Shown in pieces: positions 1 to 64,000 of a stretch of DNA of 64,000 bases (position 1 is the stretch's first letter; every line of letters starts with the position of its first letter). The stretch covers positions 3,782,001 to 3,846,000 of the forward strand of contig JAUCEF010000005.1 in assembly GCA_033558025.1 (NCBI GenBank), in the 5' to 3' direction. The position numbers and the translations under genes were made by a program. The notes under the pieces were generated by a model. That model worked only from the letters and a program-made list of their open reading frames with translations. It had not been told where the DNA came from and made no database searches. The stretch is from Phytophthora sp. 'mugwort'. Lineage: Eukaryota; Oomycota; Peronosporomycetes; Peronosporales; Peronosporaceae.

Positions 1-1157
1 GTACATACCTTTGTGCGCTCAATGTGGCGCAAAAAGTCATGACCGAGACCGACATTGCGATGGGCACCGTCGATAAGTCCGGGAATATCAGCCACACTCA
101 ATCGGAATGTGTCTGGAAATTCCACAATGCCCACGTACGGGTGAAGCGTCGTAAACGGGTAGGGTGCGATCTCAGGTGTGGCGCGGCTTAACACACTAAG
201 CAAGGTAGACTTGCCAGCGTTGGGGTATCCTACGAGACCAACATCGGCAATCGTCTTAAGCTCCAACTCGTAATACTGCGAAGTACCAGGCGACCCCGTA
301 GTCTTGCTATCGGGCATGTACTTGCGCAGTCGACCGAACTTGGTCGTCTTGCCCGCTAAAATGCGGTTACCCAGTCCAGGCTTGCCACCTTTAGCAGCTA
401 GGAACGTCGTACCAGGCTTGTCCAGATCAGCCACGACTTCCATCTTGTCCACGATCTCGTACTCGCCGTTCTCCAGCTCACGCTCGTAGCGCTCTACACG
501 CTTGATGAGCGTACCGCACGGCACCTTCACACGGCAGTGCTTGCCTCTCCTACCGGCTGAATCGTTTGCTGCAGCCACAAACAGCAACGAAACCCACAAT
601 CCATCAGTTAGTCGCCACTAAACGCATTGCAATTACCCACAAGCTCATGGCGACACGGACGTACGCATGCCGTTGGTGCCGGATCCCCCCTTAAAGTGGT
701 GCATGGCGTTGGCCAGGTTCTGCATCTTGTCACTGGCCTCGACGACCACGTCACCCCCTGCACCGCCGTGTCCGCCGTTGGGGCGCTTGCGCATGGCCGA
801 CTCGGAGAAGAAGCTAGCGCATCCGTTGCCTCCGTGACCGCCCGTGGCCTTGACGCGGATGCGATCCACAAAGCGTCGCTTCGAGTGCTGCGCGCGCCGC
901 ACCCGCACCTTCTGCTTCACGTGCTCCTCCACCTTGCGGCGGCCAGCAGAGGCCACGTCGCCCTCGGCGTCCAGCGTCCAATCTTCGTCTACGTCGTCCA
1001 GGTCGTCCCAGTCCAGCTCCAGGTCCTCCATCTCCAGGTCGTCTTCTTCATCTTCGTCGCCGTTTCTTGTCGCGCTGAATGCCCGCCCTGACGAGCGGTT
1101 GAGGACAGTGCGGCGACGCAGCGGCGCAGCGGCCAAGCCTCGCAGTAGGTTAAGCAT
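1..1157 (-). CDS. Obg-family GTPase, organellar (partial, 3' end outside window)
   Basis: Obg/CgtA-type GTPases act in assembly of the large ribosomal subunit. Two exons are visible, 1157-665 and 568-9. The intron at 664-569 (GTACGT...TGCAG) joins in frame, and another donor (GTATGT) begins at position 8, so the gene continues leftwards. The protein starts with an Arg/Ala/Leu-rich presequence ([16 protein letters not shown]) typical of mitochondrial import, then an acidic linker, then the glycine-rich Obg fold ([21 protein letters not shown]). The G domain follows with G1 GYPNAGKST, switch FTTLHPYVG and G3 DIPGLIDGA. The start at 1157 was chosen because the presequence begins there; a longer reading from 1211 has no ATG-led support. 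The mitochondrial GTPBP5/MTG2 branch is likely, but a plastid-derived ancestry cannot be excluded. Confidence 0.9.
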
Positions 1158-1238
1158 CGTTTCCTTTAGCTGTTCACTCTGTGGCTGTCCGAAATATGGT
1201 GTGGCGCACATTTATGGCACACCCCACAATCGCGCACA
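1158..1238. promoter_or_regulatory. Short divergent (bidirectional) promoter region
   Basis: Only 81 bp separate the start codon of the Obg GTPase (minus) from that of the next gene (plus), so the two genes must share upstream control DNA or have overlapping 5' UTRs. No TATA-like element is obvious. Confidence 0.55.
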
Positions 1239-1953
1239 ATGGCCGCAAGCGATGGCGACGACTTCAACCGCCTATACGAGCGGCTGGTGGTGCGGCGCTC
1301 GAGCAAGAAGAAGCGAGCGGATTCAACAGATACGAAGACGCAACTCGAAGGCGAAGCAAAACAGCAGGAAAAAGATGTCGAAGTGTTGACGCAAACCTCC
1401 CAAGCTGCGAGACTGGAAGAGATTAAGCGCAAAGAGCGACAAGAACACGACGCACACATCTCCAGCGCAGTGAAGCGGCTGCGTCTCGCCAGGAACCTGC
1501 ACGGGTTCGCTCGGTTTAGTCGCTGTAGCTCCCACCGCCTCGCATTCTATCTTGTTGATGCCACCGAACAGGACGGGCGTCGGCTCCTGAAGAAATACCA
1601 GAGTATAACAAAGAGAAAACGCACTGGACGGCAAGAGGGAAGGACCTCGGAGATGGAGCGCTGCATGAGACTGGAACGAGTTGCCGCCAGGTACATTTCG
1701 CAGAGTGTTATGATCGTTGCACAGTTGAATTCACACTCTGATGTTGATCATAATGGAACTATGCTGTAGGTTATTTCGTCGACAAGTGGAGGACTTTCGG
1801 CCTCAGGCAGCTACGACTCTTGAGGGGAGGCTCCGCGTGATCGATGAACTGCTACTCTTCTCCCCGCCAGGCTTGCGATCACTGTCTCAAATCGGGTACG
1901 CGGAGAGGGGCAATGTCGTGCCTGCTCCGCCACGAAGATTCGCAACCAAGTGA
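1239..1953 (+). CDS. Hypothetical charged protein, two exons
   Basis: I do not recognise this gene. Exon 1 (1239-1690) and exon 2 (1770-1953) join through a 79-bp intron (GTACAT...TGTAG) that preserves frame, giving about 211 residues. The N-terminus (MAASDGDDFNRLYERL) is followed by a Lys/Glu/Gln-rich stretch likely to form a coiled coil (about residues 20-85), then a basic segment ending GRQEGRTSEMERC. Exon 2 encodes RLFRRQVEDFRP and a Leu/Pro-rich end finishing PPRRFATK. The region 1500-1600 reads less like coding sequence and could hide another short intron. A nuclear or nucleolar role would fit the charge pattern, but that is a guess. Confidence 0.6.
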
Positions 1954-2032
1954 ACGAAATGCGGTGGTCTGACGCAGGTTAATAAGTTGATGTATTTGTG
2001 AAAATGCAACTAGGGTCTAACCTTACACTCGC

Positions 2033-5000
2033 TCACTCACTTGTGATGGAGCTGCGACTCATGAGTAAACGAGCCTCGGTGGCCCCAGCGTAACCGTCTG
2101 TGGAGAAGGCAAACCCATGATATGCCTTCTGTAACGTCGTCCTATGCTGCTGGTGTCTGCCATTGGTTGGAATGACCGAGCCGTTCTTCTTAGCTGCCCT
2201 TTTCGAATGTGGAAGACGAGCTGGTACTGCCACCGACGCGTTGCTATTGTCATTCCATTGCAGGAGTTTGGGATCAAGATTGAACTTGATGACCTCCTTA
2301 GCGAGGTGCCAGTACTCTGGGAAGAACGTACACCTGATACCGTTGAGTAAATGTGCGTACGAGAGTGCAGCCACTGGGACGAATAGGTATATCACCCAGA
2401 AGGACGACAGCTCAAACGCTTGGTCTAACATGAGCTCCCACGTGAGATCAGAGAGGAAGGCGACATGACTGCTTACCAACGCAACCAGAAGCCACATGAG
2501 GACCGAGCCAAGGTAAATGAAGTAGTTGAAAAAGTAAAAACTGTTCTGAAACATAAACAGTTTGGAGTTGGCAATGGTCACGACAAGAGTGAAGACGATA
2601 AAGCCCTCCATCCACATTGAGGGGCTGCTTCCGGCGAACCCGGCCTTGTTCATCCCGTTAATAGTGATGAACGTGATGACAAGGCTTTCCAGAATCGCAC
2701 CCACGACCCACAGCGAGAAAATACGAGTGTTAATGTCTTCATCACGTGGCCCCGCAAAGTAGAGCTTTGGAAACGTCATAGCTACGTCGTCGTTGACGTC
2801 TTGGTCCAAGATTGACGAAGCCACGATCGGAATCGCTGTCAATGCGATATTATACAACTGCGTTCCGCTTTCCAAGAAAAACTTCTGCCCTGAGAATCCA
2901 CACAGCAATGTATACCAATATTGAGCTGAAGTGAAGAGAATGTTCTTGTAGAAAATGAATAGCACGAGCTGAGCCATGCGGCGGTAGTTCCAGCGTCCAT
3001 GCACAAGCACGAGGCGTTGCAGGAAACGGAACTGAGCGATAGCGTAGTCGCTGGAGTTTACGGCTTGCATCCCCTCTTGCCCTGAGATTCCGACACCAAC
3101 GTGGGCTTCTTGAATCATGGAAACATCGTTAGCTCCATCTCCGATAGCAAGGGTGCGGACACCAGGCACATATTCTTTAATGAGAGCAACCATTTCTGCT
3201 TTTTGAGCGGGAGATACGCGGCACGCAATGACGGCTTTGCAGTATTGGGAGAACTCGGCGAGCAAGGGTCGGCATGACCCACGAAGAGCAAATATTAACG
3301 TCTCACCATCAATTACAAGAGCTAACTCTCGAAGTTCTCCTCTTGTACTCGGAGGCGAAGAAAGATACACAGTAACGTCTGCACTTCGAGCACCAATCTC
3401 GTCTCTCAAAGTACTCTCAAGACTCTCCGAGTTCGGCGCGATCTTCGAATTGATGATAAAAAGTTTCATCTCGTTCGTAACGAGCTGGCAAGCGAAGCCT
3501 ATGTTGATTGCAGTCTCCTCTTTATCCCCTGTGAGCACCCAAATTTTGATGCTAGCACACGCTAAATTTGCGATTGCATCTGGAACACCAGCTTGCAGCT
3601 TGTCTTCGATTGCTGTGGCACCAAGCAGCTCCAAATCTCGCTCGATCTCGTTCATGCACTCGTCAATCGCGTTCGGAAGGTCTTTCTTGCGCTTGTCGAT
3701 TTCAATTAAGTTGTTTTGCGCATCATGAAATCTTGTCGCCCACTCAGTATAGTATGCCGGCTCAATTTCGCGAACTGCTATCGTTAGCGTGCGAAGCCCA
3801 TCTTCTGCGTACTGATCAATGTGACGTCGGGTTATTTCTTGAAGCTGAGTTGAGGTCGACTCATCATCTTTATCCTTTGCCAAAAGTCCATAAATTATCA
3901 CATCAGCGCCTTTTGAGTACAAAAAAATCCGTCCATTGGGATGACGGATAATTGTGCTCATCCGCTTCCGTGTACTATTAAATTCCAGTACGTCGAGCAT
4001 TGCATACTTTTGAACAGTGCCACGAACTTTGACGTGAGCGACCCCCGGGGATCGATTCACGAACTCATATCCGAAGTAGCCTGCACCCGCGACGAGAGCT
4101 TGCTCATCTGGTGATGAAGCTGAAAGTGTAATCTCCGTCGAGTTTTCGTGGCGTTCCGGAATGACAGTGTGGCTAACGGCGAGATGTGTGAAGAAGGCAT
4201 CAATGCGTCCTTGCTGGACAGATCCTGAACCTCCTTTCATATCATTAAACAGCTCGGGGCCGTCAAAGTTCACGTAGGGAACGCGAGGCCCCTTGGACTG
4301 TGAAGTCATGTCGGGAAGAGGTTTGCCAGCTCGCCGAAGAGCTGCCAGTCCGATTTCTGTTGTTCCGTTGCCGTATGAAACTCCACCAATTGAGCATTTC
4401 CGGAACTCCATAACATTGCACGTGAGCGTGCCAGTTTTGTCTGAAAAGATATACGAAATCTGCCCGAGCTCTTCATTAAGAGACATGGAGCGCACTAATG
4501 TTGGTGTGTCCGTGTCAGGATGGTAAATACTAATGTCCCATTGGATGAACTGTGCCTGGAGATACTTGACCATACTCATGGAAACAGCAAGCGAAATGGG
4601 GACGAATTGGTACATGAGCAGCAAATAGTAAAACAACATGACGAGCCAATCCACGAAAGCGCTGTTATTGGATACGGCCAAGTCGAGATACCACAAGGAC
4701 TCATGGTTTGACTTCCAGGCTACGGCTCCCGTCGCACCAACAGCACTGAAAACGACTAAAATTGACAGCAACACGACCGTGTACTGGTTGATAGACCGGT
4801 CCATGGAGCTCATCTTTGACGGGGGCGCTGAGTTACTCATCATAATCTTCGTGTCCTTGCCAGTGTTGAATACAACGCCATGTATCCAGTCGGTATTGCG
4901 GATAATGCAACCACGCAGGATGATACTTTCATACGGAATGGAAGCTTTCTCTTTGCCTTTGAGCTCTAAGACGCCCTGAAAACTGTTGATAGCATTGTTT

Positions 5001-5635
5001 GGATGCTCACAACGAATGACGCCTTCCATTTTCACCAAATTATCGACTGAACCCATATCCACAAGTGTACACTCCATAGCGGAACGAACTTTCATGTTGG
5101 TTTCTCCATCTAGGGACTTGGTTTCGACGTAGCAAATGCCACACGGTGGCTGGTTAGGGATTTCACTCACTGCCAGCACGAGCATGTCGGCTGGTACTAA
5201 CCCACGGTTTGTCACTTTGACAATGTCGCCTACCACAACGTCAGCCCACGTAGTTTCTTTAAATTTTTCCGTTCCACGGTCTAGAACAAGGGTCGGGCTT
5301 GCATTGGCAATATTGTCGGCCTGGTGGCGTTTGTGGTCTTCCAAAACGGCAAATACACCATCAACCGTGATAATAAACAGCAGCGGTGGCAAGGTGGAAG
5401 GTTGCCCATTGGTGTTACTGATCTCCGGGATGCACTGCAAGATACAGATGATGAGGAAATAAAGGTTCGAGAGTTTGCGGAAGCTCTCGAAGAGGAACTT
5501 GGGCAGGAAACTTGCAACTGTGTACTTGGACGTGACAATGAAGTTGTTGCAGTAGTCGGCCTCTCTGTTGCAGTGTGCATCGTTTAGGTGAACCACGCGG
5601 AAGTCTCCGACGCGTTCCGCCGTTCCTGCACCCAT
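2033..5635 (-). CDS. P4-type ATPase (aminophospholipid flippase), single exon
   Basis: P4-ATPases move phosphatidylserine and phosphatidylethanolamine to the cytosolic leaflet of plasma, Golgi or endosomal membranes. The 1,200-residue length is usual for the family. Visible landmarks: TM1-2 following NLYFLIICILQCIP; the actuator-domain motif DGETN at 176-180 (the P4 version of the dephosphorylation loop); the phosphorylation motif DKTGTLT with catalytic Asp near residue 399; the hinge motif GDGANDVSMIQEA near 831; and a C-terminal block of six hydrophobic segments (LVLFIFYKNILF and onwards). P4 enzymes normally need a CDC50/LEM3 partner, which is not in this window. The ATG at 5635 is the first in frame and starts directly before the conserved N-terminal region. 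No frameshift or missing motif was seen. Confidence 0.95.
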   Translation of the reverse strand: MGAGTAERVGDFRVVHLNDAHCNREADYCNNFIVTSKYTVASFLPKFLFESFRKLSNLYFLIICILQCIPEISNTNGQPSTLPPLLFIITVDGVFAVLEDHKRHQADNIANASPTLVLDRGTEKFKETTWADVVVGDIVKVTNRGLVPADMLVLAVSEIPNQPPCGICYVETKSLDGETNMKVRSAMECTLVDMGSVDNLVKMEGVIRCEHPNNAINSFQGVLELKGKEKASIPYESIILRGCIIRNTDWIHGVVFNTGKDTKIMMSNSAPPSKMSSMDRSINQYTVVLLSILVVFSAVGATGAVAWKSNHESLWYLDLAVSNNSAFVDWLVMLFYYLLLMYQFVPISLAVSMSMVKYLQAQFIQWDISIYHPDTDTPTLVRSMSLNEELGQISYIFSDKTGTLTCNVMEFRKCSIGGVSYGNGTTEIGLAALRRAGKPLPDMTSQSKGPRVPYVNFDGPELFNDMKGGSGSVQQGRIDAFFTHLAVSHTVIPERHENSTEITLSASSPDEQALVAGAGYFGYEFVNRSPGVAHVKVRGTVQKYAMLDVLEFNSTRKRMSTIIRHPNGRIFLYSKGADVIIYGLLAKDKDDESTSTQLQEITRRHIDQYAEDGLRTLTIAVREIEPAYYTEWATRFHDAQNNLIEIDKRKKDLPNAIDECMNEIERDLELLGATAIEDKLQAGVPDAIANLACASIKIWVLTGDKEETAINIGFACQLVTNEMKLFIINSKIAPNSESLESTLRDEIGARSADVTVYLSSPPSTRGELRELALVIDGETLIFALRGSCRPLLAEFSQYCKAVIACRVSPAQKAEMVALIKEYVPGVRTLAIGDGANDVSMIQEAHVGVGISGQEGMQAVNSSDYAIAQFRFLQRLVLVHGRWNYRRMAQLVLFIFYKNILFTSAQYWYTLLCGFSGQKFFLESGTQLYNIALTAIPIVASSILDQDVNDDVAMTFPKLYFAGPRDEDINTRIFSLWVVGAILESLVITFITINGMNKAGFAGSSPSMWMEGFIVFTLVVTIANSKLFMFQNSFYFFNYFIYLGSVLMWLLVALVSSHVAFLSDLTWELMLDQAFELSSFWVIYLFVPVAALSYAHLLNGIRCTFFPEYWHLAKEVIKFNLDPKLLQWNDNSNASVAVPARLPHSKRAAKKNGSVIPTNGRHQQHRTTLQKAYHGFAFSTDGYAGATEARLLMSRSSITSE

Positions 5636-6208
5636 GGGTTACTCCGTTACGCAGAGCCGCAGCCAGAGACAAGCAGGAAGGTAAAAGATGAGAGGGAGCT
5701 GAAGGAACTGGACAAAGGACTGGAATGAAGCACACTACGCCCCAGGGCTTTGAATAGAGCAGGACGAGCATGTGGAGGAAGGGGTTTCGCTTTACCTCCC
5801 TCGACTGCTGAGCCGACCAGCACGTTGGGCGAACCAATTTATTTTTGCGATGGGGCGTTAAGCTAAAAGTGATTAAGGTGTTGACGGCCAGTCTACATCG
5901 CGCAGGCTGGAAGCACTCAACGAGAGACAATGCAGCGGTGCAAGAAGGAAAAACGGCTTCACTTGCGCTTACCTAAAGAGACAGGGGCCTGTTTCAGGTA
6001 GATATATTGTCTTCTCAAACATGATTGCCATCAGGTTAGCGACAAATTACCAAGTCAGGATTGGTCGCAAGTTGCCTCTTCATTCAGTTCGCCCTGTCGC
6101 TCCACTTCAACTTGTCAAACAGAAGGATCGGATATGCTGCAGAGTGATGGTTGCTTCAAGTGCCCTTTTCCTCCTCACTTTGGGATTTGCCGGCTCTGGC
6201 GCAAGTCG
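5636..6208. other. Intergenic, divergent promoters of flippase and E2F-like gene
   Basis: About 570 bp between two divergently transcribed genes. No open frame here looks like a conserved protein. An upstream in-frame ATG at 6134 could lengthen the E2F-like protein. Confidence 0.5.
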
Positions 6209-8020
6209 ATGAAGAATCAACGGGCGCACCGACGCAAACTGCGTTTCGCCTCCGCCAAAGACGCCGCCCCAGTGGTGACAGTCAAGGTGGAGCACGCCCC
6301 CCAGCGGCCAATTAAGCGGCGCAGACGTCAGCCTCGCTCTCGTCGTGTCAGCCCAGCGCTGTCACATCCTGGAGCCACCACACGACACGCCGACGGCCTC
6401 CCAGCAGCCGTATGGAGCAACATTCAAGAGAAATTTGCCCAAGCCAAAAATCTGGGGGAAATGTGCGTCGCCTAGAGACTGTAACTGGTATTTTAGCCTG
6501 ACCTGGGGCTATGTGGCGTGCCAGAACGCGCCTCATGTTGCAGTTTTTCAAGGAACACGAGGATCTGCAGCGGTGTGCGTCCGGACCAGTGTTCCCGATT
6601 TTCGTGCCATCCAGCGAAATCTACAAAATGAAGGGTAGGATATGCACATTTAGTCCTCCTTCTCGCTAAGTGGTGCCTTCTGTCCTGATGATCGCTGCGT
6701 AGTGCCCAGGAAGAGGCGCATTTACGACGTGCTACACGTACTGGAAGGTAGGATCTTTGTAGTCTTTTGGTGGAAGGGAATGAGAGAATGAGAACATTTG
6801 GTTTGCGCCTAAAAAAAGGGATTGGAGTGATCAAGCGAGTTCGATATGACGAGACGCGAAGGACCAAGGGAGGCTATTTCCTGTACTACGGGAAGACTGC
6901 GGTGGTGCAGCATCTGGCGGAGTTGAAGAGAAACTCGGCTCAAGTGATGGTGGACTTCCGACACTCTCGCCGTGCAAGGCGGAATAGCATCGTGGACGAA
7001 GATAGTGCTCTCGTTAGAGTTTTCGAGAACCAGGCGGCAGTTGAGAAGTGGCCGTGTTTGGTCACTATGACGGTCTGCTTTCTGAGCTTGCTCTTCCAGC
7101 AAGATTATCAGGTTGGAGTGGGGCTACCCGCCATAAGTGCTCGTCTCGTTGAAGCGAAAAAGTATATTGGTACTTTACTGCCAAGTTCATCGACGGAGAC
7201 GCCGTACAGTGACGTGCACCGCCGCGTCTACGATGTGGTGTCCGTTCTGGTCAGCTGCAACATGATAAACACGTCACTCATCTCTTCTTCCGAGTCCATC
7301 GATAAAGGCTTACGGAAGTACGCGCAATTCAACTATGACATTTTCACGGATCCAAGAGTGTTGTTTGCTGCCCCTTATTCCGTGAACCAGTGGAATGACA
7401 GTGAATCGATGTTTGGTGACGTGGTGGCCAGCTTGCGGGACCTAGAGAGTCCAGCGTCGAAAGCTGTTGATGGTTACTTCGTCTCTCCACCGTTGGCGTA
7501 TTGGCAAGCTTTCGGCACCTCGCCGGTCTTTTCTCCTGTAGCTACTCGAGTATCCGACGCTAATGCTAGTGGCAAATCAAACTGGGAGCCATTTCCGACC
7601 CAGGAAGGCGAGGAAATAGGTTTCCCATGCGGTTCAAGATCGTATTTGCTGCCGAGAACGCCCGGAAGATACCGACCAGAGGAACAGCCATCACGCCGTG
7701 TCCAAGATTTTTTTTCTCCTCTGGGCAGGGTGCCAATAGAGAAAAATGAGTGGAATGACGAGTCGCTGAAGCACCTGGGTCTTTATGATGCTCTCCCTTC
7801 CGAAGACAAAATCGACTGGGAGTTGAACAAGGAGTTTAAGGAAAGCTATCGTGAAATGTGGGGCACTGCGTATCCAGGAGCAACCACAACTTCTGGGCCT
7901 GTCGAGGCGCAGTCACATCAATTTCGGTTTGACAGTATGGAAGTGAAATTGGCAGATCTCGGGTGCCACGAAAATCTGGACGATGACATGGCTGACAACA
8001 CCGCCATCTTTTTTTGCTGA
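6209..8020 (+). CDS. Atypical E2F-family transcription factor (two DNA-binding domains)
   Basis: E2F/DP proteins control cell-cycle genes; the atypical E2F7/E2F8/DEL branch carries two DNA-binding domains and needs no DP partner. Four exons fit: 6209-6466, 6544-6634, 6703-6747 and 6819-8020 (about 531 residues, all phases consistent). The first domain is split by introns and contains KNLGEMC, then PRKRRIYDVLHVLEG, then IGVIKRVRYDETRRTKGGYF, matching the RRIYDVxNVLE...WHG signature. A second, weaker copy lies in exon 4 (SDVHRRVYDVVSVLVSCNMI, about 7210-7270). The N-terminus is very basic (RRKLRFASAK, RPIKRRRRQPRSRR), consistent with nuclear import. The C-terminal third is low-complexity and unrecognised. 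Exon 1-2 borders are the least certain. A DP-like identity is less likely because of the duplicated domain. Confidence 0.75.
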
Positions 8021-8139
8021 TCACGCGGGTTCGGTAACAGGGTTGCATGTTTGTTGGGGAGCTGCATAACTTCAGATCCGCTTTCTACAAGTTTAGTTTT
8101 ATTTCATTCGTGCTTTACGTGCTGTGTCTACAACACAGG

Positions 8140-9852
8140 TTAAATCCATGAGCCACTGCTGCTCAACGGAATGTCCGTCACGCCGGAACAACTCAGAAAG
8201 CCACTGGACACGCTATCACCATCGTCATCGTCCCAGTCGTCCTCCTCCCAGCCTTCGTCGTTGTCCACCTCCTTCTCACTGTTGCTGTCGTCTTCATCTT
8301 CACTGTCCAAGCCACTAGCCCTGCGCACAATTTTCACAGCCTTCCTCTCCGCTGCATGTGACTCAAGTATTAACGACTCGGCACGGTTTCGCGCCAACAC
8401 GACAGCAAGCTGACTTGCAACAAATTCTGACACATCATTTGCATCCAGATTTACCATCTCAAGGTGTATGTTGACGTCCAAGGCGTCAAGTAGCGCCTGG
8501 GCCCCAACCTTCGTGATCCGGTTGTCAACCAGCTCGAGAGACTTAAGTGTGCAGTTGCAACGAATGGCCCGAGCTAGAGCCTCAGCGCCATGATCTGTTA
8601 TCAAGTTGCTCCTTAAGCACAGATGTCTCAGTGAGTCATGTCCGTACAGTGCCTGTGCCAATGCTTCAGCTCCTCGATCACCGATATTGTTGCCGTACAG
8701 GTCCAAGTACTCGAGAGTCGTGTTGTTGCACAACATTTTCGAAAGAGCAATAGCACCATCGTCTGCAATGGCGTGGTCTCGAATAGCGAGTTTCCGAACA
8801 GTGTGGTTGGTCGACAGAGAGCGTGCCACAAGAGCGCACCCTTCAGCTTCCAAGCGCTTATTGCGTTTTGCGAGGGTCGAGAAGTCGAGCTCACTCACAT
8901 GACCATCGTTGAGGTGAATCTGCTGCAAGATAAATCCGAGTGTCGGACCTGTTGGAAAATGCATAAATAGTGTCATGATGAAGTCAACATCTTTTGTCAA
9001 GATCACTAGTAAGATAAATAAAAAATCTGACCTTGAACCTGCAAAGTGCGCGTGGGCTGTGACATGTTATGCGGTGGCAAATAGCTGGAGCGGTTGTCGT
9101 TCTTCACGCGAGGGCGAGAGAGTGGCGGTTTGCCAACACAAACGGCTCTGCGTTCAGAGAATGGCACAGTGAACGCGCAACTCACCGACGAAGATGTTCC
9201 AGTTGTGCTGGTCGACGATGGGGATGCAAGCTCTGATTCCGACTTCAGGAGCTCGCCAGCGCTTTCCAAGCTAGCTGGTTGATTGCCCTCTGGGTTATCG
9301 ACTGCAGTTGCAGCGTCGACAACAAGCACTTGATTGAGGTCATCGAGCTGTTCCTCATTTTTCGCTTTGCTGTCGTTAGCAGCCTCAATCTCCGTCTCCT
9401 GGTTGCAACTTCTGCTTTTCACCACTGATGAAGATCCACAATCAAGTTCGACGCCAGGCTTGTCATCGAAATCACGACCAATCTCTTCGACACTGGCAAT
9501 GAGGTCCTCCATTTCTGGGTCGGGCTCTAGATTTTGAATCGATGGTACGACCTCGACGGAATTAATTCCAGTGGCGGGGTTGGCATTCTCTGGCAGGGCG
9601 GCTCGTCGGGCCTTGGCCTGAGCAACGGATCGAAATAACAAGCGCTTGCGCTCTCCTTCTTGATCTCTGCCAAGCAATCGGCGCCAGTAACGCTACGGAT
9701 AACAGAAAACGACACCATGCCGGTCAACGTCACGCACGACAAGAATAAGAACGTCAGACTCGCTACATGAGAAAACTGTCAATTGTTCAAAGACAAACCT
9801 CGAGGTGGTGCTTGGCACGACGAAGGTTAATATCGGGCATCAGTAATGCCAT
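8140..9852 (-). CDS. Leucine-rich-repeat (ribonuclease-inhibitor type) protein
   Basis: Three exons fit: 9852-9799 (MALLMPDINLRRAKHHLE), 9692-9032 and 8948-8140, about 507 residues. The middle section is acidic and Ser-rich and probably disordered. Exon 3 holds five or six RI-like repeats of about 28 residues with the pattern TLEYLDLYGNNIGDRGAEAL, SLRHLCLRSNLITDHGAEAL and TLKSLELVDNRITKVGAQAL, then an acidic tail (SEDEDDSNSEKE, EEDDWDDDD). Such repeats usually bind proteins; no kinase, NB-ARC or other effector domain is attached. The last intron was placed at 9031-8949 (83 bp) because the alternative 26-bp gap is too short for an intron and would add unrelated residues. The partner is unknown. 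Confidence 0.75.
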
Positions 9853-10274
9853 GTACGCCGACTTAACGGCAGTGCCGCTCACACCTGCGTTTCGAAAAAC
9901 AATTCGAGCTTCTGCCCAATAGCACGCACCAAAACTCGGATGGGGATGCTGCCTAAAACCACTCAAAAGCTTTCATGTCCCTCTAACTCACAGCGAGAGA
10001 ACGTGGTCCATCTGGCAACTCTCTCCCGCTGATAAAAAATGACGTTTACTGTATGACCGCGATGTCATGACCAAAATATGTAAATGCCAAACAAACAAAT
10101 TAATGAAAATTACTCAAAGTGTCTTCACATGTTGAAAGAGAAAATTGTTTATCTTTCGCTACAGATATACGCCTAGCGGCGTTTACTTAAAAAACTGGTG
10201 TCCTCAGGCTGCGGCCTGACAGTTGCTGTCGAACGCAGCGAGGATCGTTAAGCTACACCCGATGTCACATTGTT
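9853..10274. other. Intergenic, AT-rich
   Basis: About 420 bp between the start of the LRR gene and the end of the myosin gene. It should hold the LRR promoter and the myosin 3' UTR. No gene or repeat was recognised. Confidence 0.5.
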
Positions 10275-13200
10275 TTACCTCTTGCGGCTCTTGTTGATCT
10301 CCAGGATAATGGCCTGCAGCTCGATACACTGCTCACGCATCAGTTCCAGGTCGTACTTGAGGTTGCGATTCTCGATCTTGAGCATCGAGTTCTCATCCTC
10401 AAGCGAGATGCCGCTCGAGCTCGAGGTGCTGCCACTACCACTGCGCGTCTTCATGAAGCTTTTCGCACGAGCCGACAGTTCGTTCAGACGCTTCACGCTG
10501 CCGCGGCGACCCGTGTGCGCCACCTTGAACGACTCCATGCGATCCGCGACGGACCTGCCACGTCCTGCACGAACCGAAGCCGGGTCGTCTCCAAAGCCCT
10601 CATCAGTATCCGAGTCATCAAGGTCGTCGATCTCATCAGCCCATTGACCGCCAGTGTTGTACTCTTCCTCCTCTGACTCAGGCTCGACGGGGACAGCCTT
10701 GTACCTCTTCCAACCACGCTGAATCTTGATAATCGCACGACGCTGAAAGTGATACTCCTTGTAGTCTAGTGACATACGAGCATAGGACTGCAACACAATG
10801 GCAGCACGGATCTTGTTGCGTAGACGACGGCGCTCCAAGAAGCCCAGTGCAATACGTTGAATGGTGCGCGCCTCGTAGTACATGAAGTCGGACTTCATGG
10901 CCTCCAGCTCCTCCATGACACCGTTCTTGAAGTAGACGAGGGTCTTACCCATTTGATACTCCAACGGAGACTTGCGGCCGATCGACGTCATGAATATACT
11001 GCACGTGCGGCGGACGTCCTTGCTGTGCATGGACGGCGGGAACATGATGGCGTAGCGCGTGGCCAGCTCCTTCGGGGTGAGACGACTCGGGTACCCGGAG
11101 CGCGTAATACGAATGGCTTCGATCACACCGGCCGATCGCAATTGCTCCACGATCATACGCTTGTTAAACTCTGTCGGGCTCTTGTTCGAATTCGGCTTGA
11201 TACAACGAACATAATGCGTGTTGGTGGTCTTGATATTGTCCATCAACTGCGCCAGCGACGTCTTGAACTGAGAACCAAGACTCTTTGGACCCTTCTTGCC
11301 GCGTCCACTGCCGCCTTCTGTCGTCACCTCACTGTTTTCAAAGAGTTCCGGAAGTAGCGGCAAACTGCTGAGCTGGATCAAGTCAAGTAGGTCCTTCTGC
11401 AGCGTGTCACGGTGCTTCTCCATGAAACCCACCGTCTCATACGTGACAGAACCTGCGTAGTGGTTGACGATGAACTGTGTGCGCTTCACCTTGGGGAAGT
11501 CTATGCTCTCATTCACCTCGCCGTTCTTCTTGGTCTGGTGGTTCGTTCGGAACTTATTGACCAGAGCCTCTTCCGTGTCACGCGGCTGACGAAGATGATC
11601 GTTCATCAAGGCAATGATACCCATCTTACCCTCAATCACCTCCACAATGCCCTGGTTGTCCTGGTACTGGATGTGATCCCACTGCAAGCCTTCACGAATA
11701 TACTCATCCTCGACGGTCTTAAACACATCCGTAGTGAATTTCTGCTGCAACTTCTCGTTGGCATAGTTGATACAGAACTGCTCAAAGCCATTGTGGACAA
11801 AGTCTTCAAACCCAAAGATATCCAGCACACCGATCTGGCCCTTGATACGGCTGTCGTCCGTGCTGATAGCAGCGTTGATCTTCACCACCATCCAGTCGAA
11901 CACCTTCGAGTATATGGTCTTAGCCAACGCATCCCGGTTCTCTGTCGCTTCCACAGGAGCCAGCGGTACTGTCACACTATCGTTGCGAGTGATAACCGTA
12001 CGGTTGCACAATGCTTCCTCGATTCTCGTCGTGGGAAGGCCGAACATCTTGGCAACTTGCGACAGCGCTGAACCGCTAGAAATACGCGATCCGTTCTCAC
12101 CACTGTTGTCGAACATCACTTCACCAAGCAGCAACACACCAGCCAGGATCTTGAATAAGGTCTTCTGCGCGCTGCCGTCCAGACCGATGATTGACAGGGA
12201 CTTCTGCGTGCTTGCAAACCACTTGGCATCGTCTAGACCAGGGATCTGCATTTCGGCAAGAGAACCAGCATACTGGTACGGGCAGTCGGGATCGAGGCCA
12301 AACTCCTTGCGCTCACGACTGGGTAGACCAGCCAAAAGCTGATAGAAAATGTGGTAGTTGCGCTCACCTTCTGCGATCGACACGACACGAGACTTCTCCA
12401 GCAAATACGTCTCGCATTTGGCACCGATCAGTTTACCTCGACTGTCAAACTGCAGCTGCGTGAACTTACCGAAACGCGAACTGTTGTCATTACGTGTCGT
12501 CTTGGCGTTACCAAACGACTCGAGAAGCGGGTTCACGTCAATGACCTTCGCAATGGTCTTGTCCTTACGGCCACCTGCCACACTGGCCAAGTGATTCATC
12601 ACAATCTTTGTCGTCTCAGTCTTGCCAGCGCCAGACTCACCACTCACGAGAATACTCTGGTTCATTTCATTTGTTTTCATGTGCTTGTAGGCAGCCGTCG
12701 ACGTTGAATACACGTGAGGAGGCAGCGAGTCGCGCGGCTTCTTCAGGTATTGTTCGTGCAGGTGGTCACCGTAAAGGTTATCAATCCATTTGTACGGATT
12801 GACAGCGATTACAATGTCGTTAGTGTACGTATACGGCTTGGAGGCAGCAAAGCGCTGCTTCAAGTTGAACAGAATCGAAGGCTCGTTCAAGTATCGGAGC
12901 AGACGCATGTCTTCCACACCCTCTGGGTTGTCATGAAGGATTGCAACTGGGAGTGACTCCACTTCAGTGGCCTTCGGTCCTGCAATAGCACGAATAATGT
13001 CCGGGTTCTTGAGATCCACTACGCGCTGCTCCGAATCCCCTGAATCCAAGAACGCCGTGATGGTCACTTCTTTTCGGCGGTCGTTGTAGTCCACAATTTC
13101 AGAAAGCAGCCACACTTCGTCCTTGTCAGGAATGTAGCACTGTACACCCGGCACAATCAAGTTCTGCTTGTTGCTTGCGCCAGCAGCTTGCTGACGGAGC

Positions 13201-14819
13201 TGCTCCTCCTTGATTTCCAGCTGCTCGTTCATGAAACCCTGTCGCTTTTTCTCCAAGCTGAAGTTGTTGCGACGATGCTTAGGAGGCACCCAGTACGTCT
13301 GCCGCTTGCGGATGTAGTTGCCACGACCTGTAGAGCGCTTAATCATGTAGCGTGGCTTGAACGGGGTCGGTGCCGTTGGTTCGGCAGGAATTGGCGCAAT
13401 GAACGCCGGCATTGGAGCCGATCGACCACCAGCGGGAGAGTTTTTCAACGGATTAAACGAAGCAAATGTCGCTTTCGGCGGGGCACCCGAAGATGCCGTT
13501 GCAATCGAGGGAATTGAATTGGTCGTCGCCAGGAAAGCAGCCAGTTTGCTTTGCGAACGAGGCTTTGAGGACGCGGCGGACGCCGACGGCTGCTGTTTCA
13601 TGAAGTTGTTAAGCTTGTTGGTAGCTCCCGTGTTGACGCTGGGCCTCGACGGAGCGGGGGTGGGAATATCCGGCTTCGGACTGCTATTGCCGTGAGTAAA
13701 GACCGCCTTGCGCTGTGCGAAGTGCTCGCTTGACGTGCCACGACCTCGGACAGGTGCCGATTTTGGCGGAGAAGGTACTGACAAGACAGGTTTATTGCCT
13801 GCAGTGGGAGAGACCGATGATTTGAAGGCAGAGAGGTTAGCACCGCCAGAACCAGGGTACGGACCCGTAGCATGTGTCTCGACGACAGGCGGGTTGGTTT
13901 TCATGAAGGCTGCAAACTTGTTGCGGGCATCGCCACCGGTCGGGAACGACTTGGGGGGCTGCTTGGGTGACGGAGGTCTCCTGACAGTCGGCTGTGGCTT
14001 AGGTGCCGGCTTGGGTGTTGGGGGCTTCCTCGTCGAGTTGGTCTTCTTGGGTGGACCTGATGGACGCTCAATATGCGTCAATGGGGATCCATGCGACGCC
14101 GGCACTTGGCTCAAGAAAGCATTCAGTCGGTTCGCATTGGCACCGCCACTGTTGCTTCTCATGGTAGGCGGTTCCTGCGGGGATTGAGCCAATGGAGCCG
14201 GCTTTAACGGCATTGACGGCGGAGAGCCTGGCGGAGAGAGCATTCCACCTCCGACCTGCGGCGAATTAGGCGGGGGCGTCGACGGGGGCGTTCCCTCAGG
14301 AGACTTGTCCACCACCTTCTTGCTTGACTTTTTCTTCCTTGATAGAAATCCGCCCTTCATAAAGTTGGTGAGTTTATTGTTGCTAGGCGCCTTCTTGACG
14401 GGTGATGGGCCCTGTGAGCTGCCTGTGGACGTCATAGATTCTCCATCGGAAACGGGGTCTTCCTCGTATTCGCCCGTGTAGCCGATGATGCCGAACCTGT
14501 CGAAGAGAATGGAGAGCGTCTCGAGTACGGTAGTAAAGTCAGCGCCGGGGTCCAGCAGGTCGTCGGGTTGGAAGACCTCGCCCTCGTTCAAACCCTGCTT
14601 CTTGCACCACTCGAGGAAAAGACGGATGTTGGCCTTCGAGTGGAAGACCGTGTTGAGCTTGTTCACTTTGATGTTGGCAGTCGGGTCCACGCCGTTAGCT
14701 AGCAGACACAGCAACTGGCCGTCGCGAAGCATGACAGACAGGTGCTCGCCATGATCATTAGCCGTGGCTGTGACGCTACAGATCCACTCCTGTAGCTCCT
14801 CCGTGCGGCGCACCGTCAT
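10275..14819 (-). CDS. Unconventional myosin with N-terminal calponin-homology domain
   Basis: A 1,514-residue single-exon myosin heavy chain, an actin-based motor. Domains in order: a calponin-homology-like domain (about 5-113; LCLLANGVDP, FLEWCKKQGLNEGEVFQPDD); a long Pro/Ser/Lys-rich linker (about 130-490); a myosin SH3-like segment (VPGVQCYIPDKDEVWLLSEI); the motor (about 600-1300) with P-loop GESGAGKT at 727-734, switch I NDNSSRFGKF, switch II DIFGFEDF and relay helix FCINYANEKLQQ; two or three IQ motifs (ARTIQRIALGFLERRRLRN, AAIVLQSYARM, AIIKIQRGWKRYK); an acidic stretch; and a short C-terminal coiled coil (ENSMLKIENRNLKYDLELMREQ). CH domains often bind actin, so this motor may have a second actin contact or an anchoring role. 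The short coil suggests a monomer or weak dimer. Confidence 0.93.
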   Translation of the reverse strand: MTVRRTEELQEWICSVTATANDHGEHLSVMLRDGQLLCLLANGVDPTANIKVNKLNTVFHSKANIRLFLEWCKKQGLNEGEVFQPDDLLDPGADFTTVLETLSILFDRFGIIGYTGEYEEDPVSDGESMTSTGSSQGPSPVKKAPSNNKLTNFMKGGFLSRKKKSSKKVVDKSPEGTPPSTPPPNSPQVGGGMLSPPGSPPSMPLKPAPLAQSPQEPPTMRSNSGGANANRLNAFLSQVPASHGSPLTHIERPSGPPKKTNSTRKPPTPKPAPKPQPTVRRPPSPKQPPKSFPTGGDARNKFAAFMKTNPPVVETHATGPYPGSGGANLSAFKSSVSPTAGNKPVLSVPSPPKSAPVRGRGTSSEHFAQRKAVFTHGNSSPKPDIPTPAPSRPSVNTGATNKLNNFMKQQPSASAASSKPRSQSKLAAFLATTNSIPSIATASSGAPPKATFASFNPLKNSPAGGRSAPMPAFIAPIPAEPTAPTPFKPRYMIKRSTGRGNYIRKRQTYWVPPKHRRNNFSLEKKRQGFMNEQLEIKEEQLRQQAAGASNKQNLIVPGVQCYIPDKDEVWLLSEIVDYNDRRKEVTITAFLDSGDSEQRVVDLKNPDIIRAIAGPKATEVESLPVAILHDNPEGVEDMRLLRYLNEPSILFNLKQRFAASKPYTYTNDIVIAVNPYKWIDNLYGDHLHEQYLKKPRDSLPPHVYSTSTAAYKHMKTNEMNQSILVSGESGAGKTETTKIVMNHLASVAGGRKDKTIAKVIDVNPLLESFGNAKTTRNDNSSRFGKFTQLQFDSRGKLIGAKCETYLLEKSRVVSIAEGERNYHIFYQLLAGLPSRERKEFGLDPDCPYQYAGSLAEMQIPGLDDAKWFASTQKSLSIIGLDGSAQKTLFKILAGVLLLGEVMFDNSGENGSRISSGSALSQVAKMFGLPTTRIEEALCNRTVITRNDSVTVPLAPVEATENRDALAKTIYSKVFDWMVVKINAAISTDDSRIKGQIGVLDIFGFEDFVHNGFEQFCINYANEKLQQKFTTDVFKTVEDEYIREGLQWDHIQYQDNQGIVEVIEGKMGIIALMNDHLRQPRDTEEALVNKFRTNHQTKKNGEVNESIDFPKVKRTQFIVNHYAGSVTYETVGFMEKHRDTLQKDLLDLIQLSSLPLLPELFENSEVTTEGGSGRGKKGPKSLGSQFKTSLAQLMDNIKTTNTHYVRCIKPNSNKSPTEFNKRMIVEQLRSAGVIEAIRITRSGYPSRLTPKELATRYAIMFPPSMHSKDVRRTCSIFMTSIGRKSPLEYQMGKTLVYFKNGVMEELEAMKSDFMYYEARTIQRIALGFLERRRLRNKIRAAIVLQSYARMSLDYKEYHFQRRAIIKIQRGWKRYKAVPVEPESEEEEYNTGGQWADEIDDLDDSDTDEGFGDDPASVRAGRGRSVADRMESFKVAHTGRRGSVKRLNELSARAKSFMKTRSGSGSTSSSSGISLEDENSMLKIENRNLKYDLELMREQCIELQAIILEINKSRKR

Positions 14820-16165
14820 GCTGAAGAAGAAGAGACCAATACTCCTGTTGAGCCGCCTTTAAACCCGACGAGATGTGTGTGTAGCACGAGCCCTAGAGAC
14901 AAAACGAAGAAGGAGAAGAGAGCGAACCTCGGCACCTGACGACGGATGGTCCGACTCCTTTAGCCTCTCGTAGTCGAGTAGATTTGCTTTGCGCTCGAGC
15001 GGCTTCTGGGCAATGCTCGACAGCGCTTGGACGCTCGCTCCCTCTCGACACGCGACGATACACACGGGAGATTTTCCACACTGCTTCTCCAACGCAGCAC
15101 ACGACCAGACGCTGGGCACTGATACTGGAGTCCAGTCTGGACCGTTGACAAAAGGCTAAACTGACTCCCAACTGCTGCCAATCGAAAGTGTTGGTCAGGT
15201 TTTTGCTTTTTGGCATTGGAAAAAAAATGACTTGAAGTGACTATGCCCCCCTAACCCAAGCAACTTTTCCTGTACCACCTATACAAAAAACGACATGTCG
15301 AGAGCAAGCACGATGTTGCTTCGCCAGCTGGTGGGAAAGACGACCTGAGACCGACGATAAGGCGACAAGGCGAATTATGGCTCGCGTTAAGTAAAATGTG
15401 CTAAAACGTGTCGTTAAATACATGTACCCGGATAGCCTGGCAACGGTACAGATACCCGTGCAGCTATTTCTTTTTGAACTTGAAGTGCACGTTTCGAGTG
15501 GGTGCTGTCAGCGAGACTGCCATTTCCGTTCGCGGAGGCCGCTCTTTGGGATGTGTGGACATAACTGTGCGTTCAGTGGCTACGTTTGCTGGTTACCGTT
15601 ACTGTTGTAATTAACCTGTGCTGCTGTTGAGGACATGTGCATCGCTGGCGGCAAAGCCTGTCGGACTAAGCTCGCTGACAGGATGACATGACTCTAGTCC
15701 ACCTGTGCCGGCCGAAACCTCTTGGCTGTAAACAGCACTTCGACTTGCCTCAGGATAACCATCATCGTCACCACCACCAGTGGTGGAACCACAAAGCACG
15801 AGCTAACGCCAGTCAGCCGAACACATGTCCAGTATGTAGCTGCTGTACCGAAATCTGAGAGCCTAGAAAAAAAAACTATTCATTGGCGATCGGCCTGACC
15901 AGCCAGAAATCGGCGACTCCTTATCTGACACCAAGACGCCAGATGCACAATTATATCTATGCAAACTAAAAACCCAGCAAGGCCGTAAAGTTTATACATA
16001 ACCCCAAGACGCCTTCGTCAAAGAAATAATTCTCTATCATTGCAACATGGCTACACATCCAGAAGAAAACGATTCAGCTTCCTCTTTAGCCAATCGAACG
16101 GCTTTTTGAAGTTGATTGACAGAAGATCGCTACATCTTCAATAGTCAGCGAGAGGACAACGAACA
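14820..16165. other. Intergenic, divergent promoters of myosin and seven-TM gene
   Basis: About 1.35 kb with no open frame that resembles a protein family. It contains CT-rich stretches near the myosin start and AT-rich DNA towards 16,000. No repeat family was recognised. Confidence 0.5.
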
Positions 16166-17716
16166 ATGCGATTCCTGCTGCTAGTGCTCAGACTCGCGGT
16201 GCTGCTGTCCGCGGCCCAGGCCAGTATCTTCGCGGGGTACACTGTGGGGCGGCAGTTCCAGTACATCGGCAAGTTTTGCTTCTCCTGGACGCCCACACTC
16301 GACGACGTTGCGGGGGTACGATTTAAAACTTAAGTGAAATGCACAAATTACTATAGTGGTAATTCTTTCTCACGTAGACTGCTGTTGCCAGCGCATCGTG
16401 GGCGAGATCGAAACGGACGTGGATGGATTGCTAGTCGCCATCTACGACGACGAGGAGCTCTTCTGGAACTACGTCATGACCGACAGCTCCTGCGACTGTT
16501 ACTGCAAGGTCTCTGCCCAGCACACCAAGGGCGTCTTCAACGTGACCGCCACCAATAGTCACCATGTGACCCCCTTCACCTTCAGTTTGGACATTCATGA
16601 GCACCTACGTCCGAGATTCTGGTACGTGGCGCTCGCACGCTGTGTACCGGGAGGAGACCAGTACAAACCTTCGTTCGCGGAGATTACGGAGACCAATTTT
16701 CGCAAATACTACTTTTCTTCGTGGTTCAAGATCCACATGACGCAAGCAGATGGGAATGAGCTTCCCGTCCAACAGCAAGGAATGCCGACAATCTACGCAG
16801 TCATGACGGCTGTGGCGGGGGCTGCAGTAGCAGCACAATTTATGGCAGTGCACGGCATGAGGCAAAGCGAGTCTTTCCACCCGATCATGCGGATTTTGAC
16901 GCTCGTAGTACTGCTTTTCTTCCTGTGCAACGCGCTGCTCTTCATTCACTTCTCCATGTACCAGTTCAACGGGGTGGGGGTGCCATTCTTCAAATACGCG
17001 GCCAAGATCACCCAGGTTTTTGTCCGTGTGGGCACCTTGCTACTCGCCATGGTCATCGCTAAAGGGTGGACGATCAACAGTGTCGCACTGGACGGCCAGA
17101 TCAAGCTTTCGTGCGTCATACTGGCGATCCTCGTGCTTTACCTGTCCCTGGCGATGTCTTACCTTGTATGGCTTGACCCAGCGTCGACGCTATACATTTA
17201 CGACTCGTGGCCGGGGCTTGGCATTTGCGTACTGCAAATGTGTGTGCTGGGGTGGTTTATCAACACTATTCTAGAGACGCGCTCGTACGAGAAAGCCTCA
17301 ACAAAGCGGACCTTTTTTCTGCGAGTAAGTACTGGAACCGATACTTATTTTATGGTGGAAATCTTGTGCTTACCCCAGTTTCAGATGTGCTGTCTGTTTT
17401 CGGTGTTTTTCGTGGCTCTGCCTATCATCGTGCTTATCGCATCCTTCTTGTCGCCGTGGGTGCGTGAGAAGACAGTGGCTGCCATGACGACTTCAGTGCA
17501 CTGCTTTATCTATTTGTCTCTCATCTACACGCTGTGGCCGACCCGAGCCCCCCGCTACTTCGAGGTACGAAGGCTGCATCAGCGTTGGCGAGACTGGCAG
17601 GATCGCTACTAACAGCTTCGTATTGAATTTCGTTCGTGTAGCGCCTCTATTCTGTGTCATCGCCGTCCGAGAAAGCCTCATTGCGTGAACAGCATCTTCC
17701 CACTGAAGAACTCTAA
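16166..17716 (+). CDS. GOST/GPR180-TMEM145-type seven-transmembrane protein
   Basis: Family members (intimal-thickness-related receptor, GPR107/108, TMEM87, GPR180) sit in Golgi, endosomal or surface membranes with a lumenal N-terminal beta-domain and seven helices; most act in trafficking or signalling. Four exons fit: 16166-16315, 16392-17324, 17379-17564 and 17642-17716. A clear signal peptide starts the protein (MRFLLLVLRLAVLLSAAQA). The lumenal part has paired cysteines (SSCDCYCK) and the family-like RPRFWYVALARC before the helices. Seven hydrophobic segments follow from TIYAVMTAVAGAAVAAQF to TTSVHCFIYLSLIY. The acceptor at 16,391 was chosen because the nearer TAG shifts frame. The last exon adds a short hydrophilic tail (RLYSVSSPSEK); ending at 17,612 instead is possible. 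Confidence 0.75.
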
Positions 17717-17847
17717 ACCACTCAACAAGATTAACATCAAAAGTGGGTCAGTGGCAACGCCCTTGCCGTCGCAGCATTTAATATTGACGTACCTGATGGT
17801 TTCTTTTTTCATTTCGCTCTAGTCCATCTGTGACATTGCCTGCCGTT

Positions 17848-20800
17848 CTACATGATGGTTCTGTTGAGATGTGATCTTGTCTTCCAATAAAGTGAAAGCG
17901 TTTGGGTTTCAAGCTTTGCAAGCTGCGAGAGTGCGTGAAGAACTTCATCGGTACAACAAACCGAATTGAGGTCATCGATTCTTTTGGTTGTCTTCAGCGT
18001 CAGATCCTGTGACGCAACTCAATGCACACACAAAGTTACTAGACTGCAAGATTACCTTTAAGAAATGAGTTACAAACCTCCAGGAGATTTTCAAGAGCCG
18101 CTATAGGCTGCAACATTTCGCTCATATCGAGTGCTAATTCATCAGAACGGTCTTCCTCGTTGATTCCTAGAGGAACTCGGTCGCTCCAGTTATTGATCGC
18201 TTCCAGCACAAGCGCTCGCATCTACACGACATCCAAGCAAGTGTAAGGATACCAGGAATGATTAATCGAAACCAATAAAAAACACGTACCGCGGAGAGAT
18301 CGGCCATATCGGAACATTGAATAGTGAGATCAACTGCTCGCCGTTGAGTTTCTGACGGCGTGAAACGTATGAGTATGATATTTCCCGAAAAGGTTCGAAG
18401 TACCGTCCAGAGCTTCGCATGTTGCGTTCGGCAGCTACGACGCAATCGTGGAACCTCATCCGCGGGTATCTCCAAGAGCTGACGTAGGAACGAGACCATC
18501 CTCTCGACACGAACCTTTTCAATATCCTCGTCCACGTCCACGTTTTCTTCGTCCTCGTCCTCTTCGTCCGAGGCAAAAAAGGAAGGGATAGATATGACAA
18601 ACCGGGAAGGTGGTGATAATGCCAGAGCTGGCGCGTCTGAAGGAGCAATTTTTGACCATAAAGCCGCGAACGATGGGTTTTTCTGGGCATGGTCAGCTAG
18701 TGCAGCCCAGTACTGAACACCACTCCAGAGTATAGACGAAGACGCCTTTCCGTCTTTGCTTGCTCTGTCGACTGGCATGAATGGGTCATGATTCTGACGG
18801 AATGCAGCGTGGATGGCAACTTGACTAACTGCAGTTTCTTCCTCAACGGGCTGACTCAGCTGTGCAAATAGAAACCTTCGATCTTGAAGTAACGGAATCA
18901 CGAATGACAACGGATCCTCGTGATTAATTGTCGTCGATCCGAGATATTTGATTTCGCTATCCTTGATTTTTGGCTTCAAGTTCCCAGAGGGGCAAAAAAC
19001 CATCGAGCATGAGACCCACAGAGATCCCTGATCTTGCTGTGCGAGTGTGTCTGGATCGAGGGAAACGCTCTGTTGTCCACGTGTTGCTATATCCTGCAGT
19101 GGAAAGGAATACGTCGTGACTGCGCGCTGATAAGCACGCACGTACAGACAAAGACGCCTATTTCCGCGATAAGCAATATAGAGCAATGCCAATGAGCGTT
19201 CGTACGAGAAGCAATTCCACGACGACTACAACGTACCAGTCATCGAGTGAGATGATAGCTTCGGGATTCAAGAACTGTAATGAGCATACCAATCTGACTG
19301 TCTGTCGGTCTGAGAAGGGTCCAGTGCTTGCAATTGAAGCACTCAAGTCGCACTTGACTACGGACTGTACACCTTGAAAAAATAACAAGCAACAAAGAAC
19401 TGATGAGACAGTCGCATACTGACACTAAAACAATCGATCGAACAAACCTGCTGCTTCCACGACTCGTAGAAGTTCCAAGGCAGAGTGCAAGATTTTGAGC
19501 TGGTGACCCATTTGCTTGGACGTTGCGCGAAGACTAGTCGATTCAGCGGAAATTTGCGCGATGCGATGCAGAAGATTCCGAGTTCGAGATTCATTCGCTG
19601 ATCCTCCTGTGGACGATGGCCCTTCACATCCTTCACTTTGTAGTTGCTCAGGCAATGGCAGCATACTGTTCACCATCGTGCGAAGAGCTGCCTCGTCGAT
19701 AGTAGTGATCCGCCCTGAGGCGAAGAGAATCGAAATGCCACCAGCACTGTCATGGGCTGCCAAGCGCACAATTCCCTGTCATTCATCCAAACCTCGTTAG
19801 CATAGTTTTCGAACTCAGTTACTGTAAACAATTGACATCACGAACCGGTTGAAGGGGTAGCTTCTCTGCAATAGAACGAGAGCTGTTGCTAAAGGCAAAA
19901 CTTGCATCAGAATCTTTAGACTGGCAGCTTGCAAGTAGATCTGCTACTCGACATGTGAATGCTGAACCAGTCGAGCAAAACACAAACGCTGCCAAACTGC
20001 TCACGAATACAAACGACTGCACTGCACGTCCGAGCTCCATTTTCTTCGACGAAACAGGAAGGGTTCCCACCGAAGTACCATTTATCAGCTCAACCACTCC
20101 GATCCGACCTCGAGCACCAAGCACTAGCAGCGAATCAAACACTTGTAATGCCATTGATGTATCGTTTCCTCCCCGGGAGAGCGTGGCTGAAGACGCGAAC
20201 GGAACGATCATCTGAACAGGTTCACCCAGCTGAAGAAACATTCCGCTGCGAACCGCGGATGCCCCCACGACGTCTCCATTCCTACTCAGATAATGCACTA
20301 ATGAAAACCGCACACAACCGTCTAGATCTCCCTGCAAAACAGCAGCTGCACCCGCATAATTCCCCACATCCGGAAACAAACTGTTCAGAAGCCCACTATG
20401 CCTCGCATCTTGAGTACTTAAACAAAGTGTACACGTCGATTGCTCGCCCTCAATGTCATCGAGCTCCAGCAAGTGATGGCGTTGCAATTTCGATTTAGAA
20501 CTCCCGCGAGTGCTCACAATCAACGTGGACGGCGTTACCAAGCTCCTCATTAGGGTAAGCGACGTCAGCCCTGAACCTGCTGGAGTATAATCCACGGCCT
20601 GCACTCCAGCCAACTGATAGAACCACTGCACTGAGTCACTATCACTCGCGTTGGATGAGCGCTCCAGTAGCAACTCATGTGTCACCCCAGGCTGCAAATG
20701 ACCGGCCAACGTCACGATCCACACGTTTCCATCGGCAACGGAGACCAGGAGCTTGTGACGAGCTTCAGGGTGATGATTGCCGTAGTCTGCAACATCAGTG

Positions 20801-21059
20801 ATTGGCACTTTGGATCTAACCACACACTAAGAAGTGACAACATTGGTTAGAGAATTGCTGTGGCAGATTTCATAGTGTTTCATTTACTCACCCACAGGCG
20901 ATTGTCAACCAGGAAATGCAGCAGGGTTGGGCGGATTTTCGCGATGATGCGTGAGTGTGCTCGTGCTTCGACTGCATTGCTGTTGGCAGCCGTTAGAGGC
21001 AGTAGATGCGGCGAGCGGTCGACTACTCGAGCCAACTGCGGCGCCGAGGTCGCCGCCAT
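17848..21059 (-). CDS. Large seven-exon protein, possible FAAP100/FANCB-like Fanconi core subunit
   Basis: I do not recognise this with certainty. Seven exons join in frame: 21059-20892, 20826-19846, 19775-19448, 19372-19237, 19157-18290, 18221-18078 and 18006-17848, giving about 927 residues. The N-terminal half looks like a beta-propeller: short strands with turns such as LLVSVADGNVWIVTLAG, AAVLQGDLDGCVRFSLV and LLVLGARGRIGVVELING. Then comes ISILFASGRITTIDEAAL and a helical segment (RNLLHRIAQISAESTSLRA), a beta-rich part, an acidic run (SDEEDEDEENVDVDED) and a helical C-terminus (LHALSQLAKLETQTLSLYW). Propeller plus coiled-coil plus C-terminal helices at this length is the plan of FAAP100 and FANCB. 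Other propeller scaffolds (nucleoporin, BBS or vesicle-coat type) remain possible. Its 3' end converges on the seven-TM gene with 131 bp between. Confidence 0.6.
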
Positions 21060-21199
21060 CTCTACTCGAGAATGTCTGATACAAATTGACATTTGTAGTA
21101 ACCCGAGTTTCATTTTAATTACCATAACAAGTAATTCGAGCACCTAAAAACGACCCAATAAGTATTTAAACCTAAAAATAATAGTTTCTCATTAACGAC

Positions 21200-22330
21200 T
21201 TCAGCTAGCCACTCTAGCAGAGAGCCATACTGTATCGAAGTTGTCGTTCCGACAGGCATTGTCGCCAACGGCGACCACGTCAGGTTGCATTGAATTTACT
21301 TTCACGCTAATTGTGATATTTAAATTTCTATAATAAATCGAGGAGGGTAACGTATCATGACCATTTAGTTTGTTTGTCTAAAATATCCAAGAGACGTCAG
21401 TATCCAGGATAGGATATGAATACGAGATGGTAAATCCGAACTACGACGACATGGGATCCGATTCGTTAGAATCGCAAGCAACTGGATTAGAGAACGATAT
21501 AATTTAGGATAGGAGACTAGACAACCGGTAAATCATCTCGGGCACTAATTATATAGAACAATCCATGAGCTCTGAGCTCAATCTCATTAAATTATTAATT
21601 TGCTTTGGAGAGCAATCACCTCCAACCTCGACATCGCCAGCAAGGTAGAACCGCGGCATTAATTTCAAAACCTTCCTTGACGCCACTCTGACATAGTATC
21701 ACTCATGAAGTTCAAATCTCAAGGCAAGGTGCTCGTTCCTGTGACGTATGTGCCGTCAACGGCATGGCTTGCCGCCAACCACGTCAAGTTGCAGCTGAAG
21801 AGACAGCTACAGTTTTTTGTGGTTTTCATTTATTTGGATAACAAGCTGTGATAGGAGACGTGCCATAAGCATTATCGCGATTGGTTTAGAATCATCTAAT
21901 ATAGGCAAGAATCCAGACCAGCATCTGGATTGCTAGATTGTTACATAAAAAAAATACAAGTACTGGGAGCTTTAATCAAGGCGATTGGTAGGATAGCTAC
22001 CAGCTGAAATTAGATAACGATATAATTTAAGATAGGCGATATATAGTTCAGGAAGAGCCACTGGACCACCAGTTAGCAGCAGGGCGATCCATAAGCTCTC
22101 AGCTTGATCTCAATCACTTCTGAATTTGGTTTTAAAGCAACAGCTACCCTTCCTTCTCCGTCATCACCTAGCTCGCCGACCAGCCCAGCCAGAAGGCCCT
22201 CCTCACAAACAGCTTCCTCCGCGCTTGGGTTACATAGTAGCACTTGTTGTGTTAAGTTCAAGAGTTCAAGGCAAGGGAGCTCGTGGCCATATATGTAAGG
22301 ATGTGGTTTGCAATTACGACACATTTTACA
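21200..22330. repeat. Diverged tandem-like repeat units (about 520 bp spacing)
   Basis: Matching landmarks recur: GATATAATTTA followed by GGATAGG or AGATAGG at about 21,498 and 22,018; ATCCATGAGCTCT / ATCCATAAGCTCT at about 21,562 and 22,088; CAAGGCAAGG near 21,720 and 22,265; and GGCGACCACGTCAGGTTGCA / GCCAACCACGTCAAGTTGCA at about 21,270 and 21,775. So two or three diverged copies of one unit lie here. On the minus strand the 22.1-22.3 kb copy keeps a protein-like frame (ELLNLTQQVLLCNPSAEEAV, EEGLLAGLVGELGDD) that is broken in the other copy. It looks like a decayed duplicated gene fragment or an old mobile element. Confidence 0.45.
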
Positions 22331-24256
22331 TCGGTTATGTATGGGTAAAAGCTTTGGTCCCGACACAATCGATATACGCACAGTTTGGTGCAGACGTGAA
22401 GTTTCTATCGACCAAGGCAAAGGTCACGGGTTCGAGTCCCATCGACAACATATTTTATTTTGCACATTTTGCATAAATTGCACATAAGGAGGCGCCGCGC
22501 GACACGACGACATCTTCCAAGGATCACGTATGTGAACTACACTCATGGTACACGCAATCATTATCATGATGACGAAACCAGAGAATGTCCCAGAGTCTCC
22601 AGCCAATCCGATAGTCAATATAGTGTGACGTGTAGGTTTGCATGTGATGTAGAGGAATGGTTGGTCACCGTGCGGAGAATATCCAGCGTGGCACAAAGGA
22701 CACACAAGAGCCTCCATGGCGGCTTAGATATAGCGCTAGCGAACAAGGACCGCCCAAAAATGAATCACTTCCAAATTTCCTTCCTACTCGACAACTCCCT
22801 CTCCTCCGCCCCACATCATTACAATATAGTCGGAAGCGAGTATCCTGTGGTTATTGGTGCGAGCCACATAGTGGGGAGTGGGGAGCACGAGGTCACAAAG
22901 GGTAGTCTTTAACAGCACAAACTTAACGTTCAGTGGCTAGTTGGTGTGGTTTCACGTCAGTATGGTACATACATCTGGATCTCCTTCGGTAGGCCTGTGA
23001 TTTAGTGCTTTCGCCTGTGTGAATCCCTTTCCCGCGACTAAAACACGGAGAATATCTTCGGGATAGCTGCTCACTTGGTTTAGCTTGATCTACATCCATT
23101 GATACTGAGTTGTTTCTTTCTCCTTCCTTGTATGGGTAAATGAAAGACTCGAGGATCCATTTTCAATACCACTGAGCCCTTACCGATCGTAACAAGGAGC
23201 TAGACAAGCTTCAAAATGACATGATTTGTGGTTAACAACGGTAAAGCAGCTGAAAATCGTCAAACTGATCCGAATCGAAATCCCGGATTGTAAGGACGCA
23301 AGCGTCAGGAACGTTCTTCACGACATCATAGAACACCTGAAGGACCGGATTCAGCATGCTCAAGGACTTTTGGAAGGTTCATTTGACCACTCCATCCAAC
23401 TTTACAAGAAGTGTAGACTGTAAGAGCAGAATTTAATCAGTTCCGTTTTTAATTTTTTGAGGCTTTAGATAGGGTTTCGGTAGATTTCTAAAAAGAGCGC
23501 TGAGAAGTCCAGCAAGTATGGCCCAAAGAAGAGGTCGTACCGCTGAGCGCCCGTCTCCGAACCCTAGACCTAGTCAACGGAGCAGAACGCTCCTGACGAC
23601 ACTGAAGATTCACGGCAAACGTCGCGCCCAAGTACACGAGCGCAGACGCCGCAAAGTGCTGCTAGGGACAAAATGGACAACTGCACAGGGGCCACTGTCG
23701 GGGCGAGTCGCCGTAGTCCCACGTGTCTACATCTCATTGGCCATATTTGAACCAATAAATAGGCAGATCTGTGACTGGCTGAGAAGATCACTCTAATAGA
23801 AGACCCCGAGTTCCGGTTCCGGTCCTCATTGTTGATTTGACGGCTCGACAACACATCGCTCTCGAGCCATTTTTGCTTGTTTTCCTCAAATGCGTTTTCT
23901 CGCCCCGCAGGCCTTTAGGCCATCTTTTGACGCCTACAAGCCCTATACAAAGCAGCAACGCTGATCTCAGATTCTTTCTACCCTAACTTGTTTTGCATAG
24001 AGTGAGCATTGTAACCGTCGTACATAATGCATACATTTGCATTCGGTAATATTAACCGGTTCACCTTGAGCTTTGACTCGGTCACACAAGTCCGAGGGTT
24101 CGATAAATTTTGGTATGAGCACTGTTTAAAAATCAACTTCGCAGACGCTTCAGACCCAAAGATTTCAAATATGATCTTCAAGAGGGATGCCTCGCCTAAA
24201 TTCACTTAAACAGAAGGACATTATCCACGAGTACATCTCTAAGTTCCAGGACTTGT
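22331..24256. other. Gene-poor stretch, no convincing gene
   Basis: About 1.9 kb between the diverged repeats and the first LTR. Only short frames occur (for example 23,518-23,796, Arg-rich, and 24,027-24,209), none with a recognisable domain. A perfect match to a pol III B box (GGTTCGAGTCC) lies near 22,430 but no cloverleaf forms around it. Confidence 0.4.
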
Positions 24257-24478
24257 TGTTACTATCAAGGGTTGGCCTCGTTGGAGAAGAGACTTGAGTA
24301 GAAGAGAGTTAAATGAGTTGTGATTGAGAAGTTAAGTTGGCGGTTTCTGCAGAGATCTGTACATACCATTGTGTAATCACCATATACTATGTAAAGTAAT
24401 GAAAAATATGTTTGATAGTAGGGTTGGTGTGGCTCACACAAGGGAGGCTTCTTTCGGCACGATCCCATTTCCGCAACA
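24257..24478 (-). repeat. 3' LTR of outer Copia element
   Basis: Aligns with 45,477-45,725 over landmarks GATAGTAGGGTTGGTGTGG, ACATACCATTGTGTAATCA and GAGTTGTGATTGAGAAGTTAA. The minus-strand reading begins TGTTGCGG. It is shorter than its partner by about 25 bp. Confidence 0.7.
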
Positions 24479-24518
24479 GCCTCTCTTGGAGAGTGGCGGA
24501 GGTTGCTGAGCAGGCGTT

Positions 24519-24523
24519 ACCTG
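24519..24523. repeat. Target-site duplication ACCTG, left copy
   Basis: ACCTG immediately precedes the inner Copia LTR (TGTTAG...). The same five bases follow the other LTR at 43,665-43,669. Confidence 0.85.
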
Positions 24524-24835
24524 TGTTAGAATGCAGTTAGGCCCCGCACCAACGAGAAGAGACAGGGGCCAACAATTCAATAAGAAAGCGTTCAGCTGAC
24601 AGTTGGCAGCCCTCCCGAGTGGGAGTATAAGGTTGCCACTCAGCAGCCGATCAGAACTAGTAAACGCTATCCGGAAGAGGAGATCCTCCTGCGGACACCA
24701 CCACCCGCGCGATGATGGTCTTTCGGGCGAAAGGAACTCACTTCTCCTTTTGCCAAAGACTGAGCGCATCAGTCAATTAGAGGGCTAATAGAGAATAATA
24801 AATAAGACTTTAAGCCAAGAAACCGAGTTCCAACA
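24524..24835 (+). repeat. 5' LTR of inner Copia element
   Basis: Begins TGTTAGAATGCAGTTAGG and ends GAGTTCCAACA (TG...CA). Closely similar to 43,347-43,664 throughout, including CACCCGCGCGATGATGGTC and GACTGAGCGCATC. Confidence 0.85.
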
Positions 24836-24858
24836 TTTCAAGTACTGAGTGCTCTACA

Positions 24859-25145
24859 ATGGCTAAGGACACCCAACGAGTTTTTTTTGCGGGGCTCAGG
24901 TTTAACGGGAAATTAGACAACTTCCAACGATGAAGGGACGCCGTCTGGCGCATCTGACAAGCTTGTCAAATCGCCGCCGCGTTACTGAGATTAAAGCCGG
25001 AGGAGCGCCACCGTCTCGGGTACGAAGATCTGCTGAGTCGGCCCATCCAAGTCGCAGAGCCAGGCGCTGATGCTCAAGATTAGGAACGTAATCAGCATGC
25101 TCTGGAGAAGGCATTCCTGGCTGAGCAGGAGTATGCCTAAGAGAG
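24859..25145 (+). pseudogene. Copia gag N-terminus of inner element, broken
   Basis: Begins 24 bp after the 5' LTR with MAKDTQRVFFAGLRFNGK, stops early at a TGA, then stays readable in the same general direction (RDAVWRI, LGYEDLLSRPIQVAEPG). The F-x-G-x-x-F-x-x-W-x-x-A pattern is that of Copia gag. Premature stops make it non-functional. Confidence 0.5.
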
Positions 25146-25425
25146 AAAGTGAATGATAATCTATTTAAAGATGATGTACCTATAGACATCAAGTACGAGA
25201 GGACACGCAGAACAGATCACAGATGGTGTGATCTGGGTATATAGTGCGATGATGATTGAAGGCAAAGGAATCGATGCCGCCCCGGACGCAGTCGGAAGGC
25301 GTGCTCACTTCCTAATTTGCCTCAGACTGAGCACATCGTTGAGAGTAAGTCATTTAGGAATAAAGGATAATTACAAACGTAGTGAGCCTCTACAGTGTTG
25401 AGCCATGTTAATATTTCAAGTAAAA

Positions 25426-26807
25426 TGAGCAAACTGAGTCAAAGTGTGACCGACAAACTGGCCTTTCACGGCAAGAAGGCCCTATTCGCTGGGTGGAATG
25501 ACAAGGTCAAGGCCCATCTGTTCGCGCTCAGTGATGCGTTAGTTGTGACCGAGCTTCAAGAGAAATGTCGCGTACCGATTGCTCGCAACGAAGATGCGCT
25601 AGTAAAAGAACCAGTCCTCGACGAACCAGGGCTAGGGGCTACGGGTGAATAAAAGGACGCGTACGAGCTGCAAAAGGCTTTCGTCAGGAAGCAATCGTCG
25701 TACATTAAGGATTTTCTGAACCTAACCCTTCCGGCGGGTTTTGTGGACGAGAGGCTGATGAAACGACCGGTGCACTAGATTTGGCGTGCGATTGAGAAAC
25801 GCTATGCCCTCAACACCGCGTCTGGAGTGGTAGAGCTGATGTAGAGCTTGGAAGCTATTGCAGCCTCTGATTTTAAGAGCGCTTCACACCTGCTCCAGCA
25901 ACTCAAGGCCACATGAGGCCAGACAAATCGGAACAGCGCCGAGGCGCTGAAAGTTGATCTGAATTCGCAGCAGATGATGCTGATCAAGATTCTGGCGGTC
26001 CTGCCCGGACACCTTTGAGGTTCAGCGGTCGCGTTTACGCCAGAAGAGTTCCCGCTGGAAAAGGTCGAGTCCACCCTCTGCGCAACCTTTGGGAGTAAGA
26101 GCAAGGCTGAAATCAAGATCTTGGGCAATGGTGCATCCGTGAACCACGTTAATGCTAAGGCGATCAAGCCTGCCAAAAACGTTGGATCGGCCCTAGGAAA
26201 AAGTAAGGCCACTTCCCAGCTGACGCAAGATTCGTATCAGATTTTGGGTGCAATGTCGTGCTACTATTGTGCTGGCGTCCACAATGACATCAGCGCCGGG
26301 CCGCATCTCAAGCACCAGTGCAGCAAGCGCAAGCAAAATGTCGACCAGTAGGTTTTCCGGCGCAGCATCTGGTCGTACCTATGTGCCGTAAAAAAAGCGT
26401 GAGGTGACGCTGAACCAACGCTAAAGATGACTGGCAAGGGAAAGTACCGCGCGAAATCCAAGGGGACGGAAAAGGAGCGGAAGACTGTGCCAACTCAGGA
26501 CTGTCTACCCATAGACGTGTCAGTTGATGCATGCAAGGCCGCGTCCACGAGTCCAACACCTTCGGTCAGTCCGCCCAACGGAGTGGAGCTCCCTCTAACT
26601 CCAGGAAGCGACTTGATTTTGTTTAACGCGCAAGAAACGGTCGAGCCAATGGGCTCTGTGTTTGATATTGGCGTCAACGGAGGGCGGGTGATTGGAATGG
26701 ACACCGAAGAAGCGTCAACGTCTCCGGGAGAACAGCTGATTGCAGGAGAGATCAGTCTTCAGATGATGCATCTGGAAGGCAAGGTACGGTCATTGTATCC
26801 TGCGGAA
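25426..26807 (+). pseudogene. Second Copia gag with zinc knuckle, decayed and truncated
   Basis: The frame starts MSKLSQSVTDKLAFHGKKAL, then FAGWNDKVKAHLFALSDALV, the core of Copia gag. After stops it continues as YIKDFLNLTLPAGFVDERL, IEKRYALNTASGVVELM and LLQQLKA, then a zinc knuckle (CYYCAGVHNDISAGPHLKHQC-like, four metal ligands near 26,257-26,320). A Thr/Ser/Pro-rich tail runs to 26,800. The related copy at 46.3-47.1 kb continues into a protease, but here the sequence breaks off at about 26,800 where viral DNA begins. The same TTTCAAGTA motif that follows the inner 5' LTR lies just upstream at 25,413, so a second, separate LTR probably ends there and this gag belongs to another Copia insertion. 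Confidence 0.65.
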
Positions 26808-26983
26808 AGCAGATCATGACGCCGACGGACGAGGACGCTTACCTAATGACCTTCGGCATCTTCCCCGGGGAGCCGCAACCAAGCGGCTACCTCAACCTCA
26901 GTAGTTCCAGGGACCAATACCTGTCGTACAAGAGCTCCTACATCACCAACGAGACGACTGTTACCATGTCAAACAATGTGTAA
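26808..26983 (+). pseudogene. Major capsid protein, extreme C-terminus only (arm A)
   Basis: The reading frame entering from the left edge begins QIMTPTDEDAYLMTFGIF and contains PQPSGYLNLSSS, ending TVTMSNNV and TAA. This is the C-terminal jelly-roll end of nucleocytoplasmic large DNA virus capsid proteins; the QPSG-x-x-N-x-S signature points to the p72-like (Asfarviridae) type. The rest of the gene lies in B', not here. About 58 codons. Confidence 0.75.
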
Positions 26984-27071
26984 TAATTTCCTCATTCGAT
27001 ACCTAAACTAGTTTGATTACGTCATCATATTCGTAGGATCATCTCGCGCCATTTTTTTGTAAATTGGAAAA

Positions 27072-28102
27072 ATGGAGGTGAGACTTGCGCGACTCGAAGA
27101 GTGCCTCAAGACGGCAGAAGCTAGGCCACTGCAGCGGAGGTGACTGCGAAGCAATGGCAAAAGCAAGCTGCCACTGCTGAGGCGCGGTCTTTCCGACTCG
27201 AAGAGCAAGTCACGACAGCACGAGCAGCGGTTACACGCGAGCAAGAGCGAGCTGCCACCGCCGAAGCTGCCACCGCTGAGGCGTTCCTCCAGGTCATTCG
27301 GCTGGAGGAAGGCTTGCTGGCGGCCAGCGCGGCTGCGATGTGGGAGCGAAACGAGAAAGAGCAAGCAAATACGCGCGCTGAAGAGTCTAACGTCCGCGCT
27401 GCAGAGGCCGACACACCCGCTGCTAACACGCGCAACGACACCTGCTACTTTGCTCAGTACGCTCGAGAACAAACGGATAAATTGCTCGAGATGCACAATC
27501 ATCTTAGTGGTAGCCATTACCGCTCGATCGAGGACCCGCGAGGCCCTAGCCGGCGGCCGGTCGCGGCGTTGCTCGACGCCTCGTTCTCCGAGTTCGTCCG
27601 AACAAACTCACTCGCTGTCTCCCGCGGGGTTCCCGCGCGTGTTCAAGATTGTGGAAGGTCAGGAAGGCCTCCACGTCCGAAACGAGCTCCGGAAGCTGAG
27701 AAAGAAGAATTGCGAGGTACTGGTACAGCCCGTGTACTTCGCCAACGGGATTCCTCTCCGCGCGAGCGTGGACAAACGTTTGGTGGCATGCGCGCAATCG
27801 CAACGAATGTACGTGTGTGTTCGTGTTTGCCAATATCGTGTAGGTCTATAAGCCTGTCAAGTCAACCACAACAACTACTTGTAATAGGAAGTACAAGCTG
27901 CGAAGTCGCGGAAGATATCGTCCGATACCTCCGTTTCGGCGTATTTGCGTTCCGCCCGAACAACAGAGCGCTCCGCAACCGCACACTCATCACCTTCTTC
28001 CAGGAAGGCATCATCGAAAGCCTACAAGCGACCCCAGACGACGACCTCCGCCCGTTTGAAACCGGAGACTTTATCCTGCGCGCCGATAACTACGCCGAAT
28101 AA
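27072..28102 (+). pseudogene. Ala/Glu-rich coiled-coil protein with unknown C-terminal domain, frameshifted (arm A)
   Basis: The ATG at 27,072 gives MEVRLARLEECLKTAEARP; a shift near 27,120 moves to the frame KQWQKQAATAEARSFRLEEQ. Heptad-like Ala/Glu/Arg repeats continue to about 27,480. A second shift near 27,600 leads to PRVFKIVEGQEGLHVRNEL, KKNCEVLVQPVYFANGIPLR, and the end reads EDIVRYLRFGVFAFRPNN and ETGDFILRADNYAE. Both shifts occur in the other arm too, so decay came first. A coiled coil followed by a compact domain resembles the layout of virus Bro/DUF3627-like proteins, but I cannot assign the domain. The mirrored copy is 37,502-38,532 (minus), differing by one residue (Asp/Gly). Confidence 0.5.
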
Positions 28103-28302
28103 GTCGAGGCTGAACGCTCTCGCGTCGCCGCGTCTTTCTGGCGACAGCTATCTCGACCGTTCAAGAACCCCAGACCCGAACTAATCCCACTCGTCGATTC
28201 CTCTTAAATATTATGGTTCTTGTTCCACTTCGTCAGAACTCCAGCATGTTGATCGCTGCTGTGCGCACGGAGCTGAACGGGTTCTTCATTTGAAAATGTG
28301 AA

Positions 28303-28515
28303 TTGCACCAACATGCAACGCCTCGCCGATTGAGCCAAGCCACCGACGACGCCGGCCGGTCGACGCCTGACCTGGAGGAACCTATCTCGCGTTCTCATAT
28401 ACTGGAGGAGATCCGCCACCGGCAACGCCGCAGCTTGCGCAACGAGCAAGACCCGATCAAGCAAGCGAAACATTCATTCGGTGACAACGAACAATACGAG
28501 CGAAAGCGCGAGTGA
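28303..28515 (+). CDS. Small charged ORF, 70 codons (arm A; mirrored at 37,089-37,301)
   Basis: Reads MHQHATPRRLSQATDDAG, then EEIRHRQRRSLRNEQDPIKQ and ends NEQYERKRE. Hydrophilic and Arg/Glu/Gln-rich. The opposite strand is also open (28,204-28,473), so coding strand and reality are uncertain. Two residues differ between the arms (Thr/Ala and Leu/Pro). Not recognised. Confidence 0.25.
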   Translation: MHQHATPRRLSQATDDAGRSTPDLEEPISRSHILEEIRHRQRRSLRNEQDPIKQAKHSFGDNEQYERKRE

Positions 28516-28683
28516 CCGAACGGTTATGAGTGAGGAGTTTGTCGGATCCTTTGCAAGCTGGTTCATTCAGAATTGCTCTCAGGGTCTCACCACGGCAATG
28601 TCGGAGATGACCATCGGCCCATGGATGAAATTTTTGACGAGTTGATTAGTTTGCGCGCGAACCACGCTGCTGAGCTAGTTCCG

Positions 28684-29593
28684 TCAACTCTGCGCTTCAA
28701 TCATCATCGGCACGCCTTTGCTTCCATATGCTCCGCCCGGGCCGCCTTGTATTCGGCGTGAGCCTCCGTTGCCTTTTGCTCGGTGGCGACGCGCCATTGG
28801 GTCGCGATCGCTTCTTTCATCTTCGCCTCCATCCAGCGCTTGTAGGCTTGGTGACGATCCTCGGTCGAGTTCCCCATGCTTGTCGTTGTCTTGGTTGAGA
28901 AATTGCGGGGTGAGATGGTGGTAGAGCAGCAGCCGTCGTCGTCGTTTCAGCCAGCCCAGGATCTTCAACGCAGCCACCAGTTGCACCGCGGAAATGGTTT
29001 TCAGCTCGTGGTGATCGTGCTCCCTCGCCCACCTGAACGCCTGGAACGGATAACGCTCGCAGACGTACTCAACGAATTCCTTGAGCCCGTTTCCATGGGC
29101 GATCGCCAGCGCCTTGGAGAAGTTCCAACGCTCGGAATGACAGCAGTTGAGCACGCTCTCGACGACCACGATGTCGCCATTGCTCACAACATGCTCCAGG
29201 ATTACCTCCTTGTTAAATGCCTTGAGCAATCCGAGTTGCAGTACTCCCTCGAGTAGACTTCGACGAATTGACAGGGCTGGCGGTGGGCCTTCGGTGCCGC
29301 CACCACATCGCCAGGGCCATTGCGCCTTTAACGGCGTCGGTGTTTCGCAGGCGGGCAAACGCCACGCGCATCGCGTCTATGTTATTATATGCAGCATCTG
29401 CAACCAGCGCCAATTCGGCTCTCTTCACGGTGCATGGCTGCATGCAAAGCAGCCACTCGAGCCTATGCAGATCATTTTTCTCCACAGCAGCACTTGTATC
29501 GTCCTCCAGCATGCCTTGGTACACTTGGTGAGGCGTATCCACCGAGTCGCGAATGAAGCGGTACGCGCGGTAAATTGCAGCTGCTGGCAGCAT
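28684..29593 (-). pseudogene. Ankyrin-like repeat protein, split by one extra base (arm A)
   Basis: Mirror copy of the intact reading frame at 36,012-36,920. Here GCCGCCACCACATCG replaces GCCGCCCCACATCG at about 29,296-29,310; the single extra base breaks the protein after ALAMW into a 5' part (29,593-29,213) and a 3' part (to 28,684). Confidence 0.6.
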
Positions 29594-29655
29594 CAAAACC
29601 TCGATCACTGATCGGAACAGCGCGGTTATATATTATATATGCATATTTTCCAGGT

Positions 29656-29889
29656 ATGAAATTAACAGCAAGCCGATGTACGTCTGCACTCGTGTTGCCA
29701 AAGCACTTTGCCAGTAGCGTAAATGGATGTTAGTCTGTACGGGGAAGTTCTTGTGGTCAATATAATCGGTACAAAATGGATCTTGAGAACCAAAAGATTT
29801 ATAACTGTTCTGGTTGTGGCTACAGTGCCGATCGCGATGAGAATGCTGCCAATCAAATTGATCAAAACATATTGTTGCTGTATGAATAG
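29656..29889 (+). pseudogene. TnpB/Fanzor-type C-terminal zinc ribbon, truncated (arm A)
   Basis: After an in-frame TAG at 29,731 the frame reads RGSSCGQYNRYKMDLENQ, then KIYNCSGCGYSADRDENAAN and QIDQNILLLYE, stop at 29,889. C-x-x-C-G-x-x-x-x-x-D-x-x-x-A-A is the hallmark end of IS605-family TnpB and of the eukaryotic/giant-virus Fanzor nucleases: a zinc ribbon followed by the last RuvC Asp (ADRDENAAN). The first Cys pair is reduced to SSCG. No upstream RuvC I/II or guide-RNA-binding part is present; the DNA upstream belongs to the ankyrin-like gene on the other strand. This is therefore a relic, present in both arms, with no nuclease activity expected. Confidence 0.65.
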
Positions 29890-30262
29890 CTACAAATTCT
29901 TCATCAGTATTGTACGTTACCTATGTATGCAACTCATTGCATGCTAACGTATTAAAGGTCGTGTGTCTTTACATAGAATTGCACAATTATATATATGACC
30001 TCCTGTAGCGGGCGTAGCTAAATCGTATGTATTTTTGCTTATTTGGCATGATATGGCGAGGTTCGATGCGAATGAAATGGGTAAAATATTTCCTTTTTGG
30101 TTTTCGACAGTAGCATACCACTAACGTGCGTTATGCTTACCTCTTAAGTATCTGAATTAATAAATTAAAATGCAAAATATCAGGACTAAGATATATATAC
30201 TTCGGCAACTACCTGCAAGCAGACTTCTCTATATTTGCCACATGAGTACGGGCGCAGTTCAG

Positions 30263-30556
30263 TTAGTGTCCAATGATGGTTAAGCTGCAGAGTACAGCCA
30301 TCAACAGGGGGCGTTGGTGTCGCGAGGCATCTATGGAAACATATTCATGAATTAACGTGAAAGCGTGTATCCCCCTAGTCCGCCTATAATCGGGCCTACG
30401 TCCTAGTAGGTGGTTGTATGTAACAGAGATGACAGTCTCTGCGCGATGCGTCAATTGACAAGTCAGGGCAATACGAATGAAAACGGTCAAGGTATATCCA
30501 GCAATGGAGTGCAGAGACCGTCGGCTATCTATGATAGTTGCTAACGACTGGGTCAT
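30263..30556 (-). CDS. Orphan 97-codon ORF (arm A)
   Basis: Begins MTQSLATIIDSRRSLHSIAG and ends RPLLMAVLCSLTIIGH, a hydrophobic C-terminus that could be a membrane anchor. Unchanged in both arms (other copy 35,049-35,342, plus), unlike neighbours that picked up frameshifts. No family recognised. A GTCTCTC-TATGC-GAGAGAC hairpin lies just upstream of its start (30,565-30,583). Confidence 0.35.
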   Translation of the reverse strand: MTQSLATIIDSRRSLHSIAGYTLTVFIRIALTCQLTHRAETVISVTYNHLLGRRPDYRRTRGIHAFTLIHEYVSIDASRHQRPLLMAVLCSLTIIGH

Positions 30557-30834
30557 TTTTGTGGGTCTCTCTATGCGAGAGACTTCATGTACAGTCTAGT
30601 CCAACACAAGTCTATTAACCATAGGTACGAGTGTTGCTCTATGTTGATCAGATGAATTGAAAAGTGCAATCTGGGAAGCATAGAGGCGCTGCAAAAGGGT
30701 GTAACGCGTATTCGCGTATGGACCAGCTTTTGCTGCCAAACAGCTACTTCGTGACAACGTCGCCGCGGTTAAGGCTCGTAAGGCTGCCGAAGGCGTGCCC
30801 GTGAGCTCTACTTCAACTACTCTTCGTTGTTCAT

Positions 30835-31190
30835 TAGCTCGGATGCTGACAGCACGGCCACGTTCTTCGTACAGGCCAAGGCTATTAATTGCGCTATGGA
30901 TTCATCAAATCGAAGTTGAACGAGGTTTCCGCAATCAAGATTGAGTCGGAAGAACAGTTCTTCAACTTGCTGATATCCGCCACGGAATACAGCTTCACTG
31001 CCTTTAACAAGGACGCAAGACACGAGTCACAGTTAATCAATGCGGCGAATAGTGATGGGTCTTTAACAATATGTTTCATTACGACTATTCAAACAATGTC
31101 GACTATGGCTTCATATACGCGTGTTTGACCAATCCACTGATTCAAGACCCTACCTACATGCAATTTTGCGCCGCGCACAAGTACGAATAA
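30835..31190 (+). pseudogene. Unrecognised broken frame upstream of the 291-codon ORF
   Basis: Plus-strand pieces read FIKSKLNEVSAIKIESEEQF then FFNLLISATEYSFTAFNKDA and, after a shift, MFHYDYSNNVDYGFIYACL and PTYMQFCAAHKYE before TAA at 31,188. The last piece is in frame with the next ORF across that TAA, so the two may have been one gene. No family recognised. Confidence 0.3.
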
Positions 31191-31211
31191 AGTGGATTAT
31201 GTTTCGATTGT

Positions 31212-32087
31212 TTGGACCGCTATCGGGTGGTGACGCGTAATTTGATTCCACTGATGAAGACACTACGCAAAGATCTATGCAGTATCTACTTTGTAGACAT
31301 CCTGTATGATCTGATACGATTTAAAAACCGCGATCTGTATGCTTTTATCACGTATTTGTTTAAGCAATATGGAGATGGATCAAGTTTCAAGACTTTTATT
31401 GCTGGCTTTGGTAAGAAGAAGACGCGTCGGCTATTAAATACAATGAATCGACAATTTCGACGCATAGGCTTCAAATTCGTGTCAAAGAAATACATGCCAG
31501 TGTATGCATACTGTGCGAACGTTCGAGTAGATTGTTTGGATCATGTGTATGACTACATGCTAAATCAAGGTCTGTCTATGTTTAAGACTGTACCCAGCGA
31601 GCATGTGGTAGTGGGGTATTGCTTGGGAGATGAATACAGAATTGATATCCTTTACACTCGTAGCGTGGTGGACTACTGTGGACATAGAAGATTTCAAATC
31701 GGTTCCCATACATTACTTGAAGGCCTAAACTTTGGATTTTACAAGGAGCGTTTAAACGCATATAAGAGTACCAACGTGCAAGACAACCGGATCAAGAAAG
31801 ACTTGAGAAAGATCTTCGCAGAGTTCAGCTTCAGCGGTCGGTCGGTGTTCACCAACAATATTGTTTACTCCGAAAATGATATTGTTATTGGATTCTTGAA
31901 GCAAAGCGATAACACGTTCCAGAACTTCAGACTTGACATTCACATCGAAACTATCATCACTAATTTTGCTGACATGGATCGGCTGCACTTTATCAAGCAT
32001 GACAAGTGGAACTCCGAAGATCAGGCGCACTATAAAACCTATTGCAATGGAACTTTTTTAGCACCTGGCTTATCTAAGATACTGTAG
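31212..32087 (+). CDS. Orphan ORF, 291 codons (first ATG at 31,254), unique centre
   Basis: The longest intact frame in the unique centre. It is AT-rich in codon use and Tyr/Phe/Asn/Asp-rich, unlike host genes. Segments: IPLMKTLRKDLCSIYFVDIL, KKKTRRLLNTMNRQFRRIGF, EHVVVGYCLGDEYRIDILYT, FAEFSFSGRSVFTNNIVYSE and FRLDIHIETIITNFADMDRL. No catalytic motif, signal peptide or membrane span is visible; mixed alpha/beta content is likely. The open frame starts at a non-ATG codon, so the true N-terminus may lie in the broken piece upstream. I do not recognise it; a giant-virus orphan is the best description. Confidence 0.5.
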   Translation: MDRYRVVTRNLIPLMKTLRKDLCSIYFVDILYDLIRFKNRDLYAFITYLFKQYGDGSSFKTFIAGFGKKKTRRLLNTMNRQFRRIGFKFVSKKYMPVYAYCANVRVDCLDHVYDYMLNQGLSMFKTVPSEHVVVGYCLGDEYRIDILYTRSVVDYCGHRRFQIGSHTLLEGLNFGFYKERLNAYKSTNVQDNRIKKDLRKIFAEFSFSGRSVFTNNIVYSENDIVIGFLKQSDNTFQNFRLDIHIETIITNFADMDRLHFIKHDKWNSEDQAHYKTYCNGTFLAPGLSKIL

Positions 32088-32234
32088 ACTATATGTTAAA
32101 TATCATGTATGCAATGCGTTCTGTTTCATTTCTGCAAATATGCAAACACTTTCCAAAAGTGGTAAGATCAAAGATGTTTTTTTCGGTTTGATAAAATTGT
32201 ATTACCACTTTACTGCTACAGAACGCGTGGTCGA

Positions 32235-33548
32235 TCAACACCCCTCTGGGAAGTTCTTGTTGAGGCGGCGGTTGATCTCCTCAAGCTCATTGGTCTGTGT
32301 GCGAAGCTCCCCAATGAGTCGGCCGCGGTCCTTCCCCTGAATTTCTCTTTTATTGATCTCAGCAGCGTGTTCGATACCGGCGATCTTCTGGCGTAGCTTC
32401 ATGTTCTTCAAGTTGCTTATCAACTGTAGTTGAAGCATGCTGACCTTGCTTTTTTCTTCGGTGCTGAACCAGAAGAACAGCGACCTTGGCTTGTCCGCTA
32501 ACAACTGCACTATGAATGCGCTCCTTGAGGACTTCACTCATACGCTCCAAGTCCTTAATATGCAGCTTGTATTCGTGATCTTGCTCATTTATTTCGCGAG
32601 CGCGAGCTTCTGATTGGACGGCCATGCTGCTGTTGTACTTGTCCGCGATCGTCTGCATGATGGACCGAATGAACTTGTAATTCTCCTTGACGAGGATAAC
32701 GAGTTCTTGCTCTTTGTTAAACGCGAAATGGTCACTCTCGCGAAGGCTACTTTAAACTGCGTTTTAGCCTCGCTGAGATAGTCGCTTGGAACGAAGATTA
32801 CAGTGTCTAGGATTGTTCCGTCGCCGAACGCTGAGCTGTGCTTGTAGACCCTTTCCTTGACTTTCCCAGTGCGTCCATAATTGAACACCTTCTTACCATC
32901 CTTACGTATGCTCGTGTCCACGAGGTACAAGCAGGCAAGATCATTTGGAACCAGCTTCATGAAAGCTTGCAGGAACGACTTGTCGACCTTGCAGAGCGTC
33001 GATAGCATGTTTTGTTTTTGCTTTACAGTACCATATGCCAGCGTGAAGACTTGCTTGTAAACCCAATCGCGAAACTCATTCGCCACGCGTGATCGTATGC
33101 TGATAAGCGCGTGCATCTAACCAGAAAATGTCAAGTAGACTTCATGCCATTTGTAACACAATCGCTTGTGTTCTTGTGAAGAGCGATGGTCATGTCTATG
33201 TAGAGAGGTGTCATTGTCGTGGGGATGTCCTTGTTTTTTTAGTCACTCTGCAAATTCCCGTGTAACACGGGATTCTGCAGAGTGAATTGAGAGAAGTCAA
33301 TACCATTATGATAGGAGTTGCGCACGTCTAGCTCGGTTTCAACAAACCATTCTTGTTCAAGTACGGTTCCAACGTCCTTCACCTTGAAAACAATTGCTTC
33401 CATAGTGCGATTGCCCCGTATCTTCACTTGGTAGTGCACACCACTTTTGTCCACGAAGAACGAGAAATCCTTGTCTTCGATCACAGAAGGCGCGGATGAT
33501 AGGAGCTCTCTTTTGCGATCTCAAGTAGTCGCGCAATATTTTTGTCAT
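32235..33548 (-). pseudogene. Bro-N/MSV199-type viral protein with coiled-coil tail, frameshifted
   Basis: Bro-N family proteins are DNA-binding proteins common in baculoviruses, ascoviruses, iridoviruses and other large DNA viruses. In order on the minus strand: DFSFFVDKSGVHYQVKIRG and AIVFKVKDVGTVLEQEWFV (33,484-33,239; the usual F-K-x-K-D-V core), a stop next to a hairpin, then HALISIRSRVANEFRDWVYK (from 33,116; the conserved R-S-R...F-x-x-W-V end of Bro-N). Next comes a GIY-YIG/T5orf172-like segment (ACLYLVDTSIRKDGKKVFNY, YGRTGKVKERVYKHSSAFGD). Further frameshifts near 32,740 and 32,460 lead into a coiled coil (KELERMSEVLKER-like, RREIQGKDRGRLIGEL-like). At least three lesions make it non-functional. 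Confidence 0.6.
33243..33284. other. Near-perfect 20-bp stem hairpin
   Basis: CACTCTGCAAATTCCCGTGT and AACACGGGATTCTGCAGAGTG pair over about 20 bp with two mismatched positions and almost no loop. It lies exactly at the stop that splits the Bro-N reading frame. It may be a transcription-end hairpin of the kind used by some giant viruses, or a local inverted duplication that broke the gene. Confidence 0.6.
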
Positions 33549-33554
33549 CCTTCA

Positions 33555-33965
33555 TCAGGCGTACATCGGATTGGGTGCGTACGACGGCTTCTCTTTTAGT
33601 TTGCACTTTTCCGCGTTCTTCTTGGTCACAAAGACGACTTGAAGGTTCTCCTCGTCGATGAAGCGCTTGACAGATCGCTTGTAACGCTTGGCGAAGTAGG
33701 TCTTGAACGCTGGGAACTGGAAAAGTAGGTCGACGTTCACGTAGATCTCGTCTCCCAGCTCGACTTCGTACTTCGCGTGCTCGTCATCGTCCTCGGCTAT
33801 CTTGATTCGGTTAGTTCCGCTCTCGCTCGCCGCGTCGCTGGAGCGCATGCTACTCATGGTGTTTCCGACACTTCGAACGTGATGCCAGAAGAAGTGCGCC
33901 AGATTCATGTCCATCACTCGCTGCTTACAGTACGCGGCAACATTCGCAGCAACATTCGGTTTCAA
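33555..33965 (-). CDS. Unknown viral-type ORF upstream of the Bro-N relic
   Basis: Ends KCKLKEKPSYAPNPMYA. Contains MDMNLAHFFWHHVRSVGNTM and YEVELGDEIYVNVDLLFQF, FAKRYKRSVKRFIDEENLQV. The first ATG gives about 119 residues; the open frame extends further up from a non-ATG codon. It could be the N-terminal (MSV199/KilA-N-like) part of the same protein or a separate gene; the gap to the next frame is only 7 bp. Not firmly recognised. Confidence 0.4.
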   Translation of the reverse strand: MKPNVAANVAAYCKQRVMDMNLAHFFWHHVRSVGNTMSSMRSSDAASESGTNRIKIAEDDDEHAKYEVELGDEIYVNVDLLFQFPAFKTYFAKRYKRSVKRFIDEENLQVVFVTKKNAEKCKLKEKPSYAPNPMYA

Positions 33966-33975
33966 AGCCTTGCGC

Positions 33976-34003
33976 TGAAAGTTATATTTTCATATAACTT
34001 TCA
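33976..34003. other. Perfect 12-bp stem hairpin, 4-nt loop
   Basis: TGAAAGTTATAT, loop TTTC, ATATAACTTTCA. It sits immediately upstream of the 33,555-33,965 frame on that strand, so it is either a promoter-side structure or the end signal of a lost upstream gene. Confidence 0.6.
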
Positions 34004-34154
34004 ACTTGTCATGTTAATGAGCAAGAGTATCTCCACTTGGGCGGAATGCTTTCCACTTGTATAAATCATCGGTTCCATGTCTCGTGGACTCACAACAAAT
34101 GGAAGTTAGTTTTATTTGTACCCAACGATCTTCACAGCCATGAGCAGTGTGAAC

Positions 34155-34336
34155 GTTCCTTCACGCGAATCGTACCGAGGGATGTACTATCTATGATGGA
34201 CTGGTTGCTTTGGGTGGTCATCTTGATGTAGTTCAATTAAGAAATGGCTTCACGCTAATCGTACTGATGGATGTACTACCCACGCGATGGGCCTGACTGC
34301 TTGTGGTGGTCATCTTAATGTAGTTCAATGAACTTG
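34155..34336. repeat. Tandem repeat, two copies of about 91 bp
   Basis: CTTCACGCGAATCGTACCGAGGG...GGTGGTCATCTTGATGTAG (from about 34,158) and CTTCACGCTAATCGTACTGATGG...GGTGGTCATCTTAATGTAG (from about 34,249), both followed by TTCAAT. Roughly 80% similar. Function unknown. Confidence 0.6.
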
Positions 34337-34535
34337 GTTGCGGAATTGTGGATTGGAAAGCATCGCTAAATACTATGTATTTTTTTTTGTTTTGGGAGCA
34401 ACATCATAAAATTGACAGTCTGTTACTGCGCTTGAACTAACTAAGATAACAGCCAGCGAATCTGCTGTGAAGATAGCTAGCTACCTCTAATCACGAAAAC
34501 AAAAATAAAGAAACCCTTCCTTTTTTCATGGCTCG

Positions 34536-34846
34536 TTTAGGGGTCTATCGAAAAGCATTGGCTGTGACCTTCAACCATGAGTTTGCCCAGCTTGATGTCC
34601 TCCGGTTTGACGGTAACACGTTTCGCATGGATCGCTAGGATGTTTGAATATTCAATAGCCCCACTGCATGATTTCAGTGGCTTCCTGAAGAGCTTCTAGT
34701 TCCCATCCGGTAATGTGCAGATCCGTTTTGTAGTACTGCAGGATCTTGCGCACTAGACGTGAGAATGGTAACTTAGGAATCAATAGATTATACGTCTTTT
34801 GATAGTTGCGAATCTGTCGAAGTACAACTAAAACAACGCGGCGACG
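34536..34846 (-). pseudogene. Histone H3-like gene relic in the viral island
   Basis: Minus-strand frame from about 34,846: VVLVVLRQIRNYQKTYNLLI, PKLPFSRLVRKILQYYKTDL, ELEALQEATEI. This follows the alpha-N and alpha-1/alpha-2 sequence of histone H3 (R-x-I-x-x-Y-Q-K...LIPKLPF-R-LVR-I...KTDL...ALQEA). After one shift VGLL appears, and after another NILAIHAKRVTVKPEDIKLG, the H3 C-terminus (AIHAKRVT-x-x-P-x-DI-x-L). The copy ends LMVEGHSQCFSIDP and TAA at 34,536. Two frameshifts within about 25 bp inactivate it. The N-terminal tail is cut at or just inside the A'/centre junction (34,837). Divergence from conventional H3 (e.g. ILQYYKTDLHITGWELEA) is far greater than any host H3, so a virus-encoded histone is the better explanation than a processed host copy. 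Confidence 0.75.
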
Positions 34847-35048
34847 TTGTCACGAAGTAGCTGTTTGGCCAGCAAAAGCTGGTCCATACGCGAATACGCG
34901 TTACACCCTTTTGCAGCGCCTCTATGCTTCCCAGATTGCACTTTTCAATTCATCTGATCAACATAGAGCAACACTCGTACCTATGGTTAATAGACTTGTG
35001 TTGGACTAGACTGTACATGAAGTCTCTCGCATAGAGAGACCCACAAAA

Positions 35049-35342
35049 ATGACCCAGTCGTTAGCAACTATCATAGATAGCCGACGGTCTCTGCACTCCA
35101 TTGCTGGATATACCTTGACCGTTTTCATTCGTATTGCCCTGACTTGTCAATTGACGCATCGCGCAGAGACTGTCATCTCTGTTACATACAACCACCTACT
35201 AGGACGTAGGCCCGATTATAGGCGGACTAGGGGGATACACGCTTTCACGTTAATTCATGAATATGTTTCCATAGATGCCTCGCGACACCAACGCCCCCTG
35301 TTGATGGCTGTACTCTGCAGCTTAACCATCATTGGACACTAA
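35049..35342 (+). CDS. Orphan 97-codon ORF (arm A')
   Basis: Identical mirror copy of the 30,263-30,556 frame. Confidence 0.35.
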   Translation: MTQSLATIIDSRRSLHSIAGYTLTVFIRIALTCQLTHRAETVISVTYNHLLGRRPDYRRTRGIHAFTLIHEYVSIDASRHQRPLLMAVLCSLTIIGH

Positions 35343-35715
35343 CTGAACTGCGCCCGTACTCATGTGGCAAATATAGAGAAGTCTGCTTGCAGGTAGTTGC
35401 CGAAGTATATATATCTTAGTCCTGATATTTTGCATTTTAATTTATTAATTCAGATACTTAAGAGGTAAGCATAACGCACGTTAGTGGTATGCTACTGTCG
35501 AAAACCAAAAAGGAAATATTTTACCCATTTCATTCGCATCGAACCTCGCCATATCATGCCAAATAAGCAAAAATACATACGATTTAGCTACGCCCGCTAC
35601 AGGAGGTCATATATATAATTGTGCAATTCTATGTAAAGACACACGACCTTTAATACGTTAGCATGCAATGAGTTGCATACATAGGTAACGTACAATACTG
35701 ATGAAGAATTTGTAG

Positions 35716-35949
35716 CTATTCATACAGCAACAATATGTTTTGATCAATTTGATTGGCAGCATTCTCATCGCGATCGGCACTGTAGCCACAACCAGAACAG
35801 TTATAAATCTTTTGGTTCTCAAGATCCATTTTGTACCGATTATATTGACCACAAGAACTTCCCCGTACAGACTAACATCCATTTACGCTACTGGCAAAGT
35901 GCTTTGGCAACACGAGTGCAGACGTACATCGGCTTGCTGTTAATTTCAT
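35716..35949 (-). pseudogene. TnpB/Fanzor-type zinc ribbon, truncated (arm A')
   Basis: Mirror copy of 29,656-29,889, with the same in-frame stop. Confidence 0.6.
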
Positions 35950-36011
35950 ACCTGGAAAATATGCATATATAATATATAACCGCGCTGTTCCGATCAGTGA
36001 TCGAGGTTTTG

Positions 36012-36920
36012 ATGCTGCCAGCAGCTGCAATTTACCGCGCGTACCGCTTCATTCGCGACTCGGTGGATACGCCTCACCAAGTGTACCAAGGCATGCTGGA
36101 GGACGATACAAGTGCTGCTGTGGAGAAAAATGATCTGCATAGGCTCGAGTGGCTGCTTTGCATGCAGCCATGCACCGTGAAGAGAGCCGAATTGGCGCTG
36201 GTTGCAGATGCTGCATATAATAACATAGACGCGATGCGCGTGGCGTTTGCCCGCCTGCGAAACACCGACGCCGTCAAAGGCGCAATGGCCCTGGCGATGT
36301 GGGGCGGCACCGAAGGCCCACCGCCAGCCCTGTCAATTCGTCGAAGTCTACTCGAGGGAGTACTGCAACTCGGATTGCTCAAGGCATTTAACAAGGAGGT
36401 AATCCTGGAGCATGTTGTGAGCAATGGCGACATCGTGGTCGTCGAGAGCGTGCTCAACTGCTGTCATTCCGAGCGTTGGAACTTCTCCAAGGCGCTGGCG
36501 ATCGCCCATGGAAACGGGCTCAAGGAATTCGTTGAGTACGTCTGCGAGCGTTATCCGTTCCAGGCGTTCAGGTGGGCGAGGGAGCACGATCACCACGAGC
36601 TGAAAACCATTTCCGCGGTGCAACTGGTGGCTGCGTTGAAGATCCTGGGCTGGCTGAAACGACGACGACGGCTGCTGCTCTACCACCATCTCACCCCGCA
36701 ATTTCTCAACCAAGACAACGACAAGCATGGGGAACTCGACCGAGGATCGTCACCAAGCCTACAAGCGCTGGATGGAGGCGAAGATGAAAGAAGCGATCGC
36801 GACCCAATGGCGCGTCGCCACCGAGCAAAAGGCAACGGAGGCTCACGCCGAATACAAGGCGGCCCGGGCGGAGCATATGGAAGCAAAGGCGTGCCGATGA
36901 TGATTGAAGCGCAGAGTTGA
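36012..36920 (+). CDS. Ankyrin-like repeat protein, intact copy (arm A')
   Basis: About 302 residues from the ATG at 36,012. The middle shows helix-pair units of about 30 residues: AVEKNDLHRLEWLLCMQP, LVADAAYNNIDAMRVAFARL, EVILEHVVSNGDIVVVESVL and ALAIAHGNGLKEFVEYVCER. The alternation of A-x-x-x-G/N-x-[LI] and hydrophobic helices resembles the degenerate ankyrin repeats abundant in giant viruses and oomycetes. The last 60 codons (after about 36,730) are Arg/Gly/Asp-rich and probably not genuine, since an overlapping frame reads better there. An F-box or other adaptor domain was not seen. In giant viruses such proteins often bind host ubiquitin machinery; no such link can be shown here. Confidence 0.5.
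   Translation: MLPAAAIYRAYRFIRDSVDTPHQVYQGMLEDDTSAAVEKNDLHRLEWLLCMQPCTVKRAELALVADAAYNNIDAMRVAFARLRNTDAVKGAMALAMWGGTEGPPPALSIRRSLLEGVLQLGLLKAFNKEVILEHVVSNGDIVVVESVLNCCHSERWNFSKALAIAHGNGLKEFVEYVCERYPFQAFRWAREHDHHELKTISAVQLVAALKILGWLKRRRRLLLYHHLTPQFLNQDNDKHGELDRGSSPSLQALDGGEDERSDRDPMARRHRAKGNGGSRRIQGGPGGAYGSKGVPMMIEAQS
36727..36900 (+). CDS. Overlapping 58-codon ORF, helical and charged
   Basis: Begins MGNSTEDRHQAYKRWMEAKM, continues TQWRVATEQKATEAHAEY and ends EHMEAKACR. Its composition (Ala/Glu/Lys/Arg, predicted helix) looks more protein-like than the overlapping tail of the ankyrin-like frame. It may be the true end of that protein after a frameshift, or a separate small gene. The mirror copy is at 28,704-28,877 (minus). 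Confidence 0.3.
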   Translation: MGNSTEDRHQAYKRWMEAKMKEAIATQWRVATEQKATEAHAEYKAARAEHMEAKACR

Positions 36921-37501
36921 CGGAACTAGCTCAGCAGCGTGGTTCGCGCGCAAACTAATCAACTCGTCAAAAATTTCATCCATGGGCCGATGGTCATCTC
37001 CGACATTGCCGTGGTGAGACCCTGAGAGCAATTCTGAATGAACCAGCTTGCAAAGGATCCGACAAACTCCTCACTCATAACCGTTCGGTCACTCGCGCTT
37101 TCGCTCGTATTGTTCGTTGTCACCGAATGAATGTTTCGCTTGCTTGATCGGGTCTTGCTCGTTGCGCAAGCTGCGGCGTTGCCGGTGGCGGATCTCCTCC
37201 GGTATATGAGAACGCGAGATAGGTTCCTCCAGGTCAGGCGTCGACCGGCCGGCGTCGTCGGTGGCTTGGCTCAATCGGCGAGGCGCTGCATGTTGGTGCA
37301 ATTCACATTTTCAAATGAAGAACCCGTTCAGCTCCGTGCGCACAGCAGCGATCAACATGCTGGAGTTCTGACGAAGTGGAACAAGAACCATAATATTTAA
37401 GAGGAATCGACGAGTGGGATTAGTTCGGGTCTGGGGTTCTTGAACGGTCGAGATAGCTGTCGCCAGAAAGACGCGGCGACGCGAGAGCGTTCAGCCTCGA
37501 C

Positions 37502-38532
37502 TTATTCGGCGTAGTTATCGGCGCGCAGGATAAAGTCTCCGGTTTCAAACGGGCGGAGGTCGTCGTCTGGGGTCGCTTGTAGGCTTTCGATGATGCCTTC
37601 CTGGAAGAAGGTGATGAGTGTGCGGTTGCGGAGCGCTCTGTTGTTCGGGCGGAACGCAAATACGCCGAAACGGAGGTATCGGACGATATCTTCCGCGACT
37701 TCGCAGCTTGTACTTCCTATTACAAGTAGTTGTTGTGGTTGACTTGACAGGCTTATAGACCTACACGATATTGGCAAACACGAACACACACGTACATTCG
37801 TTGCGATTGCGCGCATGCCACCAAACGTTTGTCCACGCTCGCGCGGAGAGGAATCCCGTTGGCGAAGTACACGGGCTGTACCAGTACCTCGCAATTCTTC
37901 TTTCTCAGCTTCCGGAGCTCGTTTCGGACGTGGAGGCCTTCCTGACCTTCCACAATCTTGAACACGCGCGGGAACCCCGCGGGAGACAGCGAGTGAGTTT
38001 GTTCGGACGAACTCGGAGAACGAGGCGCCGAGCAACGCCGCGACCGGCCGCCGGCTAGGGCCTCGCGGGTCCTCGATCGAGCGGTAATGGCTACCACTAA
38101 GATGATTGTGCATCTCGAGCAATTTATCCGTTTGTTCTCGAGCGTACTGAGCAAAGTAGCAGGTGTCGTTGCGCGTGTTAGCAGCGGGTGTGTCGGCCTC
38201 TGCAGCGCGGACGTTAGACTCTTCAGCGCGCGTATTTGCTTGCTCTTTCTCGTTTCGCTCCCACATCGCAGCCGCGCTGGCCGCCAGCAAGCCTTCCTCC
38301 AGCCGAATGACCTGGAGGAACGCCTCAGCGGTGGCAGCTTCGGCGGTGGCAGCTCGCTCTTGCTCGCGTGTAACCGCTGCTCGTGCTGTCGTGACTTGCT
38401 CTTCGAGTCGGAAAGACCGCGCCTCAGCAGTGGCAGCTTGCTTTTGCCATTGCTTCGCAGTCACCTCCGCTGCAGTGGCCTAGCTTCTGCCGTCTTGAGG
38501 CACTCTTCGAGTCGCGCAAGTCTCACCTCCAT
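37502..38532 (-). pseudogene. Ala/Glu-rich coiled-coil protein, frameshifted (arm A')
   Basis: Mirror copy of 27,072-28,102 with the same frameshifts; Gly replaces Asp in the segment AALLGASFSEF. Confidence 0.5.
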
Positions 38533-38620
38533 TTTTCCAATTTACAAAAAAATGGCGCGAGATGATCCTACGAATATGATGACGTAATCAAACTAGTTTA
38601 GGTATCGAATGAGGAAATTA

Positions 38621-39154
38621 TTACACATTGTTTGACATGGTAACAGTCGTCTCGTTGGTGATGTAGGAGCTCTTGTACGACAGGTATTGGTCCCTGGAAC
38701 TACTGAGGTTGAGGTAGCCGCTTGGTTGCGGCTCCCCGGGGAAGATGCCGAAGGTCATTAGGTAAGCGTCCTCGTCCGTCGGCGTCATGATCTGCTCGCC
38801 GCCGAACCGCAGCGGCAGATACGAGTTGAAGAAGGCGCCCGTGCGCGCCTCGTAGATAGTGGTGCCACCCGACTCGAAGGAGATCTTGTCGACCGCGGGC
38901 GTCGTTTTGGAGTATTAGTACGCCGGGGTGTACGCCAGCGACGTGGTACCGCCAGTAGGGATGATCGAAGCGTACTTGGTCTCGTTGTAGGCGTTGACGT
39001 CGTTCAGACGCCACGTCTCCGCGCGGTTCTCGTTCGTCTCGTTTCACAGCGGGCGGAAGCGGATGTACAAGCTCTCCACGGCGTGCTTGATCTCGCCGAC
39101 ATCCACACTGTCGAAGGCCTTGTGCAGGATTCGCAGCTTCTTGTAAGCAGTCAC
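38621..39154 (-). pseudogene. Asfarvirus p72-like major capsid protein, C-terminal part with stops (A'-B)
   Basis: This is the only place where the capsid fragment is contiguous. In frame from about 39,154 it reads VTAYKKLRILHKAF, ESLYIRFRPL then TGA, NETNENRAETWRLNDVNAYN, TSLAYTPAY then TAA, FFNSYLPLRFGGEQI, PQPSGYLNLSSS and ends at TAA 38,623-38,621. The two premature stops occur at identical positions in B', so they predate the inverted duplication. Only the second jelly roll (about 175 codons) is present; full capsid proteins of this type are about 600-650 residues. The SYLPLRFGG...TP...QPSG order fits the p72-like group better than the phycodnavirus/iridovirus group. No functional capsid can be made from it. 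Confidence 0.78.
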
Positions 39155-39315
39155 CAGTAAGGCAAACGCGTCATGTACGAAAATCTACATTTTGCATTCG
39201 GTCATATTTGTGATACACACAACTATATAGCGCTAGATATAGCAATCATGGCAGATTCAATAGTAAAGCAGTTTATATCAGCGGCTCTCTTATGTGTTGT
39301 CGTAGTTTGTATCGT
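38803..39315 (+). repeat. Inverted repeat arm B (513 bp)
   Basis: Reverse complement of 39,406-39,918 with seven base differences and no indel (about 98.6% identity). Contains the upstream part of the capsid fragment and the start of a small membrane-protein ORF. Confidence 0.93.
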
Positions 39316-39400
39316 GATAATTATTGTAGCATGGCAGCTAGGAGAGAAGTACTCCAAATGTGATATATTATTAATAAGGAGCTATATTATTATATTATAA
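39248..39400 (+). CDS. Small single-span membrane protein ORF
   Basis: Fifty codons: MADSIVKQFISAALLCVVVV then CIVIIIVAWQLGEKYSKC and a hydrophobic end. One clear transmembrane span after a short polar head. It starts in arm B and runs through the spacer; the mirrored start in B' (minus, from 39,473) soon meets stops because the spacer is not duplicated. Divergent to the capsid fragment. Small membrane proteins are common in large DNA viruses; no specific family is recognised. Confidence 0.4.
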   Translation: MADSIVKQFISAALLCVVVVCIVIIIVAWQLGEKYSKCDILLIRSYIIIL

Positions 39401-39405
39401 AGTAT
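39316..39405. other. 90-bp AT-rich spacer between B arms
   Basis: Rich in A+T, especially its right half (ATATATTATTAATAAGG, TATATTATTATATTATAA), and not itself a palindrome. It sits at the centre of a 1.1-kb inverted repeat, where a resolved hairpin-telomere junction would be expected. Confidence 0.6.
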
Positions 39406-39918
39406 ACGATACAAACTACGACAACACAAAAGAGAGCCGCTGATATAAACTGCTTTACTATTGAATCTGCCATGATTGCTATATCTAGCGCTATATAGTT
39501 GTGTGTATCACAAATATGACCGAATGCAAAATGTAGATTTTCGTACATGACGCGTTTGCCTTACTTGTGACTGCTTACAAGAAACTGCGAATCCTGCACA
39601 AGGCCTTCGACAATGTGAATGTCGGCGAGATCAAGCACGCCGTGGAGAGCTTGTACATCCGCTTCCGCCCGCTGTGAAACGAGACGAACGAGAACCGCGC
39701 GGAGACGTGGCGTCTGAACGACGTCAACGCCTACAACGAGACCAAGTACGCTTCGATCATCTCTACTGGCGGTACCACGTCGCTGGCGTACACCCCGGCG
39801 TACTAATACTCCAAAACGACGCCCGCGGTCGACAAGATCTCCTTCGAGTCGGGCGGCACCACTATCTACGAGGCGCGCACGGGCGCCTTCTTCAACTCGT
39901 ATCTGCCGCTGCGGTTCG
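39406..39918 (-). repeat. Inverted repeat arm B' (513 bp)
   Basis: Partner of arm B. It ends abruptly in the capsid coding sequence after CTGCGGTTCG, matching the B outer edge at 38,803. Confidence 0.93.
39570..39918 (+). pseudogene. Major capsid protein fragment (arm B')
   Basis: Copy of the upstream part of the fragment above, with the same two stop codons (after RFRPL and after YTPAY). It breaks off after LPLRF at the island's right edge; the missing continuation is the arm-A fragment at 26,808. Confidence 0.75.
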
Positions 39919-40170
39919 TATAGCAACCGGTATTAACTCGCGGCACGTGGTGTCCGATACGCAGAACGAGAGAACTCCGGCTGTAGGGCCACCGGCTAAA
40001 TGAGCAATTCGGCTGTTAGAGCGCGACTTCTCGGTCCCGTTTTTTCCTATACGGATTCTAAGTCGGATCGGCTATAAGCTTGTACGACTATAAGAGCAGC
40101 AACGATTGACTGTCAAGAGCACCACAGCCAGTTACAACGCGGTTTCCCTCGCCTCATTTCTGCAGTCATC
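39919..40170. other. Unassigned DNA between viral island and pogo relic
   Basis: About 250 bp with no gene and no match that I can see to the Copia or viral sequence. It may be the 5' end of the pogo element. Confidence 0.4.
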
Positions 40171-41414
40171 ATGCCGTCCTCACGCACACCGTACACGCGG
40201 GAGAATCTGAGTGTTCTGGAAAGAATATGCTTCGGCGACACAGAAAGGCTCATCCAACGCTCGCACAAGGAAAAATGCAACGAGAGGATTTTATTTCGCT
40301 TTCATGGATTCAGCGCTTTAAGAAGAGACACGGACCATTTAGTTGCATGTGCTTCACTGTGATCTTTCCTCAGTCGACACCAGCGAGATTGCTCGACACC
40401 GAGCTGAATTTATGGAGCTATTTCTCCGTCGGACGTGCTAACATGGACGAAACAGCACTGTCTTACCGGATGCTACCTATTCAAAATCTAGCTACGGAAA
40501 AAATCGCAGGTCGGAAGAAAGATAAAACCCGCATAACGGTCGGTAAATCTGAATGGGAGTGAAAAGCTGACGCCGGTCATCATCAATCGATACGAGCGAC
40601 CCCGATGCTTTAACGACATGGACGTGAATCAGCTGAGAATCCATTCTTTCGCGAACAAGAAAGCGTTTGTGACTTTTGATGTGTTCGTCAAATGGCTACG
40701 CTTGTTTACTCTTCGCATGCATGACGGCAAAAATTTTACTCCTCGTGCACAACGCCCCAGGACACGCACACATCGAGCTCTCTAATAGGCGCGTTCATTT
40801 TCTTCTCCCCAACACTACAACAATGCTACAGCCGGTGGATGCCGGCATCATCAGAAACTTCAAGCTACACTACAAGAAACGGGTTGTCCAGTGGCTTGTG
40901 GATCAATCTAGCTTAACTGTACGGTTGGATCTGTTGACAGCTATCAATCCCAGTGGACGCCTGGGACGCAGTCACCTCAGAGGTACGCCACTGCTAGATG
41001 CGCACACGGATCATCACGGCAACAATGGGAGCCGCTGTAGAGCAGGATAGCGAGCCGCGAAGGATGAACGACTTGCATGAGCTGGACGTGCTGATTTCGC
41101 AGCTCTCATTGGATGACGCAATGAACGCAGAGGCGTACGTCGCCGTGGACGATATGCTTTTGGAACAGGCCAACAGTGTTATGACTAATGGCACGTACTG
41201 ACCGATGAGGACGACAGTTCTACCTAAGATGACCAGAAAATGCTCTTCTCACACACCAGGAAGCTTTGATTCACGCAGAACAGTTCCCGGTATACTGTTC
41301 GCGATGGGTAGCTGCTCGGCCAACATAAAGGAAGCAATATGCGTCAGCCGGATGATGAAAGTCGCATCGAAGAAGCAAACGCGGATCACAGATCACTTCG
41401 CCTCCAAGCAGTAG
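40171..41414 (+). pseudogene. pogo/Tigger-type DDE transposase relic
   Basis: Pogo-family transposases combine a CENP-B-like helix-turn-helix with a DDE catalytic domain. Visible in order: a CENP-B-type segment (DFISLSWIQRFKKRHG, about 40,280), first catalytic region NMDETALSYRMLP, GRKKDKTRITVG, then after a shift PVIINRYERPRCFND and ANKKAFVTFDVFVKWLRLF, then LLLVHNAPGHAHIELSNRRV (second catalytic region with His in place of the usual Asp) and FLLPNTTTMLQPVDAGIIRN. At least three frameshifts and a changed catalytic residue show it is dead. Terminal inverted repeats were not located. Confidence 0.75.
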
Positions 41415-41689
41415 TTGCGATTCTACATAGTAAGTTCCATGTTCTAGTCGGGGGGTGAGAGTGGGGTGGTACTCTTTTAACCGAATATACTTATAAGAGC
41501 GTGGCGTTTCCCGTGGGTCAGATGTGGTCTTTATATTCGGAGGTCTCTATAAAATGCTGAAAACGTGCCTTTGGTAAAATCACAGCATCAAGCGATGTAC
41601 TTGCAGCACCTACTGAATCAGTGGGAGAAACAAATTCCCGACAAAAGTTTGAACAAAGCGTATAAGCATTTAAAGAGAAGCGAGGATTA

Positions 41690-43270
41690 GCGAATGCAGT
41701 GGGAGCAGCTGCTAAACCGCCAAAGCGACCACGTCGTGAGACAAACGACCGGCTCGATTCGGAGACTACATGTGCTTCCAGACACAATTGAATAAGGCCT
41801 TTGCGGAAGACACGGCACACAAACAAAAATTCCGATCCCGCGGAATCTAGCAAAAGCGTTGAGCGGGCCATATAGAAAAAGTGGCGACAGGCACAAGATC
41901 TTGAGTTCGACTCGGTTTTTTTTTTGATAGACAATGACACGTGGAAACTCGTACAGCTACAACCTGGTAGAAAGGCATTACCATGTCACTGGGTACTCGT
42001 GGTTAAGTACCACGCGAATGGTGTCGTAAAACGGTTTAAGGCACGACTTGTTGCACAAGGGGATCACCAAAGTTTGGTGTCGACTATGACGCAGTCTATG
42101 CACATGTGGCTAGTCTCACTACGAGTTGTTCTAGCTATCGGCACCATATTGGACCGCCATATCACCAGATGGATGTTCATTCTGCGTTTCTGAACGGGGC
42201 AATGGATGAAGATGTTCGGATTTATATGCGACAGCCACCTGGATATCATGCTCATGGCAAAGAAGGGTTCTTAATGTAAACTTCAGAAGTGTATATACGA
42301 GCTCAAGCAAGCGCCCAGAATTTGGTACAACGTACTTCACCACTTTCCGACTCTACTGGGTTTTGTACGATGCAACAAAGAGTTCTGGATCTATGTACAT
42401 GAAGTGGGAGATGAATTGGTCATCATTGTGGTATATGTCGATGACCCGACGATTATGTCGAAAAGCAAGCGACTGATCAACAAAGTTAAAGCGGAGAAGA
42501 CGATGTCTATCTCACAACATCAGTATATATTAGAGTTGCTGAAGAAGTACAAAGTTGAGAATAGCTCAGTAGCAGCGGCACCTCAAGTCACAGGCCTTGG
42601 GCTAGAATCTTAAATCAAGATGACTGCACAGCAAATTGCAGCTCAGAGATTTGATTACCGAGGATTGTTGGGATCGCTACAGTATCTAGTCCGGCGGCAC
42701 ACGACCGGATATTGCGAATGCAGTGAGGGAATTGAGCAAATATATTTCATGCTACAACAACACGCATTAGGAGGCAGCAAAAAGAGTGCTAAAATACTTG
42801 AAAGGGGCGTGAACGTACGGTCTGGCCCTTGATGGAAAATCGAGTGCCGTGACTAACGAAGTGTACGCTAACGCGAGCTTCGCGTGTCAGTCGAAAGAAC
42901 GTAAATCGATCACAGGGTATGTGACTAAAACGGCAGGCTGCAGCATATCGTGTTGTAATAGCAAACAAGGTGCGTTTCCCTTTCCACCGGAACTTATCGC
43001 GTGGAGTGAAGGTGCAAAAGATAGCGAATGGTTGTGGCACTTGCTATCGGAAATGCGTTTTCACCAACAAAGCCTGTGCAAGTATGTTGCGATAGCAGGT
43101 CAGCTATCAGCATTACAAAGAATCCTGGCAACCATAAAGCTAGCAAGCACATTCAAGTAAAGTTTCTGTTTACTAGATATTTGGTAGAAGAAGGACGCCT
43201 TGTCGATAAATACTATCCGACTGCAAGCATGTCAGTGGATATTCTGACAGAGGCTCTTCCTCCAACCTAG
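41690..43270 (+). pseudogene. Copia reverse transcriptase/RNase H of inner element, decayed
   Basis: Reads DNDTWKLVQLQPGRKALPCH, VVKYHANGVVKRFKARLVAQ (start of Copia reverse transcriptase), then the active-site block VIIVVYVDDPTIMSKSK (YVDD intact, about 42,435), QYILELLKKYKVENSSV, DYRGLLGSLQYL, and the RNase H part RKSITGYVTKTAG, VCCDSRSAISITKNPGNHKA and HIQVKFLFTRYLVEEGRLVD. Several frameshifts separate these. It ends 75 bp before the 3' LTR, the normal Copia arrangement. Integrase and protease of this element are missing, presumably lost when the viral DNA entered or by later deletion. Confidence 0.85.
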
Positions 43271-43346
43271 TCGTCTCAGGGTTTGCAATCCTGAGACGCA
43301 AAATTGGAATCAAAGCCCTTCTCACAGCGTGAACACCTAGTGGGAG

Positions 43347-43664
43347 TGTTAGAATGCAGTTTGTCCCCGCACCAACGAGACGAGACAGGGGTCAACAATT
43401 CAATAAGAATGTGTTCAGCTGACAGTTGGCAGCTCTCCCGAGAGCGGGAGCGCCAATCATAACATCGCTACTCAGAAGCCAATCCGAACTAGTTCCCTAT
43501 TTGGAAGAGGAGACTCTCCTGCGGACAGCACCACCCGCGCGATGATGGTCTTTCGGCGAAAGGAACTCACTTTTCCTTTGCCAACGACTGAGCGCATCGG
43601 TCAGTTAGCGGGCTAATAGAGAAATAATTAATAAGACTTTAAGCCGAGAAACCGTGTTTCAACA
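43347..43664 (+). repeat. 3' LTR of inner Copia element
   Basis: Begins TGTTAGAATGCAG after a purine-rich stretch (TAGTGGGAG) and ends GTTTCAACA, followed by the target duplication ACCTG. Confidence 0.85.
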
Positions 43665-43669
43665 ACCTG
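43665..43669. repeat. Target-site duplication ACCTG, right copy
   Basis: Matches 24,519-24,523 exactly. Confidence 0.85.
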
Positions 43670-45472
43670 CAGCGTGGGACGTAGCTGTGTCGACGTTGCC
43701 CTACCAACGGCTTTATTTAGTCGAGGAGGTGAAGTCATATTCTGGACGGTGAAAACGCCAGAACGAGGCGGCGTGGTACCGGTTTTGCAATTTTAGAGGA
43801 CATAATGTTTCAGACATAGTAGTTTTAGGTTAGAATTATAACTCAATAAGGGATAATATAAATGGGGCAAGGTCAAGTTGAAGGAGAAATGACAACTGGT
43901 CATTGCTCTCTGTGACCTCCAAACTTCGCGTTACATTGCCCTTGCTTAGAGCTGGGTTGTTACAAACCGCATCATTTGACCTTCACATGTGCGATGGCAC
44001 TGCTCTGTGCGAGCGCAGGTAGCTACATGCAAGGCTGCCATTGCCATCTCTCATTGTGCATTCCATCAGTGATCAAGGTCAAGGCTGATCTCATCCGTCG
44101 TAGGAGCCAGGTCGATCGTGGTGATGCTGTCGTACTCGTTATTGTCTGAGCCAGTCTTTTCTAGGTTGCGTCTGCCATGGAACTTGTTGTGGTTCTGTCG
44201 ACTTGGTGGTCAGAGCGCCCACAATTGTCGTGGCTTCTGTCATTCCCGTTTCGGTTGTTGTTTCTGCAGCCATTGTTGTAACGGCTTCGAGGCTTGTCAC
44301 CACCACGTTTCTTGTAGCCTCCTTTGTAGGGATGCTGGCATTGCGATCCTAAGAGGGGTTTCAGCTTGAAATTAGCTGGAAGGATGGTACCCTTCTTGAC
44401 TTGGCCGTTGTGAATACGACGCTGTAGAATGTATCAGTCAGTCGTGGTTGTCACGTCAACCGTACGTGAACTTGTGGGGATCGATACGAGAGCTGTCGCT
44501 TCTTTCGGTGGTGCTTCCACTTTTGTTGGCGCTTCGGCTTGCAGAGATTTTCAGCTCGCGTCTCCCGGGACTCTTGGTCCCTTTCCCTTGTTTAGTATAG
44601 CGACTGCATGCCATCTTGTTACGGATCTTGGTTTCAATGCGCCACTTGAGCTCCTCGTTCGGGTCGTACTTGCGACTACCCTTCCAAGTTGCCAACTTTT
44701 CAGACATCAGGCAAGGCATGGTACAACTAGATGGCCATTTGCTCATCTGTCATGACACTGTTGGTGGTGTCCGTGGCTGCCATCATCCCTTCTTCCATAT
44801 CGTAGATAAATTTGTTCAGGTCGGAGCCTTCTTCGTACTTCAGAGCCAGCAGGTAGTTCAGATGTAGTACGGGTCTCCATGAATGATGGCAGTGTCTTTG
44901 TACATGGCGCACAGCGTCTTGAAGATATCGTACGCCATTGTTTTCGCTTTGATCATGAGGACATGTTGTCGTCAATGGTCCTGATGAGGGACGCCTTAGC
45001 TTTCGCTTCCATGTGGCATAGCTTCTTGGAGCTCAGCTTGGGGCGTCGAACCCTCAGCTTCTCTGATCTCTTGCGTTCTTGCTGCTTCTTGGCAGCGAAC
45101 GATTGTATCACAGGGAGATTCTCCTGTTCCATCTCGACGACTCCGTCTTTATCGGAGCAGCGGTGCTGCCAACCAAGGCCTCACTCAATGAGGAGTCCGG
45201 TAGATCGGCACTTGGGGCGCCCGGTCTCGTCCAGGGTCTTCTTGGCGGCTTGGTTGTCTTCGGACGTGAAGAAATTGGAGTACTTGGGGTCAAGCTTGTC
45301 GTCGTCGCTGAAGTCAGGCTAGGATTCTCCAGCGTAGCCAGTTAGTGACGAAACCGATGAGGTTCTTGCCGTCGAGTGCGGCTGCGACACGTGTCTTGCA
45401 GATCATGAAGTTCTGGCCATTGAGGCGAGGGAAATCACCGTCGTCGGCGGGAGAGGTTTGCGTTGTGCTCAT
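43670..45472 (-). pseudogene. Copia gag of outer element, decayed
   Basis: Starting at 45,472 the frame reads MSTTQTSPADDGDFPRLNGQ then NFMICKTRVAAALDG, the F-x-x-L-x-G-x-N-F start typical of Copia gag. Further down come AKTMAYDIFKTLCAMYKDT and a positively charged Gly/Asn/Arg-rich tail (44,350-44,150, KKRGGDKPRS). Several frameshifts and stops separate these blocks. Gag would coat the element's RNA. No protease, integrase or reverse transcriptase follows before the inner element's target site at 43,665. Confidence 0.65.
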
Positions 45473-45476
45473 AACG

Positions 45477-45725
45477 TGTTAAGGGTTTGCCTCGATGGAG
45501 AGGGGACCTGAGTATAAGAGTACAATGAGTTGTGATTGAGAAGTTAAATTGGCGGTGTCTGGAGTGGTCTCTCACGGCCATTCAGTTGGGCATGGTTACA
45601 TTGTGTAGTGTACATACCATTGTGTAATCATCATAAATATCTAATGTAATGAATATGTTTGATAGTAGGGTTGGTGTGGCCCATACAAGGGAGGTTTCCT
45701 TCGTCACGATACCATTCCCGCAACA
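45477..45725 (-). repeat. 5' LTR of outer Copia element
   Basis: Minus-strand reading begins TGTTGCGGGAATGG and ends CCCTTAACA, directly followed by the gag start four bases later. Partner of 24,257-24,478. Confidence 0.7.
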
Positions 45726-46260
45726 GTATGGCCAAAAGGCACATCCGGAGAATTCTCCTCCGAACCCCTCGAAGCGTCACGCTTGCGGCGATAACGCTCA
45801 GCGCCCCCCCCCCCCCCCCCTACGAGACTGGGACATGGACGAAGTTGCACGGGGTGGTCATCGAGCGACGGTACCACGACAAACGCTGATGCCTCGCCAC
45901 TAAATGGCGATTGGCCTTCACCCATTGCCAGCAGATCTCACAGAGCTCGCACAAGAGGTCAGAGACGCCGCGACAGGAACGCTGGTGGCGACGCATTCTT
46001 CGGACCATTCCAAGACGCAGAAGCATTTATCACATACATACTGTGTCAAGGGTGACATTCTGTATAAAAAATAAGTAAATACATCGGATCAAAACTGTAC
46101 CAACAAGTTATAGTGGACTACACCGACGTTGTCGCAAGTGCGCTGTGCGATCGTCGCACCAGTAAGCCAGCGCTCCGCGGCAGATTCAGTAACGAACTAC
46201 AGGTTTCGATATACACGCGTTACCGCCTGATGCGGCTCCTGCGATATGTATCCGTGAACT
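45726..46260. other. Unassigned DNA with a 17-bp poly-C run
   Basis: Follows the outer LTR. Contains a pure run of 17 C at about 45,804-45,820 and broken frames on the plus strand without a recognised domain. Probably old transposon debris. Confidence 0.4.
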
Positions 46261-46261
46261 G

Positions 46262-47080
46262 CCTGTTTAAGCCAAACATGGTGATGTACCCACAGGCCGA
46301 ATCTAATTCTCGAGGCCAATGCCAGTGCCCGCGTTGATGTAAAGAGCTGGTCTGACCGTTACTACACAAATGCACCTAACCCTACTGGAAATCGCACATG
46401 GCTACCGAAGTGTGTACTTCCCAGCCAACTAAATTCGCACCATAATCTCGGTGCTAATATTGCGCTGGCGTACACAATAACATCAGTGGTGAAGTGCATC
46501 TCGCGCACTAGTGCGGCAAGCGCAAGCAAGATTGTTGACCTAAATGCTTTCCGGCGCGGCATCTGGTCGTTCCCACCTGCGTTAAAGAAGGCGGGAGGTG
46601 ACCCTGAACCAACGCCACAAATGAAGCACAAGGGGTAACTACCAGGCAAAGCCAAGGGAACATAAAAGGAGCGGGAGATTGTTCCAACTCAGGACTGTCT
46701 AGCGTAGACGCGTCAGCTGACGGAAGCAATGCCATGCAGTCGGAAGTGGCTATGGGCCCAGCACCTTCGCCAAGTCTACCCAACGGAATGGAGGTCCCTC
46801 TAACTCCCGGGTGCGATCTGATGTACTAAATGCGCACCAAACGGACGAGCCGATGGCTCCATGTTTGACATTGGCGTCAACGGAGAGCGTTCGAAAGGAA
46901 ATGACGTCAAAGAAGTGCCAACGTCGCCGGGCAAGCAGCTGATTGCTGGAGAGATCAGCTTTCAGATGATGGACATATAAGACAAGGTACAGTCATTGTA
47001 TCCTTACTTCTTGATGCGAAATATGTACTCATGGTTGTTGGACTCAGGCTGTGGATTCGGCCTAACTTGAAAGGGTCGAT
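46262..47080 (+). pseudogene. Copia gag/protease remnant, second copy
   Basis: Closely matches 26,255-26,800 (zinc-knuckle region, GCGGCATCTGGTCGT and following) and continues past the point where the other copy is cut, into YMYSWLLDSGCGFGLT-like protease sequence (about 47,020) with the D-S-G catalytic triad. Many stops. It shows what originally lay downstream of 26,800. Confidence 0.6.
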
Positions 47081-47925
47081 CCATCGGAAAACGATCCGAC
47101 ACTGACTACATGTTACGTTTGTACAAGTGTCTAAGGATTCAAAATACGTATGGCATAGTGAGCAGTATTTTGGTATGGCCCGCAAGGATACGACCATTGT
47201 AATATTTGATATAGTACGCAACGGCAAACATTTCCAGTGAATATTGACTACAGAGAAAGAGAACGAGATCATTTTATCAGTTCAAACTTTAAATTCTTGG
47301 ACAGCGAGTTAACGTATGTGGCCAGAGCGATAAACGGAGCATACGATGTACAAAAAAATCAGACAAGAAGAAGACAACCGTTGTGCAACGCAGTCAAATC
47401 GAAGTCTTGTAAACCGCTAAAACTACCAAGGTTGCAAATTGTAAAACTCATTGGAGGAATCGCACGGAAAATATGGTCACCTTAATAAGAAACAGTAATA
47501 GCAACGTTGAACCGAACGAAAGTGCAATGAATCGACGCTGTCGTCAAGCACCGAATAATGTCATATTGAATGTTAAGTCTTCAAGACATGTGTAGCCGTC
47601 CGTGGCATTCGTTGGGACACGACAGACCCGTGAAAATCATGGGGGCGTGTGAGAGTGTAGGTACGATTCAATATTTCCTCAGTATAGCTGATGACAACAC
47701 CTCGTGGCGGTAAATATACGTTCAATGCTTAAAAGGAGGTATTTGAGAAAGTCACGGAGCTACTAATTCGACTAAACACGAAAGAGTGTGCTATTTGTAT
47801 AATTCGGTCGGATAGAACCACCGATTTTGTGAACGCCGCCTTAAACAATTCTGTATAGAGAATAATTGTTTTTTTAACTTCGGATACATATAGTCTTGAA
47901 GGAAATGGAGCCGCAAGCGAGACCA
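47081..47925. other. Unassigned transposon debris
   Basis: No intact gene. A plus frame at 47,237-47,485 is open but matches nothing I recognise; its position suggests the protease-integrase linker of a Copia element. Confidence 0.35.
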
Positions 47926-49385
47926 CCAGAGCGAACTCGATAGGATTCTTTTTGCGTTAAAATACGTTGATATGGCGCACAAATGGCGGCCTGAAAAGAA
48001 CTTATCTATCTCACATACGTACAGAATCGTACATATATGGGACGGTTGATAAACATGACGTCGTACGAAATGATGTATGATACACCTCCAAACGTGGTTA
48101 ACTAAAAGTTTGGGGCCCCGTGTGCTTCGCACATGTCCCCGGAGCTCTTAGAAATACAAGAAGCAATCCGCAAAAATCATTAAGTGCCGGTTTTCCGGCA
48201 TATCAGAGGATACCTGAAGGATACAGGTTCTTGGATGTCTAATCATAGACACATCATATCAAGAGACGTCATGTTCAACACCACCAATGTAGCCACATTG
48301 GTGCAAGGGGATTTTGGAAAACCGATACTGTTCTCATAATTGATCTGCCCCGTGAGAGACAGACGCAGAGGAGCAAAAATTCCTGCCCTGGAGAGTACGA
48401 AGGCAGTGGGGCTGGCCAATCTGCAGAGGGTCTGCCGATACAGTGGGAGCTGAAGCACCTACTCAGGTGTCTACCCGAGCTGTGGGAGCTAAAACTAAAC
48501 GACGACGAGCAGGTCATATGGCGCCATGAAAATATACGACAACGAGCAGGCTGTCAACGTGTACCAAAGTATACCAGGACATCGATGCTTCCAGACAAGG
48601 ATGATAAGAACATTGCACTTGATGTATTGGTCAGAATGTTCCTACACCACGCACTTTAAAAAGTCGTGAGTGGACCTCATCAAGCGAAGTGAAAAACAAA
48701 ATTCCGGACCTGAGTACATCTCCTTATAGAGAATTGAACGTGGGTACTCATGTGACTACCTTCTGAACGTTAGTTTTTGCCATGGCATTGGGTAATAGAA
48801 GTAAAGTTCACCCCCGTACTCTTGGTAACTACCCTGTGCGTAAAGGCGTGCTTGAACCACCGTCTGTCGTCTGCCGGTCGTGTCCCGGTCGTATACCGAT
48901 CATATACCGGCGGTGGTTCAAGTACGCCTTGCTGCACAGGGTAGTTACCAAGATAATGGGGTAGACTGCGACGAGATATACTCACCGGCAAAAAGATTCG
49001 TGTCACTATGCGTAGTGATGGCAATTGGGCCGATATTGGACTGTCATATCAAATGCATGTCAATACGGTATTTCTAGACGGTACCATGGAAGGTGAGCAA
49101 ACGATATCCATGAGCCAACCTCGCGATTTATTTTGTAACGAAGCCACGAGAATAGGTCTGTGAGCTATAGAAGAGCTTGTTTGGCTTGAAAGCAGGCCCC
49201 GAGCATCTGGTCTGTGAACTACAAAATATTATTTATGGCCTGAGAAGCAAGCCCCGCACATCTGGTCTGCGACGGGACACACAACACCTTGCGCACAGGA
49301 AGTGTGACTTGCGGAGAGTATACAAACTCTCAGTGAACGGCAGTTCACAAGTCCCTGGTGTGAGGGGCCTGTTACCAAAATAGGT
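47926..49385 (+). pseudogene. Copia integrase and reverse transcriptase remnants
   Basis: Pieces in order: an integrase C-terminal segment (MTSYEMMYDTPPNVV, FGAPCASHM, RHIRGYLKDTGSWM; about 48,055-48,240), linker, and a reverse-transcriptase start (CDEIYSPAKRFVSLCVVMAI, about 48,967) followed by SLFGLKAGPEHLVCELQ. The order and orientation continue the gag/protease remnant at 46.3-47.1 kb, so all of 46.3-49.4 kb is probably one dead Copia element on the plus strand, interrupted by a MITE. LTRs were not found. Confidence 0.6.
48821..48952. mobile_element. MITE, 132 bp with 42-bp terminal inverted repeats
   Basis: CTTGGTAACTACCCTGTGC...CTTGAACCACCG at the left pairs with CGGTGGTTCAAG...GCACAGGGTAGTTACCAAG at the right, 38 of 42 positions complementary. 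The central 48 bp is unique. It interrupts the Copia reverse-transcriptase remnant. No clear target duplication was found. Confidence 0.75.
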
Positions 49386-49870
49386 AGATATAAGACTGCA
49401 TATATTTATAGGTGATCCCCTTTTAATGCGTCTAAATACTAACTATAAGTCACCTATAAAATATCCTAGATGTTATCCTATTGGGTGGTTCTGAAGCCTT
49501 TGTACCATATGTGTTGTACCTATCTGTGACGTCATTGCAGTAACGTCTTAGGGATGATTGGCTACAACACTTAGTGGTACTTGGGTATGCCACTCTGAAG
49601 AGCGACTTGGCACTCTTCATGTAACCCCGTTACATCTACAGCGGGTGGGGAAAGCTTACGCTCACCAAAACAATTTTATTTGTGATGCTTAGCTGTACCT
49701 CAAAGGCGCTAGTACTTACTGTAACCATAGCCACTATCATGAACACCTTGTAGGCGATTGGGCTTCAGAGAACACACTTTCACACCACGTCGTCGTCGAT
49801 TTCAGGCCAAATTTGGCCTAGCTGTACCTTGAGATCATCACTGGCCGTCCCACCAAATAAAATGCTGGAG
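49386..49870. other. Unassigned DNA
   Basis: About 480 bp, AT-rich at the left. No gene or repeat recognised. Confidence 0.4.
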
Positions 49871-49879
49871 TCAAGTATG

Positions 49880-50945
49880 GCGTTTGCCCAGCAGAAGCGG
49901 CTTTCTATGATACACAGTAAAGTTGCAGCGTGACCCGATCGTTTGAGGTGATCAGAGAGAACAGCTAGGCCTGACCAACTCGTTGACGGTAGTTTATGAC
50001 GAGTGCCAGCAGATCAGTGCCTTGAGCATCTTCAGTTGTTCTTTGTCTTCAATGATGGACACTTGGTTAGCTCCCGCTTCATAATGAACCATAGATTTTC
50101 TATAGGGTACAGGTCAGTCGGGGCTCTGTGGAGGGTGGGCTAGCTAAATTAGCTTAAGCTCCCGCACACAGCTTGGCAGCGTGTGCAGGTGCATTTTTCT
50201 GCATGAACAGCGTCTCGCCCGAGGGTCCCAAAAGCAGCTTGGTGATTGGAATCTCTTTCTGAAGCCAGAACCAATAGTGTACCCCCGTCACCGACACGTC
50301 GCAAAACATGCAGCGTACTAACGCAGTCAGCCGTAACTGAACTCCATACCATTAACGACTTCCTGTTCGACTTGAACGTCGGGATGATACACCGTGTGTG
50401 AAACGCTTTGGGTGGCAGCCGCGAGGCCGCCACCCGACCAGTGCTACCGTGAAGCTCGGCATAGGCTTCGTCTTGGAAAAAAACTCTGCTCCAGAAGCGC
50501 TCACGCATCCGCCCAAAGCGCTTAGAATGAGCTCGTTGCAAACGGCGATGTCTCGCACTCAAAAGGGTTTGTTTCCCGAGTCGAACGACCATGCAGCCCA
50601 GCGCTACGGATTCGACTACGGACAAGACGACTAGCGATAGAGACACCGGAATCAGCTGTCTTATTTTTTTTGAGCAGCACTGATAAACCAGTTTATCTCG
50701 ACGGTCCCCAGGATACGTCTGTCTTGACGAGGGTCCGTATTGCGTGGTCGGCTGGGTGCGTTAGCGCTTTACAGAGCCCGTGCTTCATAAACTTATTAAT
50801 GATGGTGCGGCGCTGCAGCCTGGCATATTCAGGTGCTTGCTGATCTCTCGCTTACTCAATCGTACCTCCCACTTGCTGATCACTAAATTTCTTAAGTTTA
50901 CAAAGTACTGACGCGTTCCTCTTGGCGACATGCCTCCCCCCCTGA
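49880..50945 (-). pseudogene. Tc1/mariner-type transposase relic
   Basis: Minus-strand frames: MSPRGTRQYFVNLRNLVISK and WEVRLSKREISKHLNMPG (the N-terminal helix-turn-helix), then FFQDEAYAELHGSTGRVA (first catalytic Asp), FKSNRKSLMVWSSVTAD, LFMQKNAPAH-like (degenerate second region) and DLYPIENLWFIMKRELTK (third catalytic region, the family's D-x-N-P-I-E-N-x-W variant). Frameshifts and stops lie between. Terminal repeats were not located. Confidence 0.75.
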
Positions 50946-51630
50946 AGCTGTTCTTGCGCACGTCGCGCGCACCGTGTGCAAGACACAACTAGACTATCTA
51001 CGGTCCTCTATTTGCAGAACGACATTGTTGGCTGTGCGCTGCTGCGATGTTGTGCTATGCTGGACCAATACATGTAGGTTGAGTATTGAACTACTCTGTA
51101 TTGTATAGTTATTGCTAATCTACTTTGCGGAAGCAGCGCGCGGCGGCGCAGCCTCTCTCGCTCACTACAGCGTTTGCAACTCCGCGAGCAGCAAGCGAGA
51201 GAGAGCAGCCCGCCAAGCACCGTGTTCCTGTCGAGGTTTTGCCCGTCACTCACGTGTCTTCCTACTTCCTTACTTCAACTACTGCCCTTACTGCTAACTA
51301 TTGTATTACGTCTTAATGGCGCCTACTCTTAGAAGCGACGGACAGTTGAGGGGCCCGATGACGCGCCCTGCATCATCACACGATCTACACAAACAAGGTG
51401 GACTATATATCACTTACACCTCCAGGCAATAAGCCAATCGTGCCTCCTAACAGTGATAACCCGACAGAATGCCTACGGGGTCTAAAGAAAGTTATCGGTG
51501 TACTGAAGCATTTTGTAAAAATATGTAAATTTTCGTACAATAAAAATATTAATTATTTTCTATTCCAAACCGGAACAATTTCAATTTCAACCCCTAACAT
51601 TGCTGCGTGGTCCGACCAATCGTCAGCAGC
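50946..51630. other. Intergenic, upstream of F-box gene
   Basis: About 680 bp with no recognised gene. The final 100 bp before the F-box start is AT-rich and probably the promoter. Confidence 0.45.
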
Positions 51631-52987
51631 ATGGAGCAACTCCCCGACGGTCTGCTCGCGCACCTCTTCTCGTTTCTCTCGGCGCGGGATGTGCTCCAGA
51701 TTGCATCCACCTGTCGGTTGCTCGCGCCGTCCTCGCCATCCGTGCAGCTGGCGCTCGAGCGCGTCGTCACGCGTCGCTTCGGTGCCATCGCAGGATTCCT
51801 GCCGGCCTCGTCCGCTCACTGGCCGCGCTCGCTCGCCGTGCTCAGAGGCGCCGAGGTTCTACACATCAAAGAGCTCCTGGCACGCTCGGCAGCGAGGTCT
51901 TTCGAAGACGCTACGCTCTGCTCGCCCAACTGCGTCGTTGTGAGTCGCGCATGGCTCGGCGCCTTCCGCAAGCGTTGCCAGGCCTTCGAGCAGTTCCTAT
52001 TGCAGTTCCGGCGCACTAAAAGGCAGCAACGGCGGCAGAATAATGCCGGTAAAAAGAGGGACATTTTAGTGGCGGAAAAGCTCCAAATTGCAGCTAATTC
52101 GTCACTCGACAAAGCCGGAGCCATGATCGTGTGCGCGCACGACGCCCTGCTGCCCGCTGCTCAGTGTGTGGGCCGCAGTCGACGCGCTATCATCAGCGGG
52201 GACGTTTTCAGGGAGATCGCAGTGTACGCTCCGGAGTTGAGAGGCTTCAGCTTGAGATCGTGCTGTGACTGCCGTACCTGCGTGCTAGAACAGGAGGCGA
52301 GGGAGCTCGAGGCTGAGGAGAGGAAGAGAGCGAGGTTTGACGGAGAGATTGCGGGCTCGGAGGAAATGCTGGAGCTGCTGCAGAGGAAGAATGGGTTTCC
52401 CAAGGGACTTTTCTCACCCGTAGAGGCCATGGGCAGCAGACAACAGCAACTGGCACCGCACTTGTCGGTCAATGGACGGAGCAAGTTCGCGACGTATTTC
52501 TTGGTGCCCAAGAAATGGCTCAATAAGTGGCGGAAGTTTGTACGCAGCCAGGGAGACGATGCCCCCGGACCGGTGCTGAATGCTGAGCTGGTGTGCTTGT
52601 CGCACCAAAAGACCATTGTGCCGCCGTATATCTCCATGTTCCTGTCGGGCTTTTCGCTCGAGCAGTCACTCAAGGCTACGCAAGCGTAAGTTGCCTGTTA
52701 AATAAGTTGCTGACTGATATGGGTTCATGTCATCTTTGTTTGTATACTTACTGGTCTTTTTGGGGGTTATATGGATTTGCAGTCTCGGATCCACCACGCC
52801 CACCCGCCAGTACGAAATCGTGACGTTTGGTGAATGGGAAGCACTATACGACAGGTATTGTGCTGAGTTCGCTGTTGGCTTTGACGTAATCAACGGCGCG
52901 TATCACTGGAGAACGCAGGAATGCCAGATGTGCAATTATGGCATGGGTGGAGGCCCGTCGTCGAATCAACCGAACTCACGTCGCTAA
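51631..52987 (+). CDS. F-box protein with C-terminal DUSP-like domain
   Basis: F-box proteins recruit substrates to SCF ubiquitin ligases. Two exons, 51,631-52,685 and 52,783-52,987 (97-bp intron GTAAGT...TGCAG, frame kept), give 419 residues. The protein starts immediately with an F-box (MEQLPDGLLAHLFSFLSARD, IASTCRLL). A basic/helical middle follows (RRTKRQQRRQNNAGKKR-like), then a Cys-containing segment (LRSCCDCRTCVLEQEARELE). The C-terminal 150 residues resemble the DUSP fold of ubiquitin-specific proteases: YFLVPKKWLNKWRKFV, PGPVLNAELVCL, then in exon 2 EIVTFGEWEALYDRYCAEF. The ATG at 51,631 was chosen because the open frame above it has no other ATG. The 3' end converges with the next gene, 103 bp apart. 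Confidence 0.75.
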
Positions 52988-53090
52988 ACACGACATCCAT
53001 GAAGAGGCCGCGAAAGCGAGGCAGCTGGCATGTCTACAATATAAATATGCACGTATATTGACGGAATACGGATCTATAAATGAAAAGGTA

Positions 53091-56000
53091 TCAGCTGGCA
53101 ACGTCATCGTTGTCATCGACACGTCCAGGATGTCGCCTACTTATCGAAGATACCTCAGCTTCCTCGCCCATATCATCGTCCACGCTATCGTCGGTAGGTA
53201 GTTGGTTGATATCACGTGACAACCGATTGATACTCTGATCCACTTCTTCCTCGATTTTGGGCATGCTGCTAGCAAATTCCGGGTCTCCTTCTTCCAAGAG
53301 CTTGGCACGACGGACAGCTTCCAGCATAGCGGGCACACTAAAGTTGCTAAAGCATAATTGCCTGCCGTAACGCAGCATCTGAGCTTCGTAGGCTGCATAA
53401 TTGTAAGCCTTGACCCACCGCTTTCGCACCTCTTGTTGAACTTGCTTCTTGCGTTGTGCAGTCGTCTCAGCGAAGATTCGCCGAGACTCGGAGAGACCCT
53501 CGCCAACAATCATGCTGAGCCCAAATACTGTGACTGCAATGCATGTTCCAACAAGCAAGAAGCTTAGCAAGTGCACGTCGATCAACGACTCGATATTGAG
53601 GTCGTTCAGCCGTATCATCACTCCGAGCCACAACGTAAAGAAAAGCTGCAACTGGGTGATACTCGCGATGAGATTATCCGAGTAGCCGTCGTACGGTTGG
53701 AAGTAAAGCAAGAACCACATTGTCATCAAACTGCGCCACCGAAAAAATAATATAGTTAGTACCGGACAATTTCGTCATCAAACAGTTACAGTTCAAAACT
53801 CGTAAGTACCAGACAACAAGCGCCAACAAGACTTGCTCTACGCTTCCGTTCTCCACGAACACAATTACACCACTGAGGAAAAGCTTTCGTGAGAGATCCA
53901 CAACTTCAAACCACCAGTAGTCGTTGGTATCTGCAAGGAAAACCAAGTACAATGGTTAGTTATGGACGGTAACGACCCAAGAAAGTTTATTGACACAAGA
54001 CCTACATTCGGCATAGATAAAACCCAGTCGCGCTTGCACCGTCGAGTCCTACAATTATTGTCGAAAAAACCAAAACGTATGGTTAGTTCTTCAAAAGAAA
54101 TACTGGTAATTATCTCGAAAATCATTGGAGCGTACCGTCAAGTTCTTGCGCTTCATGTACTTGGCCAGTTCCTCGTCCTGCACTTCTATACTATCCATAT
54201 CTCGAACAAAGCGTCCATCTGCTAGCTGTTGTTCTTCGACTTCCTTAAGCCATTTGTGACGTTGGATACGCAACTGAGGCTTCCGCAGAAGCTTGAGGCG
54301 TGCTGCGACGCCACGGTCCTGAGCTAGCCAGATCAAAAGGCCAAAGAAGAATGGAATTCCCACTACCCACACAATGACTCCGATGGTCGCGATCAGGCCA
54401 AATACTGCCCATTGTCCGTTGTAACAAACCAGGCGTCGATCTGCCACGAGATAAAATACATCACCAACTTCCTGGCAATTGTAGACAGTAAGAATTGTCT
54501 TCGAGACCGACGGGTACAGGAAGAGAGCCATCCAGCAGTAAAGCTTAAGACATTTGTTTCGATACGTGAGATAGTTCATGCGGAGCTTCACGCGTGCTTG
54601 CCACACGCGAAGATTACTCCGAATAGTACGATCCAGCATCGCTCCCGAGAGCACATGCCGTTTAGTAGGGCAATTAGTATGCACCGATCGAAACAACCCC
54701 AAATACGGAGTTCGGACTTGTGACATCCCGAATTTCCGCTTCAGCGACCGCGTTTCCTTAAGAGTTGAAAGAGCAAACGATCTATCATCGTGAGAATTCC
54801 CTTTGGTCGCCTCCATTTTTGAAGTACGAAGTGATGCACTGTTGTAGAAATGGTGTGTTCGCCACCAACTCCATAGCAGACGGAAGGGGTTAAAGCTTTC
54901 ATCGTCGTTCTCAATGACGTCGCTCTCGAACACAGGAAGTCCACAACGCAGACAGTTGCGCGGGATTAGCAGTAGTTTTGTGCGGTAGCTTCGCATCCCC
55001 GCATAGAAGTACGCGGTGATGACGGTGAGGACGAGGACGACCAGACTCACGGTGACTGTAAAATCAAAGTAAAAGTTCTTAGTCACCACGCAGTCGATCC
55101 CAGCGATGGCCACCAAATCCTAATCAGTTTAGGATTTGTTACATGTTAGTTGCGTTCAAAAGATTCGATAAATCGATGAGATAGTTAGTTCCCACGTACC
55201 AAATTGAATTTCTGTGAGAAATTCATGATATCTTGGATGCTAGATGACCATCTCACAACGAAAGCGCTTTGGAAGTTGCCAAATATCTGGAAAAACCCAA
55301 TGAAAATCTTGAATTTGCTGGGACTAACTGGGAATGTCCTTGTGGGAGGACTCGCATCGACTCCAAAGAGCATTTTCGCGTTTCGAGTCGTATATTTCTT
55401 GAAAAAAAGTGCGACTTTGCTCTTGAGTTGCTCGACTCGCCCCATCGCTGCCATCGATTGTCTCCGATACTTCATACTTGCTCGTAAGGCGATGTGGCCA
55501 GCCTTCTTCATGCCAGGTGCTTTCAGCCTCCTATCTGCTTCTGCTTTTGCAAGTAGACCAATTTCCGTAAGGTCACGGAGATATACTCTGACACCATAGA
55601 TTCCTCCGAGAAGTGCAAGGATCAGTAACACAGGTATAACGAAGTTCTGCCATCGAATTGATGCTCGAACTTCAGCGTTTGCTTGACCGCACGCTACACA
55701 CCAGAAGCAGAAGAAAAAAAATATCTATGAGGATGTCTTATTCTCATCACCAGACACTGTGACGATATAATACTTACGCAAACACAAGTTATCGGTTCCT
55801 CGCTTAAACCCATCGGCACATACAGAACAGATAGCCAAGTCGTACCCGTCAGCACAGGAAACGTTGTTAACTGTTGATGCCAATGCGATCGTTTGAACCG
55901 AAATATCAGCTTGACATGCACCCTCAATCTAAAGCCAAATGGTTAAGAACACAACTGTTAAACGTATCATAACCTTCAATCCGAGGTTTGTCAGTGAACG

Positions 56001-59000
56001 TACGTCGCAAGTGTAGAACGCTTGTCCCGACAGACACGAGAACAAGCGCTCGGGTGTCCAGTATACGTTGAAGTCATTGTGGTTTGAGCACTCGTGAATC
56101 ACTGTCGAGAGGTTCTTCATCGGGTCCTGCAACGCAATTCGCCTGCACGGGTCTTCCGCATTCCACAGGGAAGGTTTCAGACAGTTGGCGTCTTGCTTTG
56201 ATGCTGGGGCTGAGAAGAGGTAAAATCCTTCTTCTGTGCGTGGGGACACGGTACCGAGCTCCTCTGCGATCGTGTCCGTAGCACGTCGTACAGTCATATT
56301 ACACTTGGCACCTGGTGGACAGTCGAAGCATTTAACACCATCCAAACTGATGTAACGTAGAAAAGTTAGAAATTAGTTTACTAATACCCAGCAATATATC
56401 AACGTTAAGCTATGTACCCACCTGTACATGTTTTTTTGGCAGCGTTCGCATACACTGAAAAATACACAATCAGTTTTTTATGTTACCAGCCATGAATCAA
56501 TTTTGAAGTCTTACCCTTGATTGACGGAGTATCCTGGCAGACACGGCAGCAGTTTAACGCTCTGGACGAATTTCCGTGACTCGGAACGTGGTAATGTGCA
56601 CGAGATTGTTGTAGTATAGATTCCTTCTTCTGGGGTTCTATTGGTAGCTGTAAATTTGGCGCCACGATACGAGATAACACCCAATGTAGAACGGATCAAA
56701 GCGTTCGGCACAAACAACAAGCGCTCGGTCTGCTCCGTACAGTAGCCGTCGCTAATAGCGCACTCGGTCTGGTTGTCGAGCACTTCAATCTGTCCATAGA
56801 GATCCACAGCCTTGAGTCGAGGCCACACATGCATAATCTCGTCGAGACTTTTGCTCCGAGTTTTAATCACTTCAATCGACTCCTCGTCAGGCTGCTCCAG
56901 TATCTTTACGCCGCTCGTTATGTTATCAGGCCACCACATCACTTGAACGTCTCGTGTATTGGTAGCGATATCGTACACCGTGTTAGATTCCATCACGCAG
57001 GAACTACACGGGTAAACTGGAGTACGCACTTCGTCTTTTAAGACCCAATACACACACCCTCCGCTGGGCGCAGTGTTCTCCTTACAAGTGATGCCGGTTG
57101 TCACGGTATTATCAACCGATTGGTAATATATTGCGCCGCCACGAGTGAATGCTGCATTCTTGAGGAATGTAGATTCCAAGACACTCGTTGTAGTCAAATG
57201 ACCAGAATATAGAGCGCCACCAAATACGGCGCTGTTTCCAGTTAATTCCCCAGATTTCATGGTCAGACTTGCTTGATCCGTAAGATACAGAGCTCCACCG
57301 TTTTCGTTGGCTCGGTTACTGTGAAAATTTACTGACGTTAATACGGCAGTAGAGTTACCTGTTGCTGCCATTGCCCCACCGAGATCTGCCATATTGTGTT
57401 GAAATACACTTTCAAGAGCGATAATGACTTTTGCCTTGACGTCCGTTGCGATCGCTCCTCCACGTTGATCAGCCGTATTTCCAGTAAATACAGAGCTTAC
57501 GATCACTGCAGAGCCACCGCGATCGACGTGAATTGCACCTCCAACCAACGCCGTATTATTTATTAGAGTGCAGCTCGTGAGCTTCACAACCCCATCAACA
57601 GAAGAGATTGCCCCACCCGCTTCGTTTTTCCCGGTTGAGGTCACGCCACCATTCCCCACAAACTGGGATTTGTAGCCCGCTAGAACAGCCTCCCGCCCAA
57701 CAAAGACACCTTCAAAACACATTCATGCCACAGAACAATTTTAAAGTTAGTAAGACAGGGATTTTTTTTGGTTTTAGAAAGAATCATGAGATTTCGTACC
57801 ACATCCTTCGCCATGAGCAAAATTACGCTCTACTGAGGAGGCGTTAAGAGTGACGGCGTTCTTGTCGCCCGTGTCGATGAAGATTCCTCCTCCTGAGTCA
57901 TCGGCAAAGTTATCCGAGATATCAGAATTTTCAGCATAAACTTTCGACGAAGTTTCCACAAAAATGCCGCCTCCAGACGTCTTGGATTCTGGTAGTGAAC
58001 AAACAAAACAAAAACAAAACAACGTGTTAGTATATATGAAATCTTCCCTCACAATTGCACAATTCATGCGTAGATTGTGCCAGATACGAACCGCTGAGTA
58101 TAACCCTCACAGAAATGAAGGTGGCTTGGGCACTGTTCGATAAACACACGCTACCGCCTCGTTCGTTTGCCGTATTGGAACTGAATTCAGTGGCTTTACT
58201 ATACAAAAACGCATTAGCATTAATGTAAATTCCTCCTCCGGCGTCGGCCGACCCATATGTCGCATACGATGAGAGCAGCCGCAAAACTGAGTCCGTATCC
58301 GCGAGATAGACGAGATCTCCCCTTTGCACGTTCACTTTGTGTTGGGCACGACCTTGAACGTAGTTAAATCCGACAAGTTTTTCAAAGAGAACGGACCAAA
58401 TATCGGTAAAAAATCGGTCCGCGTCGCGAGTAATGCAAGCTTCAAGAAGCTTGAACTCAGAAGCTTTCACTCCAGCAATGGAACCTCCGATCGGTGCGTC
58501 ATTGGACAAGAATAACCACTTATCCGCCATCACTCTCGAGGGTGTCGCTGGACTGATACGTTTATTAGCGTAGAGACCGCCACCTGTCCCCGACTCACTG
58601 TTACCAGCGTGGTTCTCTACGACCAACAAAACGGAGCTGGACATGTACACGCCATAGAGCGAAATAGCACCGCCCGTCGTTTTAGCCGAGTTGTTGTAAA
58701 ACACACAGCTGAGCACATCAATTTGAGGGAAAAAGACCAAACTTTCAGCATATAAACCACCGCCACAATCACTTGCCACATTTCCAACCATAGCGACATT
58801 TTCCAGTATCGTCCTCTCGGCATCACTCACTGCAATACCTCCACCTCTTGAGGCCGAGTTGTTCGCGACTAGAGCGTCTGAAATTGTGATGTTGCCACGA
58901 CCCAGAACCAACAAACCGGCGCCTTGGCCGAACTTCAAATTGGCACTGGAAATCACGGCTCCTGATAGAGTACAGTGGCTGGCGCAATTCAGCACGACGT

Positions 59001-62000
59001 TGGCCCCGTTGCCGGTCTTTGGATCGACAAGATTCGCGTCGATATGGGATCTCTGGGTCGTTGTGTCATCCCATAACAAAAGAGTTGCTGGTTGTAACAC
59101 ACTGTTCACGTACACACCACCAGCAGTTGGCGCGACGTTCTTGGAAATGGCCACGTTCGAATGAGACACTGTAGCTTCCAATATCATTACCCCACCGCCA
59201 GAATGTCCAGCTTTATTGGTAATTAGCCATGAGTCTCGAAAGACGCAACTTGTGCCCGACCCAAAGAAGACGCCACCTCCTGATCTTGCTGCTGTAGAGT
59301 GGGAAATCTCGGTATTAAACACGACGCAGGACGTCGCATCAAGAACTGCTAGTCCCCCTCCAAATGGCGCATCGCTGTTGGTCACGATGACGTCGCCGAC
59401 GGTCGTTCCGATTCCGTCAACGAAAATACTCCCGCCGTATTCATCTGCATGGTTCTGTACCAAGTTTGCTGCATTTTGCCCCACTCCAGAGCTCTCTTCC
59501 GTTGGATATTGGTAAAACGCTGACGAGTCGATGTACACGCCTCCACCACGGAGAGATACACAGCGCACGACGGTCAATGCGTAATGTTTCACCTCGGCGT
59601 CTGTGATGGAAATTCCCCCACCAACACCATGAGAAACGGAACAAGACTCAATTGTTGTCGACTTCAACGCTAATGTACCAGACTCGACCGACAGCCCACC
59701 CCCTCTTTTTGAGGCTGTATTCGAAAAAATACTAGCCCCTTCCAACGTGGAGACACCAGATGTAGCAACTCCACCGCCTCGTTCTCCAGTATTTGTGCTC
59801 ACTGAGATGGTACCCGAAAGACTCGAATCCATAGCATAAACTCCGCCACCAACCCCAGCAACGTTCCTATTGAGTGTCACAGAATCTACCTGAATCGAGG
59901 ATAATTGAACATCGAGGCCACCACCGCTATTCGTTGCTTTATTCAAGACAATATTGACAGAGAGCAAAGTCGCGTCCAAAGCGTCTTGAGCCCCCACGCC
60001 ACCTCCACGAGGTGCCGAGCAGTTTTTAACGTCAAAAAATTGGATTGAGCTGTGAATTCCAGTGATATACACGCCTCCCGCTACAGACTCAGCTCGACTG
60101 TCTCGAACGAGTGACGAAACGTCATTAGCTCCAACGATTGAGCTTGAATTAATGTACATACCAGCTCCAGTTGCTGCTGTACAGTCTGCGATCAAACCAT
60201 GAACCAGTGATATCGTACTCTGCGCGCCAGCATACACCCCGCCACCAACTGGGGCGCCACATTGTTCGAAAACTGGACTAATTAATGCTGCCGAGCTACT
60301 GGAAAACGCAGCGCAACCTCCTCTCGCTGTAGCAGAACAAGAGATCACACGGAGGTTTTTCATCATTGGCCGTGTCCACTCATCGGCATAAACACCACCA
60401 CCAGAAGCTAATGAAAATATCACAAAGAAAAAATGTTAGCTATCAATTACGAGTAAGGCTCAAATTTGTGAACATACCTGCCGTGCAGTTACAGATATCT
60501 GATGCCACATTATTCTCAAAAGTGCCGTTTGATCCGATATAAACTCCCCCGCCATTGCGAATAGCATGGTTCGTCCGGATCGGAGAGTTCTGGAGCATCA
60601 AATTTGCTGTATTTAGTAACGCGATCCCCCCACCATCGTTATCTGCGCGATTTCCGACAATTCGGACGTGTGAAAGTGTCGAGCTTCCACGTATGGCTGT
60701 CAGTCCAGCCCCGACTAGTGCCGTATTTTCGACAAGGTTCAGTGTCGTCCCAGTGAACGTTCCATCGACGGAGAGGCCACCGCCATTAATAGAAGCATCG
60801 TTTTGCCACAATTTACTGTTCTCGTCGCCACTAACTGAAACAGTATTTTGAGCATATACACCGCCGCCTTGAGTTGCAGTGCAGTGCTTGATAGTGGACT
60901 GCTCGAGCTTCAAGTCCGACTCATCTAAGAAAATCGCGCCTCCTTTTGCTCCAGCAGAGCAATTTGTGAGCTCCGAGTTCGTAAGCGTTAATTGGGAATT
61001 GTAGGCCGCAATGGCTCCTCCATTTTCGTGAGAATTGCCAAATGCGATGATGATTTTTTCCATTTGAACAATGGAATCGGAAACGCTGATGGCAGCGCCA
61101 GCGTGACTTGATAAAGTATTCTTTAGTGTCAATTGTTCCAGTTGAACTGACCCGGTGCTACTAGAAATAATCAATCCACGGAGCTCGTTTCGGCAATCAA
61201 GAATTGTCACAATTGGGCCTCTCAACCCTCGGATTCGAATACTAGCGGTTGATACCGTCAAGCCGCAATTGTCAACTCCGCTGTAAATGCCGGGATAAAG
61301 TAAGATCGTATTTCCAGAAGCCGCGAGCTCGAGAGCCCGCCGCAGTGACTTCACCGCTTTCGGGTCTGTCCCATTACTAGACGTATCCATCCGCTGTCCA
61401 GTTCCTTGCGTATCGTCTCCGTTTTCGCTCACTACGATCATCTCGTTCTCGGATTGGAGGCAAACCGGGTCGCATGTTGTCGATGTGCACGTTGTCAAAT
61501 CTTTAGGACAAATAATAGCATTCGTGCAGCTTTCTCCCACATATCCGTTAAAGCATGAGCAAGCGCCCTGTCGACAAGCGCCATTTAATGAACAGAATCC
61601 GTTGGTTGAGAGGGGACAGGGAACGGATACCGCTTGCACTGCATCTGACGCGTCGACGATCTCATAATGTAGAGCCATCCCTTCGTAAGCTATACTACCA
61701 TCGGATGTGAATGACAGCGTCACACTCTCAATCCCAGGGCCTGTTGATACCACAAAATTCCCTTTTCGACGGCATCCTCCCTTCCACAGGTGCTTGGTCA
61801 CCCCATTCGTTGTCACACTAATTGTTAAACTATCATGGTCGCATTCAAGCCAAAACATTGAAAACTAAAGTAGCATTTAGCAAAAAATAAAAATAAAAAA
61901 ATACGTTAATGAAACTCGTCCGAAAATAAAAAACAAAAGCAACACGAAGAGCTTGACTTACACTGATCAAGATGCCTGCTTGGTTCTGTGGTGTGATTGT

Positions 62001-64000
62001 CCATATCTCGTTGTCCGTGTTCTTGTAGTCGTGCCAGTGAATGTGGCCTTTGTTGCCCACGCAGTCAAAGCCACTCGATGATGGGGTCGTGGCTGTAAAT
62101 GTCATAACTTCACTTAGAGCGCTGAGAGAGCCATCGGCTCGATTCACTTGGAGTTGGTACAAATACGTGGTGCCCTCAACAATCTCATCTTCAAACGTAA
62201 TATCTTGTCCATTGTCCACATAGAACGCTCCATCTCGATAAAGCCGATAGCTGATCGCATCATCTTCCGCCTCCCAAAACACATTAGCCACCGTACGTGA
62301 ATCTACGTATAAAACACAACAAAAATACAAAGTAAACCAATTAGTATACCTAAACAAAGAATTCCATTGAGGAATAAAATATCCGGCAGCACGATTTTCT
62401 TACGACAGCCAACGGAAGGTGGTCGAGGCTGATGATCATGAAGCGGCGTCCGAAAGAAAATCACTTTGCTCGCTTCTCCTGGTTCGCCAGCACCAGTGAC
62501 CGCTCGCTATGCCAGAAAATAACAATAGTTAACCCCGAAGACGAAAAAAAGCACTGTGAATAATACTACGCACCACCGTAGCAGTATAGTCTGTGGTAGG
62601 GGCCAAATCAGCGATAGTCAGAGAATGTTCATCCACTGGAACACTACTAGAAAACCTAATACTACTATCCGACGTTTGCAACACAATCAATGTGTAGGTT
62701 GCGACATAGCCACCACCAAAATCGATGCACGGCTCCCAGTGAATAGAGACATAAGTATTCGAGAGCTCGGCGACGTGAACATCTTGAGGAGCTCGTGGAA
62801 GTGAAGTCTTGTCAGTCGGAAACGTCGCAGCTGTGCTGGGTGGAGACACACCGATGGGGTTATAAGCGACGAGCGTCACTGTGTAATCCGTAATCGAGAG
62901 CAGGTTCCCGACTGTGCAGGAAAGGATGAGTCCTTCACATTTCCCAACCTCCTTGCCCAATCTCGTCATACTAAGTCGGTAAGAAGTTAACGGAACTCCG
63001 CCCGTATCTACAGGATCCGTCCAAGAGAGTTCAATGGCACCACCGGTAGTCGAAGTCACAGTCGGTGGCTCGGGGGCACCAGGCACAGTAGCCACGGAGG
63101 TTGCCGTCTTGATGTCATTCGTGGCGTCACTTTTTCCAACTTGATTAGAAATTTCAATCGTGAACGCGTACGTCGTCGATGGCAGAAGCCCTCCAGCTTG
63201 TAGATAAATGAACTCGCCATCGTCCGTGGCCAATTCCCTCGACAAAAGACGGCGGGTTTTCGAGGTTAATACGGGTTTTGTTGGCACTCGACGCACGGCA
63301 TCTGATGGGACTTTTACTCCGTTCGCATACACATTGCACACTAGAGCGCCCACTTGGACTCCTCCCGTGTCTATTGGAACTTTAATCGCCAGCGTAGCCG
63401 AACCTCCAGATGATTGGAGGACAATCGGAGCTCCCGGTAGTGATGGCGGCGTAGCGAGAGTGGTTGCAAACCTTTTCATGGCTGCGTCCGAGCCTGTGCC
63501 CAGACTGTTTCCAGCATACACTTTAAAGTCGTACACTCGGTTAGCAAGGAGTCCACCGAAGCTTATTTCTGGGACACTTGTCTTCTGTACCAGTTCAGTA
63601 TCGCCACTCGTATCCTTTGCGTGTACTGAGTAATATGTAATTAAACTGCCGCCGTCATCATCAGGTCTCGTCCACGAGAATTGAACCATTCCACCCGTGG
63701 CGTTAATAAACTTGACGTCATTCGGTGGACCTGGCGCCGAGATGAGCGTTGTTCGTAGCGGGTAAATGGACGAATTAGTGGAATTCCCCACTTCATTCAT
63801 ACATGACGCCATGAACAGATACTCGGTCACTTTCTGGAGCTTTGTTTGCCAATAACTAGTGTCTTTGCCATGATGGACGAGCGTCCAAGTGGGATTTGAC
63901 CGGCTTGGACTCATGTATACCTGGTAAGACAGCTCCTGATCACCCCCCCGGTCGTTGGGAGGTTTGACGGCCACATGAATCCCACCACCCGTGGTACCTG
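53091..64000 (-). CDS. Giant FN3/beta-helix/cysteine-rich polytopic membrane protein (5' end outside window)
   Basis: At least a dozen exons on the minus strand, more than 10 kb. Order: three or more FN3 domains (63,974-62,400; repeats with PGPPNDVKF, PGAPEPPTV, LPRAPQDVHV), another FN3-like unit and a short beta-domain (62,300-61,700), an EGF-like module (CSLNGACRQGACSCFNGYVG), and a very long parallel beta-helix of GGAI/GGGVY repeats (61,350-56,900) like chlamydial Pmp and pectin-lyase folds. Next come cysteine-rich C-P-P-G-x-x-C modules (56,560-55,700) and a polytopic membrane region (55,630-53,480) with about eight spans, for example VSLVVLVLTVITAYFYAG and FGLIATIGVIVWVVGIPFFF. An acidic cytoplasmic tail ends at 53,091 (GRVDDNDDVAS). 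The layout suggests a surface adhesin or receptor with a TRP/FLC-like membrane part. Exon borders inside are approximate; 53,764-53,816 and similar gaps are introns. Confidence 0.8.

Follow-up and report, generated by a model that had tools for sequence, protein, structure and literature searches.

An old endogenous giant-virus fragment in Phytophthora sp. 'mugwort' with permuted, inverted arms that probably share a single break point in a capsid remnant

Introduction

How does an island of giant-virus DNA in an oomycete genome come to end, on both sides, at almost the same place in the same gene? The window analysed here is a stretch of 64,000 nucleotides on contig C5 of the Phytophthora sp. 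'mugwort' assembly (86 Mb in 154 contigs), in which two pairs of inverted arms lie between host flanks and the outer ends of the island correspond to positions 6 bp apart inside a capsid remnant. The sequence-only reading of this DNA had proposed that the island is a circular permutation of one circle or concatemer unit, cut open once at integration. The permuted order and the single break are retained in the present analysis; a viral circle or concatemer unit opened at integration is not. The favoured account, to which a probability of roughly 0.55 is assigned, is that an old endogenous giant-virus fragment was rearranged in the host through fold-back duplication, formation of a circle, one break and insertion into a dispersed repeat.

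Results and Discussion

Architecture of the island

The island begins with arm A (26808..30767, plus strand, 3960 bp), which runs from a remnant of a first capsid gene (capsid-1) to the N-terminal part of a second capsid remnant. Through this second remnant it is continuous with a single-copy part of 4069 bp (30768..34836, plus strand), the last bases of which (34829-34836) are filler-like. At the joint designated q (34828..34837), the single-copy part meets arm A' (34837..38796, minus strand, 3960 bp), the inverted copy of A. A' is contiguous with arm B (38803..39315, plus strand, 513 bp) by way of the site designated p (38797..38802), 6 bp that are preserved here but absent or changed at each outer end of the island. 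A 90-bp single-copy spacer (39316..39405), presumably a fold-back loop, then leads to arm B' (39406..39918, minus strand, 513 bp), the inverted copy of B, which ends at p. Self-comparison of the window yields 4 substitutions and 2 one-base indels between A and A', and 7 substitutions over the 513 bp of B and B'. It also maps the outer end of A (26808) to 38796 and that of B' (39918) to 38803, with the six bases of p in between; the arm coordinates given by the sequence-only reading, and its placing of the outer ends 6 bp apart inside the capsid frame, proved correct to the base. The six bases at the left junction (26802..26807), possible microhomology or filler, match the missing six at 4/6 positions, and consequently the true loss at p may be anything from 0 to 6 bp. 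The A'-B join was found once in the assembly, without a second copy.

The capsid-1 remnant (38624..39178, minus strand) derives from a Nucleocytoviricota major capsid protein, carries two in-frame stops and runs in a single frame straight across p in A'-B. It corresponds to residues 305-495 of an intact capsid protein encoded on contig C14, with 28% identity, and no match was found for the first ~300 capsid residues of this remnant. Against the Pfam profile Capsid_NCLDV, the window piece scored 33.0 bits (cut-off 34.8); a second profile run gave 34.7 bits, and 35.1 with the neighbours in frame. The intact 557-aa major capsid ORF of contig C14 (stretch L053, 5994-7667, minus strand) reached 86.9 bits against the same profile, and a Phytophthora cactorum protein shares 86% identity with it across 90% of the ORF. 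Within the best 120 of its 1677 matches, those with an organism name come from P. cactorum (86%), P. nicotianae (74%) and Globisporangium ultimum (64%). When viral contigs were scanned, neither the C14 capsid protein nor the capsid piece of the window retrieved a confirmed relative; the asfarvirus affinity of oomycete capsid genes is taken from the sections of PMC8204020 drawn on here. With a hallmark capsid gene in the island and host flanks on either side, the locus is an endogenous virus element.

The N-terminus of the second capsid (residues 22 on) spans 30767, the boundary between A and the single-copy part, as a match that is weak alone (E 0.009). At 30735-30940 a match to residues 475-523 comes soon after this N-terminus, with the middle lost. 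On contig C11, the second capsid is retained to about residue 298, so that C11 and the window have lost different parts. A C-terminal tail remnant of a further capsid gene lies at 30296-30394 in the window. Pfam gave nothing above cut-off for the ORFs of the arms and the single-copy part that were tried, the capsid piece and a zinc-ribbon fragment of a nuclease excepted, and comparison with PHROGs returned weak matches only (E 0.06 or worse). The zinc-ribbon fragment, the C-terminal piece of a TnpB-like nuclease, is located at 35716-35868 (minus strand) with an inverted copy in A and scored 30.0 bits against Pfam Cas12f1-like_TNB (cut-off 26.3); it may be linked to eukaryotic or viral Fanzor proteins. 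Among the ORFs of the single-copy part are one of 298 aa and one of 175 aa with two unnamed relatives; the 175-aa ORF may resemble the T5orf172-domain family, a match that Pfam did not give. For the 325-aa ORF of the arms, one relative is listed, from Phytophthora boehmeriae (40%). A 315-aa ORF of A' was considered as an intact gene and rejected: contig C11 has the base absent from A', which makes A' the derived copy at this position.

Host flanks and junctions

The left host flank (25131..26801, plus strand) is a copy of a dispersed repeat family, with homology from about 25131, and breaks off at 26801. The family, which may be retrotransposon-like, gave no match in Pfam. It occurs at 16 other genomic places, 11 of which match up to 26800/26801, and all 11 aligned copies extend beyond the break with sequence absent from the window copy. 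A transposon end at the left junction was considered and dropped, the break sitting inside a repeat that continues in these 11 copies. Immediately to the right of the island, the rest of the broken repeat was not found; further on there are small pieces at 42342-42907 and, at about 46416-48749, a separate copy that is more diverged. The right host flank (39919..41551, plus strand) opens with 62 bases without match, followed from 39981 by a remnant related to three pieces on contig C1; a Tc5-type DNA-binding match in this flank stayed far under cut-off (14.8 of 22.2 bits). Inspection by eye recognised neither a target-site duplication nor a transposon end at the junctions. The joint at q has about 8 filler bases and the break at p a loss of 0-6 bases, whereas the 62 unmatched bases on the right host side may be host or filler. 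The host junctions fit end joining with loss or rearrangement of host DNA. The host genes near the island, at 2033-5635 and 10275-14819 (minus strand), encode a phospholipid-translocating P-type ATPase and a myosin with a CH domain.

Ancestral order and a single break

The order in which these parts originally stood can be read from the joins. The A'-B join is taken as ancestral, because the capsid frame is unbroken across p in A'-B only. The join between A and the single-copy part is likewise taken as ancestral, since the capsid N-terminus runs across 30767 and the same continuity occurs on contig C11, there inside a much longer capsid match. The remaining join, q, is on this comparison derived: on C11 the end of the single-copy part continues into different sequence, not A', and pieces of that continuation adjoin sequence resembling the single-copy part on contig C4 as well, which is itself rearranged. 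An interpretation of q as a viral genome end was dropped, as C11 continues beyond it into sequence that C4 has too; a terminal-inverted-repeat transposon on the C11 side was dropped too, only short inverted pairs of 12-22 nt being found there. A DDE transposase fragment lies further along on that side. The C4 locus (2825687-2827957, stretches L042 and L035) contains about 81 bp twice in opposite orientation, by which rearrangement of such DNA may be recurrent.

The island is thus permuted with respect to the ancestral order and has one opening point, the arrangement expected from a circular intermediate. Taking into account that two independent, uniformly placed ends on a 4479-bp arm would fall within 6 bp of each other with a chance of about 0.3%, it is highly probable that the outer ends of A and B' are the two sides of a single break. 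A relative carrying only one of the arms had been named in advance as evidence against this interpretation. Contig C11 is such a relative in part, since it holds part of A and part of the single-copy part and has no A'; it is without the capsid site p and is therefore silent on the shared break.

Proposed history and the role of a circle

In the favoured account, a break near 39316-39405 would have allowed the strand to fold back and copy itself, giving the order A'-B-spacer-B'-A-single-copy part around the 90-bp spacer. The single-copy spacer between inverted copies that such an event leaves is present; B/B' homology reaches the spacer edge, so that the primer site is indistinguishable and inverted microhomology is unmeasurable. 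The outer end of the single-copy part would then have been linked to that of A' through the ~8 filler bases, closing a putative circle of about 13 kb of which the joint itself is seen. A single break in the capsid-1 remnant of the B'-A copy, with the loss of 0-6 bp, would have opened this molecule at the break point that both outer ends share. The broken ends would have been joined, through a few bases of microhomology or filler at the observed junctions, to host DNA within the dispersed repeat, and the remainder of that repeat copy would have been lost or displaced. Finally, the long arms A and A' may have been evened by gene conversion, and the short arms B and B' less so, as their unequal divergence suggests. 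A donor locus with the unpermuted ancestral order was not found in this assembly, and the empty host site is not seen, which counts against this account; the donor may have been lost or may reside on another haplotype.

The single break is better supported than the circle, and a host-made circle is favoured by a narrow measure. It offers the simplest history, because removal of the island as a circle restores a join of the A'-B type and an uninterrupted host site. The circle leaves no separate trace, since a linear palindrome (A'-B-spacer-B'-A-single-copy part) broken at p, with its pieces rejoined in swapped order, gives the identical sequence. Accordingly, the closest competitor dispenses with the circle altogether: such a palindrome, or shattered chromatids, would have been broken at p and the pieces captured swapped between the same host ends, by chromothripsis-like repair or by replication template switching. 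This route accounts for the shared break equally and predicts identical joints at q, at the spacer and at both host junctions; the short possible microhomology at the left junction is in its favour. It demands three simultaneous end joins against the one closure and one insertion of the circle, which is an argument of parsimony only, and we regard it as clearly less probable than the circular history, though a serious alternative.

Unequal divergence of the arms

The two pairs of arms have not diverged to the same extent. A and A' differ by 4/3960 substitutions (0.10%) and B and B' by 7/513 (1.36%; Fisher p = 5.5e-5), and the difference persists when indels are included (6/3960 vs 7/513, p = 2.3e-4). 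This counts against one uniform event, because a joint origin of the arms predicts equal rates, and the favoured history does not predict it either without gene conversion or a mutational difference. It speaks for an explanation in which A and B' arose from independent inverted duplications at different times and their outer ends met by coincidence. The thirteen-fold difference in divergence switches at p, as such an origin would have it, and the 768 bp of A next to p contain no substitution relative to A', which has a probability of 2.8e-5 at the B/B' rate. However, the 6-bp coincidence that independent duplications require has the chance of about 0.3% given above, and conversion confined to A/A' blocks would also switch exactly at p, where the blocks end. 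Gene conversion or exchange between the long arms, acting up to p only, is what we infer from the gap; it would stop at p because A/A' homology ends there in the present arrangement. An older B/B' duplication is possible, and independent origins as a whole are unlikely.

Decay before duplication

The condition of the viral genes at the time of duplication bears on whether the circle was opened when a virus integrated. The two in-frame stops of the capsid-1 remnant are identical in B and B', and the capsid-tail fragment has the same stop in A, A' and contig C11. Segments related to the single-copy part occur on further contigs, and five ORFs of this part were compared with four stretches (on contigs C11, C16, with two, and C1): 11/20 combinations aligned with a score of 100 or more, some of the ORFs overlapping so that the rows are not independent. 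At least one frame-breaking indel was present in all 11 aligned comparisons. Substitutions summed over codon positions 1/2/3 were 154/165/186, with variation among single rows (for example 4/15/9 and 39/25/40), and the 315-aa frame compared with C11 gave 17/20/17. Gaps aside, divergence from C11 is 5.8% for A and 7.0% for the single-copy part, against 0.10% between A and A'. Of the six differences between A and A', C11 covers four, two derived in A' and two in A; both of those outside C11 are substitutions.

The shared stops, together with near-even substitution over codon positions between copies, indicate that decay preceded duplication, and that the DNA was probably already decaying and resident in the host long before the arms arose; host residence is our interpretation of the shared stops, with which decay inside a virus is also compatible. 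The claim that the circle was opened at virus integration therefore fails on timing, as B and B' share two stops, A, A' and C11 another, and the copies diverge near-neutrally. Direct integration of a viral circle or concatemer unit that had 4.48-kb inverted arms and was opened once in the capsid gene would produce the same permuted order and single break. Such a unit would be expected to carry intact viral genes when the arms were made, and the stops common to both arms indicate otherwise; the near-neutral divergence between host copies far exceeds that between arms, and the arm ends fall inside two capsid remnants. Furthermore, a search for inverted repeats of at least 60 bp at other capsid loci and loci resembling the single-copy part returned 0 pairs in any of the 9 stretches; each was searched by itself, so that a pair across two neighbouring stretches would escape (the ~81-bp pieces on C4 lie in separate stretches). 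This origin is accordingly considered improbable, slightly more so than independent duplications. An assembly artefact around long near-identical inverted repeats is the least credible explanation: the arms are 99.9% identical over 3.96 kb and exchange between A and A' could flip the single-copy part, in the cell or in assembly, leaving its orientation uncertain, yet the arm differences are scattered along the length, both ends enter different host DNA, and such a flip leaves p at the outer ends unchanged.

Implications

A more specific proposal, which we advance tentatively and consider doubtful as it stands, is that the host mobilised endogenous giant-virus DNA as an extrachromosomal circle with an inverted duplication and then re-inserted it. 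If true, neither virus nor transposase would be needed for relic viral genes to be copied and moved, and the partial copies on contigs C11, C16, C1 and C4, whose boundaries differ, would be products of the same traffic. The analysis as a whole tells virus integration apart from later shuffling of viral relics; if every such fragment were tallied as a virus insertion of its own, infections would be overcounted. The island also offers an example, resolved to the base, in which to ask whether DNA other than transposons is moved by excised circles in oomycetes.

Comparison with Known Systems

Endogenous asfarvirus-like giant-virus loci have been described in Phytophthora parasitica and other oomycetes (PMC8204020). 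From the portions of that paper used here, the island resembles these loci: a giant-virus capsid gene lies amid transposable elements where genes are sparse, and viral genes are truncated. The paper also lists a T5orf172-domain protein. The terms 'inverted', 'circular' and 'palindrom' are absent from its main text. The titles and abstract openings of the literature surveyed describe no permuted, inverted-duplicated viral relic, a statement limited to those parts of the publications and not to all that is in print.

Inverted copies with a spacer are a signature of fold-back duplication in the available extract of PMC3907307. The single-copy spacer at the presumed loop is common to those duplications and to the island. 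In contrast, the island has a spacer of 90 bp, where theirs mostly measure a few kb, and is an interstitial insertion.

The closest parallel to the proposed circle is found in human segmental duplications mediated by circular DNA, for which permuted order with single closing and opening points, together with small changes at the junctions, is treated as the signature of circular intermediates (PMC7450558, in the passages relied on here, which also cite cattle translocations). Unlike these duplications, the island unit comes from a virus and includes an inverted duplication of its own, and its permutation is inferred from an internal copy, the donor not having been found in this assembly. Like them, it has a permuted order that one closing point and one different opening point would explain; the filler at q and the small loss at p are compatible with the short indels or microhomology of their joints, next to the 62 unmatched bases on the right host side. 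A breakpoint of the island lies within an interspersed repeat, where most of theirs are also located.
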